A stretch of DNA of 64,000 nucleotides from Pyrocephalus nanus (lineage: Eukaryota; Chordata; Aves; Passeriformes; Tyrannidae): the NCBI GenBank assembly GCA_038380795.1, contig CM076262.1, positions 73,965,129-74,029,128 on the forward strand, read 5' to 3'. Positions 1 through 64,000 of the stretch are shown here, in pieces. The notes under the pieces were generated by a model, which did not search any database, was not told where the DNA came from, and saw nothing but the letters and a program-made list of their open reading frames with translations. How positions within the stretch are numbered: the stretch's first letter is position 1; every line of letters begins with the position of its first letter. A program made the translations under genes and the position numbers.

Positions 1-2463
1 GCAACTGGAATGCAACTTTAGGAGGATCTTTGACCTTACCAGACAAAATGTGTTTGATTCATTTTGCAGATGTTAAAATACTGCCAGAAATTTCTGGGAG
101 ATGACCTTAGAAATTATTCCTAGTTCTGACTTTTGTCCTCTAATAAAAAATGTGGTTGTACAAGTTAAATATCTTGCCCTTATGTATTTTCATTTTCTAA
201 CCTAATGCCAGAAATAAATGGCTTGCTCTTTAGTCCTTTGTGCATTGATTTCTCGGTGCTTTGGTGGTTAGGTGACATAACTACTATAATTGTTTTAATA
301 CATTAGCAGCAAATTATATATCGATGTTCTTTTTTTTCACTGACCTTTCTTTCTCGGCATCATTTTCATTTTTTTCTTCATGCTGTGTCCATGGTGGCAT
401 AGCACTATTAGAGGATTTGATTTTGAATTAAGGGCTAATCCTGCAAGGTCCTGAGCACCACTGCTATCTGCTAAATGCAATGGAGGTCTGGGACCACTCA
501 GCAACCTCTCAGACAAGAGCAATATCTTGCTAGATCAGATAGTAATGATAGCAATTTGCATTTACTGTTTGTACTCTGAGATATCCTGACATTTTTAGTA
601 AATGGCTGTGAAATTACAGATTATTGAGAAACTCCTATCTTTAAAAAGAGTTGCCATCAAATCGTTTTTCCGTTTCTGCAGAACAAGCAATTTTCTGATT
701 ACAATTAGAACTCACAGGACCTGTGTTTGCATTGCTGAAAGGTTTTAGAGCATTGCATAGTATTATATCAACCAATCCACACAAAGAATCTGCGTGTAGC
801 ATTGTCTGCCTTGAGGTGTGGTTATAATTTTTCTCGTTTTGCAGAAAGGAGTAAGAGGTGTGACAAGAATTTATTGTGCCTACAAACCTTCAGCACCGAG
901 AGGCTGAAAAACTTGAAAACGCTTTGCTGTAGACCTCATTTTGTTTAATTTGAACTCAGTGACTGAATATTTAAAATAGCAAAAATGTTTATTCCCTATA
1001 GAATAGTAAGCAATCAGCATCCATTTTACTCAAGCACAGGGAGCTCATCTGTCTGTTTGCCCAGCTGTAACCTCATCTCATAGGGCTGCTTTTCTTGATG
1101 ATTGCGAGACATGCAAGTTTTAACTATTTCTGATCAGTATGGTGTTGCTAACCCCATCAGTGAATATTTTCTTTAAAAAAAAAAAAGATTTCCAATATGT
1201 GCAATGAGGTCAGAGGTGCATTAGTATTATTGATCCTAGCTTTCAGTCATAGATAGGAAGAAAAAAATTCCAAAGGATTCAGTTGGTTTAGCTGTTTGGA
1301 TTTTTTCCCCCAAATATACTCTGAAGGATGAGCCTCACAAAACAGAAAGAAGTGGCTGGTCCTGCAAGGTAAGGATGATGCAGAGAACAAATTTTGAGGT
1401 TGTTGGTGATTATGAAATTTGTAGCTCTGGCTAATACTGGTAAATGTATTAACATAAGGGCATGTCAGGACCTGACCATATGGTCATCTCATCATCTTTG
1501 CCATAATCACAAATGGGAAATGGCATAGCTAAAGGGTTTTAGAATTTATTGTATATTGTGTAAAATACATTTATTTCCCTCTTCGTCTTTGTCAAAAATA
1601 TCCCCCCCAAACACCAAAGAGACCTCATTGTCACACAAAACAAAACAAAACTCAGAGTTTGCATTGATGTTTGAAAAATGCCTGTGTAGTCCCCATTCAT
1701 ATTTTGTGCTACTGGAGTTCCTACATGCTGACAACCAGTACCTTATACTCATGCTTCAGGATGAAAAAGATCTTATGATCTACTCCTATTTGTTATATTC
1801 TGAAAGGTAAATTGAGCAGGAAGGGAACTTAGTGATTTCCTTGGCTTGGAAAGCAGAGACTTATTAATTTTTAATTCAGTGCATGAGTTTCCATCCTTTT
1901 ACTCGGTTTAATTATCTCTTTTTTTTGTTTGTTTGTTTGGTTTTTTTGGTTTTTTTTGTTTGTTTGTTTTTTTTTTGTTTGGTTGTGTTTTTTGTTTGTT
2001 TGTTTTATTTTGCCTTCAGTCTCCACACGTGTTTGGCCTCCACCAGCAAATCCTTGGAGAAAGCTGAATCACTACTTTGCATAAAGTGGAAAAAGACTTG
2101 CATTCCAGTGCTTTATCTATATTTTCTTATAATCCGATTTAGTGCAGAATACAAGCCTGAAAAACCCTTAAATCTTTCTGTAATTCTTGCACAGCCATTC
2201 ACAGTAGATTTGTACTGTGCAAAGTTGAAGAGATTTAGGCTCAGAATGGTGATAAGTTAAAAAAAAAAAAAAAAGGAACAAGCCCAAGATTCCTTATTTT
2301 TCTTTGGAGTTTAACAGACTGTACCATCAGTACTGTCTTCCCATGTACTAACAGTACATGAGAGACAATCTGCAGATAAAGGAGTAGAGTCTATATGCAT
2401 GGAGTCTATATGCTTATACTCCTCTGTATAGGGGAAGTTACCTTTTATAAACCACACAATTGT

Positions 2464-2651
2464 AAGCAAAAAACTCAATATGTTGCATATGTTAAATCCT
2501 TTCCATTGCCAAGCAAAAAACTCAATATGTTGCATATGTTAAATCCTTTCCATTGCCAAGCAAAAAACTCAATATGTTGCATATGTTAAATCCTTTCCAT
2601 TGCCAAGCAAAAAACTCAATATGTTGCATATGTTAAATCCTTTCCATTGCC
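2464..2651. repeat. 47-bp minisatellite, four copies
   Basis: Four tandem copies of a 47-bp AT-rich unit (starts at 2464, 2511, 2558, 2605) that are identical or nearly so by eye. Each contains the half-palindromic word ATGTTGCATATG. A short open frame runs through it but has no protein-like character. Confidence 0.9.
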
Positions 2652-5600
2652 TTGTTTCCATAGCTTTATTTTTTTTGCTTAATAATTAAATAAGCACATA
2701 CTGGAAAGAACGTGGAAACAGAAATGCTATAGAGTGGAAAGAACAGTGTCTGAAATGTTGCTCTGTAGATGAAAAAGAGAATGGTTCTTGTCATTTTAGC
2801 AGTCACAGTTTGTCGCTGAGAGTGGGAAGACTTGTCTTACTTTTCGGCAGCTTTGGTTTTCTGTTTGGTTTTTTGTTTGCTTGTTTGTTGGATTTTTGTT
2901 GTTGGACATTGAGAAGCAGCAAACTAAAAACTGTTCAGGATGTAATAGTGTGATCAGAAAACCAGGACAAACTGGAATTTGTCTTCAAGTTATCTCTTCT
3001 TGTGGGTATAAAGGGATTAATGACTCAGGCATTAGGAATAATTATATCTGGCATAGCTGGACAGTGAGTCTAATATTAGCAATAGAGCAATAGGTGTATT
3101 CTGACTATAGTCTGAGCTGTTGGATGTGTCTGTAATGTAAATGTATATGAAGTATTGATTTAGCTGTGATGGTCTGAAGATGCTGGTTGATGCACATGCA
3201 TGTTAGTAAATAATATCTGGACATACAAATTGCTGGGTGAATAGTTAGAGAGGTATATCTATCTGTAACACTGGAATATTTCCCTGCTTTTCCTTCTTAA
3301 CTCATTCTATGTGATAGCTTTTAAAATATTTTCTTCTTTAAGTTGTCCTCAAATATATTTAGTTTAATCAAAAGAGCTTAACTTTTCGCCCATTTGACAA
3401 AGGCATTTCCTTTAAATTAAGTCTCCTTTCACATTTACATTACAAGTTATTCATGTGAGGCTGCTCCACTGATGCCTTTTACCACTGTGGTAGTTTAAGA
3501 AAATGCTCATTTTGAGAAGAGGTTGTAGGTGTTGGACATGGCAACACCATGAAGTGTACCACCTGTCCTGCCTTGTTAAATGTGTGCCATGGACAACTTC
3601 TATTTCCAGATCTGTGTTCATTTCCAGATCTGTATTAATTTCTGTCCTAAGCCTTAGTAACTGATACTCTGCCTAGAGAAGAGGATGAAGAAAGGAGAAA
3701 ATAAACTATTGGAAAATAATATTTGGTGTGTAAACCCACATAAGAAACCTATCCTTTCCTCCTGGCATTTACAATTGCACCATCACCTTGAGTTAGTACT
3801 TGTAAAGTTGTTTTCTCAGAGAGAAAGGGTGCGATCAGGTTAGAGGGGTAAGTGGACACATGAAAAGCAGCAGGGAATCCTTTTGATTTTTTTTTTTTTT
3901 TTTAGGGGATGGGATCATATGATGTGTTGTTCATCCAAATATATTACTATTTAATGTCTCTGGGACCCTAGATCCTCCTTCCCCCCAAATACACCGTTGT
4001 TGCTATTGGCTATCATCACTCTATAAATGCAATACAGTTGCAACTTCTCATGTAGATGTATTGCTGAGTCCTTTAGTTACCAGCTGAAAGCAGATGTTCC
4101 CTGGCTATTTCACACTTGTGAGAACATCCCATATCTATATACTGCTGTTTTCATCCCTCAGCCACCCCGAACTTGTCTTGCAAAAGAATTTGTACATCAC
4201 AGAAAAGTGGGATGAGCAGTACTAACTGCTCCTGGTAAAGCTGGTGTCCAGATGCTTTATTTCACCTGGGGAAAGGAGAGGACACACCACCTGGGAGAAA
4301 CTGTCTCAGCAGAAGCTGGTGTGAATTGATTATTTAATAGCAAACAAGCACAGTGCCTGCTTTTTTATTATTTTTATGCCTGTGGAACTCACACTCAATT
4401 GGTGTGGTGAGATTACTGCCTAAGGCTGCCCCCAAAGAACTGCAAGACCAGGAGCCCACTGGACACATGCTGGTTCTGTTGCATGTCTTAATGAAGCTTT
4501 AAAATGCTTGAAATTGTTTTTGAAATGAAATATTCCATAGCTGCAAGTTAACTGCCTACTTCGTAATAATTGCTTAGCCAAATAAAGGAAAATTGTGAGG
4601 AACAAGGAAAAGTTAGATTGATGGCTAGAAGAAAAAAATTATATAAAAAAATCATGAAGAAGAGAAATTAAAAAAAAAGTACCATACCATCACAGGCTTT
4701 TGCACGAAGAGTTTCCTTCCAGTAGGAGCTTTTCTTTTACAACAATTTCTGTTCATTTTATTCTCCCTGTTTGCTACAAATCCCAGAAAAACTTTTTCTA
4801 TGGGAATTATAAGAAAAATGGTCACAAATTTAGGCAGAAACTGGAACACAGTGTAAAATTTAAAAGCAGAGGTATACATTTCACTGCCATTCTGAGTGGG
4901 CTTATGGTGGACTGTAAATTATTAATGATTTGTCTGGAATTGCCTTTTTTTTAACTCTTAAATCAATTTTGACTAAACAGAAAAAAGCACAGAAAGACTT
5001 TTGTTTATAATTGTCAGCTCAACTTGTGCATTTAGAGCCCTTCCTCATTCAAATTTACTGCTCTTAGTGGCCATTAGTAACAGAATGAATAATGTGCTTT
5101 GAATAAATCCTCTCCTGGTTGCCCTTTCTCTCCATAGATTAAGAACAGAAATTATAATTTGTGGACACATATTAGTGTCCAAAAGTGTCTGACAAGTGTG
5201 CAGTTGTTTGTTTTGAGCAAATTATTTTTGAAAGATTAGTACACCCTTAGGTTTTGTGTTCCTGCTATGGCATGAAAAACCATTCTGGCATGATTTTAAA
5301 TTACAGGGCATTTAGGAAGAAAATACAGAAGATAGTTACAGTGAACAGTAGGACTTGAGGGAAATACCTACGAGCTAGTGCAAGCATTTAAAAATACGAA
5401 TATTATCGTAAAGTCTTTAGGTGATGCCTGGTAATAGATATTTAATCTAGCAAAAGCACTTTCATTGCTTACTTGTAAAGTAATTTAACGGATGAGTGAT
5501 GCTATTAATGGACCACATGTATAATCCAGACTTTTTTTTTTTTCAGAACATTCCTTTAGGGTTTAAATTTCTAAACAAGTTTAGAGGCAATTTGAAGAAA

Positions 5601-7457
5601 TTTATCCTATATACAAGCTATGGGAAACATAACTTATGAACTTTTCCTTTTAGCATTTCCTCTGTATTTAGAGGATAAGAGAAACCACTATGTACACGTC
5701 TGTGCAACTTCAAGTCAGCTGAGCGATACACCTTGTTTTGTTAGAAACAAGATGCTGTGAATGGAAGGATGTATGATTGAGCATGAGAGAGGGAGATGAA
5801 CAGAGGGTTAAAAACAATTGTAAATGATCTGAACAAAATGTTAGGCTTCCCTTCACTATTTTTTTGAGAGAATTGCCTTAATATTGTTTGTAGCGTAGTT
5901 CTTGCGAGAAGTTTAAGAAAAAAACCCAAAAAACTCAAATTATAGCCAAACCAGCCTTTCTTTCCATCCCCACACTTGGGGATGCTGGATGAATTGAAGA
6001 ACTGAAGATAGATATCTGGAAAACAGATAATTAGGTAATAAAAATAAACCTCTAAGTTGTTTCTTGAACACCTATTAGTACGATCGAGTCATGCTATTTT
6101 GAACAATTGCAGAAGTTCATTGATAAGCATTGCAGTTTTGCTTCAACTAGGACTTAATTTCTTTTCTGAACACATGGCTGTGTATTGCTGAAACTCAGAT
6201 ATCACCTACGTAGAGTAGCAAATTAGGGAAATAATCTGCTGTAAATGTCTCTGACTTTGTGAGGATCACTGCTGAGTCACATGGTTCAAGGAAGAACTAA
6301 AATGTAGTTGTTGACTCCAAGCTGAGCTGTTTCCAAATAAATGTTTGTGAAACCTCCAACTTTAATAGTTGCATTGTATCATCCAAAAGACGTGCAACAG
6401 AATGAATAGATGACCTTTCAGATAGAGAACAAGCTGTTCACCATGTCTTTTCATTTACTGAGACAAAATACCCTTTTTATGCAAAGATAATACTTTCCAC
6501 CATTTTTAACAATGTTGGTGAAATATAAAGAATTTAATTGTTTTGTTTCTGAGTGCAAGGGGGTTTTACTATGTATCTTTAGTTCAGGACTCTTTCTAGA
6601 CCAGCTGTGTTAAATGCATTGATCTAGATAGATTTATTTTAATTTTTCGAAAAGTCAATGGAGTTATTTTGAATCCCATGCTCACAGAGTGGTATGTCAT
6701 TAGCTATCCATCCATGTGATATCCACATGATATCTGTCATTGAATGATATATGGATGAATTCTTATTGCCATCCTGCATCACAGCTATAGGATCAATAAT
6801 TTGCTGACAAGGAGATCCAAGGCAGCTGTAATGGAAATTGGTCTAAACTATTGTGAAATTGCAGCCTTAGCATGAAAAGCTGCTGGGATGTCCTCGATTG
6901 CACGGTCCTACACAAGCACTAGCTTGGACTGGAACAGATCGCAAACAAATAGTAAATAAATCAGGATACAGAAATCAGGGGTCATCCTTGTCTGTCTTAT
7001 GTGAGGTGTGGTTTGACCCTTAGTTTTTGTGGTTGTAAATCCACCAGTTAAATCACAACTGAATATAATTGGTGCTAACTAGTACCAACTAGTTATACTG
7101 GTAAAGTGTTTTTGCCCTGCAATATAACTAGAATCACTTCTGTTATTGTTTAGCCTCTGCCCATGTTTCTATTCTTGTGTGGAAAAGCAAACCTGTTCTC
7201 TTGTGTAAAGGAACACAGTGTGTTTGCTGAAATTAAAAGAAATACAGTGAACAGGAACCCCTCAAAACTTGTAAATCTTATCATTTGGGGAAGAAAAAAA
7301 ATAAAACCAAAAAATCAAACCAAACCATTTTTAATTTGTTGTTAAAAAGACCAATATAACTGTCTGTTTGCAGAAAAGAAAAGGTACAGATTCACTCCTA
7401 GACCAAGCGTCATATATGAGTAGTTTACTAAAATTGGAAGCAAATTTGTTTCAAAAT

Positions 7458-7845
7458 TGTATAATTTCAGTTGGAAGGGATCTGTGAAGGCATTGGGTCC
7501 AACTTGTGATGAAAGCAGGTCCAGCAAGACCAAGATGCTTGGAGATTTGCACAGGCAAGCCCTGAATATACTGATGTTGGAGATTGTGCAGGTAACCTGT
7601 CGCAATGGTTGACCCTCCTCACAGAAGGAAAAGAGGAAATCCCTTGGTCTAGACAAATTTCAATTTGTTGCCATCTCTGATGGCTGCCCCTTGTCATTTT
7701 GGAGCACATCTGCAGGAAAAACTGGCTTGGTCTTATCTCCATTCTGCCACTGGGTTGTTGAAGACCGCCATGAGATTACCCCTGCACCCTGGCATCCTAG
7801 ACCAAACCCAGTGCTTTCAGCTTCGTGCTGTGTGCGGTAAAGGCT
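7458..7845 (-). mobile_element. CR1-type LINE fragment, eroded
   Basis: The + strand reads like the reverse complement of the 3' part of an avian CR1. It has a 'ttggaagggatctgtgaag' word, then a region matching the usual 'ttgaccctcctcacag' and 'tttcaatttgttgcc' words, then a 'ccttgtc' block and an 'atgagatta' word. Order and spacing match the element, with many substitutions and small gaps. CR1 is typical of birds and other sauropsids and is a main reason for the host call. The family was recognised from memory, not by search. Confidence 0.6.
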
Positions 7846-8445
7846 TGGAAAAATCCTAAAAATAGTGTGGCATGGGAACGAGGAATGAGAAAGATCCACT
7901 GAGATCCAAACCGGCCGTTCATCCTGACAATCTGAGGTGCTTACAGCTGCAGTGTGGAGGGATGGTCTGTTAGCAAGTACCTTTAGACTCAACGATAGAA
8001 ACCCAGTGAAGAAAAAACCCTTCCAAATGTAATTAAATGAACCTTAGAGAAAACTTGTCAGCACTTACAGTGATGCCAAGACTAACCAGCTAAAGATTTG
8101 CACGTATTTATTTCATGGTTCTCAACTACTGTGCATAGATGTTAATCACATTCCATGGCAATCAGTTTTCTCTCTCCTACTACTAAAAGCTTGTCTTCTG
8201 AATTTCCAGAACAAGTTAGTGTATGGAAAGGTTGCTTTGTGCAGCTCAGCTAACTGGGATGGTGGTGTTTGCGATAAGGACTCTTTCTTACTGATCCCTG
8301 AACTGTGACTTATTTGTGCATACCTGTGCCTGTTGGGGCTATGGGAGCTGAGAATGTGCTTGTTAAATGAAGAGATGGATCATTGCAGAGGCAACATATT
8401 GTTAACTTTTTGAAACTTAGTTTCATATATTCTGTATTCTTTGGA

Positions 8446-8483
<38 letters not shown>

Positions 8484-8543
8484 CTCTCTTTCTGCTCTGA
8501 CTAATGTATTGTGCCTTGGACTTTGTTTTGTCTTCCTCTGCAG

Positions 8544-8622
8544 AAACTCTCCTGGATGACTTCCTGCTCACGTACACAGTCTTCATGACGACCGATGACT
8601 TGTGCCAGGCACTTCTGAGGCA
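8544..8622 (+). CDS. RAPGEF5: RAPGEF5 exon (start of RasGEF N-terminal domain)
   Basis: RAPGEF5 is a guanine-nucleotide exchange factor for Rap GTPases, with a RasGEF N-terminal (REM) domain, a Ras-association domain and a catalytic CDC25 domain. This 79-nt exon follows a good acceptor (AG at 8542-8543). It enters in phase 1 and reads TLLDDFLLTYTVFMTTDDLC and then QALLR. This matches the RAPGEF5 REM domain as I remember it and not RAPGEF4, which has LLDDFLLTHCVF here. The exon ends after CA of a split His codon, directly before ATATCCTTTT, a U12-type AT-AC donor. The remaining four exons follow in order and in phase. No later exon is present. Confidence 0.88.
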
Positions 8623-8631
8623 ATATCCTTT
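8623..8631 (+). other. U12-type (AT-AC) 5' splice site of RAPGEF5 intron
   Basis: ATATCCTTT is a perfect match to the minor-spliceosome AT-AC donor consensus. No GT donor at this position preserves the frame. Splicing here joins CA to the C at 10588 to make a His codon, as expected for the protein (LLRHY). The intron spans 8623-10587 (1,965 nt). Confidence 0.9.
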
Positions 8632-8867
8632 TACTGAATGTTGCAGTCACAGGGGTCACACACTTTCTTCTAGTTTTATCTATCATTGAGCCTTATATCA
8701 AAATTGCATGCCTGGTTTTGTTCTTTGCCTATTATTGAAATACAATCCTGCATGATTGTTTTGAGGTTGCATGAAAAATTGGTAAGAAAAGAGAAAAATT
8801 GTCAAATATTTACTATGGCATGTTTAGAAAGTGAACTGCATTTGAGATTTTGGCATCACAGCCCAGG

Positions 8868-9250
8868 AAATGCATGAACAAACTGGAAAAACTTCAGAAG
8901 AGACCAATGGGAATTACCAGTATTCTAGAAAAAAAGACCTACAAAGAAGATGTGAAAGAATTGGGATTGTTTTACTGAAAAAAGGGAATCTATATGTAAA
9001 TAGGCAGTCTTTCAGGTACTTAAAGAGGAACAGAAGAATCTGTTCCCATATCAGTGCCAGATGGGACAAAAGGCAGTGAGAATAAATTGCTGTAAGATAT
9101 TTTCATGTTAGATACTAAGAATTATTTTGGATTTTTTTTTTCCTTAAGAAAATAAATGGTGGAGTTGAAAATGTGTGAGACAGTAGAATCTTTTTTATTG
9201 GAGAGTATTAAGAAGAAGAAATCAGAAAATGTATTGCAGTGGTATGCTTG
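8868..9250 (+). mobile_element. second eroded CR1-type fragment (sense orientation)
   Basis: The sequence follows the order of the CR1 3' region in sense direction: 'ctggaaaaacttcagaagag', then 'aagaattgggattgtt', then 'caggtacttaaagag', then a degraded 'gataagg'-like block. It lies inside the U12-type intron of RAPGEF5. It is strongly diverged and not mobile. Confidence 0.5.
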
Positions 9251-10569
9251 AGCCTCTCTTAAGGTGGACTAGTTGGGGTGGATTTGGATGGACTGGTTTA
9301 GTTGATCTTTCAAAGTCTCTTTTTCTCCAATCCAGTTTTCATAAGGTTTATGATACCTGGATTTGACTCAAATCTATAGCTTCCCAAAGTTTAGGTTATA
9401 TTATATTCTAAACTCAAATGGGTTGAGGATGAAGAGATTCAAACTGGAAACATTAAATCCAAATTTGGATATGAGTTCCCCTAATTGGCTCATGCCTGGA
9501 ACTAGGTATACACACACACACGTTCACTTACTAAAACATTTAGAATTTGCATAGCTGAGGAATCAATAAACAAAAAATTCCTTCTCTGAAGTCAAATATA
9601 CAAAGATAAAGCTGCCTCAGAATAAACCTGTATTGAAGCAGATGCCTAACTCATAGCGACAATGCAATTTTTGTTTTTGTTTAAAGATAAATAAGCTTTT
9701 ATAACTGTGACGAGGTAACATTTAAAGTGGGGTTAAAACTTTTCCAGGTTATGTTAATTCTTAGAATATCTACAAAGAGAAAAAGTAAAGAATAAGCATT
9801 TTGCAATATTTTTTTCATGTGATACAGGATATAAGTCTTAACTCATTCTGAGATAAAAGAATTATTTTCATGCATTTCCAATGATTTCCATAAGCTATGG
9901 AGCATTGCTTAAATAAACTTGTGGCTATAAAATAAACTTTCTTTGCTTTTCTTTTTCCCCCTTCTTTACGTTTTGAGGTGAAAACACCATCTTTTTACCT
10001 CTTAATCGAAAGTATAGCAAAGGGATAGGAACAATGTACAAGTGGGTATTGTCTGCTGTTTGGTGTTGCTGCTTTGTGAATAGAGAACAGTGGTAGAAAT
10101 AGTTGTTCACTCTTTTTTTATTTTAAGAGTGGTATTTCTGCAGATACTGTAATTTGTGCAGGCAGAAAGAAACTGACTTCTTTTGCCTGGGTTTTTTGTT
10201 ATTGTTAATGATACATTGCCCTCCTTCCCACAGACATTCACGTAGCCGTGATGTGCAAGACAAAGGTTCATTCTCAGTTCTGCAGAAAAGATATGACTCA
10301 ACGTTTTGTAATTCCTTTTGAATTGATTTTATTTTTATAGAATCACCTCTCTAATCTGTAATGAAGAAAAATCATGTTGGCACAGAGGACTATTTGGCAT
10401 GTGTATTACTGAGAATTTCATTCCAAAAAGTTGATGAAACTCCTAAAGCTTCAGATAGGATAAAACATTTAAAACTGAGTAATGTACTGAAAAAAAATCT
10501 TTCGATGAGATGATTGCAAAGTCTTTGCCATCAGTTAATTTTTAAGTTTATGTGAGACCTTATTATTCA

Positions 10570-10587
10570 TTCCTTAACCTACTGCAC
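10570..10587 (+). other. U12-type branch point and AC 3' splice site
   Basis: TTCCTTAAC at 10570-10578 is a perfect U12 branch-point consensus. The intron ends in AC at 10586-10587, about 10 nt downstream, within the short distance typical of minor introns. There is no long polypyrimidine tract, also typical. Confidence 0.9.
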
Positions 10588-10732
10588 CTATTGTGCTAAG
10601 AACCACCAAGGGAAAGAAGATGAGTCTGATGTGTCTTGTAGGAAGCGGAAAGTGTTACATTTGGTATCTCCGTGGACTTCTCTCTACAAAGACTGGTTAC
10701 ATGAAGATGAGCATTTAAAACAATTTTTAAAG
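10588..10732 (+). CDS. RAPGEF5: RAPGEF5 exon (REM domain, middle)
   Basis: This 145-nt exon completes the split His codon and ends in phase 0 before a GT donor at 10733. It contains RKRKVLHLVS and LYKDWLHEDEH, characteristic of RAPGEF5. Several positions differ from the mammalian protein as I remember it. SPWTSLYKDW stands where SQWIALYKDW is expected, and HLKQFLK where HSKMFLK is expected. The changes cluster in a normally conserved helix, which hints at relaxed constraint. The frame is fully open. Confidence 0.88.
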
Positions 10733-12327
10733 GTATTGAAACACTTTCTGATGCACTTCAGCACTGTTTAATTACTTACTGTGTCTAAAAAGCCACAGCA
10801 GAAAACTCTATAAAACATATTTTTTCATACTTACGGTTTCTCTGTGAAACCTATAATATAAAATGATTTGTACGTGTCTTCCTTAAATGCCTTAAAGACA
10901 GTCAGTTTGAACAGAAAACCAGTATTATCAATACATTCAATGTCAAAAACATTAACATATGAAACTTATGGAAATCCCGTGATCTCTAGAAAATGGGAAA
11001 AGTTAGAAAGATAAAAAATAAAACTACAAAGATGTGGAGATTCCTTGGACACAGTGTCTCTCAGAACAGGATCTGTGGCTGGTATCCATGGACTAAGAGT
11101 TCTCAGGTCTCTGTAAGAGATGCTACTTTGACTGAGGAGTGAAATTGTATTCCACAGTGTTTTGCTGAATGCACGTGGGGAGCAGCACAAATTTATGTCT
11201 TTTAATAAATACAATTTTGTCCCTACTTGCTAGCAAAGATCTTCTGATATTTCTGCATGAATTCCAAAAGCTCTTGTAATTCCCCTGTAAATTTGGAAAT
11301 AGCCCATTGTTGCTGACCAACATCCACCTGGTTGTTGATCTTTTTTTAAATATATATTTTTTCCCCTGCTAGTTAAAGAGGAGAGTATTTTAGGAGACTT
11401 TGCAGATCTTCCACTTTTCCTGACGAGACTCTTTATATGCAGATGGCGATCTTCCTAAGGGCCGTGGAGGCGTGACTGTGCACCATCACACAATCTCTCT
11501 TCTTGAAGCTTCTGTGCAATATTAAACAGCAGTAACGTTAACAATGGTTGCAGTTATATGTGCAAGAACAACGTATAGGATTGTAGGCTAAAATCATTCA
11601 TGCAGAAACCTGTGAATGTCAGAGTGTTAATTGGGCCATAGCAAACCTGATGACTCAGCTCATACGTATTCCTCATTTTCTTAGAAGGGAAAGACAAGGA
11701 TCCGTGTGCAAATTCTGAAAAAGTGTAGAGAAAATACTTCCTACAGTTTCAATCATGACAATGCCTTCCCCCAAAATTAGAAGATAGGTTTATTTATCTA
11801 TTAGTTTATAACTAACAGAGTTCTGGGAGTTTGTGGAAGACATCAACTCAGTTTAAAATGTATGCAAATGTGAGGAAAGGTGACGTAGAACATTTTGCCA
11901 TTTTAAAAGTCTTAATTCAAGGAACCTGTTTGTTATCATTTTGAGTAAGTGAAGATGGTGTGGTGTGGTGTGTTGCTTCAGAATGTGTTCTTCTGACCTA
12001 ACCCAGATTTTGTATAACAGCCACAAATGGTGTTTTAAATTTTCCCATTTGTAGAGAAAAGAGGATAAACATTTTGGACTCTCACTTGGTGACAGTACTA
12101 AGAGTGTTTCTACAAAGACAAGCTGAATATTAACCAGTTGGAAGTTTAAACAGGAAGGTTCTCTCCTTATGGGTTTTGCAGAAATATAATGATGAAAGTT
12201 GTTTCAGTAGGCTAGTGCCTGAATTGATTTAGATTGCTGATGTGATGCCTTAGATTTATGTTTGAATTGTCAGACATTTGCACAATCTTTTTTGTTTTAT
12301 TTTGTTTCATTTTGTTTTATTTTGTAG

Positions 12328-12425
12328 GCAATATACAGAAATGTGTTAGATGATGTGTATGAATGTCCCATTCTTGAGAAGGACCTGAAAGAATTTCAGA
12401 AGATACTTGGGATGCATCGCCATCA
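12328..12425 (+). CDS. RAPGEF5: RAPGEF5 exon (REM domain, C-terminal part)
   Basis: A 98-nt exon between a T-rich acceptor (AG at 12326-12327) and a GTAAGT donor at 12426. It reads AIYRNVLDDVYECPILEKDL and then KEFQKILGMHRH, closely matching RAPGEF5. A Cys stands where Tyr is usual (VYEY). It ends in phase 2 (CA). Confidence 0.88.
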
Positions 12426-13197
12426 GTAAGTATTGGTTATATTTGTGATCAAGTCTCCTTTTATTTAGACTGTAATTTATTTTTGTCTCCATCTTGCTGT
12501 AATTCAGTCAAGTGAGGAGTGATACAAGTAACATATTCATTTTAACTAATCATCTCTTTTCTAAACTAAAACTAGATTATTCAGTTTTCCCTGATGTTTG
12601 TTGGGCTTCACTTTCATCAATTTTATTTGGGCTTACTCTCAAGAAAAGCAAATCTTTGTGGAGAAGCTGGCAAAAATTCCCTCAGAAGCTGCAGTCTGTG
12701 ACTTCAGATGGTACCTTTATTCTCATTCTCTCTGCAGTCGGCAGTACTGAGAAGCAAATATCTTTTAATAGTCATCTCAGGGTTATTATTTTACTAATCA
12801 TTATGGTATTTATAAAGGATATTTCCTTGCTAGGTTTTTACAACAAAGGAGTTGGTTTCCATGGTTGGGCCATGGAAGTGGAGGGAGCTGTGTCCTTGAG
12901 GGTGACCCTGACCACTTACTTTGGGGGCCTGAGCTGTGTTTGTCTCCTGCAACAGCTCATGGGCTGACAGCATTGCTTTTCACGACATCAATTGTTCAAG
13001 TCAAAAAAACCTTTCTGGCTGAGCCAGGTGCCTTTAATTTTTCCTGAAGGAGGTCTGCAGCCTTTCTGCAGTGACCATTTAGTGTTAAAAACTTTCTGAT
13101 GTTGTAAACTTTGTAGTAAACTTTGTAAAATAGCTAAAACTTCCTTTTCCTAAGCTTTGGCTGGAAAGAATAATTTGGATTTTCCTTTTTGTTTCAG

Positions 13198-13228
13198 CAC
13201 TGTAGATGAGTATTCACCTCATCGAAAG
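13198..13228 (+). CDS. RAPGEF5: RAPGEF5 micro-exon (31 nt)
   Basis: The acceptor is AG at 13196-13197 and the donor GTAATG starts at 13229. It completes a His codon and reads TVDEYSPHRK, matching the linker after the REM domain in RAPGEF5. Entry and exit phases agree with the exons on both sides. Confidence 0.85.
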
Positions 13229-14130
13229 GTAATGCCAACCTGATTGTTGCTGGTTGCTAGATAACTTACCATCTCACTTTCTTCCCCTTTGCCCACTTCC
13301 CTCTCTTCTTGGCTTCTTAACTGAAAGTGACTGGTGGCCAAAAACATGACAGGGCACATGAGCGAGGTTAGACCTGCAATGCTGCTTAAAGAACTTTTTT
13401 CCTGTCAGTGCATCCTGTATGTCAGCTGTGTGAGCTAACCTGCAGTGGCTGTGACAATACTAGCATCTTAACGAGATGCTTTGAGATGTCTAAATTCAGG
13501 GAGGCCCAGGAGTGTAAGCTGGAGAGATGGAGCAACCTGGGCAAACCAGTGTGAGCACAGGCACTGTCACATATCCATTGACGTGGATGTCAAGTAAACA
13601 GAGCAAGGGGCAGATTTGTTGTGAAAGGGACAGAGAAAAAGAGAGGAACGTGAATCTGTCCATTTAACTGAAGGAAGAAGATGCAACCAGAGTTGGTGTG
13701 CACACTTCTCAGAGGTGAATTGCTGTGCTCATCAGTTTTACCGTGCTGAGGCTGAAGTGTGTAATAAGCTTAAAATGTTACTGCAAAAATGTGGAAGGCA
13801 GAACATGAGATTGTAGTGAAATTGCTAAGTAGGCTGATTGGTACATGAGAAACGTATATAAGAGTAAGTGTACAAGAAACAGGCTTTGAACGTGACTACA
13901 GAAAATCTTGAATCATGCTGGCTGCTTAGCCTTAGCACATCCTGCTTCCTGCAAAATCTCCGCCTTGGTCATTATTTAGTAAGGCAACTCCCAGTTTACT
14001 GGTCTAAGAAAAGGTGAATAGATTTCCTATACAGGAACCTTTTGGCCAGACAAATGGGTTGAATGCTGTGATCTGTGAATTACTGCTTTGTAAAGGCCAA
14101 GGATGCAAAAAGTCACTGTTGTGGTTTTCT

Positions 14131-14228
14131 TTCTTTCTTTTCTTTCTTTTCTTTCTTTTCTTTCATTTCTTTCTTTGCTTTCTTTGCTTTCTTTGCTTTC
14201 TTTGCTTTCTTTGCTTTCTTTGCTTACT
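14131..14228 (+). repeat. TTTC / TTTCTTTGC microsatellite next to a splice acceptor
   Basis: A pyrimidine-rich tract begins as TTTC/TTTTC repeats and passes into about six 9-bp TTTCTTTGC units. It ends about 20 nt before the acceptor of the exon at 14250 and in effect forms an extended polypyrimidine tract. Its length probably varies between individuals. Confidence 0.9.
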
Positions 14229-14249
14229 TTCTTTCCCACTCCCTCACAG

Positions 14250-14328
14250 AATAAAACCTTTTTCCACCAGTTCAGTGTAAAGGAGAACTGGCTGCAGCAC
14301 AGAGGAACCGTGAATGAAACAGAAGAGA
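14250..14328 (+). CDS. RAPGEF5: RAPGEF5 exon (linker to RA domain), last one present
   Basis: A 79-nt exon with acceptor AG at 14248-14249 and a strong GTGAGT donor at 14329. It reads NKTFFHQFSVKENWLQHRG and then TVNETEE, the RAPGEF5 segment before the Ras-association domain. It ends in phase 1. The next expected exon, which starts the RA domain (FCHVYITEH in mammals from memory), is not found in the next 49 kb. The gene therefore looks broken in this sequence, although its donor is intact. Confidence 0.87.
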
Positions 14329-15069
14329 GTGAGTATAAATGAAAAAGTGGAGGAAAAACTCAAAAACAATGAAATTGTTTCTCAAGGGCCTCAATGTAAA
14401 TATTTTTAAACTGACATACGGCTTTTCTGCTGGACCTTAGGGACACAAAAGAAGAAGTATTATGGCTGTGTAAGTTTAACTTCCTGCCTCCTGCTTTGCA
14501 ATGGTTCAACAGTGCCATGGTATCTCAAAGGGGTTTTGCTCAGTCTGATTCCTCCAACAGCCCTGTTCCAGAGCTGTGTGCCTCCCAGGCTTGCTGGCAG
14601 CCCGTCCAGGCTGCCATTATTTCTGCTCCATTTCACGCTCTTGGTCCCTTGACCTATATCGTGGTTGTGAAAGGTGAATGTATAAGCCTGTCACGTGTAA
14701 TGGGCCAGGATCTACTAACTCTGGGAACGTGCCTTAGTTCCTTCTCTCCTTGAAAACATCTCCACTTGGAGTGCAAGGTGCCACTTCTTTGTGGCAAGGT
14801 TCCCCTTCTTTGTGGTGGTGCTGGGGTGGTCCAAGCCTTTTATTTTCAAGGAAGCTCCAAACTGGGTGGCAATCAGCTACTGAAGTATCTGTGTTGGGGG
14901 TTTTCCAAATGGTTGGTTACCCAGCGCCCTTGACATGGGTGTCCTGTGTTTCCACCCACCCCTTTAGACTCGCTTTTGGGAGACAGACAAACCCAGCAAG
15001 CATCAAGGGTGGGGGTGAAGGACAGGGAACGGCAGCTCTTGGCGAACGCTGTCCCCACTGTCCCCACAG
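14329..15069. other. junction between RAPGEF5 and FGF5 segments, AT-rich to GC-rich shift
   Basis: The first part continues the AT-rich RAPGEF5 intron. From about 14,480 the DNA becomes clearly richer in G and C and leads into the FGF5 acceptor. FGF5 exons 1 and 2 are not here. A breakpoint between two unrelated loci must lie within these 741 bp. No obvious repeat marks the exact position. Confidence 0.6.
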
Positions 15070-15411
15070 GCCCGGTTCCCAGCAGACTGCCATTTCCGGG
15101 AGCGCTTCCAGGAGAACAGCTACAACACCTACGCCTCAGCCGTGCACCGCAGCCCACGCTCGGGGTGCCAGTGGTACGTGGCCCTCAACAAGCGGGGCAA
15201 AGCCAAGAGGGGCTGCAGCCCCCGTGCCCGGCCCCAGCATGTCTCCACACACTTCCTGCCTCGCTTCTGGCAGCCGCAGCCCCCTGAGCTCACCTTCACC
15301 GTCGCCCTCCCAGAGAAGAAGCCCCCGCTGCCGAAGCCGAAGGTTGCCCCATCCCCACCTCGGAAGAACGCTGGCCCCATCAAGTACCGGCTGAAGTTCC
15401 GCTTTGGGTAG
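15070..15411 (+). CDS. FGF5: FGF5 terminal exon (C-terminal half), exons 1-2 absent
   Basis: FGF5 is a secreted fibroblast growth factor that signals through FGF receptors and limits hair growth in mammals. This exon follows a CCCCACAG acceptor (AG at 15068-15069) and runs in phase 0 to a TAG at 15409-15411, giving 113 residues. It contains [41 protein letters not shown] and the C-terminus KYRLKFRFG. Together these are specific to FGF5 among FGFs. The tail between them is Pro-rich and has diverged from the mammalian protein as I remember it, for example [10 protein letters not shown] where HRTEKTGREW is expected. Third codon positions are very GC-rich. Exons 1 and 2, with the signal peptide and the first half of the beta-trefoil, are not in the 15 kb upstream, where RAPGEF5 exons lie instead. 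As it stands this piece alone cannot make FGF5. Confidence 0.87.
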
Positions 15412-16944
15412 TGCCACGGTGGGGACCCCGGTGCTGGAGAGACTGGGCAGCTTTTGGGGCTGACCCCACGGGACGTCTGCGTCCCCTCCCCAGATGGACA
15501 CAGGAGATCTCCAGGTCTTCTCTTCACTGCCCGAGCCGGGTGGCATCTCCAGAGGTGTGTGTTGGGATGACACAGCTTGGGCTTTCCAAAGAGTATTCCT
15601 GTGGTGAACTGAAAACACTGCATGGACCTCGGGTTAGTGTTCTGATGCCGAAAGATACAGAAAGGTACCTCTCCAGCGAACGTATTTTTTTACCTTGTTT
15701 TCACTAGTGACTTCTTTGACAATCATTTTCATACGAGAGATGCTCAGAGCCAAGCGGCTTTGTTTGTTTTTCTTGCATCTCTTTCTTGCTGCACTTTTTC
15801 CTCCAACCTTACCTCAGACACCGGATATCCAGGTCTGCCCCTTCCTCTTCTCCTACAAATCAGCTCCTCCCTTCCACCCTGAAAGAGCAAAACCAAACTC
15901 TGCAAATTCACTCCCCTGGTGGTGCAAGGGCGGTGGTTATTAAAACTCCTTGTTGGCAATAATAGACACATGTATGTATTTTTCAAGGGTTGCAGGCTTG
16001 GGAAGGGCAGCTGTTTGCAGCTCCACTCCTGGGGTGTCTCCCGTTCTTCCCTGAACAACCGGAGGAGCGAGTCTACTTCTGTCCCTCCAAGTATGGATTT
16101 GATGTCTGTGTTTAAATTACCTCTGCCCTGGTGCTGGGGCATAGCTGTTGCCTGGCAGAGCCCCTCCACACCCCTGCTCCCTGGAGACAGGGACACCTGT
16201 GGTCCCTGGGTGCCCACTGGTTTCTTGCAACAGTTTTTGCTGCTGATTTATTTTACCATTCACAATACATTTGCAGAGGTGGGGATCAAGGATTTTATTT
16301 TACAGTGAGCGTGGTGAGGTGGCAATAAATACTGTTACAACTGCTTGTCCCTTTGGAAGTGTTTCCCCCTCCCCGGGTTGCCAGTGTTTCTCTGTGTGAT
16401 GTACTCTGTGGAGTCACTGTGCCTATGGAGTTTGTAATCAGTCTTTAGCTGAGCTGCTGTACGTACAGACAACAGTAGCGTCGAACCTCACCGGTGAAGC
16501 CTTAATAGGAGCCCAGGTGGGCTCACGTGGGCAGAACCCCTCCAGACTTGAGCTGCCAGCGTCTGGCAGCAACAATGAGGGTGAGCGGCAGGGCTGAGCC
16601 TCTTCTCCAAATGTCATTGTGCTACAAATGACTGTTTGCACTGAGATCACATTTTTTTGCCTGTCATCCTTCTGGGCAGCCCCTGCTCCACGTATGGGGA
16701 TGGATGGACCTGCCGGAATAAAAGAGTTGTGTTTCATTTTATAACCTGGTTGTGTAATCTCTTGTCTGTCTGTGCCTTCTTTTCTTCTCCTGAAGGAGAA
16801 ACAAGTGCTGCTGAATTGGCTCTGTGTGTTTTTGCCTGGGGTCTGGTCAGCGCAGTGTCGGCAATGGGGTGAAGCGCAGCCCACGCTCCCTGTGCCGTGT
16901 TCTGCAAACTGTGCACTGGGACATCCTTCCTGATGGCTCCTCTG
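15412..16944 (+). other. FGF5 3' untranslated / downstream region
   Basis: No coding exon was seen after the FGF5 stop. Two AATAAA polyadenylation signals lie on the + strand, at 16324-16329 and 16717-16722, each with T- or GT-rich sequence after it. They are plausible 3' ends of the FGF5 transcript. The region ends where the tandem array begins. Confidence 0.6.
16324..16329 (+). terminator. polyadenylation signal AATAAA (FGF5)
   Basis: An AATAAA hexamer about 0.9 kb after the FGF5 stop codon. A second one at 16717-16722, with a GT-rich downstream stretch, is an alternative. Confidence 0.5.
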
Positions 16945-19720
16945 GGGCAGGTGTTTGGATCTGGATCACGACAAGGTACAGGTGAGGATTTGGATCGCAG
17001 CAGGGTCAGGTGAATACGGGCCTTGTACCCCTGGTCACTTCCAGCCAGACAGCCTGACTGCGGATGTACGAAATGCAAATGCTGCTGCTGCTGCTGCTGG
17101 GCCATTCAGCAGGTGGGCACCATCAGGTATAACTAGTGCTCAGGTCACCTCAGTGAACTAACGGAATGAAAATTTTGCAGGTGCCATCCTCAGCACCACC
17201 CAGGCAGGTGCCTGGAGTTCTCTGGGCAGGTAAGAGAGAAGGGAACGTGCTGGACACTTGCTACTGCTGCCTCCCCTCAGAGGCAAAAGGTATTGTTTTA
17301 ATTTTTTTTTTTTTAATAGAAAATTCTTACGGATAACTATGACCATAAAAAAAAAAAAAAAAAAAAAAAAAAGAGTAGAGCTTTACTGTTAGAATAGTAA
17401 TTAAAACATCGCTGTGTTGCAGCAAAGAGGTCTGTACCAGGCAGAGAGCAGCCCCAGCAAAGAGATTAGGGTCAGGAACCCAACAAACACACCCTGTTCC
17501 TTTTGAGCACCCTTCGGCAAGAGAATTCACTAGGTTTGCTTATCAGGAGGGGACTGAAGGCCTTACAATACGGTAAATGTTTCTGTTAAATTTAAAACCT
17601 TCCAGTGGACAACTTGAGGAGCTTGTAAGGAATAAAGCTAACTTGTTCAGGGTGCTTCTTGCATTTCAAAAGTGATTTCCCTGGTGGCTTACTCTTATTT
17701 ACAAGTGCTGATTGCATTTAAGCCTTCCTGACTCCTGTTTTTGCTTTGTGGCACTGGCCAGCCCCTGCCCTGAGTAGGACAGGGAGCCCCGAGCCTCCTG
17801 ATCCCTGCTCCCTGGGCAAGCGTCCCCTCCTGCCCTTGGGCAGGCTGGTAGGAGCAGTGCTGCTGCAGAAGCAATGGGAGGGGGGGTCTGCTCTGTGTTG
17901 TGACTTTGAGGGAGGCAGAACTTCTGTGATGGCCCAGAAAGAAGGCTCCAGCTTTGCAGCTCTGAGTGTGCCATAAATCATCCTGTCAGCCACTCCTGTT
18001 TCCAGTGAATAAATCCCAGTGGATTTATCCTCTTGGCTTCAAGCACTGGGGCACTAATTGCTGGACTGTTAAGCAGACTTCTCTACTTATTTTGCGTAAA
18101 AGCTCTTGGTCTTGTCTTTACATCTTGCTGTATCCAGAGGGAAAACCTGCTGGGAAAACGAACAGAGACAGGGGCTCTCCTGCCTCTCTTTTTGGGGAGC
18201 TGAGGGCAGCGGGCCATGCTAGGGAAGGGGCTCTGCATTTGGGGACGTGGGGAGGTCTGGCTGCTGGCAGCAAGCAAGGGGGTGGGGCTGGCTGGGGGGC
18301 CTGTGTGTGGGACCAGTGGCCTCTCTGGGGGACAGAATCCTGGAGCAGGCAGAGCAGCACTGGGATGAGCTGAGTGGTGGGTGGACTCCCGAGAGCCAGG
18401 ATGCAAGAGGATAACACAGGTCTGTGAAGTTCTCTGCCCCAGGACACCAGCGTGGTGCCTCTGAGCTCTTTGTCAGCAGGGCTAAAAAGGGCACAATTAC
18501 TCCCTGTGGACCGATAGGCCAAAGTCGTCTTTCTTCTCTCTCATTCCCATTCTGACTCCTCTTTTCCTGCAGTCTTGCCTGTGGCTTAGGCAGAGCACGA
18601 GGGGGTCGCTGGAACCTCAGCTCACACTACGATGGGAGCAGCATTGGAAAAAACCTCCGAGGCTCCCGTGAGGCCCGGACACCGTGTTTGCTCTGCAGAG
18701 CTGGTGTTGGAGCCCAGCCGGGAGCCTTCAGGCTGTGCTGCCCAGGCTGCAGTGATGGGGTGCTCCCCTGGGAGTAACCCCAAACTGAGTTGAGCAGCCG
18801 AGGGGTAGCCGTGCCTTAGTGTGAGGAGCTGCACGTTGTGAGGGGTTGGAAGGCATGCTGGGATTTTTTGGGGGCTTTTTCTTGCTTTTCTCGTCTCCGT
18901 TTTGACCAGTGTGGTGCTGGGGAAAAAAAGCTAGAAAGAAAACCAGTTGAAGGGAACTGTCACCTTCAGAGGAGGCGCAAATCCTCCTGGAGCTGAGGAA
19001 GGGGATGAGGGGAGTCCAGCATAGTGCGGTGAGCTGCCACTTGCCCCCAAGGCCCTTCTTTTGGAGGCATTTGTTGACTTTCTGAAATAAAAAAAGCGCC
19101 TCCCTATCATCTTGTTTGCAACCCTAACAGCCACCCCTGCAGGTATGTGTCATGTTCCAGACCCCCAGAGGGATTTGTGTATGTCCTGTGCTGGTGGATG
19201 CAGGACATCCTTTAGCAGAAGGGAGAGGATTTGGGGAGGAGCTGTCAAGCTTGGGTGCGTCAGAAACCCCCCTTTGCCCCCCACCTGTGTGCACCCCCAG
19301 ATATCCTTTCTCCTCTCTTTTCTCCACCCCTTTCCTCCTCTCCTCTTCTTGACCCCTGTTTTCCCTCTGCCTTGAACTCCCCATCTTGTACCCACCCTCC
19401 CTCTCTTTATTTCTGCCTTTGGGGGTGAGTAAAAAGGGGTGGGGGAGTCCAGGGGTGAGGAGGTCATCAGGGGCATCCCGATGCCCAGCAGGTGAGTGGG
19501 GGATGAGAGGGGTCATAGGGAGTCCTCCCCGAAAAGGGAGGCTAAGCCCAAAAATGCCTGAAAATTTAAAGGTTACCATCTCTCTTTTTTTCTATCTATT
19601 GAAATGCTAACTGACATATACATTGACTTCAAAAGAGAGCTCCGTCTCTACTTTATTATATCCAGGATCTTGTAGTGTAAGAAATGCAGGATACAGAAGG
19701 AGGGGGGGCTTTGAAGGCAG
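16945..19720. other. Block A, 5' portion with no recognisable gene
   Basis: Moderately GC-rich DNA, repeated at 41348 and 58015. It holds a short CTG run (about 17080-17098) and a 26-A homopolymer at 17347-17372 (25 in the other two copies). Splice-like words occur, for example CAG|GTATGT near 19,141 and CAG|GTGAGT near 19,492, but no convincing exon pair was found. Open frames are short and overlap in several frames. Confidence 0.5.
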
Positions 19721-20160
19721 GACGAATGAAGCTCCAAGGCGCGTGCCAGTGCGAGGACGGCAGGCAGAGCTCTGGGTCGTGGCTTTGCCGGCCGCTCTCC
19801 CTTTCCCCAGGGGGCTCTCGAGGATCGCTGCTGCCGCCTGCGGGCGGCGCGCGGTACTGCAGGGAAAGCCGCGCGGCGAGCCGGATGCAGCCCCGTGGAA
19901 CTGCGCTGCTGCAGCGAGTCTGGCCAGGCGCCCGTTCCCTGGCGGCATGTCCGGCTGGCGCCGGCAGCAAGGGAAGGGCCGGCGGGCCGGGGCTTTGGCC
20001 AGATTATGGTACTTTTGCCCCGCTTATCCTGCCGTGAGTCGCTTTGAGTGGGACATGCCCCCTTTGAGCTTTCCCCGGAGCCTGTGCCATTACGGTCAGC
20101 ACGGGGGAACGAGGAAAAGCCAAATATGCCTTAACGTTCTCTGCCCCGCAGGACGCCGTG

Positions 20161-20492
20161 ACCGGAAACTCTCGAGCCACACTAAAGATGGCGATGCCCT
20201 CACCGGAAGTCGTCACAGCCCACACTGAAGATGGCACCGCCCTACCGGAAGTCCTCCAGCCTACAAATAAGATGGCGGCGCCCTGACCGGAAGTCCTCCA
20301 GCCTACAAATAAGATGGCGGCGCCCTGACCGGAAGTCCTCCAGCCTACAATCAAGATGGCGACGCCCTGACCGGAAGTTCTCCAGCCTACAAATAAGATG
20401 GCGCCGCCCTACCGGAAGTCCTCCAGACTACAAATAAGATGGCGGCGCCCTACCGGAAGTCCTCCAGCCTACAAGCAAGATGGCGCCGCTCT
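20161..20492 (+). promoter_or_regulatory. ETS-YY1 minisatellite, eight units (A1)
   Basis: Eight tandem units start at 20161, 20202, 20244, 20286, 20328, 20370, 20411 and 20452 (period 41-42 bp). Every unit carries an ETS/GABP core (CCGGAA, usually CCGGAAGT). A YY1-type core follows about 25 bp later (AAGATGGC, best form AAGATGGCGGC). Between them lies a CTCCAGCCTACAA-type spacer. ETS and YY1 sites in this orientation are standard elements of TATA-less promoters. Substitutions fall mostly outside the two cores. The near-constant spacing of about four helical turns would place factors on one face of the DNA. Confidence 0.85.
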
Positions 20493-20765
20493 ACCGGCAC
20501 GCCGTCTCCCCCCCCGCCGGGGCTGCCGGCACGCCGTTTCCCCCCCCCCCCCGCCGGGGCCGCCGGAACGCCGTCCCCACCCCCCGCCGGGGCCGCCGGC
20601 ACGCCGTCCCCACCCCCCGCCGGGGCCGCCGGGGCCGGAGCTGCCGCCGCAGCCGCCACGCCCCCCTGGCCCGCTCCACCCCGCCCCCCTGGCCCGCCCC
20701 ACCCCGCCCCCCTGGCCCGCGCCACCCCGCCCCCCTGGCCCGCCCCGCCCCAACCCCCTGCCCAG
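20493..20765. repeat. GC-rich minisatellites with runs of C (A1)
   Basis: About four irregular units of roughly 33-40 bp built on ACGCCGTCCCC, a C run and GCCGGGGCCGCCGG occupy 20493-20645. About four 22-24 bp units built on CACCCCGCCCCCCTGGCCCG follow (about 20650-20765). The C run near 20531 varies in length between A copies. The minus strand has many G-runs able to form G-quadruplexes. The C-rich units include Sp/KLF-type GC boxes. Confidence 0.8.
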
Positions 20766-20806
20766 CCCCCCTGTTCCCTCCCCGTCCCCGCCCAGCTTGG
20801 TGCTCT

Positions 20807-20906
20807 GATGGGGCTGGGCTGCGCCGCCGGAATCCTCTTTCCTTCTCCAGGAAGCTGCACGTGGCTCAGCCACGAGGACGACCGAGCGAGCGGCCGTTTC
20901 ATTTCG
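20807..20906 (+). promoter_or_regulatory. E-box module 1 and putative first exon with strong donor (A1)
   Basis: A module of about 65 bp (20807-20871) ends in CTGCACGTGGCT, with a CACGTG E-box at 20858-20863. It is followed by a consensus 5' splice site, TTTCG|GTGAGTG, with GT at 20907. A diverged second copy of the module lies at 21130-21194. If the CpG island is a promoter, this is the best candidate for the end of exon 1 (E1). One frame is open from 20809 to the donor and would pass to E2 in phase, but it has no ATG. Confidence 0.45.
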
Positions 20907-21045
20907 GTGAGTGCGGGGGACTCCGCTTGGCTCTCTTCCATATCCCATCCCGCTCCGCTGCCGCTTCTTCGTCCCGTCCCGTCCCCCCCCAGCGTCCCGG
21001 TCCGCTCTGCTCCTTCCCCTCCCTGTGCCGCTGCCGTGCCACCCC

Positions 21046-21100
21046 GTCCCGTCCCGTCCCGTCCCGTCTCGTCTCGTCTCGTCTCGTCTCGTCCCGTCCC
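21046..21100. repeat. GTCCC/GTCTC pentanucleotide array, 11 units (A1)
   Basis: Four GTCCC, five GTCTC and two GTCCC units. A2 has the same array (45451-45505). A3 has twelve units (62113-62172) and lacks 5 bp just before it, so block length is unchanged. Confidence 0.9.
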
Positions 21101-21129
21101 CACGCCCCTGGGTCTTGCGGTGCCGGGGT

Positions 21130-21194
21130 GATGGGCCGGGGCTGCGCCGCCGGAAGCCTCCCTCCTTCCCCGGAAGCTGCACGTGGCTTAAGCC
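21130..21194 (+). promoter_or_regulatory. E-box module 2 (diverged copy of module 1)
   Basis: This repeats module 1 with about ten changes but keeps the CGCCGCCGGAA word and GCTGCACGTGGCT (E-box at 21180-21185). Both E-boxes are conserved in all three A copies (module 2 again near 45535 and 62202). USF or MYC/MAX-type factors bind such sites. Confidence 0.5.
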
Positions 21195-21308
21195 TTTTTG
21201 TCTCTGCCGCGGCCAGCGGAGACACGGCCATAGCGCCGATCCGCGCTCGGGGAGCACTGGAGGGGCTGGTGGGGAGCGGCGGCCCGGCTGCAGTGCCGCT
21301 CCCGGCCG

Positions 21309-21327
21309 TGTCCGCCAGGCGGCGCCT
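21309..21327 (+). promoter_or_regulatory. CTCF-like motif (A1)
   Basis: TGTCCGCCAGGCGGCGCCT resembles the CTCF core CCASYAGRKGGCR with two mismatches. The word and about 40 bp around it are shared with block B, although the rest of A and B differ here. Same motif at 45714-45732 (A2) and 62381-62399 (A3). Confidence 0.35.
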
Positions 21328-21638
21328 GCGAGGCAGGGGGCAGCTCGTCTCGGCACTGCTTCTGGTCCGGACAGGGCTCGGGACACCTCGCAGCTCTGCT
21401 TTGGGCTTGGGGGGTTATTTCTCTTGGCTTTTAAGGCAGAGGGTTGTTTGGCACGTCACTCTTGCTGCTTGCAATTCTTTCTTTTTCTGGTAGTGAATAC
21501 ATTTGAGAAGCCGTGGGGTTCTAGGATTCAGTTGTTCTAAATAAGGTGATTGTCTTAGTGAGCAATTGGAGTCGTTCTCCAGTGCGGAGTGCAGAAGGAT
21601 TTTTCTGTCAGCTAATTGTTTCCTAATTTCTTTTCAAG

Positions 21639-21763
21639 CTCTCCTACGAACCTTGCACCAGTGGGCTTAGCCGCACTTGCCGTGGGGGCTGAAGTGAGAA
21701 GCAGCTGGGGGTGTTTGCTCTCTGCTCGGTCCCCGCCTTGCCCTCAGTTCCCTGGCCCTGCAG
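21639..21763 (+). other. coding-like exon E2 (A1)
   Basis: A 125-nt segment between a strong acceptor (TTTCTTTTCAAG, AG at 21637-21638) and a CAG|GTAATC donor. One frame is open throughout and reads SPTNLAPVGLAALAVGAEV, then a Ser/Pro/Cys-rich stretch ending PQFPGPA. It leaves in phase 1, which matches the entry phase of E3. The protein is not recognised. The copies at 46044 and 62711 have the same open frame. Confidence 0.4.
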
Positions 21764-22876
21764 GTAATCACAGCTCACCTTGGCTTTTCCAGGGCCCTTG
21801 CTGAAGGGTTTCCAAGTGTGGCCCTCAGAATTTCTGCAGGTGGAATGGATGGCTGTTTCAGAGCACTTGTCACTGGGCCACCTGTGTTTTAACACTTGCC
21901 AAGGCAGGAGAATTGCAGCAAGAGAAGGGTAATTATTCCTCTGAAGTTGTAAGCGAGTGCAGGAGAAATGCTAGGAAGGCACCTGGATATGTATTTAGGT
22001 ACCTGAGTAGCTTTGGCTGGTAGAAACACTCCATGGATGAGACAGAAAGGGCTGGTGCTGGAGCATGTTTAAGAAGTCAGCATAGGGAGCTTCAGTCTTC
22101 TAAAATTAGACAAAGCAGTGAAGGATGATGATGGAGTAGAACAAGTTGGTGTTTTCAGCTTTGGGACTTGACTTGCTCATGGGAACAATCTGAATAAGGG
22201 ATGTTCTTGCTGAGAATTCCCCCTGGTAGATCTTCCCCATCTAGGGTTGTATCACGGACAGTGTTTCCAATAGGCTGGAGATAAAGTTGTGAATCTTAGA
22301 TTTGCAATGCTTTGGAGCTTGGATGTTTTGTGAAGTAGGAGAAATTGTGACTTTGGAAAGTGACTGAGCTAGGCTCTATACATATAGCTCAAATCTTAGG
22401 TTAAGAACACCCACAAATGAAAAAAATAGCAAAGGGCTTAGATTTGCACAGAAAGGAAAGCAAAGCTGAAATGTGCTGCAGAGCTGTCCAGAGGCTGGGC
22501 AAGGAATTTCTGTGGCTTTGGGGTTTGAAATAGGAAGTAATGGGAGTGGCAGAGAATAATTGTCTTTTGTTATTGCTTTGGAAGCATTCACAGCTACACC
22601 GGTCTGCTCCAAGGCCTGATGATGCAGGTGGCTGATGCAATCCTAAATAAAAGCACATAGAATGAAGCTAAATCTGAGCAGTTTCATTTAATCCAGTCCC
22701 AGTGGGGAGAAAATGAAAGAGGAGGGAAACTTGGGGAGTTTGGTAATTTTAATCTGAGCACTGCTGATTCTTGTGCTGGAGAGAGTTTAGTGACACATGA
22801 GGTCCTTGAGAGAATTCTTGGCTTATTGGTTCAATGAGAGGCCTCGAGCAGCTGTTAAAAAATGTTTTCTCTTCAG

Positions 22877-22960
22877 TTCAGTTTCAGAGTTCTGTGATCC
22901 CGGCCTCATCTCGTCCACCTCACTTGGACTCCCCGGAGGAAAAGGCAGAAGAGAGTTACA
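22877..22960 (+). other. coding-like exon E3 (A1)
   Basis: An 84-nt segment between TTTTCTCTTCAG and a consensus GTAAGA donor. In the frame set by E2 it reads QFQSSVI and then PASSRPPHLDSPEEKAEESY, a hydrophilic and protein-like sequence. It enters and leaves in phase 1. Alternative AGs at 22881 and 22887 would shorten it. No family is recognised. Confidence 0.45.
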
Positions 22961-23367
22961 GTAAGAATAAAAAATGCAGTCACCTGGGATTTCAAGGTTT
23001 TGCACATGTGCTTTTTTTCTTGCTAAGGGGAAACCACTTCTTTATCTTAGATTGATATCATGAGGAATATTTACTGACACTGGTAGGATTGAAAGCTTTC
23101 CATAGATCCCATTACCGGGCCAGAGTAGAATTGGGCATTTTGCAATTCCTTGAAAAATATGTCACAACACAGTTCAGGCTTTGTGTTTTGCTTCAGGGAA
23201 TTTTTTCCTGATTCGTGCCTTGTATTTTTTTTATTTTTTTTATTTTTTTTTAACGTTCAGTACTTTTCATCTTCTTCACTTTTCTCTTGAAATTGTACAT
23301 CTACTCATCTTTTCACTTGTGAGGTCTCCCACAACATTCTCACAAGTGTCTTGGAAATCTGTTGCAG

Positions 23368-23510
23368 AATTTGTGCAAACCCGGCCAGACTCTCCACTCA
23401 CAGAGCGTGGTTTTCAGCCATCTGCGACTGAATTGGAATTAGCTGGGTTTTGCAGGGAGACTCTCCAGAGGTCTACGTCTTCGTTGGGACTGCTACTGAC
23501 TGAGCAAAAG
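23368..23510 (+). other. coding-like exon E4 (A1)
   Basis: A 143-nt segment from a CTGTTGCAG acceptor to an AAAAG|GTATGC donor. In phase with E3 it reads KFVQTR, then PDSPLTERGFQPSATELELA, then GFCRETLQRSTSSLGLLLTEQK. It leaves in phase 0, matching E5 in block C. The homologous part of block C has a 20-nt deletion before the donor, which breaks this frame, so the A version is the better preserved. An alternative acceptor lies at CACAAG (23346). Confidence 0.45.
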
Positions 23511-24044
23511 GTATGCCTGTTATTCTTGACAGCAGCATGCAGCTGAGAAGAGCACAGCCGTCCGTTTGTAGCCACACACACACACACACAGACAGAAAAA
23601 AGGCAGGAAAAATTAGAAGAAACAGTCTAAAAATCAAACGCTACTGTTCAGACAGATGTATGCATTGCAGTTGGAATTCCTCGAGCACATAAAGAAAGGT
23701 TCAGGTAGGACTAAGTAGGAAATCATGTTTTGTCGTCGTTGGGTTTACTTTTGGGGTTTGTTTCTTTTTTGTTTTGAGTTTTGTGTGGTTTTGGTTGGTT
23801 GGTTTAGTTTTGGGGTTTTTTTCTTTGTTTATCTGATTGCTTTTGTTTGTCTTTTGCTGTTGTTTTTTTTGTGTGTGGTGTGGGTTTTTTTGTTTTTCAT
23901 GTTCACAGTTCGAGGGGAATTAAAATCAGGAACCATGCAAACCATGACAAAGGGGTCCAGAGGAGAGCATAAGAATAATTCTCTTTGCCTGTCTCTTTTA
24001 TAATTCTCTTTGCCTGCCTTTTTTCTAATTCTTAAGGCAGAGTA

Positions 24045-24240
24045 ATGAAGTTTCTTTAGCCTATAGAACAAAGAGGAAGGTTTAGGAGGGGATGTTAAGA
24101 ACTTTCAAATATTTAAAAGACTTTTTTCTGGCTGAAAAACCAATCCGATTCTCAAGTGCCTGTAGTGCTTATGTCAAGAGGCATGAACCAAGGGGTAAAG
24201 CTTCAGGAGAGGTGCAGATTAAAGCTTCATTCTGGGAGAG
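24045..24240 (+). mobile_element. diverged CR1-like segment in block A1
   Basis: Words in CR1 3'-region order: TTTAGCCTATAGAACAAAGAGG, with a variant of GGATGTTAAGAA and AAATATTTAAAAG, then AACCAAGGGGTAAAG. The similarity is faint and judged from memory. The segment is repeated at about 48450 and, diverged, in block C (about 40015 and 56693). Confidence 0.4.
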
Positions 24241-24795
24241 TACAGCAATAGAAATGCCCAACTCTCTGCATACAACCATAATCTTTTCTCCTCCAAAGGC
24301 CCCTTTTTGGTAAGAGAGTGTGAATGTGGCTATCATCAAGACTGTTTGTGTAGACTTCCACACAACGTGGTCCACACTTTTCAGCAGTTGTTTTCCATAT
24401 GTTTATATGTTCAGCTTTTCTGTGGGGGGATGTCATCACTTCCATCATATGCTTGAGGACAGTTTTTTTCCAGAAATGATTATATGTAGCATGGTGCTGG
24501 GGAGGGGTTGGGGGGGGGGGAAGTAATCACTAAAATCTGTGCTTTCTCTCAGTGAAACTAAGAAATTTCAGACCTTGCTTGCTGAAGATTGTGTAGAGCT
24601 TTGTTTCATACCTTTCTTGAAAAATACGTCTTTTTGCAGCTCGTAACTCTAAAACCTGGTGATACTAAACCCCGTGTTCTTGGCAGCTTTCATCCATATG
24701 TGAGGCTTTTTCTCTGTCAAATATAAGCATTCATTTTCAAGGAAAGATAGCCAATTACTGTGTCCACACATCAGGCACTGACTTAGAGTCTTCAG

Positions 24796-24859
24796 ATATC
24801 TACATATATCTATATATCTACATATCTATATCTCTGTATACATATACGTGTATATCTAC
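24796..24859. repeat. imperfect AT-rich TATC/TACATA microsatellite (A1)
   Basis: About 64 bp of interrupted ATATCTACATAT-type repeats, also in A2 near 49,201. The surrounding 24,530-25,430 region of block A is unique to A and shows no convincing exon. Confidence 0.7.
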
Positions 24860-27800
24860 AGTCTCTGCCCTTTTCCATCCTGAGTTCAGTTCTCTTCTGT
24901 CACCTCTTTTCATCCTCAGCCTTGCAGTTCCACTTCCCTACTGGTTTATGTTCCCTGAGGCCCTTTTAGCTTTCTGCTACCCTTTTTTCGTGGCTTTTTC
25001 CGTACAGTGACCCTTTAGAGTGGCCTGCCAGGGTTCAGATGGGTGGCTTTTCAAGCTCTTAGTTGTACTGCTTGATAATCTATGAGTTCACCTCACAAAC
25101 TAGAAAAATCTCACCTGCAGTCATTTCCTGGCTCTTGGAAAAGTAATTGGAGAGAAGGGAATGATTAGACTGAGTCAGCATTTCAGGTAGGCAACATGTT
25201 GGTGTAGAGGATTTTTGACTATAGCTCTGTTTTGGTTTTGAATATGCCTGTGGCATCTTCTAGGAGGCAGAGAAAAGATTGAATTGTGCTGGTTGTTGAA
25301 GCAAAATGGGAGTTTGAGACTGTTCAGGGGTTTGGAAGCATTCCAATTTCTGCACCGATGAAATCCCCAATGTCTTTAGGAAACCAGTCCTGGAGGATGA
25401 GCCTAAGCAGTGTTTGTTTGTTTTGTTTGGTTTTTTTTTTTTTTCCTTCCCCCCCCCCCCCCTTTGGCCTTTAGCAGAAAAATCGTTTTTTTGTATCTAA
25501 TCTAGTTTTATTTTTGTCTAATGACAGTATGGCTAATATTTATTTACTGCTCTCTCTCTGCAGAAAATTTTAATCCTCTTTAATGACAGAACAAATTCAA
25601 TGTTGCTCATTTGAAACTATGTTTCGTTAAAGTGGTTTGTGTCTTGTGAATCTTCAGATTAGTGTTTCACCGTTGTCTCTTTACGGAGAGTTTGTGCAAA
25701 AAATGCTCGGGTTTGAGAGAAAAATGGAACCTTTTAAGAACAGACTTAAGAAAGTTTGTGTGCCATTTGCACTTGGAAACTTGGTGGTAGAACTTGTTCA
25801 GGTTGGCTGTGTTGCATACAACCCGTGTGGATGTTTGCTGGTCTCGTGAGAGCAGTTTGTGATGAAAAGCGTGTGAGGTGCCTGTCCATGGCACTACGCA
25901 GTGGAGTTTGGTTTTTTTCTTTTTCTGTCCGTTCTCAGTTTAATCTCAGATCACTTAGTTTACTTACATAGTCCTTAAAATCATTGGGTTAGGCACTGCC
26001 AGTCGAGATAGGCTGTTTGGGTTTGTGTGAGAGCTGCTGAGAGATGTGGAAAGGGGGCGGGAGTTGATTTGCTTGCAAGTTGCTTGTTGGTGGCAGTTGA
26101 GATTTTAGAAGGAGGTTAGTTATTATTGTTGCCACATTGGCAGGGGAGAATTATTTTGGGATTGATTGCCGCTTAGCTTTCTAAGCTTCCTCATGCCTGG
26201 AAAGTTTGATTTAATGCCCAAACCTCTCGCTGTGTGCCTGGTCCAGAGGGGACTGATGAAGAGGAGTTGCTCAGAGCTAATCTACGGTAGGCATATCAAG
26301 AGAAGTTTCGCAGCAGCAGTCACTAAAGGAAAACAAAGCAGTTATTAGAACACATGTAGTATGTCACAAATAATTCTGTTGAAGAGATTCATATCACTTC
26401 TTGTTAAGATTTTTGCTGTATATCTGCAGTATGAAGTGTATTGCAACCTGTAGGAATTGTTTTAGCTTCTGGAAAATAGCAAATCCCATCATCACTTGCT
26501 CTTACAGGTTTTAAGAATTTCTACCTTGCGGGATAGTGCAACTAATATTTTAAGTTCTGTGAGTGCTTTGTGAGTGGCACTCCCGCGCAATTATCAAGGG
26601 CAACTTCTCCATTTTTGTCTCCAGTCCCTACTTAGAAAATGAATAGAGAAGTCACTATCACACTTTGCTAACACAGCTTGAAAGCCAGTGTCCTCTGAGA
26701 CAAGTCAGTCCAAGTTGTCTCTGACGTCTGGGATGTCTTATCTGCTTCTTGTAGTTGTTTTTTACCTTTCATAAAAAGCTTGTAAATTTGTCATGAATGG
26801 TTTAGTCAATTTTAGGTGGTGATCATGGTAGAAAGAGATCTTAGAATCAGGTAATTTTGCAGTTTTTCTCGAAGCTGAAGGCCTGATGATTCTTTGCAGT
26901 GTAATAACAAGGGAACTTAAGCAGATGACTTTAAGAATTTAACACCTCTAAACAACGTTTAGCGACTTTCAGCTATAGCAATTCAAACAAAGCTGCGGGG
27001 GAACTGCTGAAAAGATAGGACAAAATCTTCAAAGCTTCAGTGTTCTTTAGGGAAGATTCTCGAGACCACAGACACAACATTAGAAATCTTTAACCTTAAA
27101 AACAATAACACAAGGGAGTTAGAAACTTTTAAAACGTATTAAAAAGGCGTTTTTGACAGCTCCTTTTCCTATCAACAGTTTATAAACACACAGTTAAAGA
27201 CAGGTTTTACAGGGAAAAGCATTTCAAGGAGGCCTTGTTTATTACAATTTTTCTCAAGTGGATTTCATGTTTTCTGGAGGATATGTGTTTGCCTAGTTTG
27301 GCAAAATCAGACTCATCCCAGGCTTCGGGCTACGTGGCTTGTTTCTTGTTGTGAAAAGTAGAACCCTTTCCATTTCTTCCACCCAGTTACTAAGTAATAG
27401 TTTACATTTGAATGGCTGTGTGGCTGGAGCCAAGCAGCTCCTGCCCGGTAACCAGATAACCCTTTGTTTAATCTCTTAGGTCTTATCTCTCTCCCCACAG
27501 AGGTGGAACTTTCAGCCCCAAAAGGCTTTTTCTTCTCTTTTCCCGGTTAAAAATTGCTTTCGCCGAACAAGGCATCTTGAAACTAGGGCATTGTAGTAAA
27601 TTATTCTCCCCAAGAATCTACCCAGTAATTTTTTTTTTTTTTTTTTAAAGATTTGTCTGACAGCAGCATGCAGCTGAGAAGAGCACAGCCGTCCCTTTGT
27701 AGCTACACACACACACACACACACACAAAAAAAAGGCAGGAAAAATTAGAAGAAACAGTCTAAAACTCAAAGGCTACTGTTCAGACGGACGTATACATTG

Positions 27801-27892
27801 CAGTTGGAATTCCTCGAGCACATAAGCAAAGGTTCAGGTTGGACTAAGTAGGAAATCATGTTTTGTCGTCGCTGAGTTTACTTTTGGGGTTT

Positions 27893-28070
27893 GTGGAGCT
27901 GGCCCGGGGGGCGCGGGGGGTCCTTTGCAGGCGGCGGCGCTGTCGGGGCTGCAGTACCGGCCATGTCCACCAGGCGGAGACTGCGGGGCAGGCACTGCGG
28001 GACAGGGCCCGGGGTGGGGAGGGGGCGCCGCGGGTGGGACCCCCTGCGGGGGGGGGGGGAATATGGTGCC
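27893..28070. promoter_or_regulatory. small CpG island with CTCF-like motif (B copy a)
   Basis: A GC- and CpG-rich patch in otherwise AT-rich DNA. It contains GCAGTACCGGCC and TGTCCACCAGGCGGAGACT (27964-27982), the counterpart of the block A motif, and ends in a G run of variable length. Equivalent patches are near 31755-31930, 35617-35795 and 52297-52470. Confidence 0.45.
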
Positions 28071-28217
28071 CCTGAAATGGGGGCCTCTGCTGGGCTATTG
28101 CACTGCCACCCCTCGTGTTTGGGGATAAAGCCTCGGGGGAGCCATGGGAACAGCAGGGTGAGAGCCAGGAGCCTTTGACTTCCAGAAAGCACTGAGTTTC
28201 CCTCTGCTCTCTTTCAG

Positions 28218-28430
28218 GACAGGACAATGTATTGAAGTGGGAGCAGTTCTGCCAATTCTTTGGGCTGTGAGCAGCCACAGGCAAGAGGCTCCAGCCTTAC
28301 TAATGCCCCAGAGAGCATCACTGAAATCAGCATTACTGGCCTGGCCTGTGCCAGTTGTTCACCCAACAAAATTGCAAAGCCAGTGTTGCTTCTGTTTTAA
28401 GAACTGAAAATAACTTTAAAGCCAAATAAA
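28218..28430 (+). other. terminal-exon-like segment with poly(A) signal (B copy a)
   Basis: A strong acceptor (CTCTGCTCTCTTTCAG, AG at 28216-28217) is followed by a frame entered in phase 1 that reads QDNVLKWEQFCQFFGL and stops at TGA 28268-28270. AATAAA lies at 28425-28430. Acceptor, short coding tail, stop and poly(A) signal within about 210 bp are what a last exon looks like. Another frame is open longer, to a TGA just before the signal, so the true frame is unsure. Confidence 0.35.
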
Positions 28431-31400
28431 TCACCATTTCCGTCTTCTTGTTTCCTTTTAGATGGTGGAATTGCCAGTCTGTCCGTGAGCTGAGCTGCGG
28501 CTGCAGGGGACTGTCAGGCCTTGTTGGCTGTGAGTTCGTGTTCTTCTGCCTGGGAAACTGGAAATCATTCTCAGTTAGGTCGCAGAACTGTTTTCTGAAG
28601 CCTGTCCTCTGCCTTTGGCTGATAGATCTCCTCTTTCTGCCTTGGGATTTGCAGCTGTTCCCCCCCTGGAGAAGGTCAGGTGAGAGACCCTGAGGGCAAA
28701 GGGACCTCCCTGTGTCCCCAGGGACCTCCAGGGGACAGAATGGACACTCTGGGGTCATATCTGTGTGTTAGTATGTAGGGGAGAGAATGAACATTTTGGG
28801 GTTAAAATGGGGCAATCAGTAGTGGACAGGTGGGGAAAATCTTGGACCTAAGTCTGGAGGTTGTCTGTAGAGGACAGGAAATATTTTGGAGGGAGATTTG
28901 TTGTTCCCTTGTGCTGCACTCTGTACTCGGTCCTGGGTCAGCTCCAGAAATTTCCTGGGCAGCTCCAAAAATGATCTCTGAAAAGTGGGAAAATCCCGCT
29001 GGCAAAATGCAGAGGAACAGGTATTCTGAACCTCTCCTGCCTCTCAGCAGAGCTAAACTTTTTGTATTGAGTAAGGACTTGGAATATGCGTCCGCAAGCG
29101 TAAACTACCATGGTGTCATAAATTCCCTTGTTGGAAGAACTAAACTCTTAAAGAAAGCACTTAAAGAAAAATGTTGGGTGGAGTGAGTGATTTACCTACA
29201 CAAAAGGACTCGCTGGCAGACTTTTATTTCCTTTCCTTCTTCTGAGAAACAGGGGACAGTTTGTTTTTGTTTTTTTTTTGTTTGTTTGTTTTTTTTTTTT
29301 TTTTTTTCCTTCCCCCCCCCCCCCTTTGGCCTTTAGCAGAAAAATCGTTTTTTTGTATCTAATCTAGTTTTATTTTTGTCTAATGACAGTATGGCTAATA
29401 TTTATTTACTGCTCTCTCTCTGCAGAAAATTTTAATCCTCTTTAATGACAGAACAAATTCAATGTTGCTCATTTGAAACTATGTTTCGTTAAAGTGGTTT
29501 GTGTCTTGTGAATCTTCAGATTAGTGTTTCACCGTTGTCTCTTTACGGAGAGTTTGTGCAAAAAATGCTCGGGTTTGAGAGAAAAATGGAACCTTTTAAG
29601 AACAGACTTAAGAAAGTTTGTGTGCCATTTGCACTTGGAAACTTGGTGGTAGAACTTGTTCAGGTTGGCTGTGTTGCATACAACCCGTGTGGATGTTTGC
29701 TGGTCTCGTGAGAGCAGTTTGTGATGAAAAGCGTGTGAGGTGCCTGTCCATGGCACTACGCAGTGGAGTTTGGTTTTTTTCTTTTTCTGTCCGTTCTCAG
29801 TTTAATCTCAGATCACTTAGTTTACTTACATAGTCCTTAAAATCATTGGGTTAGGCACTGCCAGTCGAGATAGGCTGTTTGGGTTTGTGTGAGAGCTGCT
29901 GAGAGATGTGGAAAGGGGGCGGGAGTTGATTTGCTTGCAAGTTGCTTGTTGGTGGCAGTTGAGATTTTAGAAGGAGGTTAGTTATTATTGTTGCCACATT
30001 GGCAGGGGAGAATTATTTTGGGATTGATTGCTGCTTAGCTTTCTAAGCTTCCTCATGCCTGGAAAGTTTGATTTAATGCCCAAACCTCTCGCTGTGTGCC
30101 TGGTCCAGAGGGGACTGATGAAGAGGAGTTGCTCAGAGCTAATCTACGGTAGGCATATCAAGAGAAGTTTCGCAGCAGCAGTCACTAAAGGAAAACAAAG
30201 CAGTTATTAGAACACATGTAGTATGTCACAAATAATTCTGTTGAAGAGATTCATATCACTTCTTGTTAAGATTTTTGCTGTATATCTGCAGTATGAAGTG
30301 TATTGCAACCTGTAGGAATTGTTTTAGCTTCTGGAAAATAGCAAATCCCATCATCACTTGCTCTTACAGGTTTTAAGAATTTCTACCTTGCGGGATAGTG
30401 CAACTAATATTTTAAGTTCTGTGAGTGCTTTGTGAGTGGCACTCCCGCGCAATTATCAAGGGCAACTTCTCCATTTTTGTCTCCAGTCCCTACTTAGAAA
30501 ATGAATAGAGAAGTCACTATCACACTTTGCTAACACAGCTTGAAAGCCAGTGTCCTCTGAGACAAGTCAGTCCAAGTTGTCTCTGACGTCTGGGATGTCT
30601 TATCTGCTTCTTGTAGTTGTTTTTTACCTTTCATAAAAAGCTTGTAAATTTGTCATGAATGGTTTAGTCAATTTTAGGTGGTGATCATGGTAGAAAGAGA
30701 TCTTAGAATCAGGTAATTTTGCAGTTTTTCTCGAAGCTGAAGGCCTGATGATTCTTTGCAGTGTAATAACAAGGGAACTTAAGCAGATGACTTTAAGAAT
30801 TTAACACCTCTAAACAACGTTTAGCGACTTTCAGCTATAGCAATTCAAACAAAGCTGCGGGGGAACTGCTGAAAAGATAGGACAAAATCTTCAAAGCTTC
30901 AGTGTTCTTTAGGGAAGATTCTCGAGACCACAGACACAACATTAGAAATCTTTAACCTTAAAAACAATAACACAAGGGAGTTAGAAACTTTTAAAACGTA
31001 TTAAAAAGGCGTTTTTGACAGCTCCTTTTCCTATCAACAGTTTATAAACACACAGTTAAAGACAGGTTTTACAGGGAAAAGCATTTCAAGGAGGCCTTGT
31101 TTATTACAATTTTTCTCAAGTGGATTTCATGTTTTCTGGAGGATATGTGTTTGCCTAGTTTGGCAAAATCAGACTCATCCCAGGCTTCGGGCTACGTGGC
31201 TTGTTTCTTGTTGTGAAAAGTAGAACCCTTTCCATTTCTTCCACCCAGTTACTAAGTAATAGTTTACATTTGAATGGCTGTGTGGCTGGAGCCAAGCAGC
31301 TCCTGCCCGGTAACCAGATAACCCTTTGTTTAATCTCTTAGGTCTTATCTCTCTCCCCACAGAGGTGGAACTTTCAGCCCCAAAAGGCTTTTTCTTCTCT

Positions 31401-31823
31401 TTTCCCGGTTAAAAATTGCTTTCGCCGAACAAGGCATCTTGAAACTAGGGCATTGTAGTAAATTATTCTCCCCAAGAATCTACCCAGTAATTTTTTTTTT
31501 TTTTTTTTAAAGATTTGTCTGACAGCAGCATGCAGCTGAGAAGAGCACAGCCGTCCCTTTGTAGCTACACACACACACACACACACAAAAAAAAGGCAGG
31601 AAAAATTAGAAGAAACAGTCTAAAACTCAAAGGCTACTGTTCAGACGGACGTATACATTGCAGTTGGAATTCCTCGAGCACATAAGCAAAGGTTCAGGTT
31701 GGACTAAGTAGGAAATCATGTTTTGTCGTCGCTGAGTTTACTTTTGGGGTTTGTGGAGCTGGCCCGGGGGGCGCGGGGGGTCCTTTGCAGGCGGCGGCGC
31801 TGTCGGGGCTGCAGTACCGGCCA

Positions 31824-31842
31824 TGTCCACCAGGCGGAGACT
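31824..31842 (+). promoter_or_regulatory. CTCF-like motif (B copy b)
   Basis: Same 19-bp word as B copy a, with CCACCAGGCGGAG as its core. Confidence 0.33.
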
Positions 31843-32078
31843 GCGGGGCAGGCACTGCGGGACAGGGCCCGGGGTGGGGAGGGGGCGCCGCGGGTGGGAC
31901 CCCCTGCGGGGGGGGGGGGGAATATGGTGCCCCTGAAATGGGGGCCTCTGCTGGGCTATTGCACTGCCACCCCTCGTGTTTGGGGATAAAGCCTCGGGGG
32001 AGCCATGGGAACAGCAGGGTGAGAGCCAGGAGCCTTTGACTTCCAGAAAGCACTGAGTTTCCCTCTGCTCTCTTTCAG

Positions 32079-32291
32079 GACAGGACAATGTATTGAAGTG
32101 GGAGCAGTTCTGCCAATTCTTTGGGCTGTGAGCAGCCACAGGCAAGAGGCTCCAGCCTTACTAATGCCCCAGAGAGCATCACTGAAATCAGCATTACTGG
32201 CCTGGCCTGTGCCAGTTGTTCACCCAACAAAATTGCAAAGCCAGTGTTGCTTCTGTTTTAAGAACTGAAAATAACTTTAAAGCCAAATAAA
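32079..32291 (+). other. terminal-exon-like segment (B copy b)
   Basis: Same acceptor, stop and AATAAA (32286-32291) as in copy a. Confidence 0.33.
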
Positions 32292-35200
32292 TCACCATTT
32301 CCGTCTTCTTGTTTCCTTTTAGATGGTGGAATTGCCAGTCTGTCCGTGAGCTGAGCTGCGGCTGCAGGGGACTGTCAGGCCTTGTTGGCTGTGAGTTCGT
32401 GTTCTTCTGCCTGGGAAACTGGAAATCATTCTCAGTTAGGTCGCAGAACTGTTTTCTGAAGCCTGTCCTCTGCCTTTGGCTGATAGATCTCCTCTTTCTG
32501 CCTTGGGATTTGCAGCTGTTCCCCCCCTGGAGAAGGTCAGGTGAGAGACCCTGAGGGCAAAGGGACCTCCCTGTGTCCCCAGGGACCTCCAGGGGACAGA
32601 ATGGACACTCTGGGGTCATATCTGTGTGTTAGTATGTAGGGGAGAGAATGAACATTTTGGGGTTAAAATGGGGCAATCAGTAGTGGACAGGTGGGGAAAA
32701 TCTTGGACCTAAGTCTGGAGGTTGTCTGTAGAGGACAGGAAATATTTTGGAGGGAGATTTGTTGTTCCCTTGTGCTGCACTCTGTACTCGGTCCTGGGTC
32801 AGCTCCAGAAATTTCCTGGGCAGCTCCAAAAATGATCTCTGAAAAGTGGGAAAATCCCGCTGGCAAAATGCAGAGGAACAGGTATTCTGAACCTCTCCTG
32901 CCTCTCAGCAGAGCTAAACTTTTTGTATTGAGTAAGGACTTGGAATATGCGTCCGCAAGCGTAAACTACCATGGTGTCATAAATTCCCTTGTTGGAAGAA
33001 CTAAACTCTTAAAGAAAGCACTTAAAGAAAAATGTTGGGTGGAGTGAGTGATTTACCTACACAAAAGGACTCGCTGGCAGACTTTTATTTCCTTTCCTTC
33101 TTCTGAGAAACAGGGGACAGTTTGTTTTTGTTTTTTTTTTTTTGTTTGTTTGTTTGTTTTTTTTTTCCCTTCCCCCCCCCCCCCTTTGGCCTTTAGCAGA
33201 AAAATCGTTTTTTTGTATCTAATCTAGTTTTATTTTTGTCTAATGACAGTATGGCTAATATTTATTTACTGCTCTCTCTCTGCAGAAAATTTTAATCCTC
33301 TTTAATGACAGAACAAATTCAATGTTGCTCATTTGAAACTATGTTTCGTTAAAGTGGTTTGTGTCTTGTGAATCTTCAGATTAGTGTTTCACCGTTGTCT
33401 CTTTACGGAGAGTTTGTGCAAAAAATGCTCGGGTTTGAGAGAAAAATGGAACCTTTTAAGAACAGACTTAAGAAAGTTTGTGTGCCATTTGCACTTGGAA
33501 ACTTGGTGGTAGAACTTGTTCAGGTTGGCTGTGTTGCATACAACCCGTGTGGATGTTTGCTGGTCTCGTGAGAGCAGTTTGTGATGAAAAGCGTGTGAGG
33601 TGCCTGTCCATGGCACTACGCAGTGGAGTTTGGTTTTTTTCTTTTTCTGTCCGTTCTCAGTTTAATCTCAGATCACTTAGTTTACTTACATAGTCCTTAA
33701 AATCATTGGGTTAGGCACTGCCAGTCGAGATAGGCTGTTTGGGTTTGTGTGAGAGCTGCTGAGAGATGTGGAAAGGGGGCGGGAGTTGATTTGCTTGCAA
33801 GTTGCTTGTTGGTGGCAGTTGAGATTTTAGAAGGAGGTTAGTTATTATTGTTGCCACATTGGCAGGGGAGAATTATTTTGGGATTGATTGCTGCTTAGCT
33901 TTCTAAGCTTCCTCATGCCTGGAAAGTTTGATTTAATGCCCAAACCTCTCGCTGTGTGCCTGGTCCAGAGGGGACTGATGAAGAGGAGTTGCTCAGAGCT
34001 AATCTACGGTAGGCATATCAAGAGAAGTTTCGCAGCAGCAGTCACTAAAGGAAAACAAAGCAGTTATTAGAACACATGTAGTATGTCACAAATAATTCTG
34101 TTGAAGAGATTCATATCACTTCTTGTTAAGATTTTTGCTGTATATCTGCAGTATGAAGTGTATTGCAACCTGTAGGAATTGTTTTAGCTTCTGGAAAATA
34201 GCAAATCCCATCATCACTTGCTCTTACAGGTTTTAAGAATTTCTACCTTGCGGGATAGTGCAACTAATATTTTAAGTTCTGTGAGTGCTTTGTGAGTGGC
34301 ACTCCCGCGCAATTATCAAGGGCAACTTCTCCATTTTTGTCTCCAGTCCCTACTTAGAAAATGAATAGAGAAGTCACTATCACACTTTGCTAACACAGCT
34401 TGAAAGCCAGTGTCCTCTGAGACAAGTCAGTCCAACCAAGTTGTCTCTGACGTCTGGGATGTCTTATCTGCTTCTTGTAGTTGTTTTTTACCTTTCATAA
34501 AAAGCTTGTAAATTTGTCATGAATGGTTTAGTCAATTTTAGGTGGTGATCATGGTAGAAAGAGATCTTAGAATCAGGTAATTTTGCAGTTTTTCTCGAAG
34601 CTGAAGGCCTGATGATTCTTTGCAGTGTAATAACAAGGGAACTTAAGCAGATGACTTTAAGAATTTAACACCTCTAAACAACGTTTAGCGACTTTCAGCT
34701 ATAGCAATTCAAACAAAGCTGCGGGGGAACTGCTGAAAAGATAGGACAAAATCTTCAAAGCTTCAGTGTTCTTTAGGGAAGATTCTCGAGACCACAGACA
34801 CAACATTAGAAATCTTTAACCTTAAAAACAATAACACAAGGGAGTTAGAAACTTTTAAAACGTATTAAAAAGGCGTTTTTGACAGCTCCTTTTCCTATCA
34901 ACAGTTTATAAACACACAGTTAAAGACAGGTTTTACAGGGAAAAGCATTTCAAGGAGGCCTTGTTTATTACAATTTTTCTCAAGTGGATTTCATGTTTTC
35001 TGGAGGATATGTGTTTGCCTAGTTTGGCAAAATCAGACTCATCCCAGGCTTCGGGCTACGTGGCTTGTTTCTTGTTGTGAAAAGTAGAACCCTTTCCATT
35101 TCTTCCACCCAGTTACTAAGTAATAGTTTACATTTGAATGGCTGTGTGGCTGGAGCCAAGCAGCTCCTGCCCGGTAACCAGATAACCCTTTGTTTAATCT

Positions 35201-35687
35201 CTTAGGTCTTATCTCTCTCCCCACAGAGGTGGAACTTTCAGCCCCAAAAGGCTTTTTCTTCTCTTTTCCCGGTTAAAAATTGCTTTCGCCGAACAAGGCA
35301 TCTTGAAACTAGGGCATTGTAGTAAATTATTCTCCCCAAGAATCTACCCAGTAATTTTTTTTTTTTTTTTTTAAAGATTTGTCTGACAGCAGCATGCAGC
35401 TGAGAAGAGCACAGCCGTCCCTTTGTAGCTACACACACACACACACACACAAAAAAAAGGCAGGAAAAATTAGAAGAAACAGTCTAAAACTCAAAGGCTA
35501 CTGTTCAGACGGACGTATACATTGCAGTTGGAATTCCTCGAGCACATAAGCAAAGGTTCAGGTTGGACTAAGTAGGAAATCATGTTTTGTCGTCGCTGAG
35601 TTTACTTTTGGGGTTTGTGGAGCTGGCCCGGGGGGCGCGGGGGGTCCTTTGCAGGCGGCGGCGCTGTCGGGGCTGCAGTACCGGCCA

Positions 35688-35706
35688 TGTCCACCAGGCG
35701 GAGACT
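35688..35706 (+). promoter_or_regulatory. CTCF-like motif (B copy c)
   Basis: Same word, unchanged. Confidence 0.33.
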
Positions 35707-35941
35707 GCGGGGCAGGCACTGCGGGACAGGGCCCGGGGTGGGGAGGGGGCGCCGCGGGTGGGACCCCCTGCGGGGGGGGGGGGAATATGGTGCCCCTGAA
35801 ATGGGGGCCTCTGCTGGGCTATTGCACTGCCACCCCTCGTGTTTGGGGATAAAGCCTCGGGGGAGCCATGGGAACAGCAGGGTGAGAGCCAGGAGCCTTT
35901 GACTTCCAGAAAGCACTGAGTTTCCCTCTGCTCTCTTTCAG

Positions 35942-36154
35942 GACAGGACAATGTATTGAAGTGGGAGCAGTTCTGCCAATTCTTTGGGCTGTGAGCAGCC
36001 ACAGGCAAGAGGCTCCAGCCTTACTAATGCCCCAGAGAGCATCACTGAAATCAGCATTACTGGCCTGGCCTGTGCCAGTTGTTCACCCAACAAAATTGCA
36101 AAGCCAGTGTTGCTTCTGTTTTAAGAACTGAAAATAACTTTAAAGCCAAATAAA
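35942..36154 (+). other. terminal-exon-like segment (B copy c)
   Basis: Same structure, with AATAAA at 36149-36154. Confidence 0.33.
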
Positions 36155-37045
36155 TCACCATTTCCGTCTTCTTGTTTCCTTTTAGATGGTGGAATTGCCA
36201 GTCTGTCCGTGAGCTGAGCTGCGGCTGCAGGGGACTGTCAGGCCTTGTTGGCTGTGAGTTCGTGTTCTTCTGCCTGGGAAACTGGAAATCATTCTCAGTT
36301 AGGTCGCAGAACTGTTTTCTGAAGCCTGTCCTCTGCCTTTGGCTGATAGATCTCCTCTTTCTGCCTTGGGATTTGCAGCTGTTCCCCCCCTGGAGAGGGT
36401 CAGGTGAGAGACCCTGAGGGCAAAGGGACCTCCCTGTGTCCCCAGGGACCTCCAGGGGACAGAATGGACACTCTGGGGTCATATCTGTGTGTTAGTATGT
36501 AGGGGAGAGAATGAACATTTTGGGGTTAAAATGGGGCAATCAGTAGTGGACAGGTGGGGAAAATCTTGGACCTAAGTCTGGAGGTTGTCTGTAGAGGACA
36601 GGAAATATTTTGGAGGGAGATTTGTTGTTCCCTTGTGCTGCACTCTGTACTCGGTCCTGGGTCAGCTCCAGAAATTTCCTGGGCAGCTCCAAAAATGATC
36701 TCTGAAAAGTGGGAAAATCCCGCTGGCAAAATGCAGAGGAACAGGTATTCTGAACCTCTCCTGCCTCTCAGCAGAGCTAAACTTTTTGTATTGAGTAAGG
36801 ACTTGGAATATGCGTCCGCAAGCGTAAACTACCATGGTGTCATAAATTCCCTTGTTGGAAGAACTAAACTCTTAAAGAAAGCACTTAAAGAAAAATGTTG
36901 GGTGGAGTGAGTGATTTACCTACACAAAAGGACTCGCTGGCAGACTTTTATTTCCTTTCCTTCTTCTGAGAAACAGGGGACAGTTTGTTTTTGTTTTTTT
37001 TTGTTTGTTTGTTTGTTTTTTTTTTTTTTCCTTCCCCCCCCCCCC

Positions 37046-39231
37046 CTTTGGCCTTTAGCAGAAAAATCGTTTTTTTGTATCTAATCTAGTTTTATTTTTG
37101 TCTAATGACAGTATGGCTAATATTTATTTACTGCTCTCTCTCTGCAGAAAATTTTAATCCTCTTTAATGACAGAACAAATTCAATGTTGCTCATTTGAAA
37201 CTATGTTTCGTTAAAGTGGTTTGTGTCTTGTGAATCTTCAGATTAGTGTTTCACCGTTGTCTCTTTACGGAGAGTTTGTGCAAAAAATGCTCGGGTTTGA
37301 GAGAAAAATGGAACCTTTTAAGAACAGACTTAAGAAAGTTTGTGTGCCATTTGCACTTGGAAACTTGGTGGTAGAACTTGTTCAGGTTGGCTGTGTTGCA
37401 TACAACCCGTGTGGATGTTTGCTGGTCTCGTGAGAGCAGTTTGTGATGAAAAGCGTGTGAGGTGCCTGTCCATGGCACTACGCAGTGGAGTTTGGTTTTT
37501 TTCTTTTTCTGTCCGTTCTCAGTTTAATCTCAGATCACTTAGTTTACTTACATAGTCCTTAAAATCATTGGGTTAGGCACTGCCAGTCGAGATAGGCTGT
37601 TTGGGTTTGTGTGAGAGCTGCTGAGAGATGTGGAAAGGGGGCGGGAGTTGATTTGCTTGCAAGTTGCTTGTTGGTGGCAGTTGAGATTTTAGAAGGAGGT
37701 TAGTTATTATTGTTGCCACATTGGCAGGGGAGAATTATTTTGGGATTGATTGCTGCTTAGCTTTCTAAGCTTCCTCATGCCTGGAAAGTTTGATTTAATG
37801 CCCAAACCTCTCGCTGTGTGCCTGGTCCAGAGGGGACTGATGAAGAGGAGTTGCTCAGAGCTAATCTACGGTAGGCATATCAAGAGAAGTTTCGCAGCAG
37901 CAGTCACTAAAGGAAAACAAAGCAGTTATTAGAACACATGTAGTATGTCACAAATAATTCTGTTGAAGAGATTCATATCACTTCTTGTTAAGATTTTTGC
38001 TGTATATCTGCAGTATGAAGTGTATTGCAACCTGTAGGAATTGTTTTAGCTTCTGGAAAATAGCAAATCCCATCATCACTTGCTCTTACAGGTTTTAAGA
38101 ATTTCTACCTTGCGGGATAGTGCAACTAATATTTTAAGTTCTGTGAGTGCTTTGTGAGTGGCACTCCCGCGCAATTATCAAGGGCAACTTCTCCATTTTT
38201 GTCTCCAGTCCCTACTTAGAAAATGAATAGAGAAGTCACTATCACACTTTGCTAACACAGCTTGAAAGCCAGTGTCCTCTGAGACAAGTCAGTCCAAGTT
38301 GTCTCTGACGTCTGGGATGTCTTATCTGCTTCTTGTAGTTGTTTTTTACCTTTCATAAAAAGCTTGTAAATTTGTCATGAATGGTTTAGTCAATTTTAGG
38401 TGGTGATCATGGTAGAAAGAGATCTTAGAATCAGGTAATTTTGCAGTTTTTCTCGAAGCTGAAGGCCTGATGATTCTTTGCAGTGTAATAACAAGGGAAC
38501 TTAAGCAGATGACTTTAAGAATTTAACACCTCTAAACAACGTTTAGCGACTTTCAGCTATAGCAATTCAAACAAAGCTGCGGGGGAACTGCTGAAAAGAT
38601 AGGACAAAATCTTCAAAGCTTCAGTGTTCTTTAGGGAAGATTCTCGAGACCACAGACACAACATTAGAAATCTTTAACCTTAAAAACAATAACACAAGGG
38701 AGTTAGAAACTTTTAAAACGTATTAAAAAGGCGTTTTTGACAGCTCCTTTTCCTATCAACAGTTTATAAACACACAGTTAAAGACAGGTTTTACAGGGAA
38801 AAGCATTTCAAGGAGGCCTTGTTTATTACAATTTTTCTCAAGTGGATTTCATGTTTTCTGGAGGATATGTGTTTGCCTAGTTTGGCAAAATCAGACTCAT
38901 CCCAGGCTTCGGGCTACGTGGCTTGTTTCTTGTTGTGAAAAGTAGAACCCTTTCCATTTCTTCCACCCAGTTACTAAGTAATAGTTTACATTTGAATGGC
39001 TGTGTGGCTGGAGCCAAGCAGCTCCTGCCCGGTAACCAGATAACCCTTTGTTTAATCTCTTAGGTCTTATCTCTCTCCCCACAGAGGTGGAACTTTCAGC
39101 CCCAAAAGGCTTTTTCTTCTCTTTTCCCTGTTAAAAATTGCTTTCGCCGAATAAGGTATTTTGAAACTAGGCATTGTATTAAATTGTTCTACACAAGAAT
39201 TTACCCAGTAATTTTTTTAAAGATTTGTCTG
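37046..39231 (+). repeat. Block B copy d, 3'-truncated
   Basis: This follows the B sequence to about 39,126, then becomes diverged (TTCCCTGTT where other copies have TTCCCGGTT, and shorter T run). It passes into block C at GATTTGTCTG. The right half of B, with its CpG island and terminal exon, is missing. Confidence 0.9.
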
Positions 39232-39723
39232 CACAATACAGGAGGCTTTCTGGAGGCACGCAGCCAGACACCAGTGTAATTGGAGTCGTTCTACAGTGCG
39301 GAGATACTCCAGTCACAGAGCTCGGTTTTCAGCCATCTGCTGCTGAATTGGAATTAACCAGGTTTTGCAGGGAGACTCTCCAGAGGTCTACTGACTGAGC
39401 AAAAGGTATGCCTGTTATTCTTGACAGCAGCATGCAGCTGAGAAGAGCAGAGCAGGCCGGAAGGCAGGTTTGCAACTACAAAAAAAAAAAAAAAATCATG
39501 TTTTGTTGTCGTGGGGTTTACTTTTGGGGTTTGTTTCTTTTTTGTTTTAAGTTTTGTGTGGTTTTGGTTGGTTGGTTTAGTTTTTGGTTTTGTTTTGTTT
39601 GTTTGTTTGTTTTTTGTTTGTTTGTTTTGTTTGCTTATCTGGTTGTTTTTGTTGGGTTTTGTTGTTGCTGGTTTTTGTGTTGGCTTTTTTAATATTTTGT
39701 TTGTTTGCTTGTTTTTTCCAAAG

Positions 39724-39820
39724 GATCTGGTATTTGAGGCTTCCAAGCTGAAGAGGAGTGAAAAATACCATGCTGCTGTGGAAGAGAAAGCAAATGAAGC
39801 ACTGCATCATATACATAGTG
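39724..39820 (+). other. coding-like exon E5 (C1)
   Basis: A 97-nt segment after TTTTTTCCAAAG and before GTAGGA. It enters in phase 0, as E4 leaves, and reads DLVFEASKLKR and then SEKYHAAVEEKANEALHHIH. This is charged, helix-prone and could be coiled coil. It leaves in phase 1. The block A relative has lost this segment between its GTTT-rich tract and the CATGTTCACAG word. The protein family is not recognised. Confidence 0.45.
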
Positions 39821-41117
39821 GTAGGATTTGTCAGCCATAAGGTATATAAAATTAAAACCAAATCCCTCTGGCCCAATTTCAATGGAGTCATGTTCACAGT
39901 TTGAGGGGAATTAAAATCAGGAACCATGCAAACCATAAGAAAAGGGTCCAGAGGAGAGCATAAGAATAATTCTCTTTCCCTGCATTTTCTCTAATTCTTC
40001 AGACATAGTAATGAAGTTTCTTTAGCCTATAGAACAAAGAGGAGGGTTTAGGAGGAGATGTTAAGAACCTTCAAATATTTAAAAGACTTTTTTCTGGCTG
40101 AAAAGGTAATCCAGTTCTCATGTACCTGTAGTGCTGATGTCAGGAGGCATGAACCAAGGGGTAAAGATTTGTGAGAGATGCAGATTAAAGCTTCATTCTG
40201 GGAGAGTACAGCAATAGAAATGCCCAACTCTCTGCATACAACCATAATCTTTTTTCCTCCAAAGCCCCCGTTTTGGTAAGTGAGCGTGAATGTGGCTATC
40301 AAATGGACTATTTGTGTAGATTTCCACACCACATGATCTACACTTTCCAGCAGTGTGTCATATGAAGGAGTCCCAAAGCCACAGCAACGGCAGTGGGCTA
40401 TAGGAATAGGGCATAAGAGGCCAAGGATACTGTCAGTCTGGTAGATGCTGTTCCTCTAATAGGGAATATCTGCTTTTACTGCCAGGGCAACAGACGAAAC
40501 AAATTGTTTAGTGCAAATACAGACTGTAACAAGTGCATAAGTCAGGTGGTTTTAATTTGTTACAGAACACTCGGACATCAGATTTAGGGATGAACATTCA
40601 GCACATGAAATGCAGTTCTGTTCTGTTTATCAATGCAGAGCTGCACATTCCCATCTTGGTTTTTGGTAGATGATGTAACAATATGTAATCTATGAGAGTG
40701 TTTTCAAAACATTTCACTTAATTGGAAGATTTATAAAATTGGAGTAGTTTTCAGGCTGCGTGCATGTTTGTAAATGTACGTGCATGCAACCGCAACATGA
40801 ATGCACTCACGTGTGGACATTCCTGTTGAACCTAATAATGATGAATGGCAGGAATAAATTCTCTGGGTCAGTTTGCAGTGGGAGTAAAGAACAGCCTCTT
40901 AACTTTTGGTCCATATGCGTGTTAATTGCTCAGACAACAAACGATGGCTCTAAGAATATTGCTCTACTCTGCAGTGAATCCAGGTATTTTCAGTCCAGCT
41001 GCTTTAGGCCAGGCTGCAGTTTTATGGCCTCTTGTCCATCAAGCCAACAGCTCCCTGTCACCTGTGCACTTTTTCTGCTCCACTTTGTGAGAAGAGGGGA
41101 AATACAGTTCATGAAGG

Positions 41118-41118
<1 letters not shown>

Positions 41119-41180
<62 letters not shown>
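41119..41180. repeat. GATA microsatellite, 15.5 units (C1)
   Basis: A pure GATA tract of 62 nt. GATA (Bkm-type) repeats are known to be enriched on some sex chromosomes, but a single tract is weak evidence. Confidence 0.95.
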
Positions 41181-44100
41181 AGGCACTAAAAATGTCTGAA
41201 GTTTAAATTCAACCCTTCCTAAATTCAATCTGCTGGAGTCAGGGAGGAGGGAGGAGGGTGCAAGGACCAGCACAGGATCAGAGCCCACCGAGGCTCATCC
41301 GGGGAGGGTCTGCAGGAGCCCAGTGCCACAGCTGAGGGCACTCCCCAGGGCAGGTGTTTGGATCTGGATCACGACAAGGTACAGGTGAGGATTTGGATCG
41401 CAGCAGGGTCAGGTGAATACGGGCCTTGTACCCCTGGTCACTTCCAGCCAGACAGCCTGACTGCGGATGTACGAAATGCAAATGCTGCTGCTGCTGCTGC
41501 TGGGCCATTCAGCAGGTGGGCACCATCAGGTATAACTAGTGCTCAGGTCACCTCAGTGAACTAACGGAATGAAAATTTTGCAGGTGCCATCCTCAGCACC
41601 ACCCAGGCAGGTGCCTGGAGTTCTCTGGGCAGGTAAGAGAGAAGGGAACGTGCTGGACACTTGCTACTGCTGCCTCCCCTCAGAGGCAAAAGGTATTGTT
41701 TTAATTTTTTTTTTTTTAATAGAAAATTCTTACGGATAACTATGACCATAAAAAAAAAAAAAAAAAAAAAAAAAGAGTAGAGCTTTACTGTTAGAATAGT
41801 AATTAAAACATCGCTGTGTTGCAGCAAAGAGGTCTGTACCAGGCAGAGAGCAGCCCCAGCAAAGAGATTAGGGTCAGGAACCCAACAAACACACCCTGTT
41901 CCTTTTGAGCACCCTTCGGCAAGAGAATTCACTAGGTTTGCTTATCAGGAGGGGACTGAAGGCCTTACAATACGGTAAATGTTTCTGTTAAATTTAAAAC
42001 CTTCCAGTGGACAACTTGAGGAGCTTGTAAGGAATAAAGCTAACTTGTTCAGGGTGCTTCTTGCATTTCAAAAGTGATTTCCCTGGTGGCTTACTCTTAT
42101 TTACAAGTGCTGATTGCATTTAAGCCTTCCTGACTCCTGTTTTTGCTTTGTGGCACTGGCCAGCCCCTGCCCTGAGTAGGACAGGGAGCCCCGAGCCTCC
42201 TGATCCCTGCTCCCTGGGCAAGCGTCCCCTCCTGCCCTTGGGCAGGCTGGTAGGAGCAGTGCTGCTGCAGAAGCAATGGGAGGGGGGGTCTGCTCTGTGT
42301 TGTGACTTTGAGGGAGGCAGAACTTCTGTGATGGCCCAGAAAGAAGGCTCCAGCTTTGCAGCTCTGAGTGTGCCATAAATCATCCTGTCAGCCACTCCTG
42401 TTTCCAGTGAATAAATCCCAGTGGATTTATCCTCTTGGCTTCAAGCACTGGGGCACTAATTGCTGGACTGTTAAGCAGACTTCTCTACTTATTTTGCGTA
42501 AAAGCTCTTGGTCTTGTCTTTACATCTTGCTGTATCCAGAGGGAAAACCTGCTGGGAAAACGAACAGAGACAGGGGCTCTCCTGCCTCTCTTTTTGGGGA
42601 GCTGAGGGCAGCGGGCCATGCTAGGGAAGGGGCTCTGCATTTGGGGACGTGGGGAGGTCTGGCTGCTGGCAGCAAGCAAGGGGGTGGGGCTGGCTGGGGG
42701 GCCTGTGTGTGGGACCAGTGGCCTCTCTGGGGGACAGAATCCTGGAGCAGGCAGAGCAGCACTGGGATGAGCTGAGTGGTGGGTGGACTCCCGAGAGCCA
42801 GGATGCAAGAGGATAACACAGGTCTGTGAAGTTCTCTGCCCCAGGACACCAGCGTGGTGCCTCTGAGCTCTTTGTCAGCAGGGCTAAAAAGGGCACAATT
42901 ACTCCCTGTGGACCGATAGGCCAAAGTCGTCTTTCTTCTCTCTCATTCCCATTCTGACTCCTCTTTTCCTGCAGTCTTGCCTGTGGCTTAGGCAGAGCAC
43001 GAGGGGGTCGCTGGAACCTCAGCTCACACTACGATGGGAGCAGCATTGGAAAAAACCTCCGAGGCTCCCGTGAGGCCCGGACACCATGTTTGCTCTGCAG
43101 AGCTGGTGTTGGAGCCCAGCCGGGAGCCTTCAGGCTGTGCTGCCCAGGCTGCAGTGATGGGGTGCTCCCCTGGGAGTAACCCCAAACTGAGTTGAGCAGC
43201 CGAGGGGTAGCCGTGCCTTAGTGTGAGGAGCTGCACGTTGTGAGGGGTTGGAAGGCATGCTGGGATTTTTTGGGGGCTTTTTCTTGCTTTTCTCGTCTCC
43301 GTTTTGACCAGTGTGGTGCTGGGGAAAAAAAGCTAGAAAGAAAACCAGTTGAAGGGAACTGTCACCTTCAGAGGAGGCGCAAATCCTCCTGGAGCTGAGG
43401 AAGGGGATGAGGGGAGTCCAGCATAGTGCGGTGAGCTGCCACTTGCCCCCAAGGCCCTTCTTTTGGAGGCATTTGTTGACTTTCTGAAATAAAAAAAGCG
43501 CCTCCCTATCATCTTGTTTGCAACCCTAACAGCCACCCCTGCAGGTATGTGTCATGTTCCAGACCCCCAGAGGGATTTGTGTATGTCCTGTGCTGGTGGA
43601 TGCAGGACATCCTTTAGCGGAAGGGAGAGGATTTGGGGAGGAGCTGTCAAGCTTGGGTGCGTCAGAAACCCCCCTTTGCCCCCCACCTGTGTGCACCCCC
43701 AGATATCCTTTCTCCTCTCTTTTCTCCACCCCTTTCCTCCTCTCCTCTTCTTGACCCCTGTTTTCCCTCTGCCTTGAACTCCCCATCTTGTACCCACCCT
43801 CCCTCTCTTTATTTCTGCCTTTGGGGGTGAGTAAAAAGGGGTGGGGGAGTCCAGGGGTGAGGAGGTCATCAGGGGCATCCCGATGCCCAGCAGGTGAGTG
43901 GGGGATGAGAGGGGTCATAGGGAGTCCTCCCCGAAAAGGGAGGCTAAGCCCAAAAATGCCTGAAAATTTAAAGGTTACCATCTCTCTTTTTTTCTATCTA
44001 TTGAAATGCTAACTGACATATACATTGACTTCAAAAGAGAGCTCCGTCTCTACTTTATTATATCCAGGATCTTGTAGTGTAAGAAATGCAGGATACAGAA

Positions 44101-44562
44101 GGAGGGGGGGCTTTGAAGGCAGGACGAATGAAGCTCCAAGGCGCGTGCCAGTGCGAGGACGGCAGGCAGAGCTCTGGGTCGTGGCTTTGCCGGCCGCTCT
44201 CCCTTTCCCCAGGGGGCTCTCGAGGATCGCTGCTGCCGCCTGCGGGCGGCGCGCGGTACTGCAGGGAAAGCCGCGCGGCGAGCCGGATGCAGCCCCGTGG
44301 AACTGCGCTGCTGCAGCGAGTCTGGCCAGGCGCCCGTTCCCTGGCGGCATGTCCGGCTGGCGCCGGCAGCAAGGGAAGGGCCGGCGGGCCGGGGCTTTGG
44401 CCAGATTATGGTACTTTTGCCCCGCTTATCCTGCCGTGAGTCGCTTTGAGTGGGACATGCCCCCTTTGAGCTTTCCCCGGAGCCTGTGCCATTACGGTCA
44501 GCACGGGGGAACGAGGAAAAGCCAAATATGCCTTAACGTTCTCTGCCCCGCAGGACGCCGTG

Positions 44563-44894
44563 ACCGGAAACTCTCGAGCCACACTAAAGATGGCGATGCC
44601 CTCACCGGAAGTCGTCACAGCCCACACTGAAGATGGCACCGCCCTACCGGAAGTCCTCCAGCCTACAAATAAGATGGCGGCGCCCTGACCGGAAGTCCTC
44701 CAGCCTACAAATAAGATGGCGGCGCCCTGACCGGAAGTCCTCCAGCCTACAATCAAGATGGCGACGCCCTGACCGGAAGTTCTCCAGCCTACAAATAAGA
44801 TGGCGCCGCCCTACCGGAAGTCCTCCAGACTACAAATAAGATGGCGGCGCCCTACCGGAAGTCCTCCAGCCTACAAGCAAGATGGCGCCGCTCT
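44563..44894 (+). promoter_or_regulatory. ETS-YY1 minisatellite, eight units (A2)
   Basis: Same eight units as A1, including the unit-specific variants (for example GACGCC in unit five and CCGGAAGTT in unit six). Unit number and order are therefore preserved between superunits. Confidence 0.85.
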
Positions 44895-45713
44895 ACCGGC
44901 ACGCCGTCTCCCCCCCCGCCGGGGCTGCCGGCACGCCGTTTCCCCCCCCCCCCCCCCGCCGGGGCCGCCGGAACGCCGTCCCCACCCCCCGCCGGGGCCG
45001 CCGGCACGCCGTCCCCACCCCCCGCCGGGGCCGCCGGGGCCGGAGCTGCCGCCGCAGCCGCCACGCCCCCCTGGCCCGCTCCACCCCGCCCCCCTGGCCC
45101 GCCCCACCCCGCCCCCCTGGCCCGCGCCACCCCGCCCCCCTAGCCCGCCCCGCCCCAACCCCCTGCCCAGCCCCCCTGTTCCCTCCCCGTCCCCGCCCAG
45201 CTTGGTGCTCTGATGGGGCTGGGCTGCGCCGCCGGAATCCTCTTTCCTTCTCCAGGAAGCTGCACGTGGCTCAGCCACGAGGACGACCGAGCGAGCGGCC
45301 GTTTCATTTCGGTGAGTGCGGGGGACTCCGCTTGGCTCTCTTCCATATCCCATCCCGCTCCGCTGCCGCTTCTTCGTCCCGTCCCGTCCCCCCCCAGCGT
45401 CCCGGTCCGCTCTGCTCCTTCCCCTCCCTGTGCCGCTGCCGTGCCACCCCGTCCCGTCCCGTCCCGTCCCGTCTCGTCTCGTCTCGTCTCGTCTCGTCCC
45501 GTCCCCACGCCCCTGGGTCTTGCGGTGCCGGGGTGATGGGCCGGGGCTGCGCCGCCGGAAGCCTCCCTCCTTCCCCGGAAGCTGCACGTGGCTTAAGCCT
45601 TTTTGTCTCTGCCGCGGCCAGCGGAGACACGGCCATAGCGCCGATCCGCGCTCGGGGAGCACTGGAGGGGCTGGTGGGGAGCGGCGGCCCGGCTGCAGTG
45701 CCGCTCCCGGCCG

Positions 45714-45732
45714 TGTCCGCCAGGCGGCGCCT
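45714..45732 (+). promoter_or_regulatory. CTCF-like motif (A2)
   Basis: Unchanged copy of the A1 motif. Confidence 0.35.
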
Positions 45733-46043
45733 GCGAGGCAGGGGGCAGCTCGTCTCGGCACTGCTTCTGGTCCGGACAGGGCTCGGGACACCTCGCAGCT
45801 CTGCTTTGGGCTTGGGGGGTTATTTCTCTTGGCTTTTAAGGCAGAGGGTTGTTTGGCACGTCACTCTTGCTGCTTGCAATTCTTTCTTTTTCTGGTAGTG
45901 AATACATTTGAGAAGCCGTGGGGTTCTAGGATTCAGTTGTTCTAAATAAGGTGATTGTCTTAGTGAGCAATTGGAGTCGTTCTCCAGTGCGGAGTGCAGA
46001 AGGATTTTTCTGTCAGCTAATTGTTTCCTAATTTCTTTTCAAG

Positions 46044-46168
46044 CTCTCCTACGAACCTTGCACCAGTGGGCTTAGCCGCACTTGCCGTGGGGGCTGAAGT
46101 GAGAAGCAGCTGGGGGTGTTTGCTCTCTGCTCGGTCCCCGCCTTGCCCTCAGTTCCCTGGCCCTGCAG
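46044..46168 (+). other. coding-like exon E2 (A2)
   Basis: Same sequence, splice sites and open frame as in A1. Confidence 0.4.
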
Positions 46169-47281
46169 GTAATCACAGCTCACCTTGGCTTTTCCAGGGC
46201 CCTTGCTGAAGGGTTTCCAAGTGTGGCCCTCAGAATTTCTGCAGGTGGAATGGATGGCTGTTTCAGAGCACTTGTCACTGGGCCACCTGTGTTTTAACAC
46301 TTGCCAAGGCAGGAGAATTGCAGCAAGAGAAGGGTAATTATTCCTCTGAAGTTGTAAGCGAGTGCAGGAGAAATGCTAGGAAGGCACCTGGATATGTATT
46401 TAGGTACCTGAGTAGCTTTGGCTGGTAGAAACACTCCATGGATGAGACAGAAAGGGCTGGTGCTGGAGCATGTTTAAGAAGTCAGCATAGGGAGCTTCAG
46501 TCTTCTAAAATTAGACAAAGCAGTGAAGGATGATGATGGAGTAGAACAAGTTGGTGTTTTCAGCTTTGGGACTTGACTTGCTCATGGGAACAATCTGAAT
46601 AAGGGATGTTCTTGCTGAGAATTCCCCCTGGTAGATCTTCCCCATCTAGGGTTGTATCACGGACAGTGTTTCCAATAGGCTGGAGATAAAGTTGTGAATC
46701 TTAGATTTGCAATGCTTTGGAGCTTGGATGTTTTGTGAAGTAGGAGAAATTGTGACTTTGGAAAGTGACTGAGCTAGGCTCTATACATATAGCTCAAATC
46801 TTAGGTTAAGAACACCCACAAATGAAAAAAATAGCAAAGGGCTTAGATTTGCACAGAAAGGAAAGCAAAGCTGAAATGTGCTGCAGAGCTGTCCAGAGGC
46901 TGGGCAAGGAATTTCTGTGGCTTTGGGGTTTGAAATAGGAAGTAATGGGAGTGGCAGAGAATAATTGTCTTTTGTTATTGCTTTGGAAGCATTCACAGCT
47001 ACACCGGTCTGCTCCAAGGCCTGATGATGCAGGTGGCTGATGCAATCCTAAATAAAAGCACATAGAATGAAGCTAAATCTGAGCAGTTTCATTTAATCCA
47101 GTCCCAGTGGGGAGAAAATGAAAGAGGAGGGAAACTTGGGGAGTTTGGTAATTTTAATCTGAGCACTGCTGATTCTTGTGCTGGAGAGAGTTTAGTGACA
47201 CATGAGGTCCTTGAGAGAATTCTTGGCTTATTGGTTCAATGAGAGGCCTCGAGCAGCTGTTAAAAAATGTTTTCTCTTCAG

Positions 47282-47365
47282 TTCAGTTTCAGAGTTCTGT
47301 GATCCCGGCCTCATCTCGTCCACCTCACTTGGACTCCCCGGAGGAAAAGGCAGAAGAGAGTTACA
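47282..47365 (+). other. coding-like exon E3 (A2)
   Basis: Unchanged relative to A1. Splice sites are intact. Confidence 0.45.
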
Positions 47366-47772
47366 GTAAGAATAAAAAATGCAGTCACCTGGGATTTCAA
47401 GGTTTTGCACATGTGCTTTTTTTCTTGCTAAGGGGAAACCACTTCTTTATCTTAGATTGATATCATGAGGAATATTTACTGACACTGGTAGGATTGAAAG
47501 CTTTCCATAGATCCCATTACCGGGCCAGAGTAGAATTGGGCATTTTGCAATTCCTTGAAAAATATGTCACAACACAGTTCAGGCTTTGTGTTTTGCTTCA
47601 GGGAATTTTTTCCTGATTCGTGCCTTGTATTTTTTTTATTTTTTTTATTTTTTTTTAACGTTCAGTACTTTTCATCTTCTTCACTTTTCTCTTGAAATTG
47701 TACATCTACTCATCTTTTCACTTGTGAGGTCTCCCACAACATTCTCACAAGTGTCTTGGAAATCTGTTGCAG

Positions 47773-47915
47773 AATTTGTGCAAACCCGGCCAGACTCTCC
47801 ACTCACAGAGCGTGGTTTTCAGCCATCTGCGACTGAATTGGAATTAGCTGGGTTTTGCAGGGAGACTCTCCAGAGGTCTACGTCTTCGTTGGGACTGCTA
47901 CTGACTGAGCAAAAG
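47773..47915 (+). other. coding-like exon E4 (A2)
   Basis: Unchanged relative to A1. The frame is open to the GTATGC donor. Confidence 0.45.
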
Positions 47916-50900
47916 GTATGCCTGTTATTCTTGACAGCAGCATGCAGCTGAGAAGAGCACAGCCGTCCGTTTGTAGCCACACACACACACACACAGACAG
48001 AAAAAAGGCAGGAAAAATTAGAAGAAACAGTCTAAAAATCAAACGCTACTGTTCAGACAGATGTATGCATTGCAGTTGGAATTCCTCGAGCACATAAAGA
48101 AAGGTTCAGGTAGGACTAAGTAGGAAATCATGTTTTGTCGTCGTTGGGTTTACTTTTGGGGTTTGTTTCTTTTTTGTTTTGAGTTTTGTGTGGTTTTGGT
48201 TGGTTGGTTTAGTTTTGGGGTTTTTTTCTTTGTTTATCTGATTGCTTTTGTTTGTCTTTTGCTGTTGTTTTTTTTGTGTGTGGTGTGGGTTTTTTTGTTT
48301 TTCATGTTCACAGTTCGAGGGGAATTAAAATCAGGAACCATGCAAACCATGACAAAGGGGTCCAGAGGAGAGCATAAGAATAATTCTCTTTGCCTGTCTC
48401 TTTTATAATTCTCTTTGCCTGCCTTTTTTCTAATTCTTAAGGCAGAGTAATGAAGTTTCTTTAGCCTATAGAACAAAGAGGAAGGTTTAGGAGGGGATGT
48501 TAAGAACTTTCAAATATTTAAAAGACTTTTTTCTGGCTGAAAAACCAATCCGATTCTCAAGTGCCTGTAGTGCTTATGTCAAGAGGCATGAACCAAGGGG
48601 TAAAGCTTCAGGAGAGGTGCAGATTAAAGCTTCATTCTGGGAGAGTACAGCAATAGAAATGCCCAACTCTCTGCATACAACCATAATCTTTTCTCCTCCA
48701 AAGGCCCCTTTTTGGTAAGAGAGTGTGAATGTGGCTATCATCAAGACTGTTTGTGTAGACTTCCACACAACGTGGTCCACACTTTTCAGCAGTTGTTTTC
48801 CATATGTTTATATGTTCAGCTTTTCTGTGGGGGGATGTCATCACTTCCATCATATGCTTGAGGACAGTTTTTTTCCAGAAATGATTATATGTAGCATGGT
48901 GCTGGGGAGGGGTTGGGGGGGGGGGAAGTAATCACTAAAATCTGTGCTTTCTCTCAGTGAAACTAAGAAATTTCAGACCTTGCTTGCTGAAGATTGTGTA
49001 GAGCTTTGTTTCATACCTTTCTTGAAAAATACGTCTTTTTGCAGCTCGTAACTCTAAAACCTGGTGATACTAAACCCCGTGTTCTTGGCAGCTTTCATCC
49101 ATATGTGAGGCTTTTTCTCTGTCAAATATAAGCATTCATTTTCAAGGAAAGATAGCCAATTACTGTGTCCACACATCAGGCACTGACTTAGAGTCTTCAG
49201 ATATCTACATATATCTATATATCTACATATCTATATCTCTGTATACATATACGTGTATATCTACAGTCTCTGCCCTTTTCCATCCTGAGTTCAGTTCTCT
49301 TCTGTCACCTCTTTTCATCCTCAGCCTTGCAGTTCCACTTCCCTACTGGTTTATGTTCCCTGAGGCCCTTTTAGCTTTCTGCTACCCTTTTTTCGTGGCT
49401 TTTTCCGTACAGTGACCCTTTAGAGTGGCCTGCCAGGGTTCAGATGGGTGGCTTTTCAAGCTCTTAGTTGTACTGCTTGATAATCTATGAGTTCACCTCA
49501 CAAACTAGAAAAATCTCACCTGCAGTCATTTCCTGGCTCTTGGAAAAGTAATTGGAGAGAAGGGAATGATTAGACTGAGTCAGCATTTCAGGTAGGCAAC
49601 ATGTTGGTGTAGAGGATTTTTGACTATAGCTCTGTTTTGGTTTTGAATATGCCTGTGGCATCTTCTAGGAGGCAGAGAAAAGATTGAATTGTGCTGGTTG
49701 TTGAAGCAAAATGGGAGTTTGAGACTGTTCAGGGGTTTGGAAGCATTCCAATTTCTGCACCGATGAAATCCCCAATGTCTTTAGGAAACCAGTCCTGGAG
49801 GATGAGCCTAAGCAGTGTTTGTTTGTTTTGTTTGGTTTTTTTTTTTTTTCCTTCCCCCCCCCCCCCCTTTGGCCTTTAGCAGAAAAATCGTTTTTTTGTA
49901 TCTAATCTAGTTTTATTTTTGTCTAATGACAGTATGGCTAATATTTATTTACTGCTCTCTCTCTGCAGAAAATTTTAATCCTCTTTAATGACAGAACAAA
50001 TTCAATGTTGCTCATTTGAAACTATGTTTCGTTAAAGTGGTTTGTGTCTTGTGAATCTTCAGATTAGTGTTTCACCGTTGTCTCTTTACGGAGAGTTTGT
50101 GCAAAAAATGCTCGGGTTTGAGAGAAAAATGGAACCTTTTAAGAACAGACTTAAGAAAGTTTGTGTGCCATTTGCACTTGGAAACTTGGTGGTAGAACTT
50201 GTTCAGGTTGGCTGTGTTGCATACAACCCGTGTGGATGTTTGCTGGTCTCGTGAGAGCAGTTTGTGATGAAAAGCGTGTGAGGTGCCTGTCCATGGCACT
50301 ACGCAGTGGAGTTTGGTTTTTTTCTTTTTCTGTCCGTTCTCAGTTTAATCTCAGATCACTTAGTTTACTTACATAGTCCTTAAAATCATTGGGTTAGGCA
50401 CTGCCAGTCGAGATAGGCTGTTTGGGTTTGTGTGAGAGCTGCTGAGAGATGTGGAAAGGGGGCGGGAGTTGATTTGCTTGCAAGTTGCTTGTTGGTGGCA
50501 GTTGAGATTTTAGAAGGAGGTTAGTTATTATTGTTGCCACATTGGCAGGGGAGAATTATTTTGGGATTGATTGCTGCTTAGCTTTCTAAGCTTCCTCATG
50601 CCTGGAAAGTTTGATTTAATGCCCAAACCTCTCGCTGTGTGCCTGGTCCAGAGGGGACTGATGAAGAGGAGTTGCTCAGAGCTAATCTACGGTAGGCATA
50701 TCAAGAGAAGTTTCGCAGCAGCAGTCACTAAAGGAAAACAAAGCAGTTATTAGAACACATGTAGTATGTCACAAATAATTCTGTTGAAGAGATTCATATC
50801 ACTTCTTGTTAAGATTTTTGCTGTATATCTGCAGTATGAAGTGTATTGCAACCTGTAGGAATTGTTTTAGCTTCTGGAAAATAGCAAATCCCATCATCAC

Positions 50901-52366
50901 TTGCTCTTACAGGTTTTAAGAATTTCTACCTTGCGGGATAGTGCAACTAATATTTTAAGTTCTGTGAGTGCTTTGTGAGTGGCACTCCCGCGCAATTATC
51001 AAGGGCAACTTCTCCATTTTTGTCTCCAGTCCCTACTTAGAAAATGAATAGAGAAGTCACTATCACACTTTGCTAACACAGCTTGAAAGCCAGTGTCCTC
51101 TGAGACAAGTCAGTCCAAGTTGTCTCTGACGTCTGGGATGTCTTATCTGCTTCTTGTAGTTGTTTTTTACCTTTCATAAAAAGCTTGTAAATTTGTCATG
51201 AATGGTTTAGTCAATTTTAGGTGGTGATCATGGTAGAAAGAGATCTTAGAATCAGGTAATTTTGCAGTTTTTCTCGAAGCTGAAGGCCTGATGATTCTTT
51301 GCAGTGTAATAACAAGGGAACTTAAGCAGATGACTTTAAGAATTTAACACCTCTAAACAACGTTTAGCGACTTTCAGCTATAGCAATTCAAACAAAGCTG
51401 CGGGGGAACTGCTGAAAAGATAGGACAAAATCTTCAAAGCTTCAGTGTTCTTTAGGGAAGATTCTCGAGACCACAGACACAACATTAGAAATCTTTAACC
51501 TTAAAAACAATAACACAAGGGAGTTAGAAACTTTTAAAACGTATTAAAAAGGCGTTTTTGACAGCTCCTTTTCCTATCAACAGTTTATAAACACACAGTT
51601 AAAGACAGGTTTTACAGGGAAAAGCATTTCAAGGAGGCCTTGTTTATTACAATTTTTCTCAAGTGGATTTCATGTTTTCTGGAGGATATGTGTTTGCCTA
51701 GTTTGGCAAAATCAGACTCATCCCAGGCTTCGGGCTACGTGGCTTGTTTCTTGTTGTGAAAAGTAGAACCCTTTCCATTTCTTCCACCCAGTTACTAAGT
51801 AATAGTTTACATTTGAATGGCTGTGTGGCTGGAGCCAAGCAGCTCCTGCCCGGTAACCAGATAACCCTTTGTTTAATCTCTTAGGTCTTATCTCTCTCCC
51901 CACAGAGGTGGAACTTTCAGCCCCAAAAGGCTTTTTCTTCTCTTTTCCCGGTTAAAAATTGCTTTCGCCGAACAAGGCATCTTGAAACTAGGGCATTGTA
52001 GTAAATTATTCTCCCCAAGAATCTACCCAGTAATTTTTTTTTTTTTTTTTTAAAGATTTGTCTGACAGCAGCATGCAGCTGAGAAGAGCACAGCCGTCCC
52101 TTTGTAGCTACACACACACACACACACACAAAAAAAAGGCAGGAAAAATTAGAAGAAACAGTCTAAAACTCAAAGGCTACTGTTCAGACGGACGTATACA
52201 TTGCAGTTGGAATTCCTCGAGCACATAAGCAAAGGTTCAGGTTGGACTAAGTAGGAAATCATGTTTTGTCGTCGCTGAGTTTACTTTTGGGGTTTGTGGA
52301 GCTGGCCCGGGGGGCGCGGGGGGTCCTTTGCAGGCGGCGGCGCTGTCGGGGCTGCAGTACCGGCCA

Positions 52367-52385
52367 TGTCCACCAGGCGGAGACT
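52367..52385 (+). promoter_or_regulatory. CTCF-like motif (B copy e)
   Basis: Same word, unchanged. Truncated copies d and f lack it. Confidence 0.33.
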
Positions 52386-52619
52386 GCGGGGCAGGCACTG
52401 CGGGACAGGGCCCGGGGTGGGGAGGGGGCGCCGCGGGTGGGACCCCCTGCGGGGGGGGGGGAATATGGTGCCCCTGAAATGGGGGCCTCTGCTGGGCTAT
52501 TGCACTGCCACCCCTCGTGTTTGGGGATAAAGCCTCGGGGGAGCCATGGGAACAGCAGGGTGAGAGCCAGGAGCCTTTGACTTCCAGAAAGCACTGAGTT
52601 TCCCTCTGCTCTCTTTCAG

Positions 52620-52832
52620 GACAGGACAATGTATTGAAGTGGGAGCAGTTCTGCCAATTCTTTGGGCTGTGAGCAGCCACAGGCAAGAGGCTCCAGCCTT
52701 ACTAATGCCCCAGAGAGCATCACTGAAATCAGCATTACTGGCCTGGCCTGTGCCAGTTGTTCACCCAACAAAATTGCAAAGCCAGTGTTGCTTCTGTTTT
52801 AAGAACTGAAAATAACTTTAAAGCCAAATAAA
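52620..52832 (+). other. terminal-exon-like segment (B copy e)
   Basis: Same structure, with AATAAA at 52827-52832. Superunit 2 has only this one, because copy f is truncated before it. Confidence 0.33.
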
Positions 52833-53723
52833 TCACCATTTCCGTCTTCTTGTTTCCTTTTAGATGGTGGAATTGCCAGTCTGTCCGTGAGCTGAGCTGC
52901 GGCTGCAGGGGACTGTCAGGCCTTGTTGGCTGTGAGTTCGTGTTCTTCTGCCTGGGAAACTGGAAATCATTCTCAGTTAGGTCGCAGAACTGTTTTCTGA
53001 AGCCTGTCCTCTGCCTTTGGCTGATAGATCTCCTCTTTCTGCCTTGGGATTTGCAGCTGTTCCCCCCCTGGAGAGGGTCAGGTGAGAGACCCTGAGGGCA
53101 AAGGGACCTCCCTGTGTCCCCAGGGACCTCCAGGGGACAGAATGGACACTCTGGGGTCATATCTGTGTGTTAGTATGTAGGGGAGAGAATGAACATTTTG
53201 GGGTTAAAATGGGGCAATCAGTAGTGGACAGGTGGGGAAAATCTTGGACCTAAGTCTGGAGGTTGTCTGTAGAGGACAGGAAATATTTTGGAGGGAGATT
53301 TGTTGTTCCCTTGTGCTGCACTCTGTACTCGGTCCTGGGTCAGCTCCAGAAATTTCCTGGGCAGCTCCAAAAATGATCTCTGAAAAGTGGGAAAATCCCG
53401 CTGGCAAAATGCAGAGGAACAGGTATTCTGAACCTCTCCTGCCTCTCAGCAGAGCTAAACTTTTTGTATTGAGTAAGGACTTGGAATATGCGTCCGCAAG
53501 CGTAAACTACCATGGTGTCATAAATTCCCTTGTTGGAAGAACTAAACTCTTAAAGAAAGCACTTAAAGAAAAATGTTGGGTGGAGTGAGTGATTTACCTA
53601 CACAAAAGGACTCGCTGGCAGACTTTTATTTCCTTTCCTTCTTCTGAGAAACAGGGGACAGTTTGTTTTTGGTTTTTTTTGTTTGTTTGTTTTTTTTTTT
53701 TTTTTTTCCTTCCCCCCCCCCCC

Positions 53724-55909
53724 CTTTGGCCTTTAGCAGAAAAATCGTTTTTTTGTATCTAATCTAGTTTTATTTTTGTCTAATGACAGTATGGCTAATA
53801 TTTATTTACTGCTCTCTCTCTGCAGAAAATTTTAATCCTCTTTAATGACAGAACAAATTCAATGTTGCTCATTTGAAACTATGTTTCGTTAAAGTGGTTT
53901 GTGTCTTGTGAATCTTCAGATTAGTGTTTCACCGTTGTCTCTTTACGGAGAGTTTGTGCAAAAAATGCTCGGGTTTGAGAGAAAAATGGAACCTTTTAAG
54001 AACAGACTTAAGAAAGTTTGTGTGCCATTTGCACTTGGAAACTTGGTGGTAGAACTTGTTCAGGTTGGCTGTGTTGCATACAACCCGTGTGGATGTTTGC
54101 TGGTCTCGTGAGAGCAGTTTGTGATGAAAAGCGTGTGAGGTGCCTGTCCATGGCACTACGCAGTGGAGTTTGGTTTTTTTCTTTTTCTGTCCGTTCTCAG
54201 TTTAATCTCAGATCACTTAGTTTACTTACATAGTCCTTAAAATCATTGGGTTAGGCACTGCCAGTCGAGATAGGCTGTTTGGGTTTGTGTGAGAGCTGCT
54301 GAGAGATGTGGAAAGGGGGCGGGAGTTGATTTGCTTGCAAGTTGCTTGTTGGTGGCAGTTGAGATTTTAGAAGGAGGTTAGTTATTATTGTTGCCACATT
54401 GGCAGGGGAGAATTATTTTGGGATTGATTGCTGCTTAGCTTTCTAAGCTTCCTCATGCCTGGAAAGTTTGATTTAATGCCCAAACCTCTCGCTGTGTGCC
54501 TGGTCCAGAGGGGACTGATGAAGAGGAGTTGCTCAGAGCTAATCTACGGTAGGCATATCAAGAGAAGTTTCGCAGCAGCAGTCACTAAAGGAAAACAAAG
54601 CAGTTATTAGAACACATGTAGTATGTCACAAATAATTCTGTTGAAGAGATTCATATCACTTCTTGTTAAGATTTTTGCTGTATATCTGCAGTATGAAGTG
54701 TATTGCAACCTGTAGGAATTGTTTTAGCTTCTGGAAAATAGCAAATCCCATCATCACTTGCTCTTACAGGTTTTAAGAATTTCTACCTTGCGGGATAGTG
54801 CAACTAATATTTTAAGTTCTGTGAGTGCTTTGTGAGTGGCACTCCCGCGCAATTATCAAGGGCAACTTCTCCATTTTTGTCTCCAGTCCCTACTTAGAAA
54901 ATGAATAGAGAAGTCACTATCACACTTTGCTAACACAGCTTGAAAGCCAGTGTCCTCTGAGACAAGTCAGTCCAAGTTGTCTCTGACGTCTGGGATGTCT
55001 TATCTGCTTCTTGTAGTTGTTTTTTACCTTTCATAAAAAGCTTGTAAATTTGTCATGAATGGTTTAGTCAATTTTAGGTGGTGATCATGGTAGAAAGAGA
55101 TCTTAGAATCAGGTAATTTTGCAGTTTTTCTCGAAGCTGAAGGCCTGATGATTCTTTGCAGTGTAATAACAAGGGAACTTAAGCAGATGACTTTAAGAAT
55201 TTAACACCTCTAAACAACGTTTAGCGACTTTCAGCTATAGCAATTCAAACAAAGCTGCGGGGGAACTGCTGAAAAGATAGGACAAAATCTTCAAAGCTTC
55301 AGTGTTCTTTAGGGAAGATTCTCGAGACCACAGACACAACATTAGAAATCTTTAACCTTAAAAACAATAACACAAGGGAGTTAGAAACTTTTAAAACGTA
55401 TTAAAAAGGCGTTTTTGACAGCTCCTTTTCCTATCAACAGTTTATAAACACACAGTTAAAGACAGGTTTTACAGGGAAAAGCATTTCAAGGAGGCCTTGT
55501 TTATTACAATTTTTCTCAAGTGGATTTCATGTTTTCTGGAGGATATGTGTTTGCCTAGTTTGGCAAAATCAGACTCATCCCAGGCTTCGGGCTACGTGGC
55601 TTGTTTCTTGTTGTGAAAAGTAGAACCCTTTCCATTTCTTCCACCCAGTTACTAAGTAATAGTTTACATTTGAATGGCTGTGTGGCTGGAGCCAAGCAGC
55701 TCCTGCCCGGTAACCAGATAACCCTTTGTTTAATCTCTTAGGTCTTATCTCTCTCCCCACAGAGGTGGAACTTTCAGCCCCAAAAGGCTTTTTCTTCTCT
55801 TTTCCCTGTTAAAAATTGCTTTCGCCGAATAAGGTATTTTGAAACTAGGCATTGTATTAAATTGTTCTACACAAGAATTTACCCAGTAATTTTTTTAAAG
55901 ATTTGTCTG
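53724..55909 (+). repeat. Block B copy f, 3'-truncated
   Basis: Same truncation point and same diverged tail as copy d, 16,678 bp away. The B-to-C junction is therefore part of the amplified superunit, not an independent event. Confidence 0.9.
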
Positions 55910-56401
55910 CACAATACAGGAGGCTTTCTGGAGGCACGCAGCCAGACACCAGTGTAATTGGAGTCGTTCTACAGTGCGGAGATACTCCAGTCACAGAGCT
56001 CGGTTTTCAGCCATCTGCTGCTGAATTGGAATTAACCAGGTTTTGCAGGGAGACTCTCCAGAGGTCTACTGACTGAGCAAAAGGTATGCCTGTTATTCTT
56101 GACAGCAGCATGCAGCTGAGAAGAGCAGAGCAGGCCGGAAGGCAGGTTTGCAACTACAAAAAAAAAAAAAAAATCATGTTTTGTTGTCGTGGGGTTTACT
56201 TTTGGGGTTTGTTTCTTTTTTGTTTTAAGTTTTGTGTGGTTTTGGTTGGTTGGTTTAGTTTTTGGTTTTGTTTTGTTTGTTTGTTTGTTTTTTGTTTGTT
56301 TGTTTTGTTTGCTTATCTGGTTGTTTTTGTTGGGTTTTGTTGTTGCTGGTTTTTGTGTTGGCTTTTTTAATATTTTGTTTGTTTGCTTGTTTTTTCCAAA
56401 G

Positions 56402-56498
56402 GATCTGGTATTTGAGGCTTCCAAGCTGAAGAGGAGTGAAAAATACCATGCTGCTGTGGAAGAGAAAGCAAATGAAGCACTGCATCATATACATAGTG
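56402..56498 (+). other. coding-like exon E5 (C2)
   Basis: Identical by eye to the C1 copy, with the same splice sites and open frame. Confidence 0.45.
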
Positions 56499-57795
56499 GT
56501 AGGATTTGTCAGCCATAAGGTATATAAAATTAAAACCAAATCCCTCTGGCCCAATTTCAATGGAGTCATGTTCACAGTTTGAGGGGAATTAAAATCAGGA
56601 ACCATGCAAACCATAAGAAAAGGGTCCAGAGGAGAGCATAAGAATAATTCTCTTTCCCTGCATTTTCTCTAATTCTTCAGACATAGTAATGAAGTTTCTT
56701 TAGCCTATAGAACAAAGAGGAGGGTTTAGGAGGAGATGTTAAGAACCTTCAAATATTTAAAAGACTTTTTTCTGGCTGAAAAGGTAATCCAGTTCTCATG
56801 TACCTGTAGTGCTGATGTCAGGAGGCATGAACCAAGGGGTAAAGATTTGTGAGAGATGCAGATTAAAGCTTCATTCTGGGAGAGTACAGCAATAGAAATG
56901 CCCAACTCTCTGCATACAACCATAATCTTTTTTCCTCCAAAGCCCCCGTTTTGGTAAGTGAGCGTGAATGTGGCTATCAAATGGACTATTTGTGTAGATT
57001 TCCACACCACATGATCTACACTTTCCAGCAGTGTGTCATATGAAGGAGTCCCAAAGCCACAGCAACGGCAGTGGGCTATAGGAATAGGGCATAAGAGGCC
57101 AAGGATACTGTCAGTCTGGTAGATGCTGTTCCTCTAATAGGGAATATCTGCTTTTACTGCCAGGGCAACAGACGAAACAAATTGTTTAGTGCAAATACAG
57201 ACTGTAACAAGTGCATAAGTCAGGTGGTTTTAATTTGTTACAGAACACTCGGACATCAGATTTAGGGATGAACATTCAGCACATGAAATGCAGTTCTGTT
57301 CTGTTTATCAATGCAGAGCTGCACATTCCCATCTTGGTTTTTGGTAGATGATGTAACAATATGTAATCTATGAGAGTGTTTTCAAAACATTTCACTTAAT
57401 TGGAAGATTTATAAAATTGGAGTAGTTTTCAGGCTGCGTGCATGTTTGTAAATGTACGTGCATGCAACCGCAACATGAATGCACTCACGTGTGGACATTC
57501 CTGTTGAACCTAATAATGATGAATGGCAGGAATAAATTCTCTGGGTCAGTTTGCAGTGGGAGTAAAGAACAGCCTCTTAACTTTTGGTCCATATGCGTGT
57601 TAATTGCTCAGACAACAAACGATGGCTCTAAGAATATTGCTCTACTCTGCAGTGAATCCAGGTATTTTCAGTCCAGCTGCTTTAGGCCAGGCTGCAGTTT
57701 TATGGCCTCTTGTCCATCAAGCCAACAGCTCCCTGTCACCTGTGCACTTTTTCTGCTCCACTTTGTGAGAAGAGGGGAAATACAGTTCATGAAGG

Positions 57796-57796
<1 letters not shown>

Positions 57797-57849
<53 letters not shown>
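57797..57849. repeat. GATA microsatellite, about 13 units (C2)
   Basis: The equivalent tract in superunit 2 is 53 nt. It is the clearest length marker separating the two superunits apart from B copy number. Confidence 0.95.
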
Positions 57850-60800
57850 GCACTAAAAATGTCTGAAGTTTAAATTCAACCCTTCCTAAATTCAATCTGC
57901 TGGAGTCAGGGAGGAGGGAGGAGGGTGCAAGGACCAGCACAGGATCAGAGCCCACCGAGGCTCATCCGGGGAGGGTCTGCAGGAGCCCAGTGCCACAGCT
58001 GAGGGCACTCCCCAGGGCAGGTGTTTGGATCTGGATCACGACAAGGTACAGGTGAGGATTTGGATCGCAGCAGGGTCAGGTGAATACGGGCCTTGTACCC
58101 CTGGTCACTTCCAGCCAGACAGCCTGACTGCGGATGTACGAAATGCAAATGCTGCTGCTGCTGCTGCTGGGCCATTCAGCAGGTGGGCACCATCAGGTAT
58201 AACTAGTGCTCAGGTCACCTCAGTGAACTAACGGAATGAAAATTTTGCAGGTGCCATCCTCAGCACCACCCAGGCAGGTGCCTGGAGTTCTCTGGGCAGG
58301 TAAGAGAGAAGGGAACGTGCTGGACACTTGCTACTGCTGCCTCCCCTCAGAGGCAAAAGGTATTGTTTTAATTTTTTTTTTTTTAATAGAAAATTCTTAC
58401 GGATAACTATGACCATAAAAAAAAAAAAAAAAAAAAAAAAAGAGTAGAGCTTTACTGTTAGAATAGTAATTAAAACATCGCTGTGTTGCAGCAAAGAGGT
58501 CTGTACCAGGCAGAGAGCAGCCCCAGCAAAGAGATTAGGGTCAGGAACCCAACAAACACACCCTGTTCCTTTTGAGCACCCTTCGGCAAGAGAATTCACT
58601 AGGTTTGCTTATCAGGAGGGGACTGAAGGCCTTACAATACGGTAAATGTTTCTGTTAAATTTAAAACCTTCCAGTGGACAACTTGAGGAGCTTGTAAGGA
58701 ATAAAGCTAACTTGTTCAGGGTGCTTCTTGCATTTCAAAAGTGATTTCCCTGGTGGCTTACTCTTATTTACAAGTGCTGATTGCATTTAAGCCTTCCTGA
58801 CTCCTGTTTTTGCTTTGTGGCACTGGCCAGCCCCTGCCCTGAGTAGGACAGGGAGCCCCGAGCCTCCTGATCCCTGCTCCCTGGGCAAGCGTCCCCTCCT
58901 GCCCTTGGGCAGGCTGGTAGGAGCAGTGCTGCTGCAGAAGCAATGGGAGGGGGGGTCTGCTCTGTGTTGTGACTTTGAGGGAGGCAGAACTTCTGTGATG
59001 GCCCAGAAAGAAGGCTCCAGCTTTGCAGCTCTGAGTGTGCCATAAATCATCCTGTCAGCCACTCCTGTTTCCAGTGAATAAATCCCAGTGGATTTATCCT
59101 CTTGGCTTCAAGCACTGGGGCACTAATTGCTGGACTGTTAAGCAGACTTCTCTACTTATTTTGCGTAAAAGCTCTTGGTCTTGTCTTTACATCTTGCTGT
59201 ATCCAGAGGGAAAACCTGCTGGGAAAACGAACAGAGACAGGGGCTCTCCTGCCTCTCTTTTTGGGGAGCTGAGGGCAGCGGGCCATGCTAGGGAAGGGGC
59301 TCTGCATTTGGGGACGTGGGGAGGTCTGGCTGCTGGCAGCAAGCAAGGGGGTGGGGCTGGCTGGGGGGCCTGTGTGTGGGACCAGTGGCCTCTCTGGGGG
59401 ACAGAATCCTGGAGCAGGCAGAGCAGCACTGGGATGAGCTGAGTGGTGGGTGGACTCCCGAGAGCCAGGATGCAAGAGGATAACACAGGTCTGTGAAGTT
59501 CTCTGCCCCAGGACACCAGCGTGGTGCCTCTGAGCTCTTTGTCAGCAGGGCTAAAAAGGGCACAATTACTCCCTGTGGACCGATAGGCCAAAGTCGTCTT
59601 TCTTCTCTCTCATTCCCATTCTGACTCCTCTTTTCCTGCAGTCTTGCCTGTGGCTTAGGCAGAGCACGAGGGGGTCGCTGGAACCTCAGCTCACACTACG
59701 ATGGGAGCAGCATTGGAAAAAACCTCCGAGGCTCCCGTGAGGCCCGGACACCATGTTTGCTCTGCAGAGCTGGTGTTGGAGCCCAGCCGGGAGCCTTCAG
59801 GCTGTGCTGCCCAGGCTGCAGTGATGGGGTGCTCCCCTGGGAGTAACCCCAAACTGAGTTGAGCAGCCGAGGGGTAGCCGTGCCTTAGTGTGAGGAGCTG
59901 CACGTTGTGAGGGGTTGGAAGGCATGCTGGGATTTTTTGGGGGCTTTTTCTTGCTTTTCTCGTCTCCGTTTTGACCAGTGTGGTGCTGGGGAAAAAAAGC
60001 TAGAAAGAAAACCAGTTGAAGGGAACTGTCACCTTCAGAGGAGGCGCAAATCCTCCTGGAGCTGAGGAAGGGGATGAGGGGAGTCCAGCATAGTGCGGTG
60101 AGCTGCCACTTGCCCCCAAGGCCCTTCTTTTGGAGGCATTTGTTGACTTTCTGAAATAAAAAAAGCGCCTCCCTATCATCTTGTTTGCAACCCTAACAGC
60201 CACCCCTGCAGGTATGTGTCATGTTCCAGACCCCCAGAGGGATTTGTGTATGTCCTGTGCTGGTGGATGCAGGACATCCTTTAGCAGAAGGGAGAGGATT
60301 TGGGGAGGAGCTGTCAAGCTTGGGTGCGTCAGAAACCCCCCTTTGCCCCCCACCTGTGTGCACCCCCAGATATCCTTTCTCCTCTCTTTTCTCCACCCCT
60401 TTCCTCCTCTCCTCTTCTTGACCCCTGTTTTCCCTCTGCCTTGAACTCCCCATCTTGTACCCACCCTCCCTCTCTTTATTTCTGCCTTTGGGGGTGAGTA
60501 AAAAGGGGTGGGGGAGTCCAGGGGTGAGGAGGTCATCAGGGGCATCCCGATGCCCAGCAGGTGAGTGGGGGATGAGAGGGGTCATAGGGAGTCCTCCCCG
60601 AAAAGGGAGGCTAAGCCCAAAAATGCCTGAAAATTTAAAGGTTACCATCTCTCTTTTTTTCTATCTATTGAAATGCTAACTGACATATACATTGACTTCA
60701 AAAGAGAGCTCCGTCTCTACTTTATTATATCCAGGATCTTGTAGTGTAAGAAATGCAGGATACAGAAGGAGGGGGGGCTTTGAAGGCAGGACGAATGAAG

Positions 60801-61229
60801 CTCCAAGGCGCGTGCCAGTGCGAGGACGGCAGGCAGAGCTCTGGGTCGTGGCTTTGCCGGCCGCTCTCCCTTTCCCCAGGGGGCTCTCGAGGATCGCTGC
60901 TGCCGCCTGCGGGCGGCGCGCGGTACTGCAGGGAAAGCCGCGCGGCGAGCCGGATGCAGCCCCGTGGAACTGCGCTGCTGCAGCGAGTCTGGCCAGGCGC
61001 CCGTTCCCTGGCGGCATGTCCGGCTGGCGCCGGCAGCAAGGGAAGGGCCGGCGGGCCGGGGCTTTGGCCAGATTATGGTACTTTTGCCCCGCTTATCCTG
61101 CCGTGAGTCGCTTTGAGTGGGACATGCCCCCTTTGAGCTTTCCCCGGAGCCTGTGCCATTACGGTCAGCACGGGGGAACGAGGAAAAGCCAAATATGCCT
61201 TAACGTTCTCTGCCCCGCAGGACGCCGTG

Positions 61230-61561
61230 ACCGGAAACTCTCGAGCCACACTAAAGATGGCGATGCCCTCACCGGAAGTCGTCACAGCCCACACTGAAGA
61301 TGGCACCGCCCTACCGGAAGTCCTCCAGCCTACAAATAAGATGGCGGCGCCCTGACCGGAAGTCCTCCAGCCTACAAATAAGATGGCGGCGCCCTGACCG
61401 GAAGTCCTCCAGCCTACAATCAAGATGGCGACGCCCTGACCGGAAGTTCTCCAGCCTACAAATAAGATGGCGCCGCCCTACCGGAAGTCCTCCAGACTAC
61501 AAATAAGATGGCGGCGCCCTACCGGAAGTCCTCCAGCCTACAAGCAAGATGGCGCCGCTCT
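61230..61561 (+). promoter_or_regulatory. ETS-YY1 minisatellite, eight units (A3)
   Basis: Third copy, same eight units in the same order as A1 and A2. Confidence 0.85.
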
Positions 61562-62380
61562 ACCGGCACGCCGTCTCCCCCCCCGCCGGGGCTGCCGGCA
61601 CGCCGTTTCCCCCCCCCCCCCCCCGCCGGGGCCGCCGGAACGCCGTCCCCACCCCCCGCCGGGGCCGCCGGCACGCCGTCCCCACCCCCCGCCGGGGCCG
61701 CCGGGGCCGGAGCTGCCGCCGCAGCCGCCACGCCCCCCTGGCCCGCTCCACCCCGCCCCCCTGGCCCGCCCCACCCCGCCCCCCTGGCCCGCGCCACCCC
61801 GCCCCCCTAGCCCGCCCCGCCCCAACCCCCTGCCCAGCCCCCCTGTTCCCTCCCCGTCCCCGCCCAGCTTGGTGCTCTGATGGGGCTGGGCTGCGCCGCC
61901 GGAATCCTCTTTCCTTCTCCAGGAAGCTGCACGTGGCTCAGCCACGAGGACGACCGAGCGAGCGGCCGTTTCATTTCGGTGAGTGCGGGGGACTCCGCTT
62001 GGCTCTCTTCCATATCCCATCCCGCTCCGCTGCCGCTTCTTCGTCCCGTCCCGTCCCCCCCCAGCGTCCCGGTCCGCTCTGCTCCTTCCCTGTGCCGCTG
62101 CCGTGCCACCCCGTCCCGTCCCGTCCCGTCCCGTCCCGTCTCGTCTCGTCTCGTCTCGTCTCGTCCCGTCCCCACGCCCCTGGGTCTTGCGGTGCCGGGG
62201 TGATGGGCCGGGGCTGCGCCGCCGGAAGCCTCCCTCCTTCCCCGGAAGCTGCACGTGGCTTAAGCCTTTTTGTCTCTGCCGCGGCCAGCGGAGACACGGC
62301 CATAGCGCCGATCCGCGCTCGGGGAGCACTGGAGGGGCTGGTGGGGAGCGGCGGCCCGGCTGCAGTGCCGCTCCCGGCCG

Positions 62381-62399
62381 TGTCCGCCAGGCGGCGCCT
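62381..62399 (+). promoter_or_regulatory. CTCF-like motif (A3)
   Basis: Unchanged copy of the A1 motif. Confidence 0.35.
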
Positions 62400-62710
62400 G
62401 CGAGGCAGGGGGCAGCTCGTCTCGGCACTGCTTCTGGTCCGGACAGGGCTCGGGACACCTCGCAGCTCTGCTTTGGGCTTGGGGGGTTATTTCTCTTGGC
62501 TTTTAAGGCAGAGGGTTGTTTGGCACGTCACTCTTGCTGCTTGCAATTCTTTCTTTTTCTGGTAGTGAATACATTTGAGAAGCCGTGGGGTTCTAGGATT
62601 CAGTTGTTCTAAATAAGGTGATTGTCTTAGTGAGCAATTGGAGTCGTTCTCCAGTGCGGAGTGCAGAAGGATTTTTCTGTCAGCTAATTGTTTCCTAATT
62701 TCTTTTCAAG

Positions 62711-62835
62711 CTCTCCTACGAACCTTGCACCAGTGGGCTTAGCCGCACTTGCCGTGGGGGCTGAAGTGAGAAGCAGCTGGGGGTGTTTGCTCTCTGCTCG
62801 GTCCCCGCCTTGCCCTCAGTTCCCTGGCCCTGCAG
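62711..62835 (+). other. coding-like exon E2 (A3)
   Basis: Same sequence, splice sites and open frame as A1 and A2. Confidence 0.4.
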
Positions 62836-63948
62836 GTAATCACAGCTCACCTTGGCTTTTCCAGGGCCCTTGCTGAAGGGTTTCCAAGTGTGGCCCTCAG
62901 AATTTCTGCAGGTGGAATGGATGGCTGTTTCAGAGCACTTGTCACTGGGCCACCTGTGTTTTAACACTTGCCAAGGCAGGAGAATTGCAGCAAGAGAAGG
63001 GTAATTATTCCTCTGAAGTTGTAAGCGAGTGCAGGAGAAATGCTAGGAAGGCACCTGGATATGTATTTAGGTACCTGAGTAGCTTTGGCTGGTAGAAACA
63101 CTCCATGGATGAGACAGAAAGGGCTGGTGCTGGAGCATGTTTAAGAAGTCAGCATAGGGAGCTTCAGTCTTCTAAAATTAGACAAAGCAGTGAAGGATGA
63201 TGATGGAGTAGAACAAGTTGGTGTTTTCAGCTTTGGGACTTGACTTGCTCATGGGAACAATCTGAATAAGGGATGTTCTTGCTGAGAATTCCCCCTGGTA
63301 GATCTTCCCCATCTAGGGTTGTATCACGGACAGTGTTTCCAATAGGCTGGAGATAAAGTTGTGAATCTTAGATTTGCAATGCTTTGGAGCTTGGATGTTT
63401 TGTGAAGTAGGAGAAATTGTGACTTTGGAAAGTGACTGAGCTAGGCTCTATACATATAGCTCAAATCTTAGGTTAAGAACACCCACAAATGAAAAAAATA
63501 GCAAAGGGCTTAGATTTGCACAGAAAGGAAAGCAAAGCTGAAATGTGCTGCAGAGCTGTCCAGAGGCTGGGCAAGGAATTTCTGTGGCTTTGGGGTTTGA
63601 AATAGGAAGTAATGGGAGTGGCAGAGAATAATTGTCTTTTGTTATTGCTTTGGAAGCATTCACAGCTACACCGGTCTGCTCCAAGGCCTGATGATGCAGG
63701 TGGCTGATGCAATCCTAAATAAAAGCACATAGAATGAAGCTAAATCTGAGCAGTTTCATTTAATCCAGTCCCAGTGGGGAGAAAATGAAAGAGGAGGGAA
63801 ACTTGGGGAGTTTGGTAATTTTAATCTGAGCACTGCTGATTCTTGTGCTGGAGAGAGTTTAGTGACACATGAGGTCCTTGAGAGAATTCTTGGCTTATTG
63901 GTTCAATGAGAGGCCTCGAGCAGCTGTTAAAAAATGTTTTCTCTTCAG

Positions 63949-64000
63949 TTCAGTTTCAGAGTTCTGTGATCCCGGCCTCATCTCGTCCACCTCACTTGGA
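63949..64000 (+). other. coding-like exon E3 (A3), cut by window end
   Basis: The first 52 nt of E3 after the same TTTTCTCTTCAG acceptor. The donor lies outside the window. Confidence 0.42.

Follow-up and report, generated by a model that had tools for sequence, protein, structure and literature searches.

Organization of the locus

The window analysed here, by which we mean the whole 64-kb stretch of DNA (64,000 nucleotides), opens with a left flank that carries fragments of two genes and continues as a tandem array of large superunits. Each superunit holds, within a CpG island, one copy of a minisatellite whose short units pair an ETS-type core with a YY1-type core. The principal features are as follows.

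8543..14329, + strand: RAPGEF5 exons of the left flank, at 8543, 10589, 12328, 13199 and 14247, some with splice sites lost
15070..15411, + strand: FGF5 exon 3 of the left flank, its acceptor, frame and stop codon all intact
16945..41347, + strand: first superunit, 24,403 bp
19501..21750, no strand assigned: CpG island holding the minisatellite (CpG o/e 0.80-0.94 in 500-bp windows; 0.61 in the last window, 21251-21750)
20162..20493, + strand: ETS-YY1 minisatellite, first copy, eight units of 41-42 bp (TRF, motif counts and unit alignment)
25413..39231, + strand: internal 3.86-kb tandem repeats of the first superunit, ~3.6 copies
41348..58014, + strand: second superunit, 16,667 bp, with two internal 3.86-kb repeats fewer
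44564..44895, + strand: minisatellite, second copy, identical to the first
58015..64000, + strand: third superunit, partial at the window end
61231..61562, + strand: minisatellite, third copy, identical to the first

The superunits, two whole and one partial, are 99.7-99.8% alike over their longest stretches; like the units of a macrosatellite, they are kilobases long, nearly identical and arranged in tandem. In the second superunit the 3.86-kb repeats occupy 49818-55896 (~1.6 copies), and an older duplication lies around the 3.86-kb block, its two sides (23392-24388 and 39307-40354) being 82-86% alike in three pieces. An AGAT repeat differs in length between the near-identical superunits, with 15.8 copies at 41118-41180 and 13.5 at 57796-57849. 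The left flank also contains a perfect 47-bp tandem repeat in four copies (2464-2651). Rfam models at gathering scores gave 0 matches in the window.

Structure and divergence of the minisatellite

The original prediction placed an eight-unit array of paired ETS and YY1 cores at this site, and the array is indeed there. Its units begin with CCGGAA at 20162, 20203, 20245, 20287, 20329, 20371, 20412 and 20453, giving spacings of 41, 42, 42, 42, 42, 41 and 41 bp in the first array, and each CCGGAA is followed 23-25 bp to its 3' side by AAGATGGC (8/8 units, all on the + strand). The TRF call, with a period of 42, 7.5 copies and 89% matches, agrees. ACCGGAAGT is present in 7/8 units of the array; across the 64-kb window it occurs 21 times, every time on the + strand and inside the arrays. 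The further proposal that the block recurs in every superunit was confirmed for 3/3 superunit copies within the window, in which a 351-bp stretch round the array is identical at 351/351 bases.

Within the array, units 3-8 are 88-100% alike, with no difference at all between units 3 and 4, while units 1-2 have an identity of 71-81% to units 3-8, which amounts to a difference of 19-29%. Because units 1-2 have diverged this far from units 3-8 while the array copies match one another, the minisatellite probably long predates the most recent homogenisation of the superunits. Three CpGs are kept in every unit (8/8), which would be the expected residue of long hypomethylation in the germline. A CpG lies inside the CCGG of every unit and inside ATGGCG in 7/8 units.

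Motif enrichment and core conservation

Both motifs greatly exceed expectation in the window: we counted 29 occurrences of CCGGAAG against 4.5 expected and 24 of AAGATGGC against 3.0 expected, and neither count was reached in any of 100 shuffles. All of the AAGATGGC occurrences (24/24) and most of those of CCGGAAG (21/29) lie inside the three arrays; because these arrays are copies of one another, the independent counts are only 8 and 7, respectively. Joint occurrence of CCGGAAG and AAGATGG was seen in 9 of 40,000 dinucleotide shuffles of the unit consensus.

We then compared core and spacer columns of the unit alignment. With the cores set to CCGGAA and AAGATGGC, which were named after the sequence had been seen, 14/14 core columns were invariant against 11/29 elsewhere (Fisher p 5.7e-5). 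Because these cores were chosen post hoc, the comparison was repeated with the textbook cores GGAA and ATGGC, for which 9/9 columns were invariant against 16/34 (p 0.0036). At full consensus length (8 for ETS and 11 for YY1), the corresponding figures were 14/19 and 11/24 (p 0.06). When u3 alone was taken to represent u3-u8, so that only three lineages (u1, u2 and u3) were compared, 14/14 columns stayed invariant in the originally predicted cores against 12/29 elsewhere (p 1e-4), and two invariant runs of such length arose in 1806 of 100,000 column shuffles. The proposal that the cores vary less than the spacer thus stands for the post hoc and textbook cores and weakens for full-length motifs; with motif length fixed beforehand, core conservation provides only moderate evidence. 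A count of substitutions across array copies has no power here, because the copies are identical.

The CpG island and possible signals for transcription

The island that surrounds the array is ~2.2 kb long, and superunit windows on either side of it have CpG o/e values of 0.04-0.50. Several further elements were mapped within it.

20494..20632, + strand: 33-bp GC-rich tandem repeat directly 3' of the array (TRF)
20659..20769, + strand: 23-bp tandem repeat with Sp1-type boxes (TRF and motif scan)
20907..20912, + strand: candidate splice donor GTGAGT, weak (donor scoring)
21043..21100, + strand: CCCGT tandem repeat, with 11.6, 11.6 and 12.6 copies in the three superunits

The Sp1-type boxes are at 20679, 20702, 20725, 20742 and 20743, the last two overlapping, and two more CCGGAAG motifs lie in the island at 21150 and 21170. 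Three further GC-rich tandem repeats in the island start within ~600 bp of the array, none of them with AAGATGGC, which marks the island as a repeat-prone place. The GTGAGT candidate is one of 21 donors as good or better on the + strand of the superunit, and with a comparable donor in 85/300 shuffles of 20493-21750 it is not unusual.

The original prediction also held that the array could act as a strong promoter, and for a promoter role there is indirect support. The ETS and YY1 sites stand in promoter order and orientation in 8/8 units, as judged by core; the array sits in a CpG island; its cores are kept across diverged units; and no TATAAAW was found on the + strand from 14334 to 39845. 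In 8/8 units the + strand carries the YY1 core as ATGGC, which on our reading agrees with the YY1 strand bias of OXPHOS promoters, if the 'negative strand' of that study (PMC2268925) is equated with ATGGC on the + strand. The Sp1-type boxes are the exception: all five matches in 1-41348 are downstream of the array and none upstream. Upstream Sp1 sites are not required of every TATA-less ETS/YY1 promoter.

The strand asymmetry of the superunit was considered separately. An excess of G over C and of T over A is a usual sign of germline transcription in vertebrates. On the + strand of 21751-29280, with simple repeats masked, GC skew was +0.11 (95% 0.05-0.17) and TA skew +0.06 (0.01-0.12); the RAPGEF5-FGF5 flank, with its + strand exons, has the same skew signs (+0.06 and +0.03). 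A G skew does not set in at the candidate promoter: before the island the GC skew already stands at +0.10, and directly past the array, still within the island, it is -0.01 when masked (-0.25 unmasked, 20001-21000). The skew upstream of the island may represent read-through from the preceding unit, or may have another cause. Donor-like sites in unique parts numbered 14 on the + strand and 4 on the - strand; the + count was reached by 18/200 shuffles and the difference between strands by 13/200.

Coding potential of the superunit

We scanned 379 open frames for Pfam families. Of these, 288 were drawn from the 419 frames found on both strands of 1-41348, each of the 288 being at least 47 aa long, and the other 91 were short + strand frames (26-46 aa) taken from 16945-19600, 21500-29280 and 39000-41348. 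Low-complexity frames were removed before frames were counted. The 131/419 frames left out of the main set were frames of 40-47 aa and copies from the 3.86-kb repeats, some of the short + strand ones being among the 91. No Pfam family that we place within the superunit reached E<1e-3 among the 379 frames, a scan that covered short exons only on the + strand and outside 19600-21500. The only families below that threshold were FGF (E 9.7e-16) and RasGEF_N (E 3.1e-6); as we place both in the left flank, outside the superunit, a non-coding product is favoured.

An exon search of the superunit with simple splice matrices yielded no coding exon recognised by eye, and of 4105 candidates compared with a - strand frame that runs across the array (20007-20408), none was a protein relative at E ≤ 0.1. 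Two specific candidates were rejected. A transposon or LINE with a monomeric promoter was set aside, since the 379 frames contained no reverse transcriptase or endonuclease family at E 0.05; HINT1, as expected of a W-linked HINTW amplicon, gave no tblastn match at E 10 with a HINT1 sequence as the query.

The left flank and chromosomal origin

The RAPGEF5 exons lie in order on one strand and have 74-93% identity to the human protein, the exon at 13199 being a weak match that was placed by order and splice sites. They are relics: the first exon is not followed by a GT donor, and the second is not preceded by an AG acceptor. The RasGEF_N frame is probably that at 8501-8686, for which the PDB offered nothing beyond a weak RAPGEF4 match (E 0.11).

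FGF5 exon 3 is intact and songbird-like. The FGF frame was confirmed at 15019-15408. The exon is 91% identical to FGF5 of great tit and silvereye over 90% of the query, 88-89% identical to that of other named birds, among them Passer, Pluvianellus and Pterocles, and 71-72% identical to that of ducks; the best matches reach 92%, and owls also reach 92% but over 60% of the query. An H (in DCHFRE) and a W (in RFWQ) occur together in four songbird rows of the alignment (Zosterops, Parus, Malurus and Passer) and in three further rows, and the combination is absent from the other named birds in that alignment. The exon departs from 24/24 aligned rows at two positions that are conserved in the rest (T replaced by P and R by C).

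The RAPGEF5 relics are followed, 740 bp on and on the same strand, by FGF5 exon 3, and together they form fused fragments of two genes. In birds RAPGEF5 and FGF5 are on different chromosomes. The flank is a mosaic of fragments of standard-chromosome genes, as a germline-restricted chromosome would contain, and such a mosaic alone is not specific to that chromosome. Gene-fragment mosaics fit descriptions of the songbird germline-restricted chromosome (PMC6884545, PMC10387091); the flank could also derive from a segmental duplication elsewhere. No report of RAPGEF5 together with the germline-restricted chromosome was found in the open-licence literature, and neither FGF5 nor RAPGEF5 is mentioned anywhere in the main texts of PMC10172847, PMC10387091 and PMC6884545. 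A W chromosome is a less likely source, because bird W chromosomes are described as more than 55% transposable elements (PMC8310711) and no transposon family was seen among the frames scanned, a search that decayed elements would escape.

We consider it doubtful that the window belongs to a songbird germline-restricted chromosome whose tandem array units carry an eightfold ETS-YY1 promoter. If it did, the array would give that chromosome its own strong promoter and would form a germline-only, self-amplified transcription hub making non-coding RNA, and this hub may draw YY1 and GABPA off ordinary chromosomes.

A candidate promoter and its alternatives

With a probability of roughly 55%, we read the array as a TATA-less CpG-island promoter core that forms part of every 17-24 kb unit of a macrosatellite-like array, is gated by methylation and drives + strand RNA. 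Each 41-42 bp unit, all of them in a single orientation, would be a small ETS plus YY1 core promoter. A unit spans 3.9-4.0 helical turns, so that the ETS sites share approximately one face of the DNA and the YY1 sites another. With the CpGs of CCGG and ATGGCG unmethylated, the sites would be bound by YY1 and by ETS-family factors of the GABPA type; YY1 would then fix initiation on the + strand, and adjacent units would reinforce each other, like the YY1-bearing monomers of mouse L1 Tf. The product would most likely be a non-coding, perhaps spliced, + strand RNA.

The main rival is neutral expansion within an ordinary CpG-island promoter, whereby one ETS plus YY1 core was multiplied by slippage or unequal exchange in a GC-rich, repeat-prone setting, a single unit would suffice and the copy number has no role. 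This is possible, if tentative. The tandem repeats that begin close by suit such an expansion, as do the likeness of units 3-8 and the identity of units 3 and 4, which resemble the outcome of recent local duplication, and the moderate level of core conservation once motif length is preset; units 1-2, however, retain both cores and the three CpGs in spite of their divergence from the rest. The array is also unchanged in the three superunits while two neighbouring repeats vary slightly in length, a weak point against neutrality because 351 bp at ~0.1-0.3% divergence would show few or no changes anyway.

Two further alternatives concern what the array does. It could be the promoter of a protein-coding ampliconic gene with unrecognised exons, an account that overlaps with the promoter reading favoured here and differs in the product. 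Promoters of the ETS/YY1 class serve housekeeping genes, for example those of OXPHOS (PMC2268925), and the candidate donor closes an exon-like frame (20851-20906), but the scan of 379 frames returned only the FGF and RasGEF_N of the left flank and the - strand frame across the array lacks a protein relative at E 0.1; we judge a coding gene unlikely. The original prediction also allowed for a chromatin boundary or a factor sink, in which the array would be a DXZ4-like hub whose YY1 sites organise or titrate and do not initiate. DXZ4, FIRRE and ICCE are X-linked repeats described as having hypomethylated CpGs and paired CTCF and YY1 (PMC6985041), and weak CTCF-like sites (13/15) lie on either side of the array in the island, at 19830 (-) and 21312 (+). 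The window nevertheless contains no CTCF-like site of at least 14/15, and the seven 13/15 sites of the superunit, three of which are one site in the internal repeats, compare with 0-6 in 15 shuffles. Whether the array could serve as a sink would depend on its copy number in the genome. A boundary or sink role seems quite improbable to us.

Comparison with known systems

Titles and abstract beginnings in the open-licence literature yielded no description of an ETS-YY1 minisatellite promoter. Were the array to act as one, a 42-bp ETS plus YY1 unit present eightfold in each unit of a bird array would constitute a natural titration series for promoter strength against site number.

In the promoters surveyed in PMC2268925, ETS and YY1 sites are common where a TATA box is lacking, and Sp1 sites lie upstream of the start. 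The array resembles TATA-less promoters of the OXPHOS type in having both factors, the YY1 strand bias and no TATA box (PMC2268925); it differs in that the pair is eightfold in tandem and the Sp1-type boxes are 3' of the array. Peg3 and Xist are described as having high-affinity GCCGCCATTTTG-type YY1 sites, clustered at Xist and bound if unmethylated (PMC11602158), a likeness from which the bird array departs in providing an ETS partner for YY1.

In the 5'UTR of mouse LINE-1 Tf, too, promoter monomers stand in tandem, and every monomer has a YY1 site (PMC11602158). According to that source, the tandem monomers synergise via YY1, and CpG methylation in the YY1 site cut binding at least 8-fold (PMC11602158). 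A CpG within the YY1 site is common to both systems, and the methylation-sensitive binding of YY1 reported for Tf is predicted for the array. Unit 5 carries the exact reverse complement of the 12-nt L1 Tf YY1 site GTCGCCATCTTG (PMC11602158), and the other units match it at 9-11/12; outside the arrays the window holds 29 sites at 9/12, 3 at 10 and 1 at 11. Unlike the Tf monomer, the 41-42 bp bird unit adds an ETS site, and no reverse-transcriptase or transposon family accompanies it among the frames scanned.

DXZ4, FIRRE and ICCE offer a second parallel, that of a big tandem array with a CpG-rich promoter element bearing a YY1 site (PMC6985041). There, as in the internal promoter element of the DXZ4 macrosatellite, YY1 is paired with CTCF (PMC6985041), whereas in the bird array it is paired with ETS; the bird pair is eightfold in each unit, and the unit measures 17-24 kb against ~3 kb. 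The array is assigned to neither L1 Tf nor DXZ4, because no LINE sequence was found among the frames scanned and no CTCF-like site of at least 14/15 in the window. Tandem YY1 promoters in mouse L1 (PMC11602158) and YY1 promoter elements in mammalian X-linked macrosatellites (PMC6985041) are known already, and to judge from its sequence the array is a plausible candidate promoter in which such familiar parts are newly arranged. By analogy, L1 Tf would be its closest working counterpart and DXZ4 the closest in architecture.
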